Assembly (NCBI GenBank): GCA_037892935.1
Contig: JAYXKI010000020.1
Span: 248,001-312,000, forward strand
Direction: 5' to 3'
DNA length: 64,000 nt
Source of the DNA: Phlebopus portentosus
Taxonomy: Eukaryota; Basidiomycota; Agaricomycetes; Boletales; Boletinellaceae
In this document: positions 1-64,000 of the stretch, piece after piece
How the letters are laid out: each line of letters begins with the position of its first letter
How positions within the stretch are numbered: position 1 is the first letter of the stretch
Notes under the pieces: generated by a model
Database searches by the model: none
What the model was told of the DNA's origin: nothing
The model's input: the letters and a program-made list of their open reading frames with translations, nothing else
Program-made: the position numbers and the translations under genes

Positions 1-240
1 GAAATTTGAAATCTCGGCAAGGTCACGATTTGTTATGTCACACACAATTTCCCTCTTTGTGAGATTTCAAATGTCACAACTGACGTAATTAGTAATTTCG
101 CTACTGGTTGCACTCAGGTGAGCGATCAGTGGCTGCTCAGCAGGCCGTTCAGCGGGCAATCACTGCATTTGGTGGGTGATCTGTGGGCGATCCATGGGCT
201 GTTCAGTGGGCGATCAGTGTGAGTGAGCGGGCAATGAGTG
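1..240. repeat. Left TIR of element A (inner part)
   Basis: It matches the reverse complement of about 2763-3014 with few differences. The outer half is an AT-rich block (aaatttgaaatctcg and onward). The inner half (about 113-240) is a degenerate array of GGGCGATCAGTGG-like units, each roughly 10-15 bp. The beginning of the TIR is cut off by the window edge. Confidence 0.8.
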
Positions 241-504
241 GAAAGAATTTTATTATATATAATCTCATCTCAACTTCTTTCATCGACGGTCATTTTTGTG
301 CTAGGTATTTCCTTTGCCCTTCGCTGTCTTCTCTTCTATTTGCCGTTCGCGTTCGCATTGCATTGATCATCACATTCACTCCGTATGCCCATTTTATGTT
401 GTGGAATTCGTACAAGCTACATATTGTTATTACATTTATGATTATGACAGTGAGGGTTGATATAATAAATAGAGTGCGTGGTGATACAGCTGAGTTCGTG
501 GCAA

Positions 505-2675
505 TCAATCTTCATATTGCATGAGCTGAGAGAGAAACTCTTTGTTAGTTTTGCGAGTGGTACGATAGAAAGTCACTTACGTCTAATGTTAAGGAGCTAG
601 AGTTATTCACCTCCTGATCACGGTAGATACCTACCAATGAGTTACCTCCTCCGCACAGAGAATTCTTCAAGCTAACGACCACAAACTGGAACTCGCCAGA
701 CGCTCGAGAACGGATGTAATTAGCGACCTTGGCGACATTCATATTGGCGAGTGCTGCATCAACCTCATCAAGAACAAAGAAAGATATACCTGTGAATAGC
801 GAAAAGCAATGCGAGAGCAGCGACGGTCTTCTCTCCTTCCGGGAGCTGCTCCATATCTCTAAATCGCTTCATCGTAGGCTTCGTATGGTATTTGATGCCA
901 GCAGCAAATGATTCCTGCATGAAAAGCTTAGCAAATATCTCTTTCTGATACAAAACTTATCGACTAACCCCACTGTCTTCCAGGCTCAGATACGCAACAC
1001 TACCCATTGGCGCAGCCTTCCCTTTCGTAAGGTCTTTGTAGATCTGGTCAATGCACTCCGAAATATGAGTGAAAGCTTTGTTGAAAAGATCGCATCTGCA
1101 GAATCAGGTCATCATAAGCAAGATTAAGCTTCGCCACGTCACAATATTTACCTTCGCTTTCTCATTTCGTTAAATTCGTCTCGAGCGCGTTTCGATTCTT
1201 TGCGGGCTTTCTCAGCCTCTTTCTCCGTGTCCAGCAGCTTGGTTTGAACATCGTCCAGTCTACATCCGGATGTTAATGAATGTTCTTAATAAAGAACCAG
1301 ATTTATCTGACCTCTCCATCACCTTCATGTTCGGTGCCATGCGCTCAATCTCTGTATTAAGCTTGGTGATGGACGAATCATACGTTGATCCCATCTCTGC
1401 TGATCCATCCTGAACGATTTCCGTCAGTGTCACTGTTCATACACGAAAAGGACTTGACAGTACTGACTTCTCGCTTCTCGTCGTCCAGTAAGTCAAACTC
1501 GACCTCAATACCGTAATCAGGGACACGTCGAGGCCTCTGTGTACCGTCTTCGTCGTCAATGTCCATTGCCACCTCTTCTCGAAGATTCTGCATTGAAGTG
1601 AGTGACATAAAGCAGTGAGAACTGATTGTACGATGGGAAATCGAGCTAAAGCTCACCTCTTCAATCGGAACGTTCTTTAAGCTGCATGATCTGAGACGAA
1701 GTTTGATCCCTTCCAACCGACACCTTCGATAGATGGACAATCTTTCCAGAGCAAGTTTTTCAATCTCATCATTCTATATCCACATGATTAGATGATGTTA
1801 TAGGAAACGGATGCTTATTCAATTTCCTTTAGGGCATGGTCAAGGACTTTTGACGCTCTAGCGGTGTTCTTCTTGACGGCATCAAGTTCCTTCGTCTTAG
1901 TCTCTAAAACCTCGTTGAGTTCCTTGAGCTCCTCTTGAAGCTTGAGGATAGACCCTTGAAGTTGATCAATTTCTTCCTGGTCTGCTTGCTTTTCGGCTTC
2001 ATGCTTCTTAATAGCTGCACGCTCGGTATTTATAGCGGTGTCAAGCATTGCAAGGCGCTCCTGCAGCGTTGCCAGTTGCTATTCCTCGAATTGCGATCTG
2101 GGGGCATTGCTCAATGCGTCTGATCTTCACGGCGAACTGTAAAAAAAAGGAACTTACTGATGGGTAAGACGTGCAATTTGTGTATCGAAACGCCTACGGG
2201 CTGCGGCCTCCTTGCTCGCGGCTTTCAGCTGCCGCAATTCGTATTCCCGAATGTTTTCCACGCCGATTTGTGCACAGAATCGTGCGAATATTCCATTCTC
2301 CTCTTCGTTGACGACTGCTGACAGAACTTCTATCCTTTCGACCAGAGCAGCGTGATTCGCTTTGGCCTGTAAATTCTGTTTCAATACCTCCAAAATGGCA
2401 TTGTGTCACAAGGCGCGAACCTGCTTCAATTCTGGCGTCTACTTTTTCATTTCGCTCTTGATGTGTTGCAGCTCATCCTGCTTGCCTTTAAGACTTGAGG
2501 TTAAAGCAGCCTGTGATATAAATAGTCACTCCTTAGTACCCTGACAAAAGAGCCGACTTAAGCATACCAAGTCATCTTTCGCTAGAGTCAGGGACGATTC
2601 TATGCGTGTGATCTCGGCCACTAGATTCTCATCTGCTGTACTTCGTGGCCTTGATTTGTTCAGGTCGCGCAGTTG
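505..2675 (-). pseudogene. SMC1 cohesin subunit, 3'-half pseudogene copy A
   Basis: The exons encode the post-hinge coiled coil and C-terminal ABC head lobe of SMC1 (cohesin ATPase). The order is a segment at about 2675-2570, coiled-coil exons at about 2500-1815, the acidic linker exon at about 1620-1470, head exons at 1180-770 and a tiny last exon at 505-525 ending in LMQYED-stop. The hinge, N-terminal coil and Walker A lobe are absent. The ABC signature is damaged (LPEGEKT where LSGGEKT is expected). About 60 nt spanning the intron before Walker B is deleted, which breaks the frame. There is a TAG at 2439-2441 in the MKK-TPELK exon. Introns are retained, so capture was from DNA, not mRNA. 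It lies inside inverted repeats and is about 90% similar to copy B by eye. It is not a working cohesin gene. Confidence 0.88.
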
Positions 2676-2762
2676 CTTAATGTTGCGGACCATTAAAGTA
2701 AGCAGGGACAATGAAAGAAGACAGGGTGGAGGATGATGGTGGTAAGAAGACAAGAAGTTGAC

Positions 2763-3124
2763 GCATCCCACCCATCGCCCGCTCACTCACACTGATCGCC
2801 CACTGAACAGCCCACTGCACAGATCGCCCGCAGATCACCCACCAAATGCAGTGATCGCCCGCTGAACGGCCCGCTGAGCAGCCACTGATCGCTCACCCGA
2901 GTGCAACTGGTAGCAAAATTACTAATTGCGTCAGTTGTGACATTTGAAATCTCACAAAGAGGGAAATCGTGTGTGACATAATAAATCGCGACCTTGCCGA
3001 GATTTCAAATTTCCCTTTCTGTGGCAAACACGTTACTATTTGTAATCTCAGATGGGTCGAAACCCCTTTCGCAACTGGTTACGCAATTTATTGTCTCAAC
3101 AAAGTCGAGAGGCACGTTGCCATA
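2763..3124. repeat. Right TIR of element A, inner part
   Basis: It is the reverse complement of the window start: a minisatellite of cgcccactga-type units (2770-2905), then the AT-rich block through gcacgttgc at about 3119. It stops abruptly where element B begins with CACAGCAGG at 3125. The missing distal part is found at 6648-6751. Confidence 0.8.
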
Positions 3125-3590
3125 CACAGCAGGCAAAGGTCGGTTTCGGCAGGGCCGCGATAACGAGCGAAAGTAGAAACGAAATTAATAATTGCGCCAA
3201 TGATTGCGGCAGGGTCGTGACTTATTAATGCAACGTGCCTGTCGGCTTTGTTGAGACAATAAATTGCATAATTGATTGCAAAAGGGGTTTCGACCTATCT
3301 GAGATTACAAATTGCAACATGTTTGCCACAGAAAGGGAAATTTGAAGTTGCGTCACGGTGGCAATTTATTAAGTCACTCGCGATTTCCCCCTTTGTGAGA
3401 TTTCAAATGTCACACTTGACGCGATTTGTAATTTCGCCACCGGGTGGGCGATCAGTGGGCGATCAGCGGGTGATCAGCGGGCCGTTCACTGCATTCAGTG
3501 GGCGATCAGCGGGACATTCAGTGGGCGATCTGCAGGTGATCTGCGGGTGATCACTGGGCGATCAATGTGGCGGGCGATGAACGGGCGGAA
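3125..3590. repeat. Left TIR of element B
   Basis: The outer 350 bp or so (3125-3478) is nearly identical to the reverse complement of 6295-6647. The inner part (3436-3575) is an array of GGGCGATCAGYGG-like units that is less regular between the two ends. High TIR identity suggests a recent insertion. Confidence 0.88.
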
Positions 3591-3851
3591 AGAAATTTAT
3601 TACATATAATCTCATCTCAACTTCTTTCATTGCTGGTAATTTTAGTGCTAGTTGTTTCCTTTGTTCTATGCTGTCTTCTCTTCTATTTGCTGTTCACGTT
3701 CGCATTGCATTGATCATCACATTTACTCCGTATGCCCATTTTATGTTGTGGAATTCGTACAAGCTACATATTGTTATTACATTTATGATTATGACAGCAA
3801 GGGTTGATAGAATAAATAGAGTGTGCGGTGATTCAGCAGAGTTCACGGCAA

Positions 3852-6107
3852 TCAGTCATCATATTGTGTGAGCTGAAAGAGAAATTCCCCATTAATTTTG
3901 CGAGTGGTATGATAAAAAGTCACTTACGTCTAATGTTAAGGAGCTGGAACTGTTCACTTCCTGATCACGGTAGATACCTACCAACGAGTTGCCTCGTTCG
4001 TACAGGGAATTCTTCAAACTAATGACTATAAACTGGAACTCGCCAGACGCCCGGGAACGGATGTAATTAGCGATCTTGGCGACATTCGTATTGTCGAGTG
4101 CTGCATCAACCTCATCAAGAACGAAGAAAGGGACTGGTTGATAACTAGAGTGACGGGTGAAAAGAGTGTAAGGAAAAGTTCGTGAGAACAATGAAGAAAG
4201 GGATACCTGTGAATAGCGAAAAGCAATGCGAGAGCAGCGACAGTCTTCTCTCCTCCCGAGAGCTGCTCCATATCTCTAAATCGCTTCATCGGAGGCATCG
4301 CATGGTACTTAATGCCAGCAGCAAACGGTTCCTGCGTGCAAAGCTTAGCAAATAACTTCTTCTGATACAAAATTCATCGACTAACCTCGTTGTCTTCCAG
4401 GCTCAGATAAGCAACACCGCCCATTGGCGCAGCCTTCCCTTTCGTAAGGTCTTTGTAGATTTGATCAATGCGCTCCGAAATATGAGTGAAAGCTTTGTTG
4501 AAAAGATCGCATCTGCAGAAGACAAGTCATTATAAACAAGATTGAGCTTCACCACGTTACAATATTTACCTTCGCTTTCTTATATCATTAAATTCGTCCC
4601 GAGCGCGTTTCGACTCTTTGCGGACTTTCTCAGCCGCTTTCTCCGTGTCCAGCAGCTTGGTTTGAACATCGTCCAGTCTACATCCGGACGTTCGTGAATG
4701 TCCTTAATTAAGAACTAGATTTACCTGACCTCTCCATTGCCTTCATGTTCGGTGCCATGCGCTCGATCTCTGTATTAAGCTTGGTGATAGACGAATCGTA
4801 CGTTGATCCCATCTCTGCTGATCCATCCTGAACGACTTTCGTCGGACATTGTTCATACATGAAAAGGACTTGACTGTACATACTTCTCGCTCCTCGTCGT
4901 CCAGTAAGTCAAACTCCACCTCAATACCGTAATCAGGGACGCGTCGAGGCCTCTGTGTACCGTCTTCGTCATCAATGTCCATTGTCACCTCTTCTCGAAG
5001 ATTCTGCATCGAAGTGAGTGACAGAAAGCAATGAGAACTGATTGTACGACGGGAAATCGAGCCAAAACTCACCTCTTCAATTGGAACGTTCTTTAAGCTG
5101 CCTGATCCGAGACGAAGTTTAATCTCTTCCAACCGACACTTTCGAGAGATAGACGATCTCTCCAGAGCAAGTTTTTCAATCTCGTCATTCTAGATCCATA
5201 TGATTAGACGATGTTATAGGGAACGCATGCTTATTCCAACCTTCGAAGCAATTTCCTTTAGAGCATGGTCAAGGACTTTTGACGCTCTAGCGGTGTTCTT
5301 CTTGACGGTATCAAGTTCCTTCGTCTTAGTCTCTAAAACCTCGTTGAGTTCCTTGAGCTCCTCTTGAAGCTCGAGGATAGACTCCTGAAGCTGATCAATT
5401 TCTTCCTGGACTGCTTGCTTTTCGGCTTCATGCTTCTTAATAGCTGCGCGCTCGGCATTTATAGCGGTGTCAAGCATTGCAAGGCGCTCTTGCAGCGTTG
5501 CCAGTTGCTGTTCCTCGAATTGCGACCTGAGGGCGTCACTCAGTACGTCCGATCTTCACGGCAAACTATAAAAAAAAGGAAACTTACTGATGGGTAAGAC
5601 GTGCAGTTTGTGTCTCGAAACGCCTACGAGCCGCAGCCTCCTCACTCGCGGCTTTCAGCTGCCGCGATTCGTATTCCCGAATGTTTTCCACGCCAATTTG
5701 TGCGCAGAATCGTGCGAATATTTCATCCTCCGCTTTGTTGACGACTGTGGACAAAGCTTCTATCCTTTCGACCAGAGCAGCGTGATTCGCTTTGGCCTGT
5801 AAATTCTGTTTCAATACTTTCAAAATGGCATTGTGTCACAAGGCGCGAACCTACTTCAATTCCGGCGTCTTCTTTTTCATTTCGCTCTTGATGTGTCGCA
5901 GCTCATCCTGCTTGCCTTTAAGACTTGAGGTCAAAGCAGCCTGGGGAATTGGAGGTCACCCCTCAGTACCCTGACAAAGGAGCCAACGTTAAGCATACCA
6001 AGTCATCTTTTACTAGAGTCAGGGATGATTCTATGCGTGTGATCTCGACCACTAGGTTCTCATCTGCTTTACTTCATGGCCTTGATCTGTTAAGGTCGTG
6101 CAGTTGC
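3852..6107 (-). pseudogene. SMC1 cohesin subunit, 3'-half pseudogene copy B
   Basis: Same content as copy A but better preserved. It begins inside an intron (acceptor at 6109-6108) and the first exon (6107-5999) encodes the start of the post-hinge coil. Further exons cover the coiled coil (5823-5228), the acidic DIDDEDGTQRP exon (about 5008-4884) and the head. The ABC signature LSGGEKT is intact near 4255, and Walker B ([12 protein letters not shown]) follows a clean 62-nt intron at 4206-4145. The last exon, LTQYDD-stop, is at 3872-3852. A CAG to TAG change at 5851-5853, at the end of an exon, interrupts the frame, and the N-terminal half of SMC1 is missing. Without Walker A it could not hydrolyse ATP alone. 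A truncated or dominant product is conceivable but nothing here shows it is expressed. Confidence 0.9.
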
Positions 6108-6179
6108 CTAATGTTACGAGTCGTTAAAGTAAGCAGGGACGGTGAAGGAAGACAGGATGGAGGATGACGGTGGCAAGAA

Positions 6180-6647
6180 GACAAGAAATTGATGCGTCCC
6201 ATCGCCCGCAGATCGCCCACTGAATGTGGTGATCGCCTGCTGATCACCCACTGAACGGACCGCTGATCGCCCACTGGATGCGGTGATCGCCCGCGGAACG
6301 ACCCGCTGATCGCCCACTGATCGCCCACCCGGTGGCGAAATTACAAATCGCGTCAAGTGTGACATTTGAAATCTCACAAAGGGGGAAATCGCGAGTGACT
6401 TAATAAATTGCCACCGTGACGCAACTTCAAATTTCCCTTTCCGTGGCAAACATGTTGCAATTTGTAATCTCAGATAGGTCGAAACCCCTTTTGCAATCAA
6501 TTACGCAATTTATTGTCTCAACAAAGCCGACAGGCACGTTGCATCAATAAGTCACAACCCTGCCGCAATCATTGACGCAATTATTAATTTCGTTTCTACT
6601 TTCGCTCGTTATCGCGGCCCTGCCGAAACCGACCTTTGCCTGCTGTG
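6180..6647. repeat. Right TIR of element B
   Basis: It is the reverse complement of the left TIR. The minisatellite part (6184-6330) has ctgatcgcccactga-type units. The outer part ends CCTGCTGTG at 6647, followed by the ATA duplication. Confidence 0.88.
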
Positions 6648-6751
6648 ATAATAAGTCACGACGCTGACGCAATCATTGACGCGATTATTAATTTCATTCC
6701 TACTTTCGACCGTTATCGCAGCACTGCCGAAACCGGTTTTTGCCCGCTGTG
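6648..6751. repeat. Displaced distal end of element A right TIR
   Basis: These 104 bp resemble the last 104 bp of element B (6544-6647) at moderate identity. They share the aataagtcac block and the gccgaaaccg block, and end in CCCGCTGTG. The best explanation is that they are the outer end of A, separated from 3124 by insertion of B. A local tandem duplication is the alternative. Confidence 0.7.
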
Positions 6752-6982
6752 ACAATACCATTGCCGACCACCACCACCAATATGCGTTCCAGAGTTCCTC
6801 AGTCAATCTGTTCCAGCAATATACCCGCCTTATCACTCGCCGTCCCCCGCGCCGGCTTTCGGGATACATCTACGGTGACCTTGTAGCGCTCTCGTATCGA
6901 TCGGCTTGCTGATGTCTACGAGAGGTGGCCCGAATTGTATGTAAGCTCTTGCGCTGCGCAGTACGGGTATGTGATGATCTAC

Positions 6983-6990
6983 TATATAAA
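6983..6990 (+). promoter_or_regulatory. TATA box of zinc-finger gene 1
   Basis: TATATAAA lies 62 bp upstream of the ATG at 7045. The spacing fits a short 5' leader. Confidence 0.55.
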
Positions 6991-7044
6991 CCCGGTCCTG
7001 TGTCTTTTCATTTCTGTTCCTATTTTGCCCTTGATCTATCGCAA

Positions 7045-8450
7045 ATGAACTTTGATGAAGGCGCAGACGCCTTCTCCACGGGCTTGCCAACGATTGCCGA
7101 TGAATGGCCAGGGCAGACGTTCGATCCTCAGGCTGTGGGTAAGCATTGACTATCGTCGCGACGCGGACTTGCCCTGAGCTGACTCACCCGTCCGTGTATA
7201 TGATTTCCGTCAGATGCCAGTGAAGATTCTATGCTCAACGCTCAGTGTATGAGGCCTTTCAAGGATTGGCTGCCGCCGCTGCCAGAATGTATGTTCATTG
7301 GCATACGGTGTTAGTCGACCATTAACGCGTTATGCATGCAGCACTTGGACTCAGTTTTGCGAATGGTTCGTTCGTATACAGCTCGCGCTTGCTTGAATCC
7401 TCTCTTTATCATCATCTACTATTAGAGGAGGCAATTGCGCAAAACGATTCTGGGGTCGATTTCTTTGCCCAATACGTGGACCTTGATGGAAGTACGCTAC
7501 AGGGTTCGTCCAACAGAAATTATCCTCACTGGGCAACACTGATTACCTCTTTTATCGTTTCCGGCGTTGTTAGATACATCAAATGGATGCTCTGGCGAAG
7601 GAACTGGTGAGACTGCTGGTGAGAAAGGCGCCACCAGTCGTCAATACCGCGAATACGAGGAAGTCACGGTCGAAGCATCTGCCGATCCCGCTGCTGAAAA
7701 TGAAAGCACCGTAGGACGTCGTTCTCGTGAGTATTTCGTATCGACTTTCTGTCACGATGTGTCTGATCCTTATCATCGCATACGGAACGCCAGTTGCTTT
7801 CGAAGAACCGATGGCGATTCCGGGACCCTATAAATACAGAGAAGAAGAGATCTTGTCACGGATCGCCGAAATTACTAAGAAGGATAGATATCAACATGAT
7901 ATCTACAAACAAAGTCTCGCTCATATGCCCGGACGTAAAATGACTATGACGTTATGGAGCGCGATCGCCAAGGAAGAACCCATCTGTCACTGCTGCACCG
8001 CCCACAAAAAAACTGATACGGGGAGAGACGTCGCCTGCGGATGGGCATACATGACCTGCAAAACATGCAAGAGACATTACTGCGCGGAATATTTCCACCG
8101 TTGGTATGTCCGTCTCGTTTATTTGTTTGACGGGTCATTTTTCTCCTTCTCACGCCTCTGATAGGAAGTTCGCCTCGTGCAGAAAAGTCATATTCAAGGA
8201 TGTCGACGGTAAGGAACCACCTCGTAAAAAACGTTACTCGACGCCTCGATCTTCCTTCACATTCCGTCATGGAGAAAGCTTCGTATGCAGTCTGTGTGAC
8301 ACTAAGCGTTGTTCCTGCCGAGAGTGCCCTGGAAAGGAAGAATCGACTAAAGCTGGCCCTAGAGACTTACCATGCTCTCCGAAGTGGATCGAGATGTCCG
8401 ACTACGTCTTCTATGTGTACGGCCACCACGCAGTGAAGTTCCTTTTTTGA
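7045..8450 (+). CDS. zinc-finger protein resembling the zf-4CXXC_R1 fold, gene 1
   Basis: The ATG at 7045 is the first after a good TATA box. Exons can be joined as 7045-7138, 7214-7288, 7342 to about 7510, 7572-7726, 7794-8103 and 8165-8450, with GT-AG introns; the junction after 7510 is uncertain. The last two exons carry a split cysteine cluster: CHCC, then ACGW, CKTC and HYCAEYF, and after a phase-2 intron CSLC and CSCREC. That order resembles the CXXC-rich R1 domain known from nuclear proteins such as JPO1/RAM2. A basic segment (EPPRKKR) precedes the second half. The N-terminal part is acidic and unrecognised. A paralogous arrangement occurs at 24395-25659. Function unknown; a nuclear DNA- or protein-binding role is inference. 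Confidence 0.6.
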
Positions 8451-9330
8451 TTATCTCGCGCTGTCTCTTTTTACGTACTGCGTATTCTGGAAATAATACG
8501 CCACAATTTGTGTATGGCGACGAACAGATGAAACAAAGTCTTTACAGTAAGATTACATTTGTCCTGCTTACTATTTGGTTTATCTTCGATATTACCAGTC
8601 TTCTTGTTATTGTTTATGTGTAGTCATCTTGGCAATTTGTTGCTACTGTTGCTCTTCTTCTCTTCCCTCCTCATATATCGCCTCCTTTCAGTTTCCGCCA
8701 TTGCCAACGCGGTCGTTGCTTCTTACCTCTATGCCTGCCCTCCAGTAGGTGAGGCGACAGTTCACTTAACATGTCACCCGCAGGTTCCTTTATAATACGG
8801 CCTTTACTTCATCCCTTCCGGTATCTTGCTCAGCTGTAGTCCGAGCATTTCAATGATCAACCGCATGCAGAAGAATGGCAGGATCTCACCGAAGTTTATG
8901 CTGAATACGCCAGGACCCAAGGTGAATTGGAAATCTTGATTGTGCTCTTGCTGGAGTTCTTGCTGAACTTGAAGATATAATTTTGGCGTTGTCCAATTTG
9001 AACGCCAGCCCTCGCGCATCAAAAAGCAAACCGAGCGAGTTCAAGCCTACTGATCAGTTCGCAACTCAGCTTTCCAAATCACTTACCAAATGTGACGTTC
9101 CCCTAGTCGAGCCTAAAAAGACGAAGAATGTCGAAGCGAACCTGAAGGAAGAGAACGCCTTACAAAAGCGGTATTCGGCCTGCAATCAAGGGTATCTGAA
9201 CTGAGTCAATTACAGGAGACAGCGCTACCTCCAGATGAAGATCTACAGGCCATTCAACTGACGTCAACAGTATTATAAGCAATCTTATCTTCTTATAGTC
9301 GAATTCGGAGCCATAGAAGAACATGACTCT
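8451..9330 (+). other. Coding-like debris downstream of zinc-finger gene 1
   Basis: Short open stretches on the plus strand have protein-like composition but no clean gene model. One stretch at about 8846-8980 reads HFNDQPHAEEWQDLTE, 8983-9204 is Lys/Ser-rich, and about 9200-9275 reads LSQLQETALPPDEDL. They may be 3' exons of an unrecognised gene or a decayed one. I do not recognise the family. Confidence 0.3.
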
Positions 9331-9774
9331 ATTAGATCCGGTCCGTGAGATACCAGCAAGTATCGAAAATGCCGAGCGAGAGTGCAGGGTACGAACGCAG
9401 AACGGGTCTATTCGAGGGGCACGTGAGGCAATCACGACGATCCAGGATCCATTCGAGAGCACCTAGCCAACCATCAGCTGACGATCCAGGTTTATATCAA
9501 AGATATGGATACACCTGATCGTGATGAAAGGGGCGAACTTCCGGGAAGCATTGCTGCTAGTGCGAGGCAAACGGGCCAGTCAACGCCATAGATCAACGAC
9601 ATTGTTCGGGTGCCAATCAACCAGGGAAGGCATGAGGAAGTCTGAAGCAATCTCGAGGCATGCTCTATGAGCGTTGATATCGTTCCTGGGTCGCGCATGC
9701 TGATGCTTGAGATGGTGAGCTTGATTTGATAAACAAGCAAAGAGAATCATCTCACTATTAGGAGCCGGCTCTGG

Positions 9775-9930
9775 CCGTATGCGTATAATCCGTATACGGG
9801 CTGTCCGTATACGGATGGGGCCGTATCCGTATGATCCAATAAGAGCAAAATGTACGGGTCGTATATATACGCCCGTATCCGTATACAAAGGTCTGAAATT
9901 TTGACGTTTACGGCTTATACGCCATATACG
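9775..9930. repeat. Palindromic CCGTATAC-rich cluster
   Basis: About ten copies of CCGTATAC/CGTATACGG or one-base variants occur in both orientations within about 150 bp, including cgtataatccgtatacggg and ccgtatccgtatac. The stretch could fold into cruciforms or be a multi-site binding array, perhaps a transposon end. Nothing in the flanks identifies it. Confidence 0.55.
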
Positions 9931-11906
9931 GAGCTAAGGGCCCGTGCCTCCCGGTGACACAGAATTAAGTATATTTCATACCATTTTGGTGATTTGGTAG
10001 ATCTCTTACTTGAAATTTAGATTCCTGGGCCTGCCCCATGTTCATCAATACAGTGCATAACAAGAAACGGTCATGAAGATGCATAAAATCATCTTTGATT
10101 CTTCACAACAGGCAAAACCTACGTGGAATTGTACTGTAGAAGTGCAGTAAGACTCTAAACCGAGCTGAAGCACGCGACGATCACCTTCCTAAAATGAAGT
10201 ATTTCGATCGCGAAATATTCTTTGATATTACATAAACTAAGGTGCATGAATTTGGACTAGAAGGACTAGGCAGTACTATTTGTACTATTCGAGATAAAAG
10301 TAAGCAAGATTAATCTCTGGTGATGCATGCAGCAAGCAAAAAGGATACACCGTGGAAAGCAGGGAGAATCGATACAAGCAAGCTCTTTAAGGATAACTTT
10401 GTATGCTGAACAATCGTCATGTCCATAGCATGTCCGTGAACTGCAAAGCTCTTGTGTCAGGATTGGCAGGCAAGTTCAGCGAAAGTATTACCTTTAGAAA
10501 ATGTGTCTCCTCATACCATTTCTCTGCTTTCTTCTACTTGGTGCAAACATAGTAAGCTCTTCATGAGTGGATACGCGGATGCAAGAAAGTGTCCGATGGT
10601 TTGGAAGAATCTTGAGCAAAAACGACCATAACCGTAGAAGCTGCTTTCGTCATTGTCGTTTGGTGTATGTACCGACTCCATTTATCTGGAGACAATAGGT
10701 GCAACGTGGCTGTTAACACGAATCGAAACGAATAAATGCATAGGACTTCCGTACTAACGGATCAACGTGACGACTAGAGCGCGTGTCAGATGCCGCCGTT
10801 GGTGAAATGAAATGTATCTTGGAGCTTCGAGTTGTTGACGGTGGGAGAATACAAGAATATGAAGCAGATTGGGAGATGAAAAAGCAACAGTGCAGTGCAG
10901 TACGTTAAGCAATCACAGCAAGGGAATGAAGTCGATAGATTTCCTCATTGAGCTCTCAACGTCGATCAGAACATATATGGTCACTTGCTACGCAACACAG
11001 ATCATGTCGAGGAAAGGGATTTGGTGTCGATTATGTGACCCTTTCACCCCATCTTCATTGGCAGTGGGGTATTTTAACGTCCAAGAAGCATCCTGGTTTC
11101 GTGCTTCTGTCATCCCGGTTCGAATTTGGGTCCGTGGTCCCAACACGTCCGGTGTTCGGGAAGAAGATGGACATCCGTCGCGTGACCTTCACTTTTCCAA
11201 GTTCGTCGCCACGATTGGGTCACGTGCATCGGGGACAGACAGGAAGCAACAAGATGCCAAGGTTGAAATTAGCTAATGCCTTCGAACATGTAATCAAGCT
11301 ATTATTACAGGTGGTTCCTCTAAGTCTTCGTCACCCCCATTTTGGGAAAGTGATTTGCACACCATCTAAGGAAAGTAAACATGCCGATCTGAACCACCCC
11401 CTGTACAACTGGCAGTGTTGCTCTCGACAAAGTCGGCCTTCCACAAAGATGTTGAAAGTATCGTCGATGGGGTCTGAATAGCAAGAACGCAAGCTGCAGG
11501 CCTAGCGGCCTGGTCCAAGTCCAAGCCCAGTGAGAAAATGAGTGATTCTCATGTTGATGTGGTGTTGACGACATTGCTTTTAGACCTGGCGCTTCATCCG
11601 GCGGCTCACGGGGCCAGCTTGTTGACGACAAGAGTCTCTTTGGCCTGTGAATGTGTTTCGACAGGGAAGAGTATTCTTGTCGACTCGACGGAAATACGAG
11701 GACTGGACTACGAGGAATGAGAACATCGTTCCGTTCAGAACGGATCGCTGACACCGATGAAGATATCTGGAATTTTTTGAGACGAAATGAAAATTAAAAA
11801 TGAAACAACGTAAGCATTTTCTTTCCTTTTCGACAGCTTTAAATTTCCTTATGTATTTCTCCCTCAACTTCGCTCCAAATCTTTAGATTTCCAACTTCCC
11901 CTTATT
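9931..11906. other. No supported gene
   Basis: This is mixed-composition sequence. Open frames at 10948-11481 (+) and 11320-11754 (-) overlap each other, show no recognisable motif and have no convincing intron structure. I see no RNA gene or terminal repeats. Confidence 0.4.
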
Positions 11907-12837
11907 TCATTCTTGTTGTCCGCTTTTTGCTATCTGTGAGACTCGCGAAAACCCATCCTGGGCCCCTTTGTACAATCCCTCATTTTTATTGGACAAACTA
12001 TTTCGTAGAGTGGGTGACGTGATGAGCCCTGTTCTTGTAGTGCGAGCGTTTTTGATCGAAGACGAAGAGACAAGTATTACGTCATTTCTCTCGAAAGCCT
12101 TCTCTCCATTACGCTCCGCCTGTTGGCCAGTCATTGCGTCCGAGTGAAAAGCTGATGACTGAAAATTGGCTTCGTCGCCTTCAAATGATTCTTGCTCCGT
12201 GATATGGGACACCAAGCCCTGCTCCTGGCGATCATCCATGCCATTCGCGTGAGGACGCAATGGATGAGGTATCTCCTCTGCCACCAGAAGATAGCATAAC
12301 CAGTCGACCCGGTATCTCACGGCAATGACTTTAGCAAGACTAGTTACAGGAACAACCAGAAGGGCCATCGCCGAGATCTGTCCTGGGCCCCAAACGAACT
12401 GTCGCATACCCACAGAATAGTTCCGTGTAATAGTTAGCTCAGTATTCATGACGAGAATCGACCAAACGATGACTATAGCGGAAATATTCGCGATCCACTC
12501 AGATCTATTGGCTTGCCCTCCAGCGTGCGGAGCGTTCCTGCTTCTTTGTCGAATTACGAGAGGCCTGTCTGCGAGTCTCTGCTGAGCCGTATCACGCATT
12601 CCCATATTACCAGCCTCTCTCCTCCTCGCTCGCCTAAACATCTGAGATGCGGACCCAAAAATTCGATTCCGGCGCTCGCAGATTCCATAGTCATACAACG
12701 TGATCGAGAGAAATGCCACCAGCTGCACGATGAGAAGGATGATCTGTTGGAATCCAAATCGATGAAATCCCGACCCAGAGATGCTTCGGGCACGTGTCTC
12801 GGATTTATATTTGATGCGTTTAATGTTTTTCTTGAAC
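11907..12837 (-). pseudogene. Multi-pass membrane protein, 5'-truncated
   Basis: The frame encodes three hydrophobic segments: QIILLIVQLVAFLSITLYDY near 12735, WIANISAIVIVWSILVM near 12470, and WGPGQISAMALLVVPVTSLAK near 12365. A hydrophilic Ser/Glu-rich C-terminal tail ends at 11907. The WGPGQ-type last helix resembles the many uncharacterised basidiomycete plasma-membrane proteins of this layout; that is a resemblance, not an assignment. The upstream part is missing, because at 12837/12838 the sequence switches to a Ty1/copia integrase fragment on the other strand. N-terminal helices and the start codon are therefore lost. It is probably non-functional. Confidence 0.5.
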
Positions 12838-13745
12838 TCGCAAGGAACTGAACAGAAACTCGCCAAACATGACACGCCCGAACACAGCGGTGTTGCGGAA
12901 CGTTTGAACAGGACCACTGGGGAGAAGGCGCGAACCATGCTACACGCAAGCAGCTTTCCGAATAATTTATGGGCCGAATGCGTGAAGCATCCTATCTGGT
13001 TGAAGAGCAGACCGTCAACAAAGAATTTAGGCGGCGAAACTCCTTATGAGGCACCCACCAATCAGAAACCCAATCTTGCAGACTTGCAAGAATGGGGTAC
13101 AAAGTGCTGGGTACACGACAATACCCGTTCGAAGCTTGATAAACGCACTTGGGAAGGTCGACGGCTTGGTTACGACCTTAGCACGAACGGCTCTACTGCC
13201 CCAAAGGCAAAAGCGTATCTGTTGGAAGAAGTGTCTATTTCTCACCTGAAGCCGCCGAGTTAGAGCTTTTTGAGGAGGAGCAAGAGCAATTGCCATAACA
13301 TCAAACAGATTGCGAAATTCCGAACCAATTGATGCTCACCAAGACAAAGCGGCCCCAACTCAGCCAGACGACAGTGCTCAGCGCGAAAAGAGTAAGGCGA
13401 GTCATGGCTGGCGGTGGTGAACTCCCGAGAGCAATGCGAACGAACACCGTTACAGTGACCGACGAGAGGGAGGATGACTTTGATGAGGAATGCGCCCTCG
13501 CCGCAATGATGGACCTTGAGGAACCTGTTGAACCGAGGACGATTCAGGAGGTTAGAGAACTACCAGAATGGCCCCTATGGGAGAACGCTATAAAATAGGA
13601 GCTAGGAGCTGAGAGCTTTGGAAGCCGCTGAAATGTGGGAAGTTCGACACGTACTTAAGAGAGTCAATGTCGTTGGTTCGAAGTGGGTTTTCAAGGTGAA
13701 GAAGGGCTCTACAAAACTGTCGATGTGAATGTATTACAGGCCCAA
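12838..13745 (+). mobile_element. Ty1/copia integrase-to-RT fragment
   Basis: The reading starts in the integrase core with HDTPEHSGVAERLNRT (the catalytic Glu is in AERLNR), continues through LWAECVKH and TPYEAPTNQKPNL, and reaches WEGRRLGYD, the usual integrase end of copia elements. After a linker with frame breaks near 13262 and 13596, the start of reverse transcriptase is visible as WEVRH...VGSKWVFKVKKG (about 13636-13705). It stops near 13745. Both ends are abrupt, with no LTR, so it is a truncated internal fragment. Confidence 0.85.
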
Positions 13746-13788
13746 CGTCAGTCACGAAGAAATTGCATGAAAGGCATATAACTCCGAG

Positions 13789-14914
13789 TCACCAAGCAGC
13801 TCCTTCGAGACGTTGAGGATTTCTCCGTAAGTCCTTCCGAGGTCCTGGAAGAAGTGTATAGCCGGGCCCGAGTCCTTCTTTTTGAGTCTCCAGCGAAGTG
13901 AGCCACGACTGCTCGGTTATTATACGCTCGAACATCGCCTTGGCCAGAATAGAGTCGCATCGGTATCCGGGATCCGGTTCCAGCGTGTCGTCCAGTAGAG
14001 ATTCCAGGAAGTTCAATTTCCTGTATTTTCGGATCTCATTCCGTGACCGTTGCATGTAAAGACGGATTACACACCTTCAGAAACTCTTTTCTGATCAAAT
14101 TTCCGATGATGAAGATGACCGTCAAGAACGGGTTGTATGACACGCTTACAATATCTCAGGTACCTCTGGTCCTGTCCCAACGTCCCGGCGTCGCTTCGGA
14201 GTGCGATCTTGGCGCCAGATGCGTCGAATGTGGGATGAAAGCCTTTCGGATACAATGGATAAGCATCCATCATGTCATTCAGTCTGTAAAACTCTCGGTC
14301 AGTTCCGGAGCAGCAGATTCAACGCTGCCAGAGTTATGCGGTTGGATAAAACGTCGGTTTGGACTGACATTTTTGTAAAAGCTGCCCAAGAAAGTCCACA
14401 ACCTCGTCAACGAAGTGAAATTCCGGTCCAAAGCAGTTTTGCAACAAAGGAAGAACCATATAGGTGAAGCTTGGATCCTCGTCATCAGCTACTGCATCAA
14501 GGAGAGGCTCTGTATAGTTGTGTGGATCCTTAAGTTTGTCTGGTTGCGAGAAGAAGCAGTGAATGTCAATTTCATCGCTGTCGGACCGCACCCGATTAAG
14601 GAAGACCCTTCGGCCATCCGCAATTATCATGGGGAAACCCATTATGGGGCATTCTTTTATCGAGGCAGAAGTCAGCGAGTATTTCCCAATACAAAATAGT
14701 ACTCACAATACACCAGCGGTAGTCTTCGTAGCGAAACGATGCTCCTTTCATCGAAAATCAAGAGTGTCCAGTTGGGTTTGTACGGCTGACGGAGACGATA
14801 TCCACAAGATTCAGACATCGCATATTGGTCTTTCCATACAACTACCGTGACGAGCAAAGGACTTGTATTTTCGCATGATTCAGAAGTGGCCATGTCGGAC
14901 TTGAATGATGGCAA
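13789..14914 (-). CDS. Protein-kinase-like domain protein, probably degenerate
   Basis: Several exons on the minus strand match a kinase-like family common in basidiomycetes. The N-terminal exon has GYRLRQPYKPNW (about 14800). The next exon has ADGRRVFLNRV, corresponding to the Asp-Gly-x-x-Val-x-Leu-Lys strand with Asn in place of Lys. Then come LPLLQNCFGPEFHFVDEVVDFLGQL (about 14430), MMDAYPLYPKGFHPT (14273-14230) and a C-terminal DPGYRCDS segment where family members have the DPxxRP motif. The catalytic HRD position reads DREFYRLN and I cannot find a DFG, so this is a pseudokinase or a decaying gene. The ATG at 14914 is the most upstream in frame. The 3' end lies just beyond the copia fragment. 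Confidence 0.5.
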
Positions 14915-15571
14915 ATTTCTACTTAACCAGGAACTCGTGTGACCGGGATCAGATTTTATTCAGGCACTCAGTTTATGTGCCGCAAAGGAGGCCCGAAGGC
15001 GATGCTACATCGACAACAAAAGGCTGGCGGGCCAATGTGTCCAGGTCCTTTCTTTCCTGGATCTTGAATAGACAGATGAGTTCGGTGTCATACAGTAGTC
15101 GTCCTTGTGAGGACTAGAGGACGTACCATTTCGAACTAGATACATAACTACAGCATTCGTGTAGCAGGCCGTGACGGACAGAACAGTGTCGACATTACAT
15201 AACAGGCGGCTCGGAGGTAGGGGTATTGTAATCCAATACCGAGCTTTCTTTACTTTGTCTTGGTATCCCATGAAAGCAATCACACACATTATCCTTGTCC
15301 AAGAGGGATCACCTGATAGCACACGGCACGACTGTCGAAGTCCACGTCCTCGAGAAAGAACAGAATGAATGATGATGCACGAATAAACGAACAAGGGAGG
15401 GATAACGGAGAGGATAAGGTTCCAAAAGAAGGAAAGGAAAGGGTACGTCTTAGGAAAAGTGCATAGACGCTAAGTGTACATTGATTATGTGCATCAGGAA
15501 GTGACATACGAGTCTGCTGTAACGAAGTATCCGTCGGAATACCATACGACCAGCCCCTTCACTGCAGCTAT
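14915..15571. other. No supported gene
   Basis: Short overlapping frames on both strands show no motif, consistent splicing or repeats. It may include the promoter of the kinase-like gene (minus strand). Confidence 0.35.
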
Positions 15572-16584
15572 TTATTCACTCTTCTTAAGTAGACTCAATA
15601 CGACACCGGGAATGTGGGGAGTATCAGCGCTTAGTATACTTAGTATATCGGAACAGGATGGCGGGGAACAACTAGGATCCCTCTCGAATACCTGGAAGTT
15701 GGACCCTTTTCTATCGAAGGAAAGGTGAGTTCTATAATATAGCACCCATAGCACACAGACCTTTGATCGCCTAGTCACGATGACTTTGCTAAGCGCATCA
15801 ATTGCCTCCGCTTTCCTATGCTTTGCAGCAGAGTGTTGGAGGTGAATTTTGGCCACGTCAATCACTGGCCACTCGTCCTCGAATGCGAGCAACCTAGGGA
15901 ACATTTTTAAGGCCTAAAGCGAGTCACCATATGGTCTGATGGATAACTGAGAAGTCTCACCCTTCCACGGACCTCACGTATTTGTGATGGATCCTGTTCA
16001 GTGAGTGTTTTTGTTTCGTCCAGGAGTGCCTTTACAAGCGTCACGACTCCTTTCTATTTGATAAGTTAGGCGACGTGAGACCGCTGACAGAGTTTGCGCA
16101 CCCTGAACCCATCGTACTCTGATTTTTCCCAGCCCATCGCACTCTCAACATTATACCCGCCGCTCTGAGGACGCCCAGGCTCTCCACGAGGCTTCGCAAT
16201 CTGTCTAAGAATCGAGAATTCCGACATTGCAGAGCCTTCGGGCGACGAGGAACGAAATATGTCTTTATCCCGACGGGCTAAGTTTATGGGCGCACTGCAT
16301 TCGTCCTTGCCCAATGGAAACTTTTGGCGAATAGAGATCAGAGGCGCAACAGGCCTAGGTGGAGGCGTATTCAATCCTACGTCAATCGGAGAACTTTCCG
16401 GAATAGACGCGATGGACGGAGGCGTATCGGGCCTGATGACAAGCTTCGCTGCCAGATGGACCGGTGGAAGTTCTTCGTTCACAAGGAGTACATCCCTTGT
16501 CCCATTCTCAGACAGAGACATTTGTGTTACGAGGACAGGCAAAGAATGCGGGGGCTCAAAGGAAGGCTGTTTCAGTTCCGCCAT
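15572..16584 (-). CDS. Hypothetical basidiomycete protein, three exons
   Basis: The ATG at 16584 opens a Pro/Ser-rich N-terminal exon that ends GWEKSEYDGFR near 16102. A GT-AG intron of about 50 nt removes 16101-16052. The second exon reads KGVVTLVKALLDETKTLTEQ, followed by an intron ending at about 15917. The third exon reads ALKMFPRLLAFEDEWPVID and continues to HSAAKHRKAEAIDAL. The pattern of a GW...Y..F element followed by LFP...YEDxWPVxD resembles uncharacterised proteins I associate with agaricomycete genomes. No catalytic motif, signal peptide or membrane segment is seen. The last exon boundary before the stop at 15572 is uncertain, so the C-terminus may be shorter. Confidence 0.55.
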
Positions 16585-16827
16585 GGGATGGCGCTTGAAC
16601 AGGACAGGACGGAGGGCTTAAATATGTACGCACTGAGCGACAGATTTATGTAAAAGGACTGATTGCTTATGAGAGCAGTGGATGCTTATCCGTAGGGACT
16701 AAGGTGGTTCAGTTTTTCCGGTCCACCAACCTTGTGGGCTAAGGGCGAGCCGAATAGTTGGTCATCCATCAGTGCACAAAACCAGACTAAACCTCTGAAT
16801 CTAGATCTACGAAGGGCGGTCAACAGC

Positions 16828-17509
16828 AGGACCCCCGGCAATCCCGATAGATGCCTGTTGCGAAAATTGGCTCTCATGGCCGGATCGCTCCGGGCGCTAA
16901 CGCGCCCGTGATGGCCGGATTGGCATGAGCCTATGTGGATTTGGGTCCATTATGGCCGGATTTTCGGCACAGGCCTCCAAAACTGGGGATCAGCGTCCCG
17001 ATTTGGATATTTTTCGGATTTCCCATGAATTTATGCATGTAGAGGTGAGAACTGACAATGTAAATGTACTATACGGAATGAACTACATCTACTCTCTTTT
17101 CTTCAAGTCAAGCATAAGATTTGGTTTGGTTTGAGTTGAGACACAAGATTTCGTAATCTTGAAAACTAAGACTTATATTCTCTATTACATGGTCCAATAC
17201 AAAAACTATATATGGTCAGCTACTCCCACACCTCCTTGTTTATGTCGCGACTCCTCACGTTCGGCCACATAGTATAACTGCCCGAATTGGGCAGGCTAGG
17301 CTGACCAATAACTCCGGATCACCACACCCATCAGACCCTCCCATGGCCGGATTATCGCGCATACCCGGGTCCGATGGCCGGATAATTGCATAGGCCTACA
17401 TCCATTTTTGCGGCCCAAATGGCCGGGAACGCCACAGGCCTAAGGGCCAAAATTCGGCTCCTCATGGCCGGATCGAGCACAGGCATTTATCGGGATTGCC
17501 GGGGGTCCT
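16828..17509. mobile_element. hAT-like MITE, 682 bp, 8-bp TSD TCAACAGC
   Basis: The terminal inverted repeat is 31 bp with one mismatch: AGGACCCCCGGCAATCCCGA at the left and its complement at the right end. It is bounded by exact 8-bp duplications TCAACAGC at 16820-16827 and 17510-17517. An 8-bp duplication is characteristic of hAT (also P) transposons. There is no coding capacity. Seven copies of ATGGCCGG (16876, 16911, 16952, 17343, 17374, 17419, 17464), all in the same direction, cluster near the two ends and are candidate transposase-binding sites. Confidence 0.85.
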
Positions 17510-17595
17510 TCAACAGCTCGGTCCACCAGGACCAAGGAGTGACTAAGGTCAACCAGTCGCCGAGCTGCCGACTTGCTCTTCTTGCGATGATCCGG

Positions 17596-18589
17596 TGTAG
17601 AGATACCTGCGGATTTGAGCTCGGATCTACTCTATTTGGACGATCTGACATGCCGATCATCAGAACGATCAACCTTGACCATATGTGGAAGGATCTGCAG
17701 TGTGGATCAGTAGGTTGTGCATTTACGGTTCAGCAGCCTTCTGTTCCCCTCCATCCAGCCTCACTCTCTATTGTCTACCCCTTTCAGGCGACAGGCTGTG
17801 ATGCAGATGACTTGGTTGGATGTCCATATTTACATTTTATTTGGTTTCTTTCCTTATTTATCTTCCTGAATCATGTTTCGAGCCTTTGTTGTATGGGTGG
17901 CTCACTACTGTATATAAGCCTCCTGTGCCGCTCTAATGAAAAGGGGAGAGCCCCAGAACGCCCCAGTTTCGACTCATATCATCTCCAGTCAAGTTCCCTA
18001 GTCTCCCAGCTTCGTCTTAGTCCGTTCCCTCGAGTTCCAGTCCAGTTCCGACAGTTGCACCAGTTGTGCATATACTCCAGCCCAGCAGATCGTCGATTTT
18101 GCTATACCTCCATCAGTTCTCCACCGATCACCTCGGTCCAGCATTCGTTCGATTCGTCTCATTGTTCTTCATCTTCGAGTATTTTCACCCACGAGTTCCG
18201 CAGAGTTCCGCTTCATTTAGCCAAGTTCCGATTTTACGATAGTTTTCCGATATCTTGTTCAGTCTGTATCTCCCTCATTTCTTATCCGTTCATTGTGATT
18301 CTTGATCTGTTAGGATTGTGTCGACGAGTACTTTTGATCTCTTATTTTACATCATCGTCTTAGCTAGCTAGTTTTCGACCTCAGAGTAGGTGGCTCAGTT
18401 TACACTTCCGACACGGCACCCTTTTGTATTTTGTTTCCCCCTTCTCTAAGCCATTCCCCTCGACACCAGCATACACTCCTCACATTTTAGACACTCCCTC
18501 TTACATTGTACACATCTGGTTGACCCCCAGAGGTCGAACTCAGACCTTCAGACTGTCAGTTGGCCTTCAGAGCCAGCAGACACGTTTCA
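17596..18589 (+). repeat. 5' LTR of gag-only element
   Basis: It starts TGTAGAGATACC and ends CACGTTTCA. A TATATAAG box at 17911-17918 is a likely promoter. The near-identity with the 3' LTR indicates recent insertion. Confidence 0.9.
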
Positions 18590-18592
18590 AAT

Positions 18593-18610
18593 TGGAGCCC
18601 ACGGCGAGGG
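18593..18610 (+). other. Primer-binding site of gag-only element
   Basis: TGGAGCCCACGGCGAGGG starts three bases after the 5' LTR. TGG pairs with the CCA end of a tRNA; I do not assign the isoacceptor. The identical 18-mer is at 40597-40614 in element II. Confidence 0.75.
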
Positions 18611-18677
18611 GGTCTCTATCTTTGTTTTTGGAGTGTTTCCCTTCTTTATTCTTCGTTTCTAGCCTTTCTCTTTCATT

Positions 18678-20345
18678 ATGCCCAGGTCCAGCCTTCGTGG
18701 TTCCTCTTCTGCCGCTTGCATGCCACTTTCTTATGCAGAAGGTGCCCCAGTATTTGATGGTTCGTCTCCAAGGCTTATTGGTCGATTCCTAGAGGATGTC
18801 GAGCTCCTCTGCATCGATGCTCAGCTCACAGACTCTGATAGAGTGCACTGGACAATTTATTATGCCTCCTTGGATGTTGCAGATCAGTGGTCTATGCTCC
18901 CAGAGGCGCTTGTATCAAGTCCTACTTGGTCCAGGTTTGTCACAGAGGTCCTAGAGCTTTATCCCGAGTACACAGATGCCAGACGAAGGTTCCAACCTGC
19001 AGATCTCGAAGATTTGGTCCAGAAGTCGGCAGCAGGTCCTATGAAGTCAGTACAGCAGTTGTACAGCTACTACAGGTCGTTCCTTCGAGTTTCCAAGCAT
19101 CTGGAAGCCCACCAGCGAATCACCTCGTTACAGTCGAACAGGCTCTTCATTCTAGGCCTCCCAGAGACGCTTCGATCCCTCGTTTTCAGCCGCTTTACCA
19201 TAAAGTACCCAGACAAGTACCCAGATGACGATTTTAGCATACAAGAGGTGCTATCAGCTGCAGAATTCGTTCTCCATAGAATTTCGGCGAGCCAGCCACA
19301 CAGGTTCGATGAGTTGGCTCCAGTACGATCCGAACGACCCCAGAATGGCATCGATCCGCCCAGTACTTCGATTTCCACAGCAGTTACAAGTCATTTGGTA
19401 CCTCAGTTGACATCCAGCGATGTTCCTCTTCATTCCCCCGTGTTCCCCTCGAGTTACGATGCCCCCCAGACATTGAAATCGACGTTGCGATGTGTTACGA
19501 ACGTTCCGACCAAGTTTCGCGCGTTCCGGTCACGTGCTAAGCGAGATCGAGGGGTTGCGACTTTGCCACTTGAAGCTGCACACAGAGCCTTAGACGCTAC
19601 TGTTTTCAGCTGTTTCTTTTGCAGTAGCCCTCGTCACCTCATCAGGGACTGTCCAGTAGTCGCCCAGTACGTCCAGGATGGTCGATGCAAGTGGAATTCA
19701 GCATACAAGATAGTTTTACCCAGTGGATTGCATGTTCCAGCAAGTTTTGGCAGTAATAACTTGCAGGAGAGGTTTGATTCGTTCTATGAAGCTTATCCTG
19801 AGCTTCTAGAGTCGTCTCCCAGTCCCCCTTCACCCCCCAGAGCCGCATCACCAGCTCCAGTGTCCATGGTTTCGAAGTCAGCACAGCAGCCAGCTTCTTT
19901 CAGGCACAGCTCTTCGTATGCTCCCAGTGCAGTAGTGCAACTTCTCCCCCCAGGCCAGTCTTCTCCCAAGCGCTTCTTGAAGCCATCCATTGCTTCTCAG
20001 TCGATCGTAGATCATACCTACTCGAGTTCCAGCCAGCCAGCTAGCGGTTTAGCCCCTAGGACAAATTTATCTTGCAAGAATCTCTCTAAGCATTGTATTG
20101 GTGGTAGTCCCAGTACATTACCTTCGATTAATTCGGTTGGAGCGGTTCTTCCAGTTTACTCTTGTTGTTTCGACTCTATGGCATCCCCCCCATCGCATTC
20201 CATGTATCCCAGGCCAGATTCACCATTGGAGTTCAGTTCTTCGACACCAGGCAGCTCTGACAGTTCAGTATCGAGCTTAGGTTCGTTCCAATGGAGTTCC
20301 ACGTCCTCCGATCGCGTTCCGACGCCCCTAGGCGAGTTGCGATAG
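18678..20345 (+). CDS. Gag polyprotein of gag-only retrotransposon
   Basis: This 555-residue frame starts at an ATG 68 nt after the primer-binding site. The N-terminal half is a retrotransposon capsid-like region: APVFDGSSPRL near residue 24, then LEDLVQKSAAGPMKSVQQLY and LFILGLPETLRSLVFSRF. A zinc knuckle with the spacing C-x2-C-x4-H-x4-C (CFFCSSPRHLIRDC) lies around residue 315. After it come IVLPSGLHVPASFGSNNLQE and a long Ser/Pro-rich tail. The fold order and the motifs after the knuckle parallel the Gag of element II (41136-43199), which continues into a protease that is absent here. It would form the particle and bind RNA, and enzymes must come from another element. Confidence 0.88.
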   Translation: MPRSSLRGSSSAACMPLSYAEGAPVFDGSSPRLIGRFLEDVELLCIDAQLTDSDRVHWTIYYASLDVADQWSMLPEALVSSPTWSRFVTEVLELYPEYTDARRRFQPADLEDLVQKSAAGPMKSVQQLYSYYRSFLRVSKHLEAHQRITSLQSNRLFILGLPETLRSLVFSRFTIKYPDKYPDDDFSIQEVLSAAEFVLHRISASQPHRFDELAPVRSERPQNGIDPPSTSISTAVTSHLVPQLTSSDVPLHSPVFPSSYDAPQTLKSTLRCVTNVPTKFRAFRSRAKRDRGVATLPLEAAHRALDATVFSCFFCSSPRHLIRDCPVVAQYVQDGRCKWNSAYKIVLPSGLHVPASFGSNNLQERFDSFYEAYPELLESSPSPPSPPRAASPAPVSMVSKSAQQPASFRHSSSYAPSAVVQLLPPGQSSPKRFLKPSIASQSIVDHTYSSSSQPASGLAPRTNLSCKNLSKHCIGGSPSTLPSINSVGAVLPVYSCCFDSMASPPSHSMYPRPDSPLEFSSSTPGSSDSSVSSLGSFQWSSTSSDRVPTPLGELR

Positions 20346-20612
20346 TGTTCCGATGCGCAACAATGCGTAACGATCGTAACGAGTGCTCAACCATGCAGAT
20401 TGGTTCAGTTTTGGTGTTTCTATGCAGGAATGTTTGTTTTCTCAAGATTTTCGACTCTCTTTCATACAACTCCTCGTTTAATTCGGTTTCTTTCGATCTC
20501 GGCTCGGTCCATGCACCATTCGACTCGCTCTATGCGCTTTCTCGAGGTTCCATATCTCCAAACTCACATCATCTGACGCTTCTACATGACAAATCGAAGT
20601 TTTGGGAGTTTG

Positions 20613-20630
20613 ATGACTGCGGACAGTCAT
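20613..20630 (+). other. Pre-3'-LTR hairpin, gag-only element
   Basis: ATGACTGCGGACAGTCAT is a perfect 7-bp stem with a CGGA loop, 20 bp before the 3' LTR. Element II has the same hairpin at the same place with the outermost pair changed from A-T to G-C. See the hairpin finding. Confidence 0.7.
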
Positions 20631-20650
20631 GATTTGAAGACCCCAGGAGG

Positions 20651-21643
20651 TGTAGAGATACCTGCGGATTTGAGCTCGGATCTACTCTATTTGGACGATC
20701 TGACATGCCGATCATCAGAACGATCAACCTTGACCATATGTGGAAGGATCTGCAGTGTGGATCAGTAGGTTGTGCATTTACGGTTCAGCAGCCTTCTGTT
20801 CCCCTCCATCCAGCCTCACTCTCTATTGTCTACCCCTTTCAGGCGACAGGCTGTGATGCAGATGACTTGGTTGGATGTCCATATTTACATTTTATTTGGT
20901 TTCTTTCCTTATTTATCTTCCTGAATCATGTTTCGAGCCTTTGTTGTATGGGTGGCTCACTACTGTATATAAGCCTCCTGTGCCGCTCTAATGAAAAGGG
21001 GGAGCCCCAGAACGCCCCAGTTTCGACTCATATCATCTCCAGTCAAGTTCCCTAGTCTCCCAGCTTCGTCTTAGTCCGTTCCCTCGAGTTCCAGTCCAGT
21101 TCCGACAGTTGCACCAGTTGTGCATATACTCCAGCCCAGCAGATCGTCGATTTTGCTATACCTCCATCAGTTCTCCACCGATCACCTCGGTCCAGCATTC
21201 GTTCGATTCGTCTCATTGTTCTTCATCTTCGAGTATTTTCACCCACGAGTTCCGCAGAGTTCCGCTTCATTTAGCCAAGTTCCGATTTTACGATAGTTTT
21301 CCGATATCTTGTTCAGTCTGTATCTCCCTCATTTCTTATCCGTTCATTGTGATTCTTGATCTGTTAGGATTGTGTCGACGAGTACTTTTGATCTCTTATT
21401 TTACATCATCGTCTTAGCTAGCTAGTTTTCGACCTCAGAGTAGGTGGCTCAGTTTACACTTCCGACACGGCACCCTTTTGTATTTTGTTTCCCCCTTCTC
21501 TAAGCCATTCCCCTCGACACCAGCATACACTCCTCACATTTTAGACACTCCCTCTTACATTGTACACATCTGGTTGACCCCCAGAGGTCGAACTCAGACC
21601 TTCAGACTGTCAGTTGGCCTTCAGAGCCAGCAGACACGTTTCA
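20651..21643 (+). repeat. 3' LTR of gag-only element
   Basis: 993 bp, TGTAGAGATACC to CACGTTTCA, preceded by the purine-rich ccccaggagg. The CCGG duplication follows at 21644. Confidence 0.9.
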
Positions 21644-21763
21644 CCGGTCAATCCGGAAAACCTCCGGATCGCAGTCTCTTCCTAAGTAAATTACTACTGT
21701 TACGTGATTCTCTTTTTCCACGCGAGTGATGTACCGATTAGGCTAGAAGTACTAGTATTATTA

Positions 21764-22398
21764 AGGTAGGGAAAGTATAAACCCGACCAACCGTGACGCG
21801 ACGCGCTTACCCCATTTGGTCATCTACCCTCCCACAACACTTCAACAGAAATACACACAACACAACACCTCAAATGAAAATTCTGACTGCGTACATTTGT
21901 AGGGGGTATCCATACCTACATTTTGTTGGTCTTATTTCCTAAAAATAAGGCTATTTGAGCTTCCTATTTAAGGAAGAACCCTGACTTTATAAATTTACTC
22001 AGAATGTCATTTTTGCACGTTTTGGCACAACTTGAAATTTTTCGACTTGGATTTTTGCTGCTTATATGTGCAAAATTATTATGTAAAACTTGCATTTATC
22101 ATACATTTGTCATACATTTGTAATAGCTTTGTCATATCCAGATCAAGTAGTTTTACTTGAAAGACCAGAAAAGCATAGAGTAGCTAAACAAAGGCTTCAA
22201 ACCAGCTCTAGGAAGCTAATCTACATTTGCAGAGCTTAAAATTCATGAGTCTCAAGGGAAATAAAACAAAAGTCCTGGGTTGGGTCAACCAGACCTCAGA
22301 TTTTTGCTGCAGGGTCCTTCTAAATCGGGTTAAATCAGGGTCTGTCAGGGTCATCAGTCACATATGACAGGTTGGTCGAGTTTATACTTTTCCTACCT
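21764..22398. mobile_element. MITE-like element, 635 bp, flanked by TA
   Basis: Inverted ends of 29 bp with two mismatches start AGGTAGGRAAAGTATAAAC and continue CGACCAACC. A TA flanks each side (21762-21763 and 22399-22400), as expected of Tc1/mariner-type insertions, though TA is weak evidence. The interior is AT-rich and non-coding. Confidence 0.6.
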
Positions 22399-24340
22399 TA
22401 GTACCTTCTGTAAACAGTTGACCAGATTGATGCGTGTTAAGCGATGCGAACACCGGCTAATCGTTTGCACTGGGGCCTCTGCACGTCTGTTCTCACATGC
22501 CCTGGCCCTTCTGAAAGCTATGATCTATTGACATAATGTCTCTCAGCACCGGTCAGCATTTAGCATGTCTGGACATTGTATGGGGGGACTTGCTGATTAT
22601 TGTCTGATGTATGTAGGGAAATGTGTGTTGATCATACTAGGCTGTTTATGAAATCGATAAATCTCATGAAATGACAAAAAAAAAGTCACACAGGCAGGAC
22701 CCGCAAAACAAACATGAAAGTGAAGAGGCAGTTCAGGGCTTCGTGTCGGGTAGGTGTATATATACAATGAAGGTTGACCCTGAGAGGATGAGATAGGGAG
22801 AGAAGCGGATGAATATCGCATCAAGTAGTTGTACAGCCTCTGAGGCTGCACGGATCTTCTGCAAAAAAAATGGTCAGTGCCATATTTGTCACCCTTATGT
22901 GACTGCCTGTTACTGAGCCAAGAGCCGCAACCTTCCTGCATGCGCAACTCACTTTTCCCTCTACCACCACCATACAACTACACTACCCATACCAAATGGT
23001 AACTTACCCTTCACTTAAATGTGAGATGGCCCGTGCTAATGTGCGCCTCAGTGGGCGAGTATAAACCCTAGCACCAGGCAGGCTGGTCAAAACCTATATC
23101 CGACACCCTGGGGGTGAGGGAAGTTCTACAGTTTGTAGTCTGCGATATCAAAACTACAACACCACAATCGTTACCTCCCATACCAAATCCTACCACACCA
23201 CAGGATGAGGCCTCGCAAGAGCCCTCACACCTATGAATGTACCAAGTTGCTCAGCGACAATGTTACCTCAACCGATAATACACCTCCACTATACAATGAC
23301 TTACCACACGTGTTCGGGTTTTTTAGGCGGAAACAGCCACCGTTTTTTCCCAACAATCTATTTTCCAAAGGACGATGCAATCCGAATCCAAGTCAAGTCA
23401 CAGAACAGTCCAGAATCAGATCAAGGAGAATACAAGTGTGGACAATCACTGAAGTGGACGACAGTACGGGGGGTGACTGGAACTCGTTAGCGGATGAGAC
23501 TGAAAGCAGTAGTAGTTGGTACTTCCTGCGTTTAAGGCTTAGTACAAGACACAACGAAGACTCGCTTCCCATTTTCCTGTACCCATTCGAGGTTTTTGTA
23601 ATTTTCCTCCCTAATTACTTCCCATACCAATATATAAATCTTTACAACTCACTTTTCAGTGATTTTCCATGAAAATCGTGAAACTGGTGACTTGTCACAG
23701 AAAGTCACATACAGCCGGGGTATCAAAAGTGACCGTCACCTTGACGTCATGTGATTCTGATCCGAATCATCACCTTTTTGACACGGACCGGACAAGCACT
23801 TCACGCACCCAAACATCGACATTCCGAAGAGGGGAATGTTACTCTAAGGTTACCAAAATCTCAAGGGCTCTACGTTTTTCGCAGACTCGAAAACTTCTGA
23901 CAGTATGAATTCCCCTATCTTAACATCGTTGATAGGTCCTTTCTGTCATCTTGTTACGCAGCACTACTTCACAGTAACCGGAATGGAAGTTCAGATATAT
24001 CCGCGCGCGATCCGCATACCGATCCTGACAAGCCTCTTTCCGGTCGCCGTTCAGGATACTTGCGTTCTGGCCTCTTGAATTTTGTTCGTGAGCCTTTCCC
24101 GAGATTCTTGAAGCCTTCATCTTCCCTTTCAACGCTCGTCTTGGTGAATATTCTTGGTTAGATCTGAAGTCGCTCAAAAATCGGAATCAGTCCTTATCGG
24201 CATTCATGGTCTCCATATTTAGGTATCTTTCGGTTGTTCACGTTGCTCTGAATGACTGCGCTGTCATTAATTCGAGCTTCGCAGTCTTAGCCTTTGCTGC
24301 GGTGCTACGAAAGGCAATGGATGACTGAAACCTCGGACCC
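22399..24340. other. No confident gene
   Basis: An ATG-started open frame of 155 codons (23205-23672, +) has no recognisable domain and ends in an AT-rich, low-complexity stretch. A minus-strand frame at 22597-22977 is similar. I annotate neither as a gene. No terminal repeats were found. Confidence 0.3.
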
Positions 24341-24344
24341 GGCC

Positions 24345-24354
24345 TATAATATAA
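24345..24354 (+). promoter_or_regulatory. TATA box of zinc-finger gene 2
   Basis: TATAATATAA lies about 45 bp upstream of the ATG at 24395, a spacing like that of zinc-finger gene 1. Confidence 0.5.
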
Positions 24355-24394
24355 ATAAAGAATCACATTTCGGTAGTAACCTGCGTCAACAACG

Positions 24395-25659
24395 ATGACC
24401 CACCCTGCGCTACGTCTGTCTCAGGATCAGAGCGTCGATTTGATCCTCTCGGAATGGCTCAACCCCCTCTTTTTCTCCGTACCGTCGCAAACCGCAGAAT
24501 CCTGTGATGCTCCTATAGATTCTGTGCTGTCGATTGTTGCTGAAGCGGCTCTTAGCGAGGGTGACAATGGATCCGGTTGTACATTGAAAGGTTTTCTCTG
24601 CATGCTTCTCTTAAGGTCAATGGTGCTTACACATCCTCCTTCCCTCCAGTGAATGAAAGTGATAGGACAAACATCCTGGACAAGTATATTTTATCAACGT
24701 TGTCAAGCGTATGGGTCTGAGTCGCTTCTCAAGGAGATTCTTTTCAATTGACTACTACTTTACGTTCAGTCAATACGGAGCGATTCTCTATCCATCCGTC
24801 CGAGCCTGTTACATCTGAGGACACCATATGTCAAAATGGATACTTTCGAAGCATCGACCACCAATCTCACTGGACGTCGAACAGCATTATCTGGTGCATG
24901 CCTAAATCCACGTATGAATACCTTATACACTGAATATGGAGGCGACGTACGGACCTCCCGTTCCTTGCAGTCACTGGTGTCTAAATACTGCGATATTCAC
25001 AGGACGCGATAATGCGAAACGAGATTGAAGATGGGCAGCAAGAAGCAGACCATCAGGAACATGAGGAAGACGCTCATGAGGAGATGAAGGACTCGAAGCA
25101 GAGGCGAGCTGACGAGAAGCAAAAACAGAAGGATGATGAAGAAGCTAAGCGCGATGCTCAGAACCCTGATCCGCCTTGTCATGGATGCGATGCGAGCACT
25201 GCAGATACGCCGTGTGGATGGTACTGGATTCCATGCATCAAATGCGCTCGAGTATTTTGTGCTGGGTACTTCATTAAATAGCAAGTATAATCAGCCATCA
25301 TATACAGTATGTTCTCACTGATGCTCCTTTTTATCAGTTACAGAACCACGACCAATTTCCAGGGCGGGCCTAAACCAAAAGGAGTCGCGAAATTCGAGTT
25401 TAATGAAGAGAAAAGACACGACTTCATCTGTCCAGTCTGTACGAATGAGTGCCCATGTCCTCAATGCGAACACATTCCCCGGCCTAAGTTACCACGAGTA
25501 CACCGGTCGACAAAATTTCCTTGCTCCGACAACTACAAGAGAATGATATTACGTAATGCAAGGGAGCGGAAGCGGGCACAACGAGAAAAGATGCGTGTAG
25601 AGCGGGAGGCAAACCGAATCTCTCGGAGGAAGGCACGGGAAATACGTTCTAATAACTGA
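24395..25659 (+). CDS. zinc-finger protein resembling the zf-4CXXC_R1 fold, gene 2
   Basis: Exons can be read as 24395-24590, 24650-24708, 24770 to about 24892, and 25003 onward, with GT-AG introns. The fourth exon is a highly charged Glu/Lys/Gln coil (EDAHEEMKDSKQRRADEKQK) leading into CHGC, PCGW, CIKC and VFCAGYF. After an intron near 25280-25335 the second half reads FICPVCTNECPCPQC, then a basic Arg/Lys-rich tail to 25659. The order of cysteine pairs parallels gene 1 (7045-8450). A TAG at 25279-25281 follows the GYFIK residues with no obvious donor just before it. It is either an alternative splice I cannot place or a nonsense change, so intactness is uncertain. It sits just upstream of the Plavaka transposase on the opposite strand. 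Confidence 0.55.
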
Positions 25660-26253
25660 CTCAAAGATTCGACAGAGGTATAACTAGCCAACTATTGTCT
25701 TACTAGTGCACGTAGACTTTGATACCTCTAATGCGCCATGGGCTTGCTTGTCGTAAGCGCAAGCTGAAGTAGACACTATATCTCGTTATTGTCTTACGAG
25801 AGGGATGCCTTACAGCTATTCTGCGCATTATCATGATTTGCCTACTTGCAAGCCCTTTCTCGGCGAAAAGGATCGTTCTGCTTCTGCGTCTCAGGTCCAA
25901 CTGCTTAGACTAACATCGGTAAGATTTCTGCTATGATTCGCTCGTGATACAACAGAACTCGATGTTGTACGTAGATTCATAAGAGTCAATTTGTAACATA
26001 TCAATTCTAGTGGGCCTACAAATTTGTGAACCAAAAGAATATCGCGAAGAAATGCGCTCCAGACAGCACGAGAATACTTGTAGAGTGATGTCGAGAATGA
26101 GAGAATATCGAGAATGAGAATGCTGCAAAATAGATTCAAGGCTCTGACTGACGTGAGAAATGATTCTCGGTGAGTCTACAGATTCTCAGGCATTCTCGAA
26201 GCATTCCCGCTATTCTCTTGGGAGGGTTGTCCTGATGATAGGATTGCCGACTC
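25660..26253. other. Intergenic, no gene
   Basis: Nothing coding is recognised. About 26085-26215 is rich in short repeats of gaatgag and its complement attctc. Confidence 0.35.
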
Positions 26254-29200
26254 CTACATGAGGTTAGAAAGAATGACGCAGCAAGCAAAAAAAGACCTCA
26301 CTTTCGAAAGAGAAAGAACAGCTATTACGTTGGGTTGTATCCGAAAGCGAGCGAAGTGACATATGACCTGTTGAGGCTCGATCGCGTCAGACCGTCGAGA
26401 CAGTTCTGACGAGAATGCTTTCCCGGGAAAGTCCGGATAGAAACGGAAAGGATCAAGTAGCGTATCTAGCTTTCTGTACTCTTGTACCCGGAATTTGACT
26501 TCATCGTGGTCGTCGAGAAAGATGTCTTCGATGACACACGGGTCACCGTATGCAACCTCGTCTTTGGACCGTACAAGAACAAGGCTGTTACCAGTGTGAC
26601 ATTTGTCTGTACTATACTGTCGACCCTTAAAGCAATACCGAGAAAGAGAAACAGCTGAGATCAGGTGATTAATGGCTACAAACAAGACCAGGAATGAAAG
26701 TAAGTTGCTCACGCTTCTTTCGAGAACAAACACGATCGTCTTCATTCTCAGCTTGCTCATCATGGTCCACTAGCTGACTCCAGTCGAGATTATCTGGATA
26801 CAGCTTATCGTAGATTCTTCTACACTCCTTTATAGGTATCGGACATCCAGGCTTTGAGGACCACAGCTTTATCCTACCAAATGCGACAAAAGAGTCATGA
26901 ACGGAGCTCTCAAGTTGTCCTATTATTCTAACGTCAGTACATTCTAAGAACGGGAAGTGACGGCTCACCAAACTTGTTATTGTTCGGCATCTTTTGCAAG
27001 AATCCGATGAGACGCTCGAAGGGAAAGCACCACCATGAATGTGTCGGGCCGAACAGCCTCATAAATTCGCCAACATGAGTCGCCATATGTAAATTGGTCG
27101 TGAGTTTTGCGTTAGGGTGAATCTTCCGAAGTCTGACTATGTATTCCTTAACGTAATGCTCGTACCGTGCAATTTGATCTGCCGTCGTCGATTGTTTGCA
27201 GGCGATTGTTACCGCAGAGACAAGCAGCATAGTATGATCTACTATTTCTCTACAACGATGCGATATGTCTTCGCTTGCGTGTTTTGTCCCTTCGCCCCAC
27301 CACGAGACGAGAGCAAGTGGCAAATGGATCGTGCAAAGGACTTTCCATTCGTCCGCCTTGAGTTTCCCGCATTTTGGATCGCCAAAGTCGTGCGGGACAC
27401 TACTGATCCATGTAGGTGTCGTCGTCTCTTTGATCACACGACGTATATGCTGCAGAAGGTCGTCAAGTAGGGTTGACTCAACGGAGGCATTTGAAGGTGC
27501 AAGAGGCATGCTGAAACGCTTCAGCAGGCACAGAAATCAGACTCGAGGTCCCAGACAAGAACGGAATAGGAGACTTGCCCAGTTCGTAAGTGACTTCGCA
27601 AAATGTTCCTTCACCACGCGGGATTGGCCCTCTGGAATCTCCGGTTGAAGCTGTAGATCGTCGAGAACAAACCGTAGTGAATTCTTTCTGTGATTACAAA
27701 GGCGCTTTGTAAATGCTTCACGCGCCTTCGGGTCATTGCGGTTGGAGGCGTCGACGTACGTCGTCAACATCTTATGGATTTTTGCGATGTCCTTGGTTTC
27801 GTCGTCGCTCAGGCCATGCAGCCCAGAGATAGGCGTGAAATCGTGAAGAAAAGCAGGAGAACTGTTGGCAACGGATGTTCTTTCGCGCTTTACGGTGAGA
27901 CGAAGCACGTTCTTGAAGTGATTCTCGGTAATACCTAAAAGCAAGTTGTGCATGGGGTCTACGACCAGTTGTTTGGTCGGATCCCAGTAAGGGAGGCGGA
28001 ACAGTTCAGAATAACGGACTCCAAAGCAGTCGAAAACTCGATCTTGTAGAGCCGAGGTTGGCGCATCCTTCCATTCCTGAGCCTTTTGTCTCATTTCAAA
28101 GACATCGCGACGCGCAGGAGAGTGAGACGGGTTAGCAATATGCTCCCTGTCCACCTTACAAATGGAGCATAAGAATTTGTTGCTCCTATGACCTGCTAAG
28201 GCGGCTACCTTACGCGCGGCAGGTAGGTCACAGACCACACAGATGATCGCAGCCCGGATTAAACGGCCATGCCTGTGCAACGCAGTTCGAGACAGCCTGA
28301 CTCCATGATTCCACAGAACTACCATGTCGTCGATGAGCGGTCTTGTATAGGCGTTTATGGCCTCAAGATCGGGCTCGCGAGGCCCTGGTATTATACCCAC
28401 GATATGGAGATTTTCTCTTCGAAATCTCATCTCAGGAGGTAAATTGAGACAGGCCAGACTGATTATACCGCAGGACGTAGTTGCGCCTCCGGCTCGATTT
28501 CCATGAATATTGAAAAAATCGACGTTCAAGCTGAACGCAAGACGACCTTCCTGTCCTCTATCAAGAAATAGGACATCAGGATCCGGCCCTCGGAAGGATC
28601 CAAGGAATGTGCCTCCGAAAATGTCCTCGAGCCTCTGGTGTTGCTTTCCCGCGACTTTCACCGCAGTGGCATCGCAAGCGTTGTCAATGTAACGCTCCAA
28701 GTCCTCGTGGGAGAAAAGTGTTCCGATGTAGTCCAACACAGAATGGTAAACGTAAGGCTGAATTGGCCTCTGTATTACGGTGCCTTTTCTGCCGACAGAG
28801 CAGCGAGTAACGAGATTAGTACCGCAAATTCCGTCGTCTGGGCGTCGTCTGTTTGTACAGGTCTCCGGATACGAAAGTGTAACCAAGTCGAGCTCATGAC
28901 GAGGCTCGTACGTCATGTGGCATTTCGAGCAGCTGGCGTAAATCGTCGTCTTGCCGGACAAATTGAACTTTGAAAGTAAGGTGCGTGGGTCCTTGGGAAC
29001 TGCGTCTAGTAGCATTTGCTCATGGGAAGTACCTGATCGCGTTCGAATCCTAAGAGCTGAGGAAATCGCGATCTTTACCATGCCAATAATGACACTGGTC
29101 ATATCACGACTAAGCATGAAAATCGCCGAACAGACTATTCCGACAAACATCGTAATTTGCACTAGTTCATCCTCCTCATCGATCAGCGAGGTAAAATAGG

Positions 29201-29833
29201 GGTCTAGCAGTACAGTGTCTCTGAGAAAGCAGGTTTAGGTTGGACAGTCCCAGAAAACGCACCACAATTGAGTTCACATTTTGGAATAGAATGAGCGACA
29301 ATGACGTTTCGATCTCGGAGTCCTCGCAATTCTAAAAGCCGGTCGTCGATTAGACTGCATTGTCGATTAATGTCCTGTCTGAGCCTTTTTGTCTTAGGAA
29401 GACCTTGCATCTGATTCGATGAAACGCGCAACTGGCTGACCCTTCCTTCTATAGCCTCAAGTGCGTGGGAATCTGGGATACCCGAATCTAGGATGCCACG
29501 CTGAAAACCGCCCAGTTTTCTGTACTCGGCCTGCAAAGAACGCAAGGTATCTTGGAGCATATCCACTGCAATCGTCGATCGAGCTACTAAGGATCCTCTG
29601 TCGATTTCAGTGCCACGAGTGCAGTCGACCGTCCTGTCCCTAGAATAAGCACTGATGTGCCGTATACTTTGAAAGATTTCTTTGCACGGGTCCATCGATT
29701 CTGTTGTAGAAGAGTTTCCTTGGGAAGTCGCGCGACGAGCCAGGTGAATGGCCACCTCAGCACCTTCGATGTACCTGCCCCCCTTTGGACATGAATCACA
29801 GGTACAAAATCTCCCGTTCGGCCTCGCAGGCAT
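26254..29833 (-). CDS. Plavaka/CACTA-type (TNP2-like) transposase
   Basis: The ATG at 29833 begins a CxCxxC N-terminal segment (CTCDSCPKGGRYIEG) typical of this family. The main exon (29162-27537) carries the catalytic core: FSLNVDFFNIHGNR, which holds an acidic residue of the active site, LHIVGIIPGPREP, a CSIC pair, and VVDPMHNLLLGI with the second Asp and the His. Later exons hold the DUF4218-like part (27509-26934; LHMATHVGEFMRLFGPTHSWW and FPFERLIGFLQ) and the C-terminal region (26763-26254; STDKCHTGNSLVLVRS, VICHFARFRI). At least four introns are needed. The order is complete, but splice junctions were not all verified and frame damage cannot be excluded. It would cut and paste CACTA-type DNA elements in the nucleus. 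Flanking TIRs were not identified. Confidence 0.82.
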
Positions 29834-30434
29834 TTGTGAGATGAGATCGAAGCAGGCTGGTCTAAGGAGTCATACATACCCAACTACAGCTAATTGCAAA
29901 ATTCTTGGGAATCATGTGATTTCGTCACTTTTTGCGTCACAAGAGCCTCAAAACACAAATAAAATCATATCTCACCCAAAACTCGATGGTTTCACATCAT
30001 CTAAGTTGCTAAATTCATATTTTCAAAAGGGCTTTCATTTAGAAACAAAGATTGAGAAAATAGAGCAAAACATGACCCCAAAATAGCGAAAATATTGTTT
30101 TTTACCTCTTTTTTGCATATACATTTTTTTCTGTACTCCCTGCTGGTCCAGCACCTCCCCAAAGCTGTCCAAAATGATAACATGATTATATTATGAATTT
30201 ACAGTCTGAATTTGAGTTGAATTGTGTACCAGAATGTACTGCTTTGAGGCATGCCTGAATCACTCAAAACTTATCATTTCCTCCTAGCCTCCCAAGCACC
30301 AGAAAACAAAATTCTTATAGGTCAGATTCATACATGTAAATTCATTTCAGATGTAATAGACTAGGTTTATATATTAGCTAGGGTCTCAGCTTGCACTGGT
30401 GAGCTGAGAAGATGCTATCTAGAATGGTGCATAC
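29834..30434. other. AT-rich intergenic stretch
   Basis: No gene, repeat or terminal structure recognised. It separates the transposase gene from the LTR of element VI. Confidence 0.4.
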
Positions 30435-30894
30435 TGTTAGGCGGATGGCTCAGGGGCTGAGTTGAGGCAGGCCAATACAACAACAAATAAGTGTAAATGA
30501 GTTAAACCCAAATACATCGCTCAGGTCAGGGCAGCTAAGACAAGGCTTAAGTACAGACCATCGAACACTATGTCAAAGTGAAGGTAAGTAGAATTCAGTA
30601 AACTAATAATACAAGAGTAGATACCTATGTTGAAGTGAAGGTAAGTAGAATAGAAAGACAAGGAAACAAAAGAGTCAAACTATCTACTTATATAGACTTT
30701 GAGCATGGGATAGGTCTACTCTAACAAGAAGTCACATAATAAAGGAATGGGGTGATTAGTGAGCATTGTGGAAAATGATGGAGGGTTCCGGTAAATGGAT
30801 GAGTAATCATTGATAAAAAAATAAAAGAAAAGAAAAGAAAATTAAAATAGAAGATAATATAAGAAAATAAAAGGAAAATGTTCAAGTTCTTACA
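30435..30894 (-). repeat. 3' LTR of decayed chromovirus VI
   Basis: On the plus strand it runs TGTTAGGCGG to GTTCTTACA, so the element lies on the minus strand. It has the chromovirus LTR landmarks: a TATATAA complement near 30690 and two copies of the gaaggtaagtagaat block. It is 460 bp, longer than the 401-421 bp of the other copies. Confidence 0.8.
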
Positions 30895-32180
30895 TCACCC
30901 CCCCCTCAAGGTTGGGTGTCCCGACCAACCACATAAGCCTTCTGATGACGTGAATTTGTACAGTGCTCATAGACTTTGTTGAGGTATTGTTAGTTTTCTT
31001 GGAGCCCCAGGATGTTTGCGATAAAATTCCTGAATCAATTCCTATGCATTGTCCTTGACATCGGATTCCGGCTGCCATGTCGCTTCTTCGTATCCAACCT
31101 ACTTGACTAGGAACTGAAGCTTTCCTTGATGTAGATGTGAGTCGAGTATTTCTTCAACCTCGTATTCTTTCTGCTCATCAATGATCACTGGTGGAGGTGA
31201 AGGTGGAGGTGGAGGTGGCTTCTTTTGTGACTCAAAGGACAGTTGGATAGCTGGTTTGAGCAAGATCTCATTGAAGACTGGGTGAACCTTCTTCCATGTC
31301 TTCAGTAATCCGAGTCTGTACGTGCTCGCACCAACCTTTTCTACGACCTCAAAGGGACTGAACCACTTGTTGTCCATCTTCTTCGTTAGTCAGATCATCT
31401 TGATATTTTGTCCATCTAAGAAGACCTTTTGTCCAGCCTCATAATCAACAGATTTCCCAGCATGACAGTCATAGAAATATTTCATGTCTTCATTTGCCTG
31501 GGTTAAGTTACTCTGGGTGAGCTCATGTACTTCTTTGACATGTTTGGCAAACTCTTCCGCTGACAGATTTGACAATGCCGTTCTAACTCCCATAAAGTCC
31601 AAGGGGTGCATTCCAGTATTAATGAAGAAAGGGGATAGCTTCGTCGCTGAATGCTCATAGTTGTTGTATGTAAATTCTGCAAGAGCTAGCTAGTCCACCC
31701 AGTCCAATTGTCAATAATTGATGTACAAGCAGAGGTATTGTTCAAGCTCTTGGTTAACCCTCTCCATCTGTCCATCTGTCTGTGGGTGATACGCTGTCAA
31801 CAGGTTGTCTTCAATATGAAGGAGCTTATATAACTCCTTCATCATTTTCGCATTGAATTGCACTCCTCAGTCATGGATGATCTTTCAAGGCAGTCCATGT
31901 AGCTGGAAGATATGGTCCCTGTAGATCCTTGCCATACCTTCAGCTATTAACTTCATTGTCATTGGGATTGCATAGATTTGTTTACTAAAGTGATCAACTA
32001 CAATGCAAACTGCATTAAACCCATTCAACTCTGGTAATTCTCTGATCAGGTCAACCATGACAATTTGCCATAGCGCTTCTGGCACCTAGTTAGGGTATAA
32101 AACCTTTTCTCTCATTGTCCTGAGAGCCTTCATTTGCTGGCAATAGTTACACCCTCGCATATACACCTGCACATTGTAGA
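30895..32180 (-). pseudogene. Chromovirus VI pol remnant, integrase to chromodomain
   Basis: The minus-strand reading shows an integrase zinc-finger end (GCNYCQQMKAL near 32120), core residues VMVDLIREL, a region with in-frame stops near 31865, the GPY/F-like DDKWFSPFEV variant, and the chromodomain start YEVEEILDSHLHQGKLQFLVK ending in a stop. The sequence breaks off near 32180 within the zinc finger, so gag, protease, RT, RNase H and the 5' LTR are gone. Many differences from elements III-V are C to T or G to A, giving a TpG-rich look consistent with repeat-directed or methylation-driven decay. Confidence 0.85.
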
Positions 32181-33396
32181 CTATCAGACTCTCCTAGATA
32201 GGGACAAAGGCAGTGGTGGTGGCATTTGACCATAGGGAGGCAATGTCAAAGGTGTCGAGAGGAAAAAGGGGAAGTCCTACCAGATCTGCAGACTACCACA
32301 GACTTTCAGAAGCGACACTCAGCTCAGATGCACAGAGATCCAGGTGTCAGCCGGATCTGCCGCACCATCGAATAACTCACTGCGGTGATGCGAACCTCAG
32401 CCATATCCGAAAGGATGAGTAGGCACCGCTGAATCGAACTGAACCAGCGAGGGGGTCGGAGCAGTGGGCCGTGTGCGGTAGCGTGAAGGAGAAACCCACT
32501 TGAAATAGAAATGGTGTCGGTGGTCAAACAATGCTGAGGCGGCAGAGGCAGCGAGATATAAGAAACTGGATTCAGATAGAGGGGAGGCGCTGGTGCTGGT
32601 GGCAGCAGCAGTTATAAGAAGAGTGACAGCTGCGTCGAGACATTGAGGAAGTATCACAAACAGTCTAAACTGGATGGCGGCGAGCAATCGTAAGAGGGGA
32701 TTCTGATGCAGATAAAAGTCAAAAACCCTGAGGGCAATTACTAGAAGAGTGACAGCTGCGATGGGGCATTAAGGAAGTATCATAAATGGTCGATGCCAGT
32801 TGGTGGCAAAGGAGCTCAGAAAGGGGTCTTGGATGTGGGGAGAAATTGAAGATCCTGGGAGTAATTACTAGAAGAGTGATAGCTGTGCAAAAAGGGAAAT
32901 GTCCAGGTCGGCGAGCAAGCTTAGTAGCTTCTCTTGCACTTCTAGGTATGTAAGATTACTCGGTGGTGGATTCTATCATGACAATGCCCACTTCTGCAAG
33001 ATGGGGGGCCCCACCATCAGGACGGGATTGGTGGGGGCACATGACCAGGAAATCGCCAGATCTGGCTATCTAGTTCTCTGTACCCACTGACTTCTTGAAG
33101 GGGGATCCCTACTTGTGGTTGGGTTTTAGTAGCTGCATCTTAGAGTGTATATCTGCTGCTTTTTAGGATAGATACATGCTCTCTATATATACTATGAGTC
33201 CTTGATAGGATATATCACTAAGACAGTGGGTGGCGAGGCATGACAGGTGTGCCACGATGGCAGGGGCCGCTGCCGAGATGCACCACCAAGTCACTAAGAC
33301 CTAGGAGTGCCCCAATCAGAACAGCAGATGCTGGTAGGTCATGTTGAATGTCGGGACTGTTTAGATCAGTCAGGGTGCACCCTATGTGAATCTGAA
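32181..33396. other. Spacer between chromovirus VI and III
   Basis: No gene is recognised. It includes a three-unit tandem repeat (separate entry). The remaining sequence does not match the neighbouring LTRs. Confidence 0.35.
32607..32890. repeat. Three degenerate tandem units of about 127 bp
   Basis: The block agaagagtgacagctg recurs at about 32614, 32740 and 32869 (the last with one change). The first two copies share further matching sequence (attgaggaagtatca versus attaaggaagtatca). The third unit is cut short. Confidence 0.5.
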
Positions 33397-33815
33397 TGTA
33401 AGGACTCGAACATTTTCCTTTTCTTTTCTTATGTCATCATTCATTTTAATATTCTTTTTTCTTTTCTTTTATTTTTCTTATGCGCTTATTCATCCAATTA
33501 CCGGAACATTCCACAACATTCTATCACGCTCACTAATCATCTCATTCCTTATCATGTGACTTCCTATTAGAGTAGACCTTTCCCGCACTCAAAGTCTATA
33601 TAAGTAGATAGTTTGACTCTTTCGTTCCTTGTCTTTCTATTCTACTTACCTTCACTGCGACATAGGTATCTACTCTTGTATTATTAGTTTGCTGAATTCT
33701 ACTTACCTTCACTGCGACATAGCGTGCGTATAGCCCGGCGACTCGTGTTAGCCAGTTGTTTGTTGTTTGTGTTGACCGCCTCGAGATCGACGCCCGTTAG
33801 TCTCGCCGCCTAACA
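33397..33815 (+). repeat. First 5' LTR of chromovirus III
   Basis: 419 bp, TGTAAGGACTCG to CGCCTAACA. It has a TATATAA box at 33597-33603 and an internal duplication of attctacttaccttcactg at 33639 and 33696 (57-bp period). Confidence 0.85.
33597..33641 (+). promoter_or_regulatory. LTR core promoter and self-priming start
   Basis: TATATAA starts at 33597 and GTCTTTCTATT starts 34 bp downstream (33631-33641). That is a usual start-site distance, and the 11-mer is complementary to the sequence right after the LTR. The second LTR has the same layout (34084-34090 and 34118-34128). Confidence 0.6.
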
Positions 33816-33882
33816 TAATAGAAAGACCTACTCTCAGACCTGTGGTTTAACCACTCGTTTGTCGCTACTCCACGCAGGAGAC
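33816..33882 (+). other. Duplicated leader between tandem LTRs
   Basis: These 67 bp (taatagaaagacctactctc and onward) are nearly the same as the leader after the second LTR (34303-34369). The order is therefore LTR, leader, LTR, leader, gag. Confidence 0.75.
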
Positions 33883-34302
33883 TGTAAGGACTCGAACATT
33901 TTCCTTTTCTTTTCTTATGTCATCACTCATTTTAATATTCTTTTTCCTTTTCTTTTATTTTTTCTTATGCGCTTACTCATCCAATTGCCGGAACATTCCA
34001 CAATGTTCTATCACGCTCACTAATCATCTCATTCTTTGTCATGTGACTTCCTAATAGAGTAGACCTTTCCCACGCTCAAAGTCTATATAAGTAGATAGTT
34101 TGACTCTTTCGTTCCTTGTCTTTCTATTCTACTTACCTTCACTGCGACATAGGTATCTACTCTTGTATTATTAGTTTGCTGAATTCTACTTACCTTCACT
34201 GCGACATAGCGTGCGTATAGCCCGGCGACTCGCGTTAGCCAGTTGTTTGTTGTTTGTGTTGGCCGCCTCGAGATCGACACCCGTTAGTCTCGCCGCCTAA
34301 CA
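33883..34302 (+). repeat. Second 5' LTR of chromovirus III
   Basis: 420 bp, TGTAAGGACTCG to CGCCTAACA, with the same TATA box and 57-bp duplication as the first copy and a few substitutions. Confidence 0.85.
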
Positions 34303-34303
34303 T

Positions 34304-34314
34304 AATAGAAAGAC
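34304..34314 (+). other. Self-complementary primer-binding site, element III
   Basis: AATAGAAAGAC begins two bases after the LTR end. It is the exact complement of GTCTTTCTATT near the predicted mRNA start inside the LTR. The duplicated leader carries it at 33817-33827. Confidence 0.65.
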
Positions 34315-34700
34315 CTACTCTCAAACCCGTGGTTTAACCACTCGTTTGTTGCTACTCCACGCAGGAGACACATCGACGGTCAACGACCGCGCCCATCCCG
34401 GATTTATCCGAGCAACCCCTATCTTGCCCGTCAAGGTCCGACTGACTTTGACGTGTCCCGATAGTTCCCGAAAACAATCAATCAACCCTCCAATCGTGGC
34501 GCTCCGAATCACTCTTCTGTGGAACTCGCATCAGACGTTCTCGTGGGTGACTCATAGAGTCCAATCATCATCAAGCATCTCGTTCATCATCTACCTCGGT
34601 GCCTTCCGACTAGTCATCAATTTCAAAGACGAGCCGGTCATCCGAAGTCGGTCCCGTCCGAACACCGTACCGATCCCCGTTCCACCCCCGGCCTATCAAG

Positions 34701-36152
34701 GTGGATCTAACTGACGACCAGCGGGCGGCTCTCCCGACAAACTGTAGGTGGAGCGCGTCACGAGGACATCACATTGTCAAGTCAGGTGATCAAATCTTTA
34801 CTGCCTGGTGGGACGAGAACGCGAAGAAGTGGTACTCTGACAGAGGAGGAAAGTCGCTTTATTGGCGGGCAAAGCGAGAGGGAGACATAGACGATCCTGC
34901 ACCCCCTACCCCCACGCGATCAACGGCTCCTTTACCAGGGCCATCAACATCGACAGGCCAGACGACAGCTCCACCTATAGCACCTTCATTGTCTTTCACT
35001 GAACCACGAGAACCTGCTCCGCTCATACCAACAGACGAAGAAGAGGAAGACGAAGAAGAAGAGCAAGAGATGTCGTTGTCGAAAGAGTCAATAACGGACC
35101 TTGCTACAGCGATCGCGCTAGCGCTCCAGGCAGCAGGAGAAGGCACGGGCCAAGGATCAAAGTCAAACAAGGTTTATATCGCCAAGCCCCGAGATTTCGA
35201 TGGCGAGCACGGATATGTCGACTTCAAACGAGAGCTGCGCCTGTATGTCTATGCATCAGAGTCGGAGTTTAGGACAAGCAAAGCAAAGATCATGTTCGCT
35301 CTGTCGTATATGAAGAGCGGTGCTGCGGCGAGCTGGGCGGAAAGCTACACAAGTGGTGCAATCGACGAACATGGTAAGATAGCATTCAAGGACACTTGGG
35401 ACGCTTTCCTAAAGAAGCTCGATACCTCGTTCGACGACCCGGCCCGGTCTCAAAAAGCATTTGAATGACTCGACGCGATGTATCAGGGCGATCTCAATGC
35501 AGATGAATTCTTCAACAAGTTTGACATTTGCCGAGTGGATGCTGGACTGGCCACGGAGGCTCACGACGAATGGCTGATGAGTCGCCTCAAGAGGGCTCTG
35601 AACCCGAAGGTGGTCGAAGGTATCATGCATTTACCCAACGAGCCAACGACGTACGAAGAATTCAAGAAGGCGGCGGTCAAGGTTGACAGGGTTGAGCGAC
35701 AGATCAGAGATCTGATGGCCGAACGCCGGAGGAAGACGATCAGCTCGACGATGATGAAACCAGCGCCACAACCATTGAAACGTCCAGCACCACCTCAACA
35801 AGCAGCTCGCCCCTTTGCTCCACCCGTCCAAGATCGTCGTGACGCCACTGGAGTAACATATGGAGGCTTAGGCCAGCCGATGGATGTGATGATGAACCAG
35901 GCGCGCCGTACACGCGCTTGCTATAAGTGTGGTCAGGTAGGCCACTACATCCGGGAATGCCCTCGAGGCCGTGAAGCAATACGTGCAATCATTGCGGCCT
36001 TCGTTCCAGCAGACAGAAAGGCGCTCTTCGAGGAACTTGGCCAAGCCAAGGAATCCTCCTTCGAAGAGGTCGACGACGTCGATGTACGAGCGGTACCCGC
36101 TGATTTGGAAGAACTCGTAGAAGGTGAGGGTTTTCCGGAAGACCAGACGTAG
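34701..36152 (+). pseudogene. Gag of chromovirus III (one nonsense change)
   Basis: The frame runs VDLTDDQRAALPTN through an Asp/Glu-rich stretch, the capsid-like region KPRDFDGEHGYVDFKREL and a zinc knuckle CYKCGQVGHYIREC near 35930. A CGA to TGA change at 35466-35468 interrupts it; element IV has CGA there. The given start is a GTG; the frame is open to 34614 without an ATG, so the true start (non-AUG, spliced or an internal ATG) is unresolved. The end is the TAG at 36150-36152. Confidence 0.85.
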
Positions 36153-36170
36153 ACGTCGGAACGACTGGTC
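36128..36170 (+). promoter_or_regulatory. Predicted -1 frameshift signal, element III
   Basis: The heptamer GGGTTTT (36128-36134) sits in the gag frame as G-GGT-TTT, the X-XXY-YYZ arrangement for -1 slippage. After a 6-nt spacer, GACCAG (36141-36146) can pair with CTGGTC (36165-36170). The -1 frame is open from here into pol. Confidence 0.65.
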
Positions 36171-39100
36171 GATCACCTAAAGGATTCTTTTCGTCGGACT
36201 CGTTAAAATATAATCGTCCTGTTGTACAATACCAAGATGCGAATATCAGTGACGGTTTCACCCTTCGAAAACTCCTTACCGACGTAATACCTGATGAACC
36301 TGAAGCGGACGACGATGACTTTGACGTCTACACAGATTTGTTGGTTAGAAAAGTGAATGTGCAAGCAGGCAATTTGAACGAGCTTAGTGTGGAAGAGCGG
36401 AATCAAACCGCTATAAAAAATGAGGTTGAGGTGGAAGCACCTTACCGTGAGAACGTTGTTGCTCAGGCGAACGATACTGAAGCAGTATGGGATGTGGTTG
36501 GCAGATGCGCGGCTGAGGTATGGCGCAAGGGCATAGTGGACGCAGATCAATTCATCCGGAGGGCGGGAGGAAAGGAGTTGGATGCTTTCGTTAGCATCGT
36601 ACATCCAAAGATAGCGGGCGATGATGAAGTAGATTTGTCAAACCCTCTACTCGAAGAGGAAAACTTCATCGATGCTCATGCGCTAATTGACTCGGGATGC
36701 ACGGGTTCATGTATCGATGAGGGCTTTGTCAAACGATACGGTTTCCCCACCCAAAGGTACATTCGGCCTAGACCAGTCTTCAATGCTGACGGAACAAGCA
36801 ATGAGGCGGGATTGATCAAGGAATATGTAGTCGTACGAATGTTCTTTGGGAAACACGAAGAGGAGATACGACTGGCAGTGACATCCTTAGCATCAAGCAA
36901 CATCTTCCTCGGACATGACTGGTTGACGAAGCACAATCCTGAGATCGACTGGAGGTCAGGAACAGTCAAGTTCACGCATTGCCCTGACGAATGTGAGTCG
37001 TCACTACCGAGTGAGGAGATAGACGGAGAATTTGTGAGGAATGTGCAGATGAAGGAAGCGGCGAAGTGGCCACCTTATCTGGAAGAATACGCAGACGTCT
37101 TTAGTGAAGAATCGTTTGAACGCCTACCAAACCATCGAACGTGGGACCATGCTATCGACTTGAAGCCAGATTTTAAGCCTAGCGATTGCAAGGTTTACCC
37201 ATTGTCGCCGAAAGAACAAGAGGCAATGAAGGAGTTCATCGAAGAGAACCTAGCATCAGGACGCATCCGACAGTCGAAATCCCCGATGGCATCTCCGTTC
37301 TTCTTTATTAAGAAGGAAGATGGGAGCCTACGAGCAATCCAAGACTATCGAAAGCTTAACGAAGGAACGGTTAAGAACAAATACCCGTTGCCATTGATAA
37401 ATGAGCTCATCGATAAGGTCAAGGATGCGAAATACATCACGAAGCTCGACGTTCGCTGGGGATATTACAACATTCGGATTCACGAGGGCGATGAGTGGAA
37501 GGCGGCGTTTAGGACGAATTTAGGCTTATTCGAACCAACGGTCATGTTTTTCGGATTATGCAATGCGCCGGCGACATTCCAAGGTTTCATGAACGATATC
37601 TTTCGAGAAATGATCCATGAGGGTATCGTCATCATTTACCTCGACGACATCCTCATTTTCTCGAACGATTTGGAAGAACATCGCCAACGCACCAAACGAG
37701 TCTTTGAGATCCTGCGTAAAAATGGACTTTTCCTGAAGCCACAGAAATGTGAGTTCGAGGTTGATACAGTTAAATATCTCGGACACATCATCGGTAATGG
37801 CGAGGTTCGAATGGACCCGAAAAAGACAACAGCGGTTCAGGAGTGGCCAATCCCGCGAAACGTTCACGAACTGCAACAATTCCTGGGACTAGGGAATTGG
37901 TTGCGACGATTCGTAAAGGACTATAGCTCTGTCGTTAAACCCCTGACGACGCTGACGGGTAAGGTGGAATGGAAGTGGGGAGAGGAGGAACAACGAGCTT
38001 TCGAAGAGTTGAAGGGTCGGTTGAGTAGTCCCCCGGTTCTAGCCATCCTGAACGAGGAGGGTCCTTTCCGGGTCGAAGCAGATGCGTCGGACTTTGCGTC
38101 TGGAGGAGTACTCCTTCAGAAACAAGACAACAAGTGGAAAGTGATAGCCTATCGATCGTCGACCTTCTTGGAGGCTGAACAGAATTACGAGATCTATGAC
38201 AAAGAGATGCTCGCAATCGTACAAGCCCTCAAGGAATGGCGACAGTACCTTCAAGGAGCCAAGAAACCCTTTGAAGTATGGACTGATCACGCGAACCTGA
38301 CATACTTCCGATCTCCTCAGAAGCTGAATCGTCGACAAGCTCGTTGGCGGCTCGATTTAGCCGAGTTTGACTTCACGCTGGTGCACAAGCCAGGGAAGAC
38401 ACTAGGCAAGGCAGACATATTGTCGCGACAAGCAGACTACAACAAGGGCGAACGGGATAATGAAGACGTCACGTTCATTAGAGATGAATGGCTGGTCAGA
38501 GGAACGGTGGAGACGTCAAGGGATGTGCTAATTGAAAATATTTGAAAGGCACAAGCAGAGGTGAACGAGGAAGAGAGACCGACGAACTTAGTGCTCGTAG
38601 ATGGGTTGTGGAAAAAGGAGGTGACGGTTAAGCTCTCGATGATGAAGACGAAGAAGTTTCAAAACGTTTTCATACCGACGAGTGTGAGGGAGGAAGTGAT
38701 GAGGGAGTGTCACGACTCGACATTGGCAGGCCACCCAGGAGCGAACAAAACCGTTGCGCTAGCGAACAGGAGTTTCTGGTGGCCTAACATGTACGTCGAC
38801 GTCAGAAAATATGTGCGAGGATGCGATCGTTGTCAGCGAATGAAGGCCCTCAGAACGACAAGGGCAAAGGTTTTGCACCCTAACGAGGTACCGGAGGCTC
38901 CCTGGCAAGTTGTCACGGTCGACCTGATCGGAGAGTTGCCGGAGTCAAATGGATTCAATGCGATTTGTGTGGTAGTCGATCGCTTTAGCAAACAAATCCA
39001 TGCGATACCAACGACGACAAAATTGACGGCAGAAGGAATGGCCAGAATTTACAGGGACCATGTCTTCCGGTTGCACGGCTTACCTCGAAAGATCATCCAC

Positions 39101-39252
39101 GACCGAGGAGTACAGTTTGATGCAAAGATGATGAGGGAGTTGTACAAACTCCTTCACATCGAAGGCAATCCGTCAACGGCGTACCACCCTCAAACGGACG
39201 GACAGACAGAACGAGTTAATCAAGAACTCGAACAGTACCTTCGACTATACGT
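36135..39252 (+). pseudogene. Pol of chromovirus III, part 1 (protease to integrase)
   Basis: The frame is entered by -1 frameshift from gag and reads DSLKYNRPVVQYQD. The order is aspartic protease ([13 protein letters not shown], about 36690), RT with YLDD (about 37640), RNase H (FRVEADASDFASGG, about 38075; DHANLTYF), the integrase zinc finger (HDSTLAGHPGANKT and CDRCQ) and the core with VTVDLIGELP, IHDRGVQFD and QTERVNQEL. A CGA to TGA stop lies at 38543-38545, between RNase H and integrase. The frame is cut at 39252 by element II, just after LRLYV. Confidence 0.9.
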
Positions 39253-40594
39253 TGTAAGAAGCATCGACACGCTAGGTCCGAGATCGCGCACGTGACACGT
39301 GTTCCGCGGTGATCCGCATCGTAACAGCGGAACTCGGTGCGGATCGATTCGATTCGAAGTGGAACGGACTACTGTAGCCTCTCGCACTCGACCGCTGCGT
39401 AGGAAGAACCTTCGGACGCTCGAGCCACCCAGTCGAAAACTTACAAAGGCTGACTTAGCTAGCTCGTCTTACTAAACCCAGGCACGAGAGGTAAATTGAA
39501 GGATCCGCAATCGGCCCCCGACACCTCCCAAGTTTCGACCCGACGCGACGCACTCCGGCTTTTCCCCTTTTTGAGTCCCATATGCGTTCATATTTTGTTT
39601 TGTTCCTTATGATTCTTATGCTCATTATTCCGTGTGCGCTCACATTTCGTATTATGCTCTATGGTCATTATCTCGCCACCTTCCAGATATGCTCACCTCG
39701 TACTTTGTTCCCGTGTGTTCCCTTATGATTTTCACTTCCGATTTCCTTTCGTTATGCTCCCTGACGCTCCGATGGCTCAGGTTCGGACAAAGTTATAAAT
39801 AGGCGAGCAACTTGTAGTAGGAGCCCAGTTTTAGCCCGGAGAGTTTTAGCAGAAAACAGTTTAGCTCGGGCTTGAACCCACTTTAGCTACAGTCGAGACC
39901 AATTCGACTCTTCCTGTACTCTCCTCGACTCTATCTCCCACAAATACACGATAGTTCTGTCTCATACGCCTCGAGTCTCCTGCTCTGCAGTCGTACCCGA
40001 GCCCAGTGTGATCAGTTCAACCCGTGTTGAAGTCGGAGACCCTCATCTCTCCTCCCTACGCCCCTACGCGAGGTCTCACTTGAGTCCCTTGCGTATCGCT
40101 TTGTTCCGCGTCGTATCGCTCCGTTTCGCTTCGTAACCCACCGAAACCCGTCGTAACTCGTCGTAACCCGTTATATCGTGTCGGATCCTCGAAAGGATCA
40201 CCTTCGAATCGTCAGCGCTTAGGGGAAGTCCTTCTCTAAGCTTCGTCTCATCGTCTTCCGCCTTCAGGGTTCGAATCCATCGAGGGATTACCTGTGAGGA
40301 CATCGATTACCTTCGCACCGCCACCGCCGATCCCCCCTTGCTTCGACTTCTCCCGCCTTGCTTCTTCGCCTATCTCCTTTAATCCAATCCCCCCTCGCAT
40401 ACATCCAGCCGCCTTCAATCCCATTTCTCCTCCATCCCTTCCGGAACTGCTCCGGAACCCAGATCGACGCATCAGCCCTTCTCTAGTTTTCCCCCCAAAG
40501 ATCACCCTTCTCTTTCCCACTCGTTTTAATCTTACCGAACAGCCCCCAAGAACTGTGACACTCCTCAGCTATCAGACAGTGCACAGGAGTTTCA
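39253..40594 (+). repeat. 5' LTR of element II
   Basis: 1,342 bp, TGTAAGAAGC to GGAGTTTCA. A TATAAAT box at 39794-39800 is followed by the CT-rich part. It shares the TGTA...TTTCA ends with the gag-only element but otherwise differs. Confidence 0.92.
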
Positions 40595-40596
40595 AG

Positions 40597-40614
40597 TGGA
40601 GCCCACGGCGAGGG
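40597..40614 (+). other. Primer-binding site of element II
   Basis: TGGAGCCCACGGCGAGGG starts two bases after the LTR and is identical to the site in the gag-only element. The tRNA was not assigned. Confidence 0.75.
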
Positions 40615-41135
40615 CGGAAATTCACTGTTCGTCCAAAACGAGTAACCAAACTCCAGGTAGTACTCGGACTACCCGAAGCCAATCAGCCCGTATCCCCGTA
40701 GTTCACCAAGCCTTACCCCAAGTCACACCTCGGACACCTAGGCAGAGGGCAAGCGCTAGAAGCACCACAGCATCGTCGCTAAGTTCTTCAGTAATTCAAC
40801 CTTCACCTCTGACCGAGTCCAGTACCCTACCATCGTTCGAGCCGTCGGCCGAATCGTCTCCTTTTAGTTTCCAAGAAACCGATCTACCTACCGAATTCTC
40901 CGAGCAAGAATCCTCGTCGCCTGAGGATATCACTGTTCGACTCGATTACCCAGACCCCGCTAGGCTCAGACAGCCTCAAACCTCCAATCAAGCGATCCAA
41001 GTCGATCCGCTTGCGCAACAGTCGCAACCAAGCGGATTAACTCTCGCTCACCACCTCCAAGGACTGGGAAGTAACCTGCAGATCCTTAACCAACTTCAGA
41101 CCAATTATCAGCAGTTGCAGCGTATATCGAACCAG

Positions 41136-43199
41136 ATGGCTGCAGTTAGACCACCTCTTCGAGGTGACAAGAGAGCACCAGTATTCGACGGTTCCGATCC
41201 GAAGGAACTGTTCCGCTTCTTCGACGACGTGGATGCGATCGCAATAGATTCCAACTGGGATGCGTCGACTACCATCAGACGTGGGTACCTGTACTATGCG
41301 AAGACTGACGTTGCAGAAGTATGGGAGACCCTCCCCGAAGTTTCTGCCGCCCCTGCGAGCGTCGGAGATTTCAAAACGGCCGTCAAGAAGCTTTATCCAA
41401 GTTTGGCAGACGGCAAGAGATACTCTAGGGGCGAATTGGAGCAGTTCATCGCCGAATGGACCGAAAAAGGTATTCACACCAGAGATGAATTCGGCACTTA
41501 TCATCGCGAGTTCCTACGCAGAGCCAGGTATCTAGTTACCAGCAACAAACTTACCGAGAACGACTCGAAATTCGCGTTTCTTCGAGGCATTTCGGGCCAG
41601 ACTAGGAAGGATATCCTGCAAAGGCTCGAAATCAAGGACCCGGACCACGAGAGGGGCGACCCCTACGACATCGAGAAAGTAGCAAACGCAGCTATGTACA
41701 TTCTTTCGGGATCCGCAGTCGATCAGATCGGATCCGACCCGATGAGCGGCGGAACGAGCGCAACGATGAGCGCGTCGTCGGGAGGACATGGAATGACCGT
41801 CAAGAAGGAAGAAACGGACTTGAGTAAAGTTTGGGAAACGCTGAAGGGTTTTCAGGTAACACTGGAATCGCTCACTAGAGGCCAGGGCCCTCGAATCGCA
41901 ACAGGTCCGCAACCGGCCCCATTGGCTCGCACGCCCGGATGTGCGTTCTGCAGCGATCCCGGCCACTTTATAAGGTCGTGCCCGAAGGTACTCGAGTATA
42001 TCCAGGCCGGAAAGTGTCTACGTGACTCGAACGGACGAGTAGTCATGCCAAACGGAGCCTTCGTATCGAGTAGGGTTTCGGGCCGGAACCTGATGGAGCG
42101 AATTGACAACTTGCTAAAGCCGAACCCGTCACATCCAGTCAACATCATCGAAGTCGCCGAGCACCCGGAAACCCCGGCCGAGCCGATAGCATCAGCTATG
42201 CTCCAGGAAATCGGCGAGGATCAGACAGAAGAGACCGATTACGAAGTAGAACGTTTAGAAATCTTGCTCAACGAGGCAAAGAAGAAAGCGGCGACTGGTA
42301 AAAGGCAGAAGTTCGACGGAGTAGTCATTCCGACAAAAGTGGGACCGCCGGGAAGAGGGGCTTCGAAGGCGCAGCAGTCGCCACCCCCTATTCCTAAGTC
42401 CCCGGCGGTTTCACGTTCGTCACCGCAGCGGGATGATATTAGAAAACCCTCGAACCCCCAACCCCAATACCGCTACGTAGTCCCCGTTGAAGATTCTAAC
42501 GCTGTCTCTAACGTGCTCACTCGGACGCTCGACACGAGCATTACGCTTAGCCAAAGGGAACTGTTATCGATCGCCCCCGAACTACGAAAGCAACTAAAGG
42601 AACTCACTACCGCAAAGAGATATAACACTGCCGATGTGAATCTCGTCGAATCGCCGAGTTACGCCATGCAACTGTGCGGAACCGCATCGCAACAACCTGA
42701 GGACTCGATTCTGTCCATCGGAACGTCGGGAGTGACCGCGGAAGCAACTCTCCCCCTTCGTACGATTACAGCCGTAGTGGAGGACGCGATGGAAGTGGAG
42801 TGCGTACTCGATCAAGGCGCAGCAGTGTGTCTGATTAGGGAAGACGTTTGGGAAAAACTTCAAGTGCCCCTATCACCGGACCAGAGCACGACCATCGAGA
42901 TGGCGGACACAGCGAAGTCGGCCACCGTGGGACTAATCCCGAACGCCAAGTTTACGATAGCCGGGATTGATCTTTCCCTGCAAGTGCATGTCGTTCGTCA
43001 GGCGCCGTTTCAGGCGCTACTCGGACGACCCTTCTTCGCAGTAACCGAATGCGAAACCAAGGATTATACCTCGGGAGACCAGCATATAACACTATCAGAC
43101 CCCAACGACAGGAATCGACATAGCAAGGTCGCGACTGGAATTCGGAACGTGTTGCGCAACGTTGCGCAACAGGGTTTTCAGCAGACGTCGAGGAACTGA
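41136..43199 (+). CDS. Gag-protease polyprotein of element II
   Basis: The start was chosen as the first ATG in frame. It gives MAAVRPPLRGDKRAPVFDG, which lines up with the start of the gag-only element's protein (APVFDG 13-24 residues in). The frame is open upstream to the primer-binding site (a Ser/Thr/Pro-rich stretch) but has no ATG there. The protein is 687 residues: a capsid-like region (LFRFFDDVDAIAI, YLVTSNKLTENDSKFAFLRG), a zinc knuckle CAFCSDPGHFIRSC near residue 269, a charged linker and an aspartic protease near residue 557 with DQG as the active-site triad (CVLDQGAAVCLI) and the partner LLGRPFF. It ends at TGA 43197-43199; pol follows in the -1 frame. Confidence 0.87.
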   Translation: MAAVRPPLRGDKRAPVFDGSDPKELFRFFDDVDAIAIDSNWDASTTIRRGYLYYAKTDVAEVWETLPEVSAAPASVGDFKTAVKKLYPSLADGKRYSRGELEQFIAEWTEKGIHTRDEFGTYHREFLRRARYLVTSNKLTENDSKFAFLRGISGQTRKDILQRLEIKDPDHERGDPYDIEKVANAAMYILSGSAVDQIGSDPMSGGTSATMSASSGGHGMTVKKEETDLSKVWETLKGFQVTLESLTRGQGPRIATGPQPAPLARTPGCAFCSDPGHFIRSCPKVLEYIQAGKCLRDSNGRVVMPNGAFVSSRVSGRNLMERIDNLLKPNPSHPVNIIEVAEHPETPAEPIASAMLQEIGEDQTEETDYEVERLEILLNEAKKKAATGKRQKFDGVVIPTKVGPPGRGASKAQQSPPPIPKSPAVSRSSPQRDDIRKPSNPQPQYRYVVPVEDSNAVSNVLTRTLDTSITLSQRELLSIAPELRKQLKELTTAKRYNTADVNLVESPSYAMQLCGTASQQPEDSILSIGTSGVTAEATLPLRTITAVVEDAMEVECVLDQGAAVCLIREDVWEKLQVPLSPDQSTTIEMADTAKSATVGLIPNAKFTIAGIDLSLQVHVVRQAPFQALLGRPFFAVTECETKDYTSGDQHITLSDPNDRNRHSKVATGIRNVLRNVAQQGFQQTSRN

Positions 43200-43214
43200 T
43201 ACTAAGACGTCAGC
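43172..43214 (+). promoter_or_regulatory. Predicted -1 frameshift signal, element II
   Basis: GGGTTTT (43172-43178) is in phase as G-GGT-TTT, 18 nt before the gag stop. GACGTC (43184-43189) can pair with GACGTC (43206-43211), extended by GC/GC across an A-A mismatch. The -1 frame is open from here to the pol ATG at 43325 and on. Confidence 0.6.
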
Positions 43215-43324
43215 GAGACGTAGGCGATTATTCATGTTCAAGCCTCAACAATACGTTTTCTATCTATTCTATTGATGTTTCCGACGCTTTCACCTCTCTA
43301 TTTAGTAACCAGCTTCGGAAGCTG

Positions 43325-46300
43325 ATGAAAGACCCAATGCGTTTCGCTACTGACTATTCAAATCGACCTTATAGATCATGTATTCTAGAGACCCCGGACG
43401 ACGACGACCCGGCGGTACTCATGTACAAACGCGTCGCTCAGAAAGTACGGCCCGTCCCCGGGGTACTACCAGAAGAATTTCGGATCGTTCGAAGGAGGCA
43501 TCCGAACCCGCTCGAAGGACTGTCCGAAATACCAAAGAAACCGAAACCGTTTACGCCCATAGGCAGACTTACGAAGGAGCGGTTTGAAGCCCTCAGGATT
43601 GACGAGAATCAGTTCTTATGGCCCGAAGAAAGGCTGCTAGTGGCTAACCTACTTATGCTGCAGGAAGGAGCACTAGCGTGGACGGAAGCGGAACGGGGTA
43701 GTTTCGATGCGCAATACTTCGATCCGATTCGCATCCCGACGGTACCGCATGTACCGTGGGTACACAAGAACATACCTATTCCTCCGGGTATTCTCGAGCG
43801 TACCATCAACCTGATTCGCGAGAAAATCAAGAATGGAGCCATTGAACCGTCTAACTCCTCGTACCGATCACGATGGTTTTGCCTAGTCAAGAAAGATGGA
43901 GTCTCCCTTCGATTTATACTCGACCTGCAAGACATGAATGGCGTTTCCGTCCGAGACTCAGCCGTTCCGCCGAATATAGAGACCATTGCGGAGCGTTGCG
44001 GCGGACGAAGTTGTTATTCGAGCCTCGATTTCTATGTGGCTTTTGACCAGCGAGTTCTAGACGAACGCTCTCGAGATCTCACGACATTTCAGACTCCCTT
44101 GGGAACGTTCAGAATGACGGTTCTCCCGATGGGATACACGAATTCCCTTCAGATTATGCACAATGACGTCGCTTTCATCCTACAAGACGAGATTCCGCAC
44201 TGTACCGATCCGTATGCAGACGATTCGCCCGGATTAGGTCCCAAAACGCGCTACGAACTCCCGGATGGCTCTTACGAAACCCTGCCAGAGAATCCAGGGA
44301 TTAGGCGATTTATTTACGAGCATATATGCGACGTAAATCGAATTTTGCAGCGAGTCAAGGCAGTGGGAGGGACGTACTCAGGAAAGAAAATGGAGATCGG
44401 CGTTGAGTCAATCGTATTTCTCGGACACAAACTGACATATTACGGACGAGAGCCAGACGAATCGAAAGTCCAGAAGGTCAGTGACTGGCCGCCATGCCGA
44501 TCCGTAACCGAAGTCAAAGGATTCCTCGGAACAGTGGGAGTCCTGCGAATTTTCATTAAGGATTTCGCCAAGATAGCACGCCCCCTCAATCGACTCACTC
44601 GGAAGAACAACATTTTCGATTGGACAGACGAAGAACAGGAATCAATGAACGAGTTGAAAGAAGCGGTCATTAGGTGTCCAGCTCTATGCGCAATAGACTA
44701 TCAATCGGAACTCGAAGTTGTACTTGCGGTGGATTCGTCGATTATCGGAGTAGGATGGTATTTGGGTCAAGAACACGTAGATGGACGAAGAAGGATTAAT
44801 CGCTTCGGTTCCATAAACTGGAATGCCACGCAAGCAACATACTCCCAACCGAAAATCGAACTTTACGGACTATTTCGTACGTTACACGCCATGCGACTAT
44901 ATCTCATCGGAGTGCGCAAGCTTGTCGTAGAAATGGACGCAGCATACATCAAAGGCATGATTAACAACCCGGACTTACAACCAAACGCTACGATCAACCG
45001 CTGGATCGCCGGGATACTTCTATTCGACTTCGAGATTCGCCACATCCCGGCGGCAAACTTCAAATGCACCGACGGACTTTCTCGACGACCCCCGGCACCC
45101 GAAGATCCACCTCCGGACAAAGGATACGAAGAGTGGATAGACGACACGTATGGATTCTACATCGAAAACCCAGTTACGACGTATTGCGCAGACTTACGTG
45201 CGCGCAACCAAGCGAAACGACTCCCATCGAGCCCTGGAAATGCGCAAGCAACTCTCGGATCAGTAGGATACCTCGAGGGCTCGAACAGTAAACGCCGGAA
45301 GGGAAACGGCAGCTCTGACTTCCCGAAGATGACTGACATCGCGTTGACCTTGTTTCCCAGCTCCGAGAGAGCTAACCCAAAAGATGCTCGCTTGGATCAC
45401 GTCAAGAGCTTCTTGATCGGCCAGAAGCGACCGGATCAGTTAGACGATCGTGGCTATGCAGCGCTGATCAGGTACGCGGCAAATTTCTTCGCTAGAGACG
45501 GACGTTTGTGGAAGAAGGTGCGGAACGGACGACACCAGGTCGTAATCGAACCGGAACGCAGATGGAACCTCGTAAAGCAAGCGCATGACGATCTAGGCCA
45601 CAAGGGAGTATACTCTGTTCGAATTCGACTCCTGGAACGATTTTGGTGGCCTACCCTCGGTCCAGACGTCAAATACTACGTGCGCACCTGTCATGAGTGC
45701 CAAGTTCGCCAGACGAAGAACATTCTAATTCCCCCGGTCGTACCAACAATACCATCGATTTTCCAGCGCATACACATCGACACCAAGGTAATGCCGAAGT
45801 CTGGAGGATACCGGTACATCGTACAAGCCCGATGCGCTTTATCCGGTTACCCCGAATTTCGACTCTTGCGCGAAGAAACCGGCAAAGCGATAGCCCAGTT
45901 CATTTTCCAAGACCTCCTTTGCAGATACGGCGCTTGTCCCGAGCTCGTAACAGATAATGGGAAACCGTTCATCGCAGCACTCGATTACCTCAAGAATCGA
46001 TATCACATCAATCACATACGCATCTCAGCATACAACTCTCGCGCTAATGGAATTGTAGAAAGACGCCACTACGATGTGCAGGAAGCCCTGATAAAGGCTG
46101 TAGACGGTAATGACAAACGATGGAGCGACCAAGCTTACTCAGTATTTTGGGCAGAAAGAATCACCATCCAGAAGGCGACCGGAATGTCCCCGTATTACAT
46201 GGTACACGGAGTAGAGCCTATTCTACCTTTCGACCTCGCCGAAGCCACGTACTTAGCCCCCCCGGTCGATACGCCTGTTCCGACTGCGGAACTCATCGCA

Positions 46301-46912
46301 ACTCGCGCGAAGCAGCTCCAGAAGCGTCCTGAGGAACTGGATCGAATCGCCAGACTAGTTTCCGATGCCCGGCATGCATACGCGCGACAATTCGAAGAGA
46401 TCAACAAGGCCAAAATCAAAGACTACGATTTCCAGCCAGGACGACTCGTATTGTTGCGAAATACGCGCATCAAAATGGAACTTAATCGCAAGACGAAGCC
46501 CCGATACCTAGGACCCTACGTGGTAGTACGCAAAACAAAGGCCGGTTCATATGTCATTGCGGAACTCGACGGATCAGTCTCGAAGATCCGAGTAGCTGCG
46601 TTTCGCCTGATTCCTTACTTTCCTCGTTCGAATCTCTCTGTACCCGTTACTAAACTCGTAAACGCAGCAGATGACGAACTCGAGGACGACGCCAACCCCC
46701 AATCGAACCAGAAGAAGACGACGTTTCCGACGCCCAGTCGGAATCTCAAAACCTCAACTTATAAACACCATTCAGTTCTGATACCTTCCATGCAAACCAC
46801 TGACATTCTTCTTCTATTAGATCCTTTCGATTATTCGTTTCATTTCATTCCTCTCCCGATTTTCCTCTCAATTTTTCCTTCCTTCGAATTATTCGCGCTC
46901 AACCGCATTTAG
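43325..46912 (+). CDS. Pol polyprotein of element II (RT, RNase H, integrase)
   Basis: 1,195 residues from the first ATG in frame. The frame is also open upstream to 43172 in the -1 phase of gag, so the natural product is probably a Gag-Pol fusion. The RT begins near residue 155 (IREKIKNGAIEPSNSSYRSR), with FLDxxDLQDMNG-type motifs and the catalytic PYADDSPG near 296. RNase H follows with AVDSSIIGVGWYLG (about 466) and KIELYGLFRTL. The integrase has an HHCC finger (HDDLGHKG, CHECQ; 757-797) and the acidic triad in IHIDTK, VTDNGKPF and GIVERRHY (about 817, 876, 911), with a GPYVVVRKTKAGSY segment near the end. No stop or frameshift is seen. The C-terminal tail is low-complexity. Confidence 0.92.
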   Translation: MKDPMRFATDYSNRPYRSCILETPDDDDPAVLMYKRVAQKVRPVPGVLPEEFRIVRRRHPNPLEGLSEIPKKPKPFTPIGRLTKERFEALRIDENQFLWPEERLLVANLLMLQEGALAWTEAERGSFDAQYFDPIRIPTVPHVPWVHKNIPIPPGILERTINLIREKIKNGAIEPSNSSYRSRWFCLVKKDGVSLRFILDLQDMNGVSVRDSAVPPNIETIAERCGGRSCYSSLDFYVAFDQRVLDERSRDLTTFQTPLGTFRMTVLPMGYTNSLQIMHNDVAFILQDEIPHCTDPYADDSPGLGPKTRYELPDGSYETLPENPGIRRFIYEHICDVNRILQRVKAVGGTYSGKKMEIGVESIVFLGHKLTYYGREPDESKVQKVSDWPPCRSVTEVKGFLGTVGVLRIFIKDFAKIARPLNRLTRKNNIFDWTDEEQESMNELKEAVIRCPALCAIDYQSELEVVLAVDSSIIGVGWYLGQEHVDGRRRINRFGSINWNATQATYSQPKIELYGLFRTLHAMRLYLIGVRKLVVEMDAAYIKGMINNPDLQPNATINRWIAGILLFDFEIRHIPAANFKCTDGLSRRPPAPEDPPPDKGYEEWIDDTYGFYIENPVTTYCADLRARNQAKRLPSSPGNAQATLGSVGYLEGSNSKRRKGNGSSDFPKMTDIALTLFPSSERANPKDARLDHVKSFLIGQKRPDQLDDRGYAALIRYAANFFARDGRLWKKVRNGRHQVVIEPERRWNLVKQAHDDLGHKGVYSVRIRLLERFWWPTLGPDVKYYVRTCHECQVRQTKNILIPPVVPTIPSIFQRIHIDTKVMPKSGGYRYIVQARCALSGYPEFRLLREETGKAIAQFIFQDLLCRYGACPELVTDNGKPFIAALDYLKNRYHINHIRISAYNSRANGIVERRHYDVQEALIKAVDGNDKRWSDQAYSVFWAERITIQKATGMSPYYMVHGVEPILPFDLAEATYLAPPVDTPVPTAELIATRAKQLQKRPEELDRIARLVSDARHAYARQFEEINKAKIKDYDFQPGRLVLLRNTRIKMELNRKTKPRYLGPYVVVRKTKAGSYVIAELDGSVSKIRVAAFRLIPYFPRSNLSVPVTKLVNAADDELEDDANPQSNQKKTTFPTPSRNLKTSTYKHHSVLIPSMQTTDILLLLDPFDYSFHFIPLPIFLSIFPSFELFALNRI

Positions 46913-47337
46913 ACCCTCGGAAAAGTGTTCGCGCAAACCGAGATACGCGTTCAACCGCGTGTTCACCTTCATGCGCTTAGTTGCGAATCGCAACCCGGCG
47001 TAGCGCTGCGCAAAACAGCGCAACTAGCTTATTTTTCTCTCAGTCCTTTCGACTCAATAATCACCGCTTGTTTTCTCTAATCTCTCATTTTCTCATATCT
47101 CAATCCTCATTCTTCCATTATTCTTCGACCTCGCCTCATTTACCTTCACCCCAAACGTCAAAACCGCAAACAAAAATTCATAACATTCAAAAACGCACAA
47201 AAACTATATATACAAAAGTTCAAATTATTTTTTTCTTTTTCTTCTTTTTCTTTGTTTTTTTCGTCCCATGAGGGGACACTAGACGAAAAGCGTCGTTTTT
47301 GACGCACTCTACCCCCTCTCCTCACTCCTCTTACTCC
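46913..47337. other. Convergent 3' region between pol and antisense gene
   Basis: Non-coding and A- then T-rich, with a long pyrimidine run near 47229-47266. It probably holds the 3' ends of both the sense pol and the antisense transcripts. Confidence 0.4.
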
Positions 47338-49258
47338 TTACTCTTCCTCCTCACCCCTTACCACCCTTCCTAGCGCACTGGTCTCGGCCAGCATCTCCTC
47401 CGCTAGGTTGCGCAGTTGATCCGCAGCGCGGAACAACACGCGCGCGCGCCTCTCCAAGGCCGCCATCCGGAAATGGACGGCGCTCTCGTCCGTCCCGGCG
47501 ACCAACTCCTCGATGTCACTCACCTCGAGGACAGGCGCAACCGGCATCCTCAGCACCTGCGCCGTTGCGCGCTGACGAGCTTCGCGCGTCTCGCGTTCCA
47601 CCTGCTCGTTCCGCAGGCGACGCGCAGCCCTCCCGTGCGTAGCCAGCTCGCATCGCCGCCTGGCCTTCGTGCGGCAGTAATCACAGGCCTGCCCAGGGAA
47701 ACCCTCACAGACCCGGCCTGTCCTCGCGCACCTCTCACACCCCTCATCATGCACGACCCAGCCACCAGCAGACGAATTGCTGCTGCTGCTGCTACTGCTG
47801 CTGCCGTCCCCGCCATCGCCTTGGCTTCCCTCATCCTCTTCCATTCGTTCTGCACTCGGAGACTCGCTCGCAGCCGGAGGATTGCTGTTGCTGCTGTTGC
47901 TCTCGCTGACAGCACCGTCCGGAAGAAAGAGGGGCGCTTCGTCAAAAGCCCCAAAGTCGTCATCTCCAGCCGGACCCCCAGAAGAGAAACCGTTGGCAGC
48001 AGAAGGAATGTTGCTGCTGCTGTTGTTGCAGTTCCCCTCTACCGACTCCTCGTCGCTCGAATAATCGACAATCCGAGGCCGCTTCGTGGGCCTCTCATCT
48101 CTCTCGCGATCCGAAGACGGCGACGGAACCCTGACCGCGCTTGCCATCTTCTCCAGCTCGCTCAAGTACGAAACTCGGTCCGCACGATCTTCCAGCTCGC
48201 TGATGACGGATTCCCGCTCCACCTGACTCAAGTCTTGACGACCCAGCAGCGTCCTGAGGGCAGACTCGGTCAATTCGGATATACCCGACGAAAAGGGGCC
48301 CGATCCGCCGAGATGCGCGTCGGAACGCAGCGCAACGAGGGCGTCTGCGGCTTTGACCGAGCACGGGCAGCACTTCTCCTCATACGCAGTCCAGCACCGC
48401 AGGGCCTCGTGGACGTGACTCTTCAGCGGCGCTGAGAGGAGGATTCCCCGGATCTCCGCCCAAGCGAGCCACCCGAATTCGGTCCAGACGTCGTCAATCT
48501 CTGTGCCGGGAGGACGACGACCGACCCAAAACATCCGCCATAGCTAGAAGTTCAACAGTTAGCAAGATTTGAAGAAGAAGCGAGAATGAGCACTCACCTG
48601 GTCCAGATCGATCTTCATGACCGTGTTCTCCAGCTCGTCCTTCCTTTCGTCGAAATGGCCAACCAGTGGCCGTAGCAGATCGCGGTGACGACCGATCGCC
48701 CCTTCTAGACCGGTCAAACCCGCGCGCCATTGCTGAACGTAGACTTCGGTGTCCGGCTTCGAACGCTTTTCGTCCTCGAGGTACGAAGCCTTGAGCGCAT
48801 CGAGCTGGTCGCAGTTGATGTTGAGGGTTGCGCAACGATCCGCAAGCGCAACCACGCTTTCCGCCCAGAAACGCGCGGCATACGGCGGCCACATCAAATC
48901 GATGGGCACCCACTCGGGCCGAAGGTCCTCGAGTCTCTTTCTCGCAGTCTATGAAGTTCAGGAAGTCGGAACGGAACGAAGAGAATAGATGAAGACAGAA
49001 TAGAAAGCGCACCTGGATCTCACGCATTTCCTCCGCCCTCTCAACGGACTGCGCAACGGTCATCCTCACGAACCATCTCTGATCCACGTCCTCGTGCAAA
49101 CGCTCGATGACCTGGACCTGGTTTCCGACACCGTAAAGCCACGTATCGCTGAACACGAAGCCCTCCGCTGAGACAGGGATCTCGTCGAACAGCAGCTGTT
49201 GTTGCTGCTGTTGCGGTTGTTGCTGTTGTCGCTGTTGTTGTTGCTGTTGTTGGGACAT
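47338..49258 (-). CDS. Antisense three-exon gene within element II, Zn2Cys6-like cysteine cluster
   Basis: The ATG at 49258 opens a Gln-rich start (MSQQQQQQQRQQQQPQ). Three exons join in phase 0 through canonical introns: 49258-49013, 48948-48598 and 48543-47338, giving 600 codons. Both introns are GT-AG (54 and 64 nt). Exon 2 contains RPEWVPIDLMWPPYAARFWA. Exon 3 starts LWRMFWVGRRPPG, carries Ser/Asn/Asp-rich acidic stretches and a KRPRIVDY basic patch, and then CERCARTGRVC...CDYCRTKARRRC. That spacing (C-x2-C-x6-C-x7-C-x2-C-x7-C) is like a fungal binuclear zinc cluster, although the basic residues lie in the second half. It is inside the LTRs, so it moves with the element. A nuclear regulatory role is inference. 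Confidence 0.75.
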
Positions 49259-49354
49259 GACGGAGAGAAGAGAGGATAGATGAACGGAACGCGTCGCGAA
49301 CCGCGTTTTACGCGTCAAGAATCTAGAGACGCCGAGTCTAACCCTATTGGGAGT

Positions 49355-49372
49355 GTGACTGCGGACAGTCAC
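49355..49372 (+). other. Pre-3'-LTR hairpin, element II
   Basis: GTGACTGCGGACAGTCAC is a perfect 7-bp stem with a CGGA loop, 20 bp before the 3' LTR. It has the same loop and the same position as in the gag-only element. Confidence 0.7.
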
Positions 49373-49392
49373 GATTTCAAGAAACCGGGAGA

Positions 49393-50735
49393 TGTAAGAA
49401 GCATCGACACGCTAGGTCCGAGATCGCGCACGTGACACGTGTTCCGCGGTGATCCGCATCGTAACAGCGGAACTCGGTGCGGATCGATTCGATTCGAAGT
49501 GGAACGGACTACTGTAGCCTCTCGCACTCGACCGCTGCGTAGGAAGAACCTTCGGACGCTCGAGCCACCCAGTCGAAAACTTACAAAGGCTGACTTAGCT
49601 AGCTCGTCTTACTAAACCCAGGCACGAGAGGTAAATTGAAGGATCCGCAATCGGCCCCCGACACCTCCCAAGTTTCGACGCGACGCGACGCACTCCGGCT
49701 TTTCCCCTTTTTGAGTCCCATATGCGTTCATATTTTGTTTTGTTCCTTATGATTCTTATGCTCATTATTCCGTGTGCGCTCACATTTCGTATTATGCTCT
49801 ATGGTCATTATCTCGCCACCTTCCAGATATGCTCACCTCGTACTTTGTTCCCGTGTGTTCCCTTATGATTTTCACTTCCGATTTCCTTTCGTTATGCTCC
49901 CTGACGCTCCGATGGCTCAGGTTCGGACAAAGTTATAAATAGGCGAGCAACTTGTAGTAGGAGCCCAGTTTTAGCCCGGAGAGTTTTAGCAGAAAACAGT
50001 TTAGCTCGGGCTTGAACCCACTTTAGCTACAGTCGAGACCAATTCGACTCTTCCTGTACTCTCCTCGACTCTATCTCCCACAAATACACGATAGTTCTGT
50101 CTCATATGCCTCGAGTCTCCTGCTCTGCAGTCGTACCCGAGCCCAGTGTGATCAGTTCAACCCGTGTTGAAGTCGGAGACCCTCATCTCTCCTCCCTACG
50201 CCCCTACGCGAGGTCTCACTTGAGTCCCTTGCGTATCGCTTCGTTCCGCGTCGTATCGCTCCGTTTCGCTTCGTAACCCACCGAAACCCGTCGTAACTCG
50301 TCGTAACCCGTTATATCGTGTCGGATCCTCGAAAGGATCACCTTCGAATCGTCAGCGCTTAGGGGAAGTCCTTCTCTAAGCTTCGTCTCATCGTCTTCCG
50401 CCTTCAGGGTTCGAATCCATCGAGGGATTACCTGTGAGGACATCGATTACCTTCGCACCGCCACCGCCGATCCCCCCTTGCTTCGACTTCTCCCGCCTTG
50501 CTTCTTCGCCTATCTCCTTTAATCCAATCCCCCCCTCGCATACATCCAGCCGCCTTCAATCCCATTTCTCCTCCATCCCTTCCGGAACTGCTCCGGAACC
50601 CAGATCGACGCATCAGCCCTTCTCTAGTTTTCCCCCCAAAGATCACCCTTCTCTTTCCCACTCGTTTTAATCTTACCGAACAGCCCCCAAGAACTGTGAC
50701 ACTCCTCAGCTATCAGACAGTGCACAGGAGTTTCA
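49393..50735 (+). repeat. 3' LTR of element II
   Basis: 1,343 bp and near-identical to the 5' LTR (one extra C in a C-run plus about three substitutions). It is followed by the ACGT duplication. Confidence 0.92.
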
Positions 50736-50739
50736 ACGT

Positions 50740-51334
50740 CAACCATCGACAATCGGACTGGGCGGACTGGCTAGCTCTCGCAGAGTTTGCGCACAACAAT
50801 CGTGAACATTCGGCGACCAAACTATCACCCTTCTTCGTCAACACGGGACAACACCCTTCAGACTTCACGGGCGTTGGAACGACTTCGTCCAATCTATCGG
50901 CAGAAGAGTTTGCCAAACATGTCAAGGGAATACACGAACTCACTCAGGCCAATCTGACTCAGGCCAATGAAGACATGAAGCGCTTTTACGATCGTCACGC
51001 CGGGAAATCGATAGTCTATGAGATGGGACAAAAGGTCTTCTTAGATGGTCGAAACATAAAGACAATCCGACCGACGAAGAAGATGGATGACAAATGGTTT
51101 GGCCCATTCGAGGTTATGGAAAGGGTGGGCGCGAGCGCATATAAGCTAAAGATCCCGAAGACATGGAAACACGTTCATCCCGTCTTTAACGAGATCCTGC
51201 TCAAACCGGCCGTTCAACCGTCTTTCGAATCACAAAAGAAGCCGCCTCCACCCCCACCAGTGATCATTGACGAACAAGAAGAGTACGAGGTTGAAGAAAT
51301 ACTCGACTCACGTCTACATCGAGGAAGGCTCCAG
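50740..51334 (+). pseudogene. Pol of chromovirus III, part 2
   Basis: It resumes right after the ACGT duplication with NHRQSDWADWLALAEF (integrase C-terminal part), then the GPY/F-like DDKWFGPFEVMERVGASAY and the start of the chromodomain (EYEVEEILDSRLHRGRLQ). It is cut at 51334 by element IV. Confidence 0.9.
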
Positions 51335-51735
51335 TGTTAGGCGGACAGCTCAAGGACTGAGTCGAGGCAGGCCAACACAACAACAAACAAGCGTGAATGA
51401 GATAATCCCAAACACGTCGCTCAGGTCAAGACAGCTAAGACGAGGCTTAAGTCCAGACCGTCGAACGCTAGGTCGCAGTGAAGGTAAGTAGAATAAAAAG
51501 ACAAGGAACGAAAGAGTCAAACTATCTACTTATATAGACTTTGGGCGTGGGAAAGGTCTACCCTAATGGGAAGTCACATGACAAGGAATGGGATAATTAG
51601 TAAGCGTGATAGAACATTGTGGAATGTTCCGGCAAAAGGATGAATAAGCGCATAAGAAAAATAAAAGAAAAGAAAAAGAATATTAAAATAAATGGTGACG
51701 TCAGAAAAGAAAAGGAAAATGTTCGAGTCCTTACA
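51335..51735 (-). repeat. 3' LTR of chromovirus IV
   Basis: 401 bp. On the minus strand the pol stop codon TGA (51738-51736) abuts the LTR start TGTAAGG, and the purine run AAGGGGGGG just before it is the polypurine tract. Its copy of the start-site 11-mer has one change (gaataaaaagac). Confidence 0.9.
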
Positions 51736-54700
51736 TCACCCCCCCTTCAAGGTTGGGCGTCCCGACCAACCACATAAGCCTTCTGAGGACGTGAACTTGT
51801 ACAGCGCTCGCAGGCTTTGTCGAGGTATCGTTAACTTCCTTGGAGCTCCAGGATGTTTGCGGTAGAATTCTTGAATTGACTCCTGCGCATTATCCTTGAC
51901 GTCGGATTCTGGCTGCCAAGTCGCTTCCTCATATCCAACCCACTTGACCAAGAATTGGAGCTTGCCTCGATGCAGACGCGAGTCGAGTATTTCTTCAACC
52001 TCGTACTCTTCCTGCTCATCAATGATCACTGGCGGTGGTGGAGGTGGTTTCTTCTGCGATTCAAAGGACGGTTGGACGGCTGGTTTGAGCAAGATCTCAT
52101 TGAAAACTGGATGGACCTTCTTCCAGGTCTTCGGTAGTTTGAGTCTGTATGCGCTTGCGCCAACCTTTTCCACTACCTCGAAGGGACCGAACCATTTATC
52201 ATCCATCTTCTTCATCGGTCGGATCGTCTTGATATTTCGTCCATCTAAGAAGACTTTCTGCCCTGCCTCATAGGTAATGGACTTCCCAGCATGGCGGTCG
52301 TAGAAACGCTTCATGTCTTCGTTTGCTTGGGTTAGGTTACCTTGAGCGAGTTCGTGCACCTCCTTGACATGTTTGGCAAATTCTTCTGCTGACAGGTTCG
52401 ATGATGCCGTTCCAACCCCCGTGAAGTCTAAGGGGTGCATTCCCGTATTGACGAAGAAGGGAGATAGCTTCGTCGCTGAATGTTCACGATTGTTGTATGC
52501 GAATTCTGCGAGAGCCAGCCAGTCCGCCCAGTCCGACTGCCGATGGTTGACGTATAGCCGCAGGTACTGTTCTAGTTCCTGATTAACCCGCTCTGTCTGT
52601 CCGTCAGTTTGTGGGTGATACGCTGTCGATGGGTTGCCTTCAATGTGGAGGAGCTTGTACAACTCCTTCATCATCTTTGCGTCGAATTGCACCCCTCGGT
52701 CATGAATGATCTTCCGTGGTAGTCCGTGTAATCGGAAGACATGGTCTCTGTAGATCCTAGCCATGCCTTCCGCCGATAACTTTGTCGTTGTTGGAATTGC
52801 ATGGATTTGTTTGCTAAAGCGATCGACCACTACGCAAATCGCATTGAACCCATTCGATTCTGGCAACTCTCCGATTAGGTCGACCGTGACAATCTGCCAT
52901 GGCGCCTCCGGCACCTCATTAGGGTGCAAAACCTTTGCTCTCGTTGTCCTTAGAGCCTTCGTCCGCTGACAACGATCACACCCCCGCACGTACACCCGCA
53001 CATCTGCACTCATCCTCGGCCACCAGTACCTGCGTGCTATCAGCTGGATCGTCTTTGTTGCTCCTGGATGTCCTGCCAGGGTCGAGTCATGGTGTTCCTT
53101 CATGACGTCCTCTCTGATGCTCGCTGGTACATATAGTCGGTGGCCCTTTCTCCACATGTCCCCTCTCTTCTCGACGTCCTTCGGCCTCACTCCCTCGTCC
53201 TCTTGTCTCTGCGCTTCCACAACCTTTTCAACGAGTACTTCTCTTGACGTCTGAACCATTCCTCTAACCAGCCATTCCTTCTTGATGAAAGTCACATTCT
53301 CATTATCGCGCTTGCCCTTGTCATAATCCGCCCGGCGTGACAACAGATCAGCTTTTCCCAACGTCTTTCCGGGTTTATGGACTAGCGTGAAATCGAACTC
53401 AGCTAAATCGAGTCGCCAACGAGCTTGTCGACGATTTAACTTCTGCGGTGATCGGAAGTACGTTAGATTTGCATGGTCTGTCCATACCTCAAAAGGTTGG
53501 TTAGCTCCCTGGAGATATTGTCGCCATTCCTTTAGGGCTTGAACGATGGCGAGCATTTCCTTGTTGTAAATCTCATAGTTTCGCTCTGCCTCTAGGAATG
53601 TTGACGACCGATAAGCGATCACCTTCCATTTACCGTCTTGTTTCTGAAGAAGGACTCCACCAGTCGCAAAGTCCGACGCATCTGCTTCTACACGGAAAGG
53701 GTCCTCGTTGTTGGGTATCGCTAACACGGGAGGACTACTCAAACGACGCTTCAATTCCTCAAATGCTGCCTGCTCATCTTCGCCCCATTTCCATTCCACC
53801 TTACCCGTTAGGGTAGTCAAGGGTTTGACGACCGAACTGTAATCCTTAACAAAACGTCGCAACCAATTTCCTAATCCCAGGAATTGTTGCAGTTCGTGGA
53901 CGTTCCTTGGAACTGGCCAGTCCTGTACTGCTGCCGTCTTCTTGGGATCCATTCGAACTTCACCATTGCCAATAATGTGCCCGAGGTACTTGACTGTATC
54001 AACTTCGAACTCGCACTTCTGCGGCTTTAGGAAAAGTCCGTTTTGGCGAAGGATCTCAAAGACTCGTTTAGTGCGTCTGCGGTGTTCTTCTAGATCATTC
54101 GAGAAGATGAGAATGTCATCGAGGTAAATGATGACGATACCCTCATGAATTAGCTCCCGAAAGATGTCATTCATAAAGCCTTGGAACGTCGCTGGCGCAT
54201 TACACAAGCCAAAGAACATGACCGTGGGTTCGAATAAGCCTAGATTTGTCCGGAACGCTGCCTTCCACTCGTCTCCCTCGCGAATCCGGATGTTGTAGTA
54301 TCCCCAACGAACGTCGAGCTTCGTGATGTACCTTGCATCCTTAACCTTGTCGATGAGCTCATTTATCAGTGGCAACAGGTATTTGTTCTTGACCGTTCCT
54401 TCATTGAGCTTTCGATAGTCTTGGATTGCTCGTAAGCTCCCATCCTCTTTCTTGATAAAGAAGAATGGTGACGCCATTGGAGACTTCGACTGTCGGATAC
54501 GTCCTGATGCTAGGTTTTCCTCAATGAACTCTCTCATCGCTTCTTGTTCTTTTGGCGATAACGGGTAAACCTTGCAGTCACTGGGTTTGAAATCCGGTTT
54601 CAGGTCAATAGCGTGGTCCCACGTTCGGTGGTTTGGTAAGCGTTCGAACGATTCCTCACTAAAGACGTCGGTGTATTCCTCCAGGTAAGGTGGCCATTTT

Positions 54701-55560
54701 GCCGCTTCCTTCATCCGCACATTCCTCACAAACTCTTCATCTATCTCCTCGCTTGACAGTGGCGACTCACATTCATCAGGGCAACGGGTGAACTTAACTG
54801 TTCCTAACCTCCAATCAATCTCAGGATTATGCTTCGTCAACCAGTCATGTCTGAGGAAGATGTTGCTTGACGCTAAGGATGTCACCGCCAGTCGAATCTC
54901 TTCCTCGTGTTTCCCAAAGAACATTCGTACAACTACGTATTCCTTGATCAATCCAGCCTCGTTGCTAGTTCCGTCAGCATTGAAGACTGGTCTAGGCCGA
55001 ATGTACCTTTGGGTGGGGAAACCATACCGTTTGACAAAACCTTCGTCGATGCATGAGCCCGTGCACCCTGAGTCGATCAGTGCATGAGCATCAATGAAGT
55101 TTTCCTCTTCGAGTAGGGGGTTCGACAAGTCTACTTCGTCATCACCTGCTACCTTTGGGTGTACGATGCTAACGAAGGCGTCCAACTCCTTTCCTCCCGC
55201 CCGTCGCACGAACTGATCTGCGTCCACAATGCCCTCGCGCCATACCTCAGCCGCGCGTCTGCCTACTACATCCCACACTGCTTCAGTGACGTTCGCCTGA
55301 GCAACAACGTTCCCGCGGTAAGGTGCTTCCGCCACAACCTCATTTTTTATAGCGGTTTGATTCCGCTCTTCCTTTCTCAATTCGCCTGCTTGCGCATCTG
55401 TTCTTCTGACAAATAAATCTTCATAGACTTCGAAGTCATCGTTGTCCTCTTCAGATTCATCTGGCAGTACGTCGGTAAGGATCTTTCGAAGGATGAAACC
55501 GTCACTGGTATTCGCATCTTGATATTGTACAACAGGACGATTATATTTTAACGAGTCCAA
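51736..55560 (-). CDS. Pol polyprotein of chromovirus IV
   Basis: The open frame of about 1,274 residues begins at a TTG; there is no ATG there and it is more likely entered by -1 frameshift from gag. Domains in order: aspartic protease ([10 protein letters not shown], about 158), RT with IIYLDDILIFS (about 477), RNase H (VEADASDFATGG, about 625), the integrase HHCC finger (HDSTLAGHPGATKT to CDRCQRTKA, 820-865), the core with VTVDLIGELP, IHDRGVQFD and QTERVNQEL (about 894, 952, 988), the GPY/F-like WFGPFEVVEK and a C-terminal chromodomain (EEYEVEEILDSRLHRG, KWVGYEEATWQPESDV; about 1175-1225). One difference from III and V is FLRHDWL for FLGHDWL in the protease. No stops. The chromodomain is expected to tether integration to modified histone. 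Confidence 0.94.
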   Translation of the reverse strand: MDSLKYNRPVVQYQDANTSDGFILRKILTDVLPDESEEDNDDFEVYEDLFVRRTDAQAGELRKEERNQTAIKNEVVAEAPYRGNVVAQANVTEAVWDVVGRRAAEVWREGIVDADQFVRRAGGKELDAFVSIVHPKVAGDDEVDLSNPLLEEENFIDAHALIDSGCTGSCIDEGFVKRYGFPTQRYIRPRPVFNADGTSNEAGLIKEYVVVRMFFGKHEEEIRLAVTSLASSNIFLRHDWLTKHNPEIDWRLGTVKFTRCPDECESPLSSEEIDEEFVRNVRMKEAAKWPPYLEEYTDVFSEESFERLPNHRTWDHAIDLKPDFKPSDCKVYPLSPKEQEAMREFIEENLASGRIRQSKSPMASPFFFIKKEDGSLRAIQDYRKLNEGTVKNKYLLPLINELIDKVKDARYITKLDVRWGYYNIRIREGDEWKAAFRTNLGLFEPTVMFFGLCNAPATFQGFMNDIFRELIHEGIVIIYLDDILIFSNDLEEHRRRTKRVFEILRQNGLFLKPQKCEFEVDTVKYLGHIIGNGEVRMDPKKTAAVQDWPVPRNVHELQQFLGLGNWLRRFVKDYSSVVKPLTTLTGKVEWKWGEDEQAAFEELKRRLSSPPVLAIPNNEDPFRVEADASDFATGGVLLQKQDGKWKVIAYRSSTFLEAERNYEIYNKEMLAIVQALKEWRQYLQGANQPFEVWTDHANLTYFRSPQKLNRRQARWRLDLAEFDFTLVHKPGKTLGKADLLSRRADYDKGKRDNENVTFIKKEWLVRGMVQTSREVLVEKVVEAQRQEDEGVRPKDVEKRGDMWRKGHRLYVPASIREDVMKEHHDSTLAGHPGATKTIQLIARRYWWPRMSADVRVYVRGCDRCQRTKALRTTRAKVLHPNEVPEAPWQIVTVDLIGELPESNGFNAICVVVDRFSKQIHAIPTTTKLSAEGMARIYRDHVFRLHGLPRKIIHDRGVQFDAKMMKELYKLLHIEGNPSTAYHPQTDGQTERVNQELEQYLRLYVNHRQSDWADWLALAEFAYNNREHSATKLSPFFVNTGMHPLDFTGVGTASSNLSAEEFAKHVKEVHELAQGNLTQANEDMKRFYDRHAGKSITYEAGQKVFLDGRNIKTIRPMKKMDDKWFGPFEVVEKVGASAYRLKLPKTWKKVHPVFNEILLKPAVQPSFESQKKPPPPPPVIIDEQEEYEVEEILDSRLHRGKLQFLVKWVGYEEATWQPESDVKDNAQESIQEFYRKHPGAPRKLTIPRQSLRALYKFTSSEGLCGWSGRPTLKGG

Positions 55561-55583
55561 CGGAAAGAGTCCTTTAGGAGACC

Positions 55584-55626
55584 GACCAGTCGTTCCGACG
55601 TCTACGCCTGGTCTTCTGGAAAACCC
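55584..55626 (-). promoter_or_regulatory. Predicted -1 frameshift signal, element IV
   Basis: On the minus strand GGGTTTT (55626-55620) is in the gag phase G-GGT-TTT. GACCAG (55613-55608) and CTGGTC (55589-55584) can form a stem after a 6-nt spacer. The layout is the same as in element III, and the -1 frame runs into pol. In element V the stem is kept but the heptamer has become GGATTTT. Confidence 0.68.
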
Positions 55627-57056
55627 TCACCTTCTATGAGTTCTTCCAGCTCAGCGGGTACCGCTCGTACATCGTCGTCGTCGTCCTCTTCGAAAGAAGA
55701 TTCCTTTGCTTGGCCGAGTTCCTCGAAGAGCGCCTTTCTGTCTGCTGGGACGAAGGCTGCAATGATGGCACGTATTGCTTCACGACCTCGCGGGCATTCC
55801 CTGATGTAATGGCCCACCTGACCACACTTGTAACAAGCACGTGTACGACACGCCTGGTTCATCATTACATCCATGGGTTGTCCTAAGCCTCCATACGTTA
55901 CTCCTGTAGCATCACGACGATCTTGAGCGGGGGGTATGAAAGGACGGGCTGCTTGTTGAGGCGGCATAAAACGTCTCATTGGTGGTGTCGGAGTTGGTTT
56001 CATCGCTGTCGAACTAATTGTCTTTTTCCGACGTTCAGCCATTAGGTCCCTGATTTGGCGCTCGACCCTGTCGACCTTGACGGCGGCTTTCTTGAACTCT
56101 TCATACGACGTCGGTTCATTGGGCAATCTCATGACCCCTTCCACAACCTTCGGGTTTAGCGCCCTCTTCAGGCGACTCATCAACCATTCGTCGTGTGCCT
56201 CTGTTGCTAGGCCAGCATCCACTCGACAAATGTCAAACTTGTTGAAAAACTCGTCGGCGTTGAGGTCTCCTTGGTACATTGCATCTAGTCGTTCGAAGGC
56301 CTTTTGGGATCTGGCAGGGTCATCGAACGAAGTGTCCAGCTTCTTTAAGAAGGCGTCCCAGGCGTCCGTGAACGTCAGGTTGCCGTCTGCATCGACTGCT
56401 CCACTGGTGTAACTCTCTGCCCAGCGAGCCGCAGCACCACTCTTCATGTACGACAGGGCGAACATAATCTTACTCTTGTTCGTCCTGAATTCTGACTCAG
56501 ATGCGTAGATGTAGAGGCGCAGCTCTCGCTTGAAGTCCACATAATCGTGTTCACCATCGAAGTCTCTTGGTTTGGCGACGTGGACCTTCTTCGACACCTT
56601 TGATCCTTGGTTCGCACCTTCGCCTGCAGCTTGGAGCGCTAGTGCGACCGCCGTCGCGAGATCAGTCATTGCTTCCTTCGATAATGACATCTCGTGTTCT
56701 TCTTCTTCTTCTTCATCTTCTTCACTTGGTATAAGCGGCGCTGGTTCTCGGAACTTTCCAAACGCCGGAGAAGGCTCGACAGTGGGGGCCAACGCTTGAG
56801 TGGTCGAACCCGATGGTTCTGGTAAGGGGGCCGTTGGTTGCGTTGGAGTAGGAGGTGAGGGCTCGTCTACGTCGTCTTCTTGTTTCACTCTCCAGTGGAT
56901 GGACCTTCCTTCCCTCTGGGAGTACCACCTCTTGGCAGTCTCGTCCCACCAGGCGCCGAAGACTTGATTTCCTGCTTTGACGATATAATGTCCCCGCGAG
57001 GCGCTCCACCTAGAGTTCGCAGGGAGGGCCGCTCGTTGCTCGTCAGTTAGCTCCAC
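55602..57056 (-). CDS. Gag of chromovirus IV
   Basis: 484 residues as an open frame, uninterrupted. N-terminal part ELTDEQRAALPANSRWSASRG, then an acidic run, the capsid-like region (KPRDFDGEHDYVDFKREL, MFALSYMKSGAAARWAESY, RLDAMYQGDLNADEFF) and a zinc knuckle CYKCGQVGHYIREC near 407. The position given is a GTG codon; no ATG is in frame near it, so initiation is unresolved (first in-frame ATG at about residue 123). The stop TAG at 55602-55604 lies 16 nt after the slippery heptamer. Confidence 0.9.
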   Translation of the reverse strand: MELTDEQRAALPANSRWSASRGHYIVKAGNQVFGAWWDETAKRWYSQREGRSIHWRVKQEDDVDEPSPPTPTQPTAPLPEPSGSTTQALAPTVEPSPAFGKFREPAPLIPSEEDEEEEEEHEMSLSKEAMTDLATAVALALQAAGEGANQGSKVSKKVHVAKPRDFDGEHDYVDFKRELRLYIYASESEFRTNKSKIMFALSYMKSGAAARWAESYTSGAVDADGNLTFTDAWDAFLKKLDTSFDDPARSQKAFERLDAMYQGDLNADEFFNKFDICRVDAGLATEAHDEWLMSRLKRALNPKVVEGVMRLPNEPTSYEEFKKAAVKVDRVERQIRDLMAERRKKTISSTAMKPTPTPPMRRFMPPQQAARPFIPPAQDRRDATGVTYGGLGQPMDVMMNQACRTRACYKCGQVGHYIRECPRGREAIRAIIAAFVPADRKALFEELGQAKESSFEEDDDDDVRAVPAELEELIEGEGFPEDQA

Positions 57057-57460
57057 CTTGATAGGCTGGGGGTGGAACGGGGATCGGGATGCTGTTCGGG
57101 CGGGACCGACTTCAGATAACCGGCTCGTCTTTGAAATTGATGACTAAACGAAAGGCTCCGAGGTAGATAATGAAGGAGATACTTGTCGACGACTGGACTC
57201 TATGCGTTACCCACGAGAAGGTTTGATGGGAGTTCCAGAGAAGGGTGATTCGGAGCGCCACGGTGATGTGATTGGTTGATACTTCGGGTACTATCGGGTC
57301 ACGTCGGAGTCAATCGGACTTCGACGGGCAAGATAGGGGTTTGTTGTCTGCACGGTAGGAACCGGGTTTCGTTCGATGTCGTCCTTCGAAGATATACTTC
57401 AGGGGACACGTCACAGGCGAGCGCTCGACGACAACGGAATCGGGCGTGAGCCAGAGGTAG

Positions 57461-57471
57461 GTCTTTCTATT
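57461..57471 (-). other. Self-complementary primer-binding site, element IV
   Basis: On the minus strand AATAGAAAGAC begins two bases after the 5' LTR. GTCTTTCTATT (57640-57630) starts 34 bp downstream of the TATATAA box (57674-57668) in the LTR. Same geometry as element III. Confidence 0.68.
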
Positions 57472-57472
57472 A

Positions 57473-57873
57473 TGTTAGGCGGACGGCTCAAGGACTGAGT
57501 CGAGGCAGGCCAACACAACAACAAACAAGCGTGAATGAGATAATCCCAAACACGTCGCTCAGGTCAAGACAGCTAAGACGAGGCTTAAGTCCAGACCGTC
57601 GAACGCTAGGTCGCAGTGAAGGTAAGTAGAATAGAAAGACAAGGAATGAAAGAGTCAAACTATCTACTTATATAGACTTTGGGCGTGGGAAAGGTCTACC
57701 CTAATGGGAAGTCACATGACAAGGAATGGGATAATTAGTAAGCGTGATAGAACATTGTGGAATGTTCCGGCAAAAGGATGAATAAGCGCATAAGAAAAAT
57801 AAAAGAAAAGAAAAAGAATATTAAAATAAATGGTGACGTCAGAAAAGAAAAGGAAAATGTTCGAGTCCTTACA
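57473..57873 (-). repeat. 5' LTR of chromovirus IV
   Basis: 401 bp, with TATATAA and the start-site 11-mer intact. It is followed on the plus strand by the TCCAG duplication. Confidence 0.9.
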
Positions 57874-57878
57874 TCCAG

Positions 57879-58097
57879 TTCTTGGTCAAGTGGGTTGGAT
57901 ATGAGGAAGCGACATGGCAGCCGGAATCCGACGTCAAGGATAATGCACAGGAATCAATTCAAGAATTCTATCGCAAACATCCTGGAGCTCCACGAAAGTT
58001 AACAATACCTCGACAAAGCATGCGAGCACTGTATAGGTTCACGTCGCCAGAAGGATTATGTGGTTGGTCGGGACGCCCAACCTTGAGAGGGGGGTGA
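57879..58097 (+). pseudogene. Pol of chromovirus III, part 3 (chromodomain end)
   Basis: It resumes after element IV with FLVKWVGYEEATWQPESDV, then EFYRKHPGAPRKL and the end GRPTLRGG-stop. The TGA (58095-58097) abuts the 3' LTR; GAGAGGGGGG before it is the polypurine tract. Confidence 0.9.
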
Positions 58098-58518
58098 TGT
58101 AAGGACTCGAACATTTTCCTTTTCTTTTCTTATGTCATCATTCATTTTAATATTCTTTTTCCTTTTCTTTTATTTTTTTCTTATGCGCTTACTCATCCAA
58201 TTGCCGGAACATTCCACAACGTTCTATCACGCTCACTAATCATCTCATTCTTTGTCATGTGACTTTCTAATAGAGTAGACCTTTCCCGCACTCAAAGTCT
58301 ATATAAGTAGATAGTTTGACTCTTTCGTTCCTTGTCTTTCTATTCTACTTACCTTCACTGCGACATAGGTATCTACTCTTGTATTATTAGTTTGCTGAAT
58401 TCTACTTACCTTCACTGCGACATAGCGTGCGTATAGCCCGGCGACTCGCGTTAGCCAGTTGTTTGTTGTTTGTGTTGGCCGCCTCGAGATCGACGCCCGT
58501 TAGTCTCGCTGCCTAACA
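58098..58518 (+). repeat. 3' LTR of chromovirus III
   Basis: 421 bp, TGTAAGGACTCG to TGCCTAACA, with the 57-bp internal duplication like its 5' copies. Confidence 0.88.
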
Positions 58519-59343
58519 GACACTTCCCTCCATGCAATGATCCACGGTACCTTCTGTCATCCCTCGGCCTGTCTCGTGCAGGCTGGGAGGCGGGCGATGG
58601 TGATGCATGGCGAGTCCTTCCAGCACTGGAATTTTCTACACCTGGTTTGGTCTGTGGATCCCCATCCGCTTGTGCTTGACCAGCGCCAGCTTGGTTTGTA
58701 AGCCCCTGCTGCATGCCTATGGCAGTTGAACCTAAGGTGGTCTGCACAGTTCGCTTTGATTTGTGGTAGTCGAGCAAGTTCAGCTGCTTGGGAACCTCCG
58801 AAGCTGTCACGCCCGGAGCTTTACTTAGCTACAAAAGCTCAGAAGCCTCCAGAATCACATAGATGAGAGTAAGACACGTACTAGGAGCCTTGTATGATCA
58901 AAATAATTCTTCATTGTATAATATATATGGGTGCCATCGGCACGAACATAACAAACTTCCTCCGGATGCATGCTGCACCGTAGGTTTTGCTTGATCTCCT
59001 TAATATGAGGTGCAAGCATTGCATTCAGGTCACCTTTCGTTGCTTCAGCTGCACTGGTTGGTTTGGTCGCATTCTGAAGTACGCTTCCTGAGCGTTTAGA
59101 ACCCTTCTAAATGGAACGTAATTCGCGCATCAACATGTGAAAGAGAGAAAGGCAAACGATCACATTTACCCATTCATTGTTCATGTTCATAAGCACAATT
59201 TCGCCTGCACTATCGACCTTGCACTTCTTCTTCAGCTCCTCGAGATACTTCTTGAACCCTTGCACAAGCTCATCAAGATCTACATCAGATTCGAGATACC
59301 GTGGTTGAATCTTTGTCCCAATCTTCTTAAACCACGGACCGGT
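58519..59343 (-). pseudogene. Host gene fragment trapped between LTRs
   Basis: Read on the minus strand, exons have coding character. PWFKKIGTKIQPRYLESDVD and LVQGFKKYLEELKKKCKVD lie at about 59340-59170, ending at a GT donor after NMNNEW. A second exon has KGDLNAMLAPHIKEIKQNLR followed by CSMHPEEVCYV (about 59080-58890). A Gln/Pro-rich third part (VPKQLNLLDYHKSKRTVQT) runs to 58519. The Cys-x2-His...Cys-Tyr pattern resembles short uncharacterised basidiomycete proteins. Both ends are cut by LTRs, with no start or stop of its own, so it is a fragment. Confidence 0.5.
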
Positions 59344-59759
59344 TGTTAGGCGGCGAGACTAACAGGTGTCGATCTTGAGGCGGCCAACACAACAACAAAC
59401 AACTGGCTAACGCGAGTTGCTGGGCTATACACACGCTATGTCGAAGTGAGGGTAAGTAGAATAGAAAGACAAGGAAACAAACGAGTCAAACTATCTACTT
59501 ATATAGACTTCGAGCCTGGGAAAGGTCTACTCTAATAAGGAGTCACATGATAAGAGAGTGGAGTGATTAGTGAGCGTCATGGTCGGAAGGAGCAGATTTA
59601 GTCATGGCTGATGACTGAAGATGAATAAGCCACGACGGAGAGAACGGAATTAGTAAATGAGGATTAGTAATGTAAAGGAAAGGTGAAATAAAATAAAATA
59701 AAGCGAAAGATGATATGAGAAAATAAAAGAAAATAAAAGAAAATGTTCGAGTCCTTACA
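59344..59759 (-). repeat. 3' LTR of chromovirus V
   Basis: 416 bp. It keeps the TATA and start-site 11-mer region but has a different segment at about 59580-59650 that the other LTRs lack. Confidence 0.85.
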
Positions 59760-59788
59760 TCACCCCCTCTCAAGGTTGGGCGTCCCGA

Positions 59789-62700
59789 CTAACCACATAA
59801 TCCTTCTGATGATGTGAACCTATACAGTGCTCGCATGCTTTGTCGAGGTATTGTTAACTTTCGTGGAGCTCCAGGATGTTTGCGATAGAATTCTTGAATT
59901 GATTCCTGTGCATTATCCTTGACGTCGGATTCCGGCTGCCATGTCGCTTCCTCATATCCAACCCACTTGACCAAGAATTGGAGCTTTCCTCGATGTAGAC
60001 GTGAGTCGAGTATTTCTTCAACCTCGTACTCTTCCTGTTCGTCAATGATCACTGGCGGAGGTGGAGGCGGCTTCTTCTGTGATTCGAAAAACGGTTGAAC
60101 GGCTGGTTTGAGCAGGATCTCGTTAAAGACGGGATGAACGTGTTTCCATGTCTTTGGGATTTTTAGCTTATACGCGCTCGCGCCCACCTTTTCCATTACC
60201 TCGAATGGGCCAAACCATTTGTCGTCCATCTTCTTCGTCGGTCGGATCGTCTTAATGTTTCGACCATCCAAGAAGACCTTTTGTCCCATCTCATATACTA
60301 CCGACTTTCCGGCATGACGATCATAAAAGCGCTTCATGTCTTCATTGGCCTGGGTCAGATTGGCCTGAGCGAGTTCGTGTATTCCCTTGACATGTTTAGC
60401 AAACTCTTCTGCTGATAGATTGGACGAGGTCGTTTCAACGCCTGTAAAGCCTGAAGGGTGTTGTCCCATGTTGATGAAGAAGGGTGATAGTTTGGTCGCC
60501 GAATGTTTGCGATTGTTGTGCGCAAACTCTGCAAGAGCTAACCAGTCTGCCCAGTCCGACTGTCGATGATTGATGTATAGTCGAAGGTACTGTTTGAGTT
60601 CTTAATTAACTCGTTCCATCTGTCCATCAGTTTGAGGGTGGTATGCCGTTGATGGATTACCTTCGATGTGAAGGAGTTTGTACAACTCCCTCATCATCTT
60701 CGCATCGAACTGTACCCCTTGGTCGTGGATGATCTTTCGAGGTAAACTGTGCAATCGGAAGACATGGTCCCTATAAATCCTGGCCATCCCTTCTGCCGTC
60801 AATTTCGTCGTCGTTGGTATCGCATGGATTTGTTTGCTGAAGCAGTCGACTACCACACAAATCGCATTAAATCCATTTGACTCCGGCAACTCTCCGATCA
60901 GGTCGACCGTGACAACTTGCCATGGCGCCTCTGGCACCTTGTTAGGGTGCAAAACCTTTGCCCTTGTTGTTCTGAGGGCCTTTGTCCACTGACAACGATC
61001 GCATCCTCGCACGTAATTCCTGACATCGACGTACATATTAGGCCACCAGAAACCTCTGCTTGCTAGTGCAACGGTCTTGTTTGCTCCTGGGTGGCCTGCT
61101 AACGTTGAGTCGTGACACTCCCTCATCACTTCCTCCCTCACGCTCGTCGGTACGAAAACGTTTTGAAACTTCTTCATCTTCGTCCTCGAGAGCTTAACCA
61201 TCACCTCTTTTTTCCACAACCCATCTACGAACACTAAGTTCGTCGGTCTCTCTTCCTCATTCAACTCCATTTGTGCCTTTCGAATCTTTTCGCTCAGCAC
61301 ATCTCTTGACGTCTCCACTGTTCCCCTGACCAGCCATTCGTCTCTGATGAACGTGATGTCTTCATTATCCCATTCGCCCTTGTTGTAGTCCGCCCGCCAC
61401 AATAATATGTCAGCCTTACCCAATGTCTTCCCTGGCTTGTGTACTAATGTAAAGTTGAATTTGGCTAAATCGAGTCGCCAACGAGCTTGTCGACGATTCA
61501 ACTTTTGAGGCGATCGGAAATACATCAAGTTTGCGTGATCGGTCCATACTTCGAAAGATCTCTTGGCTCCTTGGAGGTATTGTCGCCATTCCTTAAGAGC
61601 TTGAATGATTGCGAGCATCTCTTTGTTATAGATCTCGTAATTTCGTTCGGCCTCCAAGAAAGTCGATGATCGATAGGCTATCACCCTCCACTTGTCGTCT
61701 TGTTTCTAAAGGAGCACCCCTCCAGATGCAAAGTCCGACGCATCTGCTTCGACCCGGAAAGGACCCTCCTCGTTTGGGATGGCTAGAACTGGGGGACTAC
61801 TCAACCGACCCTTCAACTCTTCGAATGCTTGTTGTTCCTTCTCTCCCCACTTCCACTCCACCTTACCTGTCAGCGTAGTTAAGGGTTTGATGACCGAGCT
61901 GTAATCCTTAACAAAACGTCGCAACCAATTCCCTAGTCCCAGGAATTGTTGCAGTTCATGGACGTTCCGCGGGCTTGGCCACTCCTGGACTGCTGCCGTC
62001 TTCTTGGGATCCATTCGAACTTCGCCGTTGCCAATGATGTGTCCGAGGTACTTGACTGTGTCAACTTCGAATTCGCACTTCTGTGGCTTTAGGAAAAGTC
62101 CGTTTTGGCGAAGTATCTCAAAAACTCGTTTGGTGCGTCTGTGATGTTCCTCTAGATCATTCGAGAAGATGAGAATGTCATCGAGGTAAATGATGACGAT
62201 ACCCTCATGAATTAGCTCCCGAAAGATGTCGTTCATAAAGCCTTGGAACGTCGCTGGCGCATTACACAAGCCAAAGAACATAACTGTGGGTTCGAATAAG
62301 CCTAGGTTTGTCCGAAATGCTGCCTTCCACTCGTCTCCCTCGCGAATCCGGATGTTGTAGTACCCCCAACGAACGTCAAGCTTTGTGATGTACCTTGCAT
62401 CCTTGACCTTGTCGATGAGTTCATTTATCAATGGCAATGGATATTTGTTCTTGACCGTCCCTTCGTTGAGCTTTCGATAGTCTTGGATCGCTCATAGGCT
62501 CCCATCTTCCTTCTTGATAAAGAAGAATGGAGACGCCATCGGGGATTTCGACTGTCGGATACGTCCCAATGCTAGGTTCTCTTCTATGAACTCCTTCATC
62601 GCCTCTTGTTCTTTCGGTGACAATGGATAAACCTTGCAATCGCTGGGTTTGAAATCCGGTTTAAGGTCAATAGCGTGGTCCCACGTTCGGTGGTTTGGTA

Positions 62701-63622
62701 AGCGTTCGAACGATTCCTCACTAAAGACGTCAGCGTATTCCTCCAGGTAAGGCGGCCACTTCGCCGCTTCCTTCATCCGCACATTCCTCACAAACTCCTC
62801 GTCTATCTCCTCGCTCGATAGCGACGACTCACATTCGTCAGGGCAACGTGTGAACTTGACTGTTCCTAACTTCCAGTCGATCTCAGGATTGTGCTTCGTC
62901 AACCAGTCATGTCCGAGGAAGATGTTGCTCGATGCCAAGGATGTCACCGCCAGTCGAATCTCCTCCTCATGTTTCCCGAAAAACATCCGCACAACTACAT
63001 ATTCCTTGATCAACCCCGCTTCGTTGCTTGTTCCGTCAGCGTTGAAGACTGGTCTAGGCCGAATGTACCTTTGGGTGGGGAAACCGTATCGTTTGACAAA
63101 ACCTTCGTCGATGCATGAGCCCGTGCATCCTGAGTCGATCAGTGCATGAGCATCAATGAAGTTTTCCTCTTCGAGTAGGGGGTTCGACAAGTCTACTTCG
63201 TCATCACCTGCTACCTTTGGGTGTACGATGCTAACGAAGGCGTCGAGCTCTTTTCCTCCCGCTCGTCGCACGAACTGGTCTGTGTCCACAATACCCTCAC
63301 ACCATACCTCGGCCACGCGTCTGCCTACCACATCCCACACTGCTTCAGTAGCGTCCGCCTGAGCAACAACGTTCTCATGGTAAGGTACTTCCGTCACAAC
63401 CTCATTTTTTATAGCGGTTTGATTCCGCTCCTCCTCACTCAACTCACCTGCTTGCGAATCTGCTCTTCTGACAAATAAATCTTCATAGACCTCGAAGTCA
63501 TCGTCGTCCTCTTCAGATTCATCTGGCAGCACGTCAGTAAGGATCTTTCGAAGGGTGAAACCGTCACTGATATTCACATCTTGATATTGTACAACAGGAC
63601 AATTATATTTTAACGAGTCCAA
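59789..63622 (-). pseudogene. Pol of chromovirus V, four nonsense changes
   Basis: A single frame covers protease (DSGCTGS), RT (IIYLDDILIFS), RNase H, integrase and chromodomain. It is interrupted by TGA at 62494-62492 (CGA in III), TAG at 61708-61706 (CAG), TAA at 60604-60602 (CAA) and TAG at 59791-59789 (TGG). No frameshift is apparent, so decay is by point transitions. The zinc-finger WT variant (CDRCQWTKA) and other substitutions point the same way. Confidence 0.9.
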
Positions 63623-63663
63623 CGAAAAGAGTCCTTTAGGAGACCGACCAGTCGTTCCGACGT

Positions 63664-64000
63664 CTATGCCTGGTCTTCCGGAAAATCCTCGCCTTCCACT
63701 AGTTCTTCTAGCTCAGCAGGCACTGCTTGCACCTCGACCTCGTCATCCTCTTCGAAGGAGGATTCCTTTGCTTGGCCGAGCTCTTCAAAGAGCGCCTTTC
63801 TGTCCGCTGGAACAAAGGCTGCGATGATGGCTCGTATTGCCTCACGGCCTCGCGGGCATTCTCTGATGTAGTGGCCTACCTGGCCACACTTGTAACAAGC
63901 ACGTGTACGACGTGCCTGGTTCATCATTAGGTCCATCGGCTGACCCATGCCTCCATACGTTATCCCTGTCGCGTCATGACGATCTTGGGGAGGAGGTACG
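63664..64000 (-). pseudogene. Gag of chromovirus V, partial (window edge)
   Basis: It includes the zinc knuckle CYKCGQVGHYIREC and the acidic C-terminus ending [12 protein letters not shown]. The frame is open to the window edge. It is listed with the pseudogenes because the -1 heptamer and pol are broken. Confidence 0.8.

Follow-up and report, generated by a model that had tools for sequence, protein, structure and literature searches.

The question raised by this locus is whether a long reading frame on the minus strand, lying between pol and the 3′ LTR of a retrotransposon, is a gene of that element and, if so, what its product could do. The window, i.e. the whole 64-kb stretch of DNA that was analysed, contains a Ty3/gypsy-like element, called element II below, with the following layout and neighbourhood.

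39253-50736: element II, a young Ty3/gypsy-like LTR retrotransposon
39253..40595, plus strand: 5′ LTR of element II, 99.7% identical to the 3′ LTR (3 mismatches and 1 gap in 1344 columns), sitting in the integrase region of another element
40596..43199, plus strand: gag-like ORF with protease, PF13352 (DUF4100) and PF13650 (aspartyl protease) above cut-offs
43325..46912, plus strand: pol ORF (RT, RNase H, integrase), PF17921, PF17919 and PF17917 above cut-off
49393..50736, plus strand: 3′ LTR of element II
51736-55560: chromodomain-bearing Ty3/gypsy pol (Pfam)

Element II has the LTRs, the gag and the RT-RNase H-integrase order of pol that define a Ty3/gypsy element. The pol families that pass the Pfam cut-off are those of RNase H and of the zinc-binding part of integrase; RVT_1 stays at 26.9 bits, just under its cut-off of 29.6, the Pfam integrase core PF00665 has no match in the pol ORF, and zinc knuckle families score below the Pfam cut-offs in the gag-like ORF. 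The element into which element II inserted is split in its integrase region: reading of the frames shows that its ORF ends at 39295 and resumes within 50498-51340. Judged by eye, this split element resembles the one with the chromodomain pol at 51736-55560.

The minus-strand frame and its parts are these.

49258-47338, minus strand: antisense gene, 600 codons in three exons, between pol and the 3′ LTR
49013..49258, minus strand: exon 1, 82 codons, poly-Gln
48949..49012, minus strand: intron 1, 64 nt, phase 0, GTGCGC..TCATAG, GT/AG in 19/19 copies examined, junction fitted by protein P0001
48598..48948, minus strand: exon 2, 117 codons
48544..48597, minus strand: intron 2, 54 nt, phase 0, GTGAGT..GCTAAC..TTCTAG (GCTAAC being a branch-like site), GT/AG in 19/19 copies examined, junction fitted by P0001
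47338..48543, minus strand: exon 3, 401 codons, coding for the acidic Ser/Asn tracts, the zinc cluster and the helical C-terminus
47650..47739, minus strand: zinc cluster CX2CX6CX7CX2CX7C, residues 468-497

The first-pass annotation of this DNA had proposed such a three-exon gene, with a poly-Gln start, acidic Ser/Asn regions and a cysteine cluster, and our analysis confirmed its coordinates, its introns and each of these protein features. The gene occupies the place and orientation of an antisense accessory ORF, between pol and the 3′ LTR and opposite to gag-pol. An open frame by itself is weak evidence for a gene, because the frame stays open with 82 GT/AG combinations over the ranges tested. 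A protein search, in which the best 7995 candidates by shared words were scored, gave P0001, an annotated Sanghuangporus sanghuang protein 97% identical to the antisense protein, which matches the sequence expected across both junctions and is without a further 23-residue stretch of exon 1. This protein is a prediction, and we treated all the annotated Sanghuangporus proteins used here (P0001-P0005) as predicted models; the ACEPAx-named annotations seem, from the part of PMC12001456 that describes them, to belong to a set of four genomes that were repeat-masked and then annotated with BRAKER3, ACEPAI being S. weigelae. What takes the gene beyond chance is a selection test together with protein homology in a second element family, and on these sequence grounds it behaves as a real gene of element II.

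A DNA search of the 38.4 Mb assembly with the antisense gene listed 50 matches, and among these 19 cover the gene completely or almost completely at 95-100%. We examined 21 loci, the window and 20 others, and left two out of the frame count, L024, which has a different 5′ end, and L028, in which the gene is split; the 19 copies counted comprise all but one of the 19 near-full copies and, in addition, L027, which is 89% identical and misses the first 182 nt. The antisense frame is intact in 12 of them, has one premature stop in 2 and is frameshifted in 4, L027 being incomplete. Frames broken in most copies while pol stays intact, an outcome that the first-pass annotation had held to speak against the gene, were not what we found, since pol is open at full length in only 5 of the same 19 copies, though it must be kept in mind that pol is about twice as long. 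The GT and AG of both introns are present in all 19, which bears out the expectation that introns are kept in a gene antisense to the RNA that is reverse transcribed. A search with pol, in which the best 39 of 916 candidates were scored, yielded a list in which 19 belong to the window family and 20 to a second one. Among the pol copies listed, the antisense gene is found in most of each family: it lies within 9 kb of pol in 18 of the 19 of the window family (three of the 18 genes being internally shortened, and one of these three 7.2 kb away), the copy listed without it being C8:1544508, and it accompanies pol in 20/20 of the sister family. Shortened antisense genes were seen at G000:C8:1634609, C15:1250892, C7:2050559 and C16:464789, where the poly-Gln start abuts the sequence from the Ser/Asn tract onward; they arose perhaps by template switching between CAG/CAA repeats.

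The dN/dS ratio among copies, a check suggested at the outset, lies at 0.16-0.49 in the 13 pairs that were compared. A low dN/dS can also result from CpG decay, so selection was assessed by redistributing the observed changes over sites with the same mutation type and CpG context. The 310 distinct changes in the antisense frame then include 129 synonymous ones versus 112.2 expected (P 0.019), and the excess is found in the 102 changes common to at least two copies (50 synonymous versus 36.9 expected, P 0.005). The 99 singletons outside L027 have 35 versus 35.3 expected (P 0.58) and the 109 changes private to L027 have 44 versus 39.8 (P 0.24); tests of single copies against the window gave P 0.07-0.43 in 5 out of 9. 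The other two frames of the antisense strand show no synonymous excess (81 versus 102.0 expected, and 88 versus 88.1). As a yardstick, pol was treated in the same way in 18 copies (L024, L027 and L028 were left out): 55 of its 100 shared changes are synonymous versus 32.1 expected (0/1000), and its singletons have 85 synonymous changes versus 72.0 expected (P 0.04). The pattern in the antisense gene fits selection acting in the mobile lineage and ending after insertion, with the reservation that neutrality after insertion is not clean for pol, because its singletons also show a small synonymous excess. The introns diverge less than synonymous sites (6/118 versus a dS of 0.23, in L027), which may be due to their fewer CpGs, 6.3 and 1.9 per 100 nt as compared to 10.5 in the exons.

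The second line of evidence comes from the sister family, the pol of which is 76-79% identical (about 78%) to that of the window family over about residues 7-622. Where the antisense gene lies, the DNA similarity between the window element and the two sister members sampled is reduced to one 30-nt stretch of CAG/CAA type. The sister elements nevertheless have an antisense gene in the same place, coding for a protein of 730 aa that starts with MFTSEE..., with two exons of 87 and 125 codons followed by a long third one, and with introns of 52 and 47 nt, both in phase 0. The protein contains poly-Gln, acidic Asn/Asp tracts and CDQCQKRGRDCVGLPQRTCAPCLKQAKGCSLATKGRA. The full model is taken from L029; the same model in L030 halts after 274 aa. 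In all 20 sister pol copies listed, the cluster lies 1978-1983 nt from the pol match, and the sister C-terminus has 94 matches in the genome, 66 of them 77-100% identical. From the cluster to the C-terminus, the window and sister proteins align with a score of 143, the maximum of 500 shuffles being 68; with the cluster part removed, the score is still 82 versus a shuffle maximum of 63 (500 shuffles). No alignment better than that of shuffles was obtained between window and sister for the first two exons and the beginning of exon 3; for exon 1, 497/500 shuffles score equally well and for exon 2, 215/500, and we therefore rejected homology of these two exons across the families.

Four of the predicted proteins belong to the sister type: P0002 and P0003 (S. 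sanghuang), P0004 (S. weigelae) and P0005 (S. baumii). Both sister junctions fit P0003, P0004 and P0005 (the last shifted by one residue at the first junction), and the second fits P0002. The models differ in that P0002 has a late start, P0003 is without part of exon 1 and P0005 without parts of exon 3. Identity among P0003-P0005 is 88-96% in the block formed by the cluster and the basic residues, 81-89% in the C-terminus and 65-81% in the other parts. This suggests that five ‘hypothetical proteins’ of Sanghuangporus, P0001-P0005, are transposon genes. Our protein searches, which found 8 proteins in all and reach proteins sharing 5-residue words, gave no relatives outside Sanghuangporus; the gene may be present more widely than that.

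The key domain of the protein is the cluster. The Zn2Cys6 class (PF00172) has the cysteine spacing CX2CX6CX5-12CX2CX6-8C, to which both the window cluster and that of the sister family (CX2CX6CX6CX2CX6C) conform. The initial designation as a zinc-cluster protein thus holds in the sense of a zinc-cluster-like protein with Zn2Cys6 spacing, but canonical membership in the class had to be rejected: the curated cut-off of PF00172, a profile of 39 positions, is 21 bits, and it was reached by no protein or piece tried (window, sister, host gene described below, and halves), while 27 other places in the genome pass it. The best scores, 18.0 bits for the host cluster and 17.2 bits for the sister cluster, were obtained with the first half of each, which matches positions 14-31 and 16-35, respectively, i.e. 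the second half of the profile. The whole sister cluster scores 13.0 bits in the ordinary register, and neither the second halves of the sister and host clusters, nor the window protein, nor either window half gave any PF00172 match. Taking the order of the cluster halves in Gal4 as reference, these partial matches are a suggestion that the basic half comes second, as if the halves were swapped. In the window protein, basic residues follow the cluster, and beyond them long helices are predicted. Structure prediction of the cluster, also proposed in the first-pass annotation, was carried out on the C-terminal 152 residues (AlphaFold2, 7 sequences): the model has a mean pLDDT of 77.6 and a pTM of 0.32, with long helices after the cluster. 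A fold search with it returned 4 matches in the PDB and 6 among viral structures, none at E 0.001 or better; a sequence search of the PDB gave nothing relevant, and NCBIfam gave no match for the three proteins.

The genome-wide search with the sister cluster also matched C3:2959530 (E 0.03), which lies in a gene of the host; the same search gave a weak match at C18:558776.

G000:C3:2958952-2960132 (L043/L037): host gene with homologous zinc cluster

As modelled, this gene codes for 357 aa in three exons, with introns in phases 0/0. It has relatives of 352-374 aa in S. sanghuang, S. vaninii and S. weigelae, and its residues 135-235 are 100% identical to a protein of S. sanghuang. Taken with the 97% identity of P0001, this suggests that the wood-decay mushroom analysed is S. 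sanghuang or a near relative. We consider it single-copy because the back search, with 80 matches, gave itself, 78 places already known from the sister search (best E 8e-6) and one further place, C19:108165 (E 0.1). When the cluster was shuffled with its cysteines fixed, 0/1000 shuffles reached the window-sister, the sister-host or the window-host score, and a profile comparison of host and sister gave E 8.7e-5 and a probability of 60 over 48 columns with 27% identity. Homology between host gene and element is therefore supported at the sequence level over the cluster only. The two clusters would have a common origin, and either direction can be envisaged, capture from the host or gift to it; the host gene is a possible donor or a domesticated copy.

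The DNA between the start of the antisense gene and the 3′ LTR, as well as another element of the window, hold candidate cis signals.

49259..49392, minus strand: region upstream of the antisense gene, with ACGCGT at 49289 and 49310 and a CT-rich stretch before the ATG
49355..49372, no strand assigned: palindrome/hairpin GTGACTG-TCCG-CAGTCAC, adjoining the presumed polypurine tract, the sister family and the gag-only element showing paired changes
49379..49392, plus strand: presumed polypurine tract AAGAAACCGGGAGA, directly preceding the 3′ LTR, a similar block being present in three element families
17594..21643, plus strand: gag-only element, LTRs 17594-18589 and 20649-21643, hairpin 20613-20630

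The hexamer ACGCGT, which we take to be the binding site of the fungal cell-cycle factor MBF, occurs 7 times in the whole 64 kb, twice in these 134 bp outside the LTR. At least two occurrences in the upstream region were obtained in 7 of 3000 shuffles, and in 3 of 3000 for the corresponding region of the sister copy L029, which has two as well; L030 and several older copies of the window family have one or none. The 3′ LTR had been put forward as the promoter of the antisense gene; with conserved boxes in the 134 bp outside it, a promoter belonging to the gene itself is at least as likely. The palindrome reads GTGACCG-TCCG-CGGTCAC in the sister family and ATGACTG-TCCG-CAGTCAT in the gag-only element, so that the changes across the three families hit both arms and pairing is kept. 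With at most one mismatch, it has 106 matches in the genome versus 10 for the reversed pattern, many of the 106 being copies of these families; in the 64-kb window, four matches with at most three mismatches are not above chance (8/100 shuffles), and the case for the motif consequently rests on the genome-wide count and on covariation. It folds as a hairpin in the sense RNA (z -2.7, -2.4 and -1.8) and could act either in DNA, as a site, or in RNA, as a hairpin for plus-strand priming. The gag-only element, presumably non-autonomous, has an ORF at 18678-20345 related to the gag of element II (28% over 398, E 1e-42), six gag matches in the genome and a PBS nearly the same as that of element II, and its copies are 81% like element II over 53 nt at the hairpin-polypurine block.

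How these pieces may work together can be outlined as follows. The antisense accessory gene of this Ty3/gypsy-like element would be transcribed from what is probably a promoter of its own, situated in the DNA that separates the polypurine tract from the ATG, and the transcript would be spliced twice and translated into a zinc-cluster protein. This protein would bind zinc and DNA, and we regard it as most likely a regulator that works in the nucleus and in trans on element copies. What it targets can only be guessed: the antisense promoter from which it is itself expressed, the 3′ LTR next to it, or a related step, for example entry into the nucleus or integration. A nuclear zinc-cluster regulator acting in trans is the best-supported reading, and we would put its chances at about even: the cluster with its basic residues and predicted helices, the acidic and poly-Gln tracts and the parallels with Grande and Retand speak for it, while the absence of any zinc-cluster match above the Pfam cut-off, the lack of a fold match and the pTM of 0.32 speak against it. 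A more elaborate version, which we hold to be rather doubtful, is a two-part circuit consisting of a host-derived, spliced zinc-cluster protein with swapped halves and of the hairpin/palindrome as its cis site, used also by the gag-only element. If true, it would amount to Tat/HBZ-like control in a mushroom transposon, built from a host transcription factor.

The same hairpin lends itself to another explanation, namely that the antisense protein acts after transcription, on the RNA of the element, particle assembly or nuclear transport, in the manner of Rev or of a nucleocapsid, with the hairpin as its RNA site. A conserved CGGA-loop hairpin in the sense RNA of three families, with paired stem changes, would be accounted for in this way, as would its presence in the gag-only element, which has no room for an antisense gene; but the cluster spacing and the half-match indicate a DNA-binding family, and the hairpin could serve plus-strand priming without any antisense protein, so we regard this explanation as unlikely. 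It is still less likely that the gene is a captured host gene carried as a passenger, useful to the host or to nobody. The single-copy host gene, with its homologous cluster, three exons and phase 0/0 introns, speaks for this, yet a passenger should hardly be kept beside 20/20 sister and 18/19 window-family pol copies listed (three of the 18 being shortened), nor bear a sign of selection. One may also suppose that the antisense RNA matters rather than the protein, through pairing with genomic RNA, silencing or competition, the frame being incidental, as has been proposed for other retrotransposon antisense regions in the sections of PMC7264820 considered here. A protein conserved between families almost without DNA similarity, and the synonymous excess among shared changes, make this highly improbable. 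Finally, long frames do occur on both strands of GC-rich DNA, and the antisense frame could be a shadow of the overlapping sense ORF 47416-48435, whose 341-342 codons are open in 14 of the 21 loci scanned. Here the probability is close to nil: the sister-family homologue is the antisense frame, a synonymous excess is seen in neither of the other two frames of the antisense strand, and we rejected a chance ORF in view of the conservation of the antisense protein in the sister family.

The antisense gene bears on two general questions about LTR-retrotransposon antisense genes, their origin and their function. Both become testable in the present system, because it offers a cellular homologue of the key domain, two strongly diverged families, a conserved cis motif and a small domain. 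Antisense ORFs had been noted by the first-pass annotation as known from plant gypsy elements, and rightly so, but they are known in fungi too: the parts of the review PMC7264820 used here name Grande, RIRE2, Retand and PvRetro13, and Boty for fungi. The same plant review states there that genes similar to antisense accessory genes are lacking outside transposons. In the literature searched, at the level of titles and abstract openings, we found no spliced zinc-cluster antisense gene with a cellular homologue in fungal retrotransposons; the kind of protein encoded, the fact that both families have introns, the cellular counterpart of the cluster and the cis motif seem to be new.

As far as the sources excerpted here go, the plant Ty3/gypsy antisense ORFs (Grande gene23, RIRE2, Retand, PvRetro13) have the same place and orientation as the present gene and occur in most copies; antisense TRP28 protein is encoded by 97% of Retand clusters (PMC11963269). 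Grande is also alike in having a promoter upstream of its antisense gene and a protein reported to be nuclear, and Retand TRP28 is predicted to bind DNA (PMC11963269, PMC7264820). The differences are that those ORFs belong to another kingdom and code for other proteins, mostly TRP28 in Retand, whereas the cluster found here has a cellular homologue. Closer in taxonomy is brtn (cited in PMC8365987), the antisense gene of Boty-like elements of Botrytis cinerea: it is likewise an antisense gene in a fungal LTR element, though of an ascomycete, and we liken it by description. With the Gal4-class Zn2Cys6 proteins (PF00172), the antisense protein shares six cysteines with fitting spacing, a basic stretch, and acidic and poly-Gln tracts; it differs in that its cluster is under the Pfam cut-off and near the C-terminus, and in that, for the sister and host clusters, it is the first half that aligns with the profile's second half. 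HBZ of HTLV-1, the product of an antisense retroviral gene and a nuclear regulatory protein according to the relevant part of PMC11963269, is different again, the present protein having a zinc cluster, and the likeness is one of working mode only.
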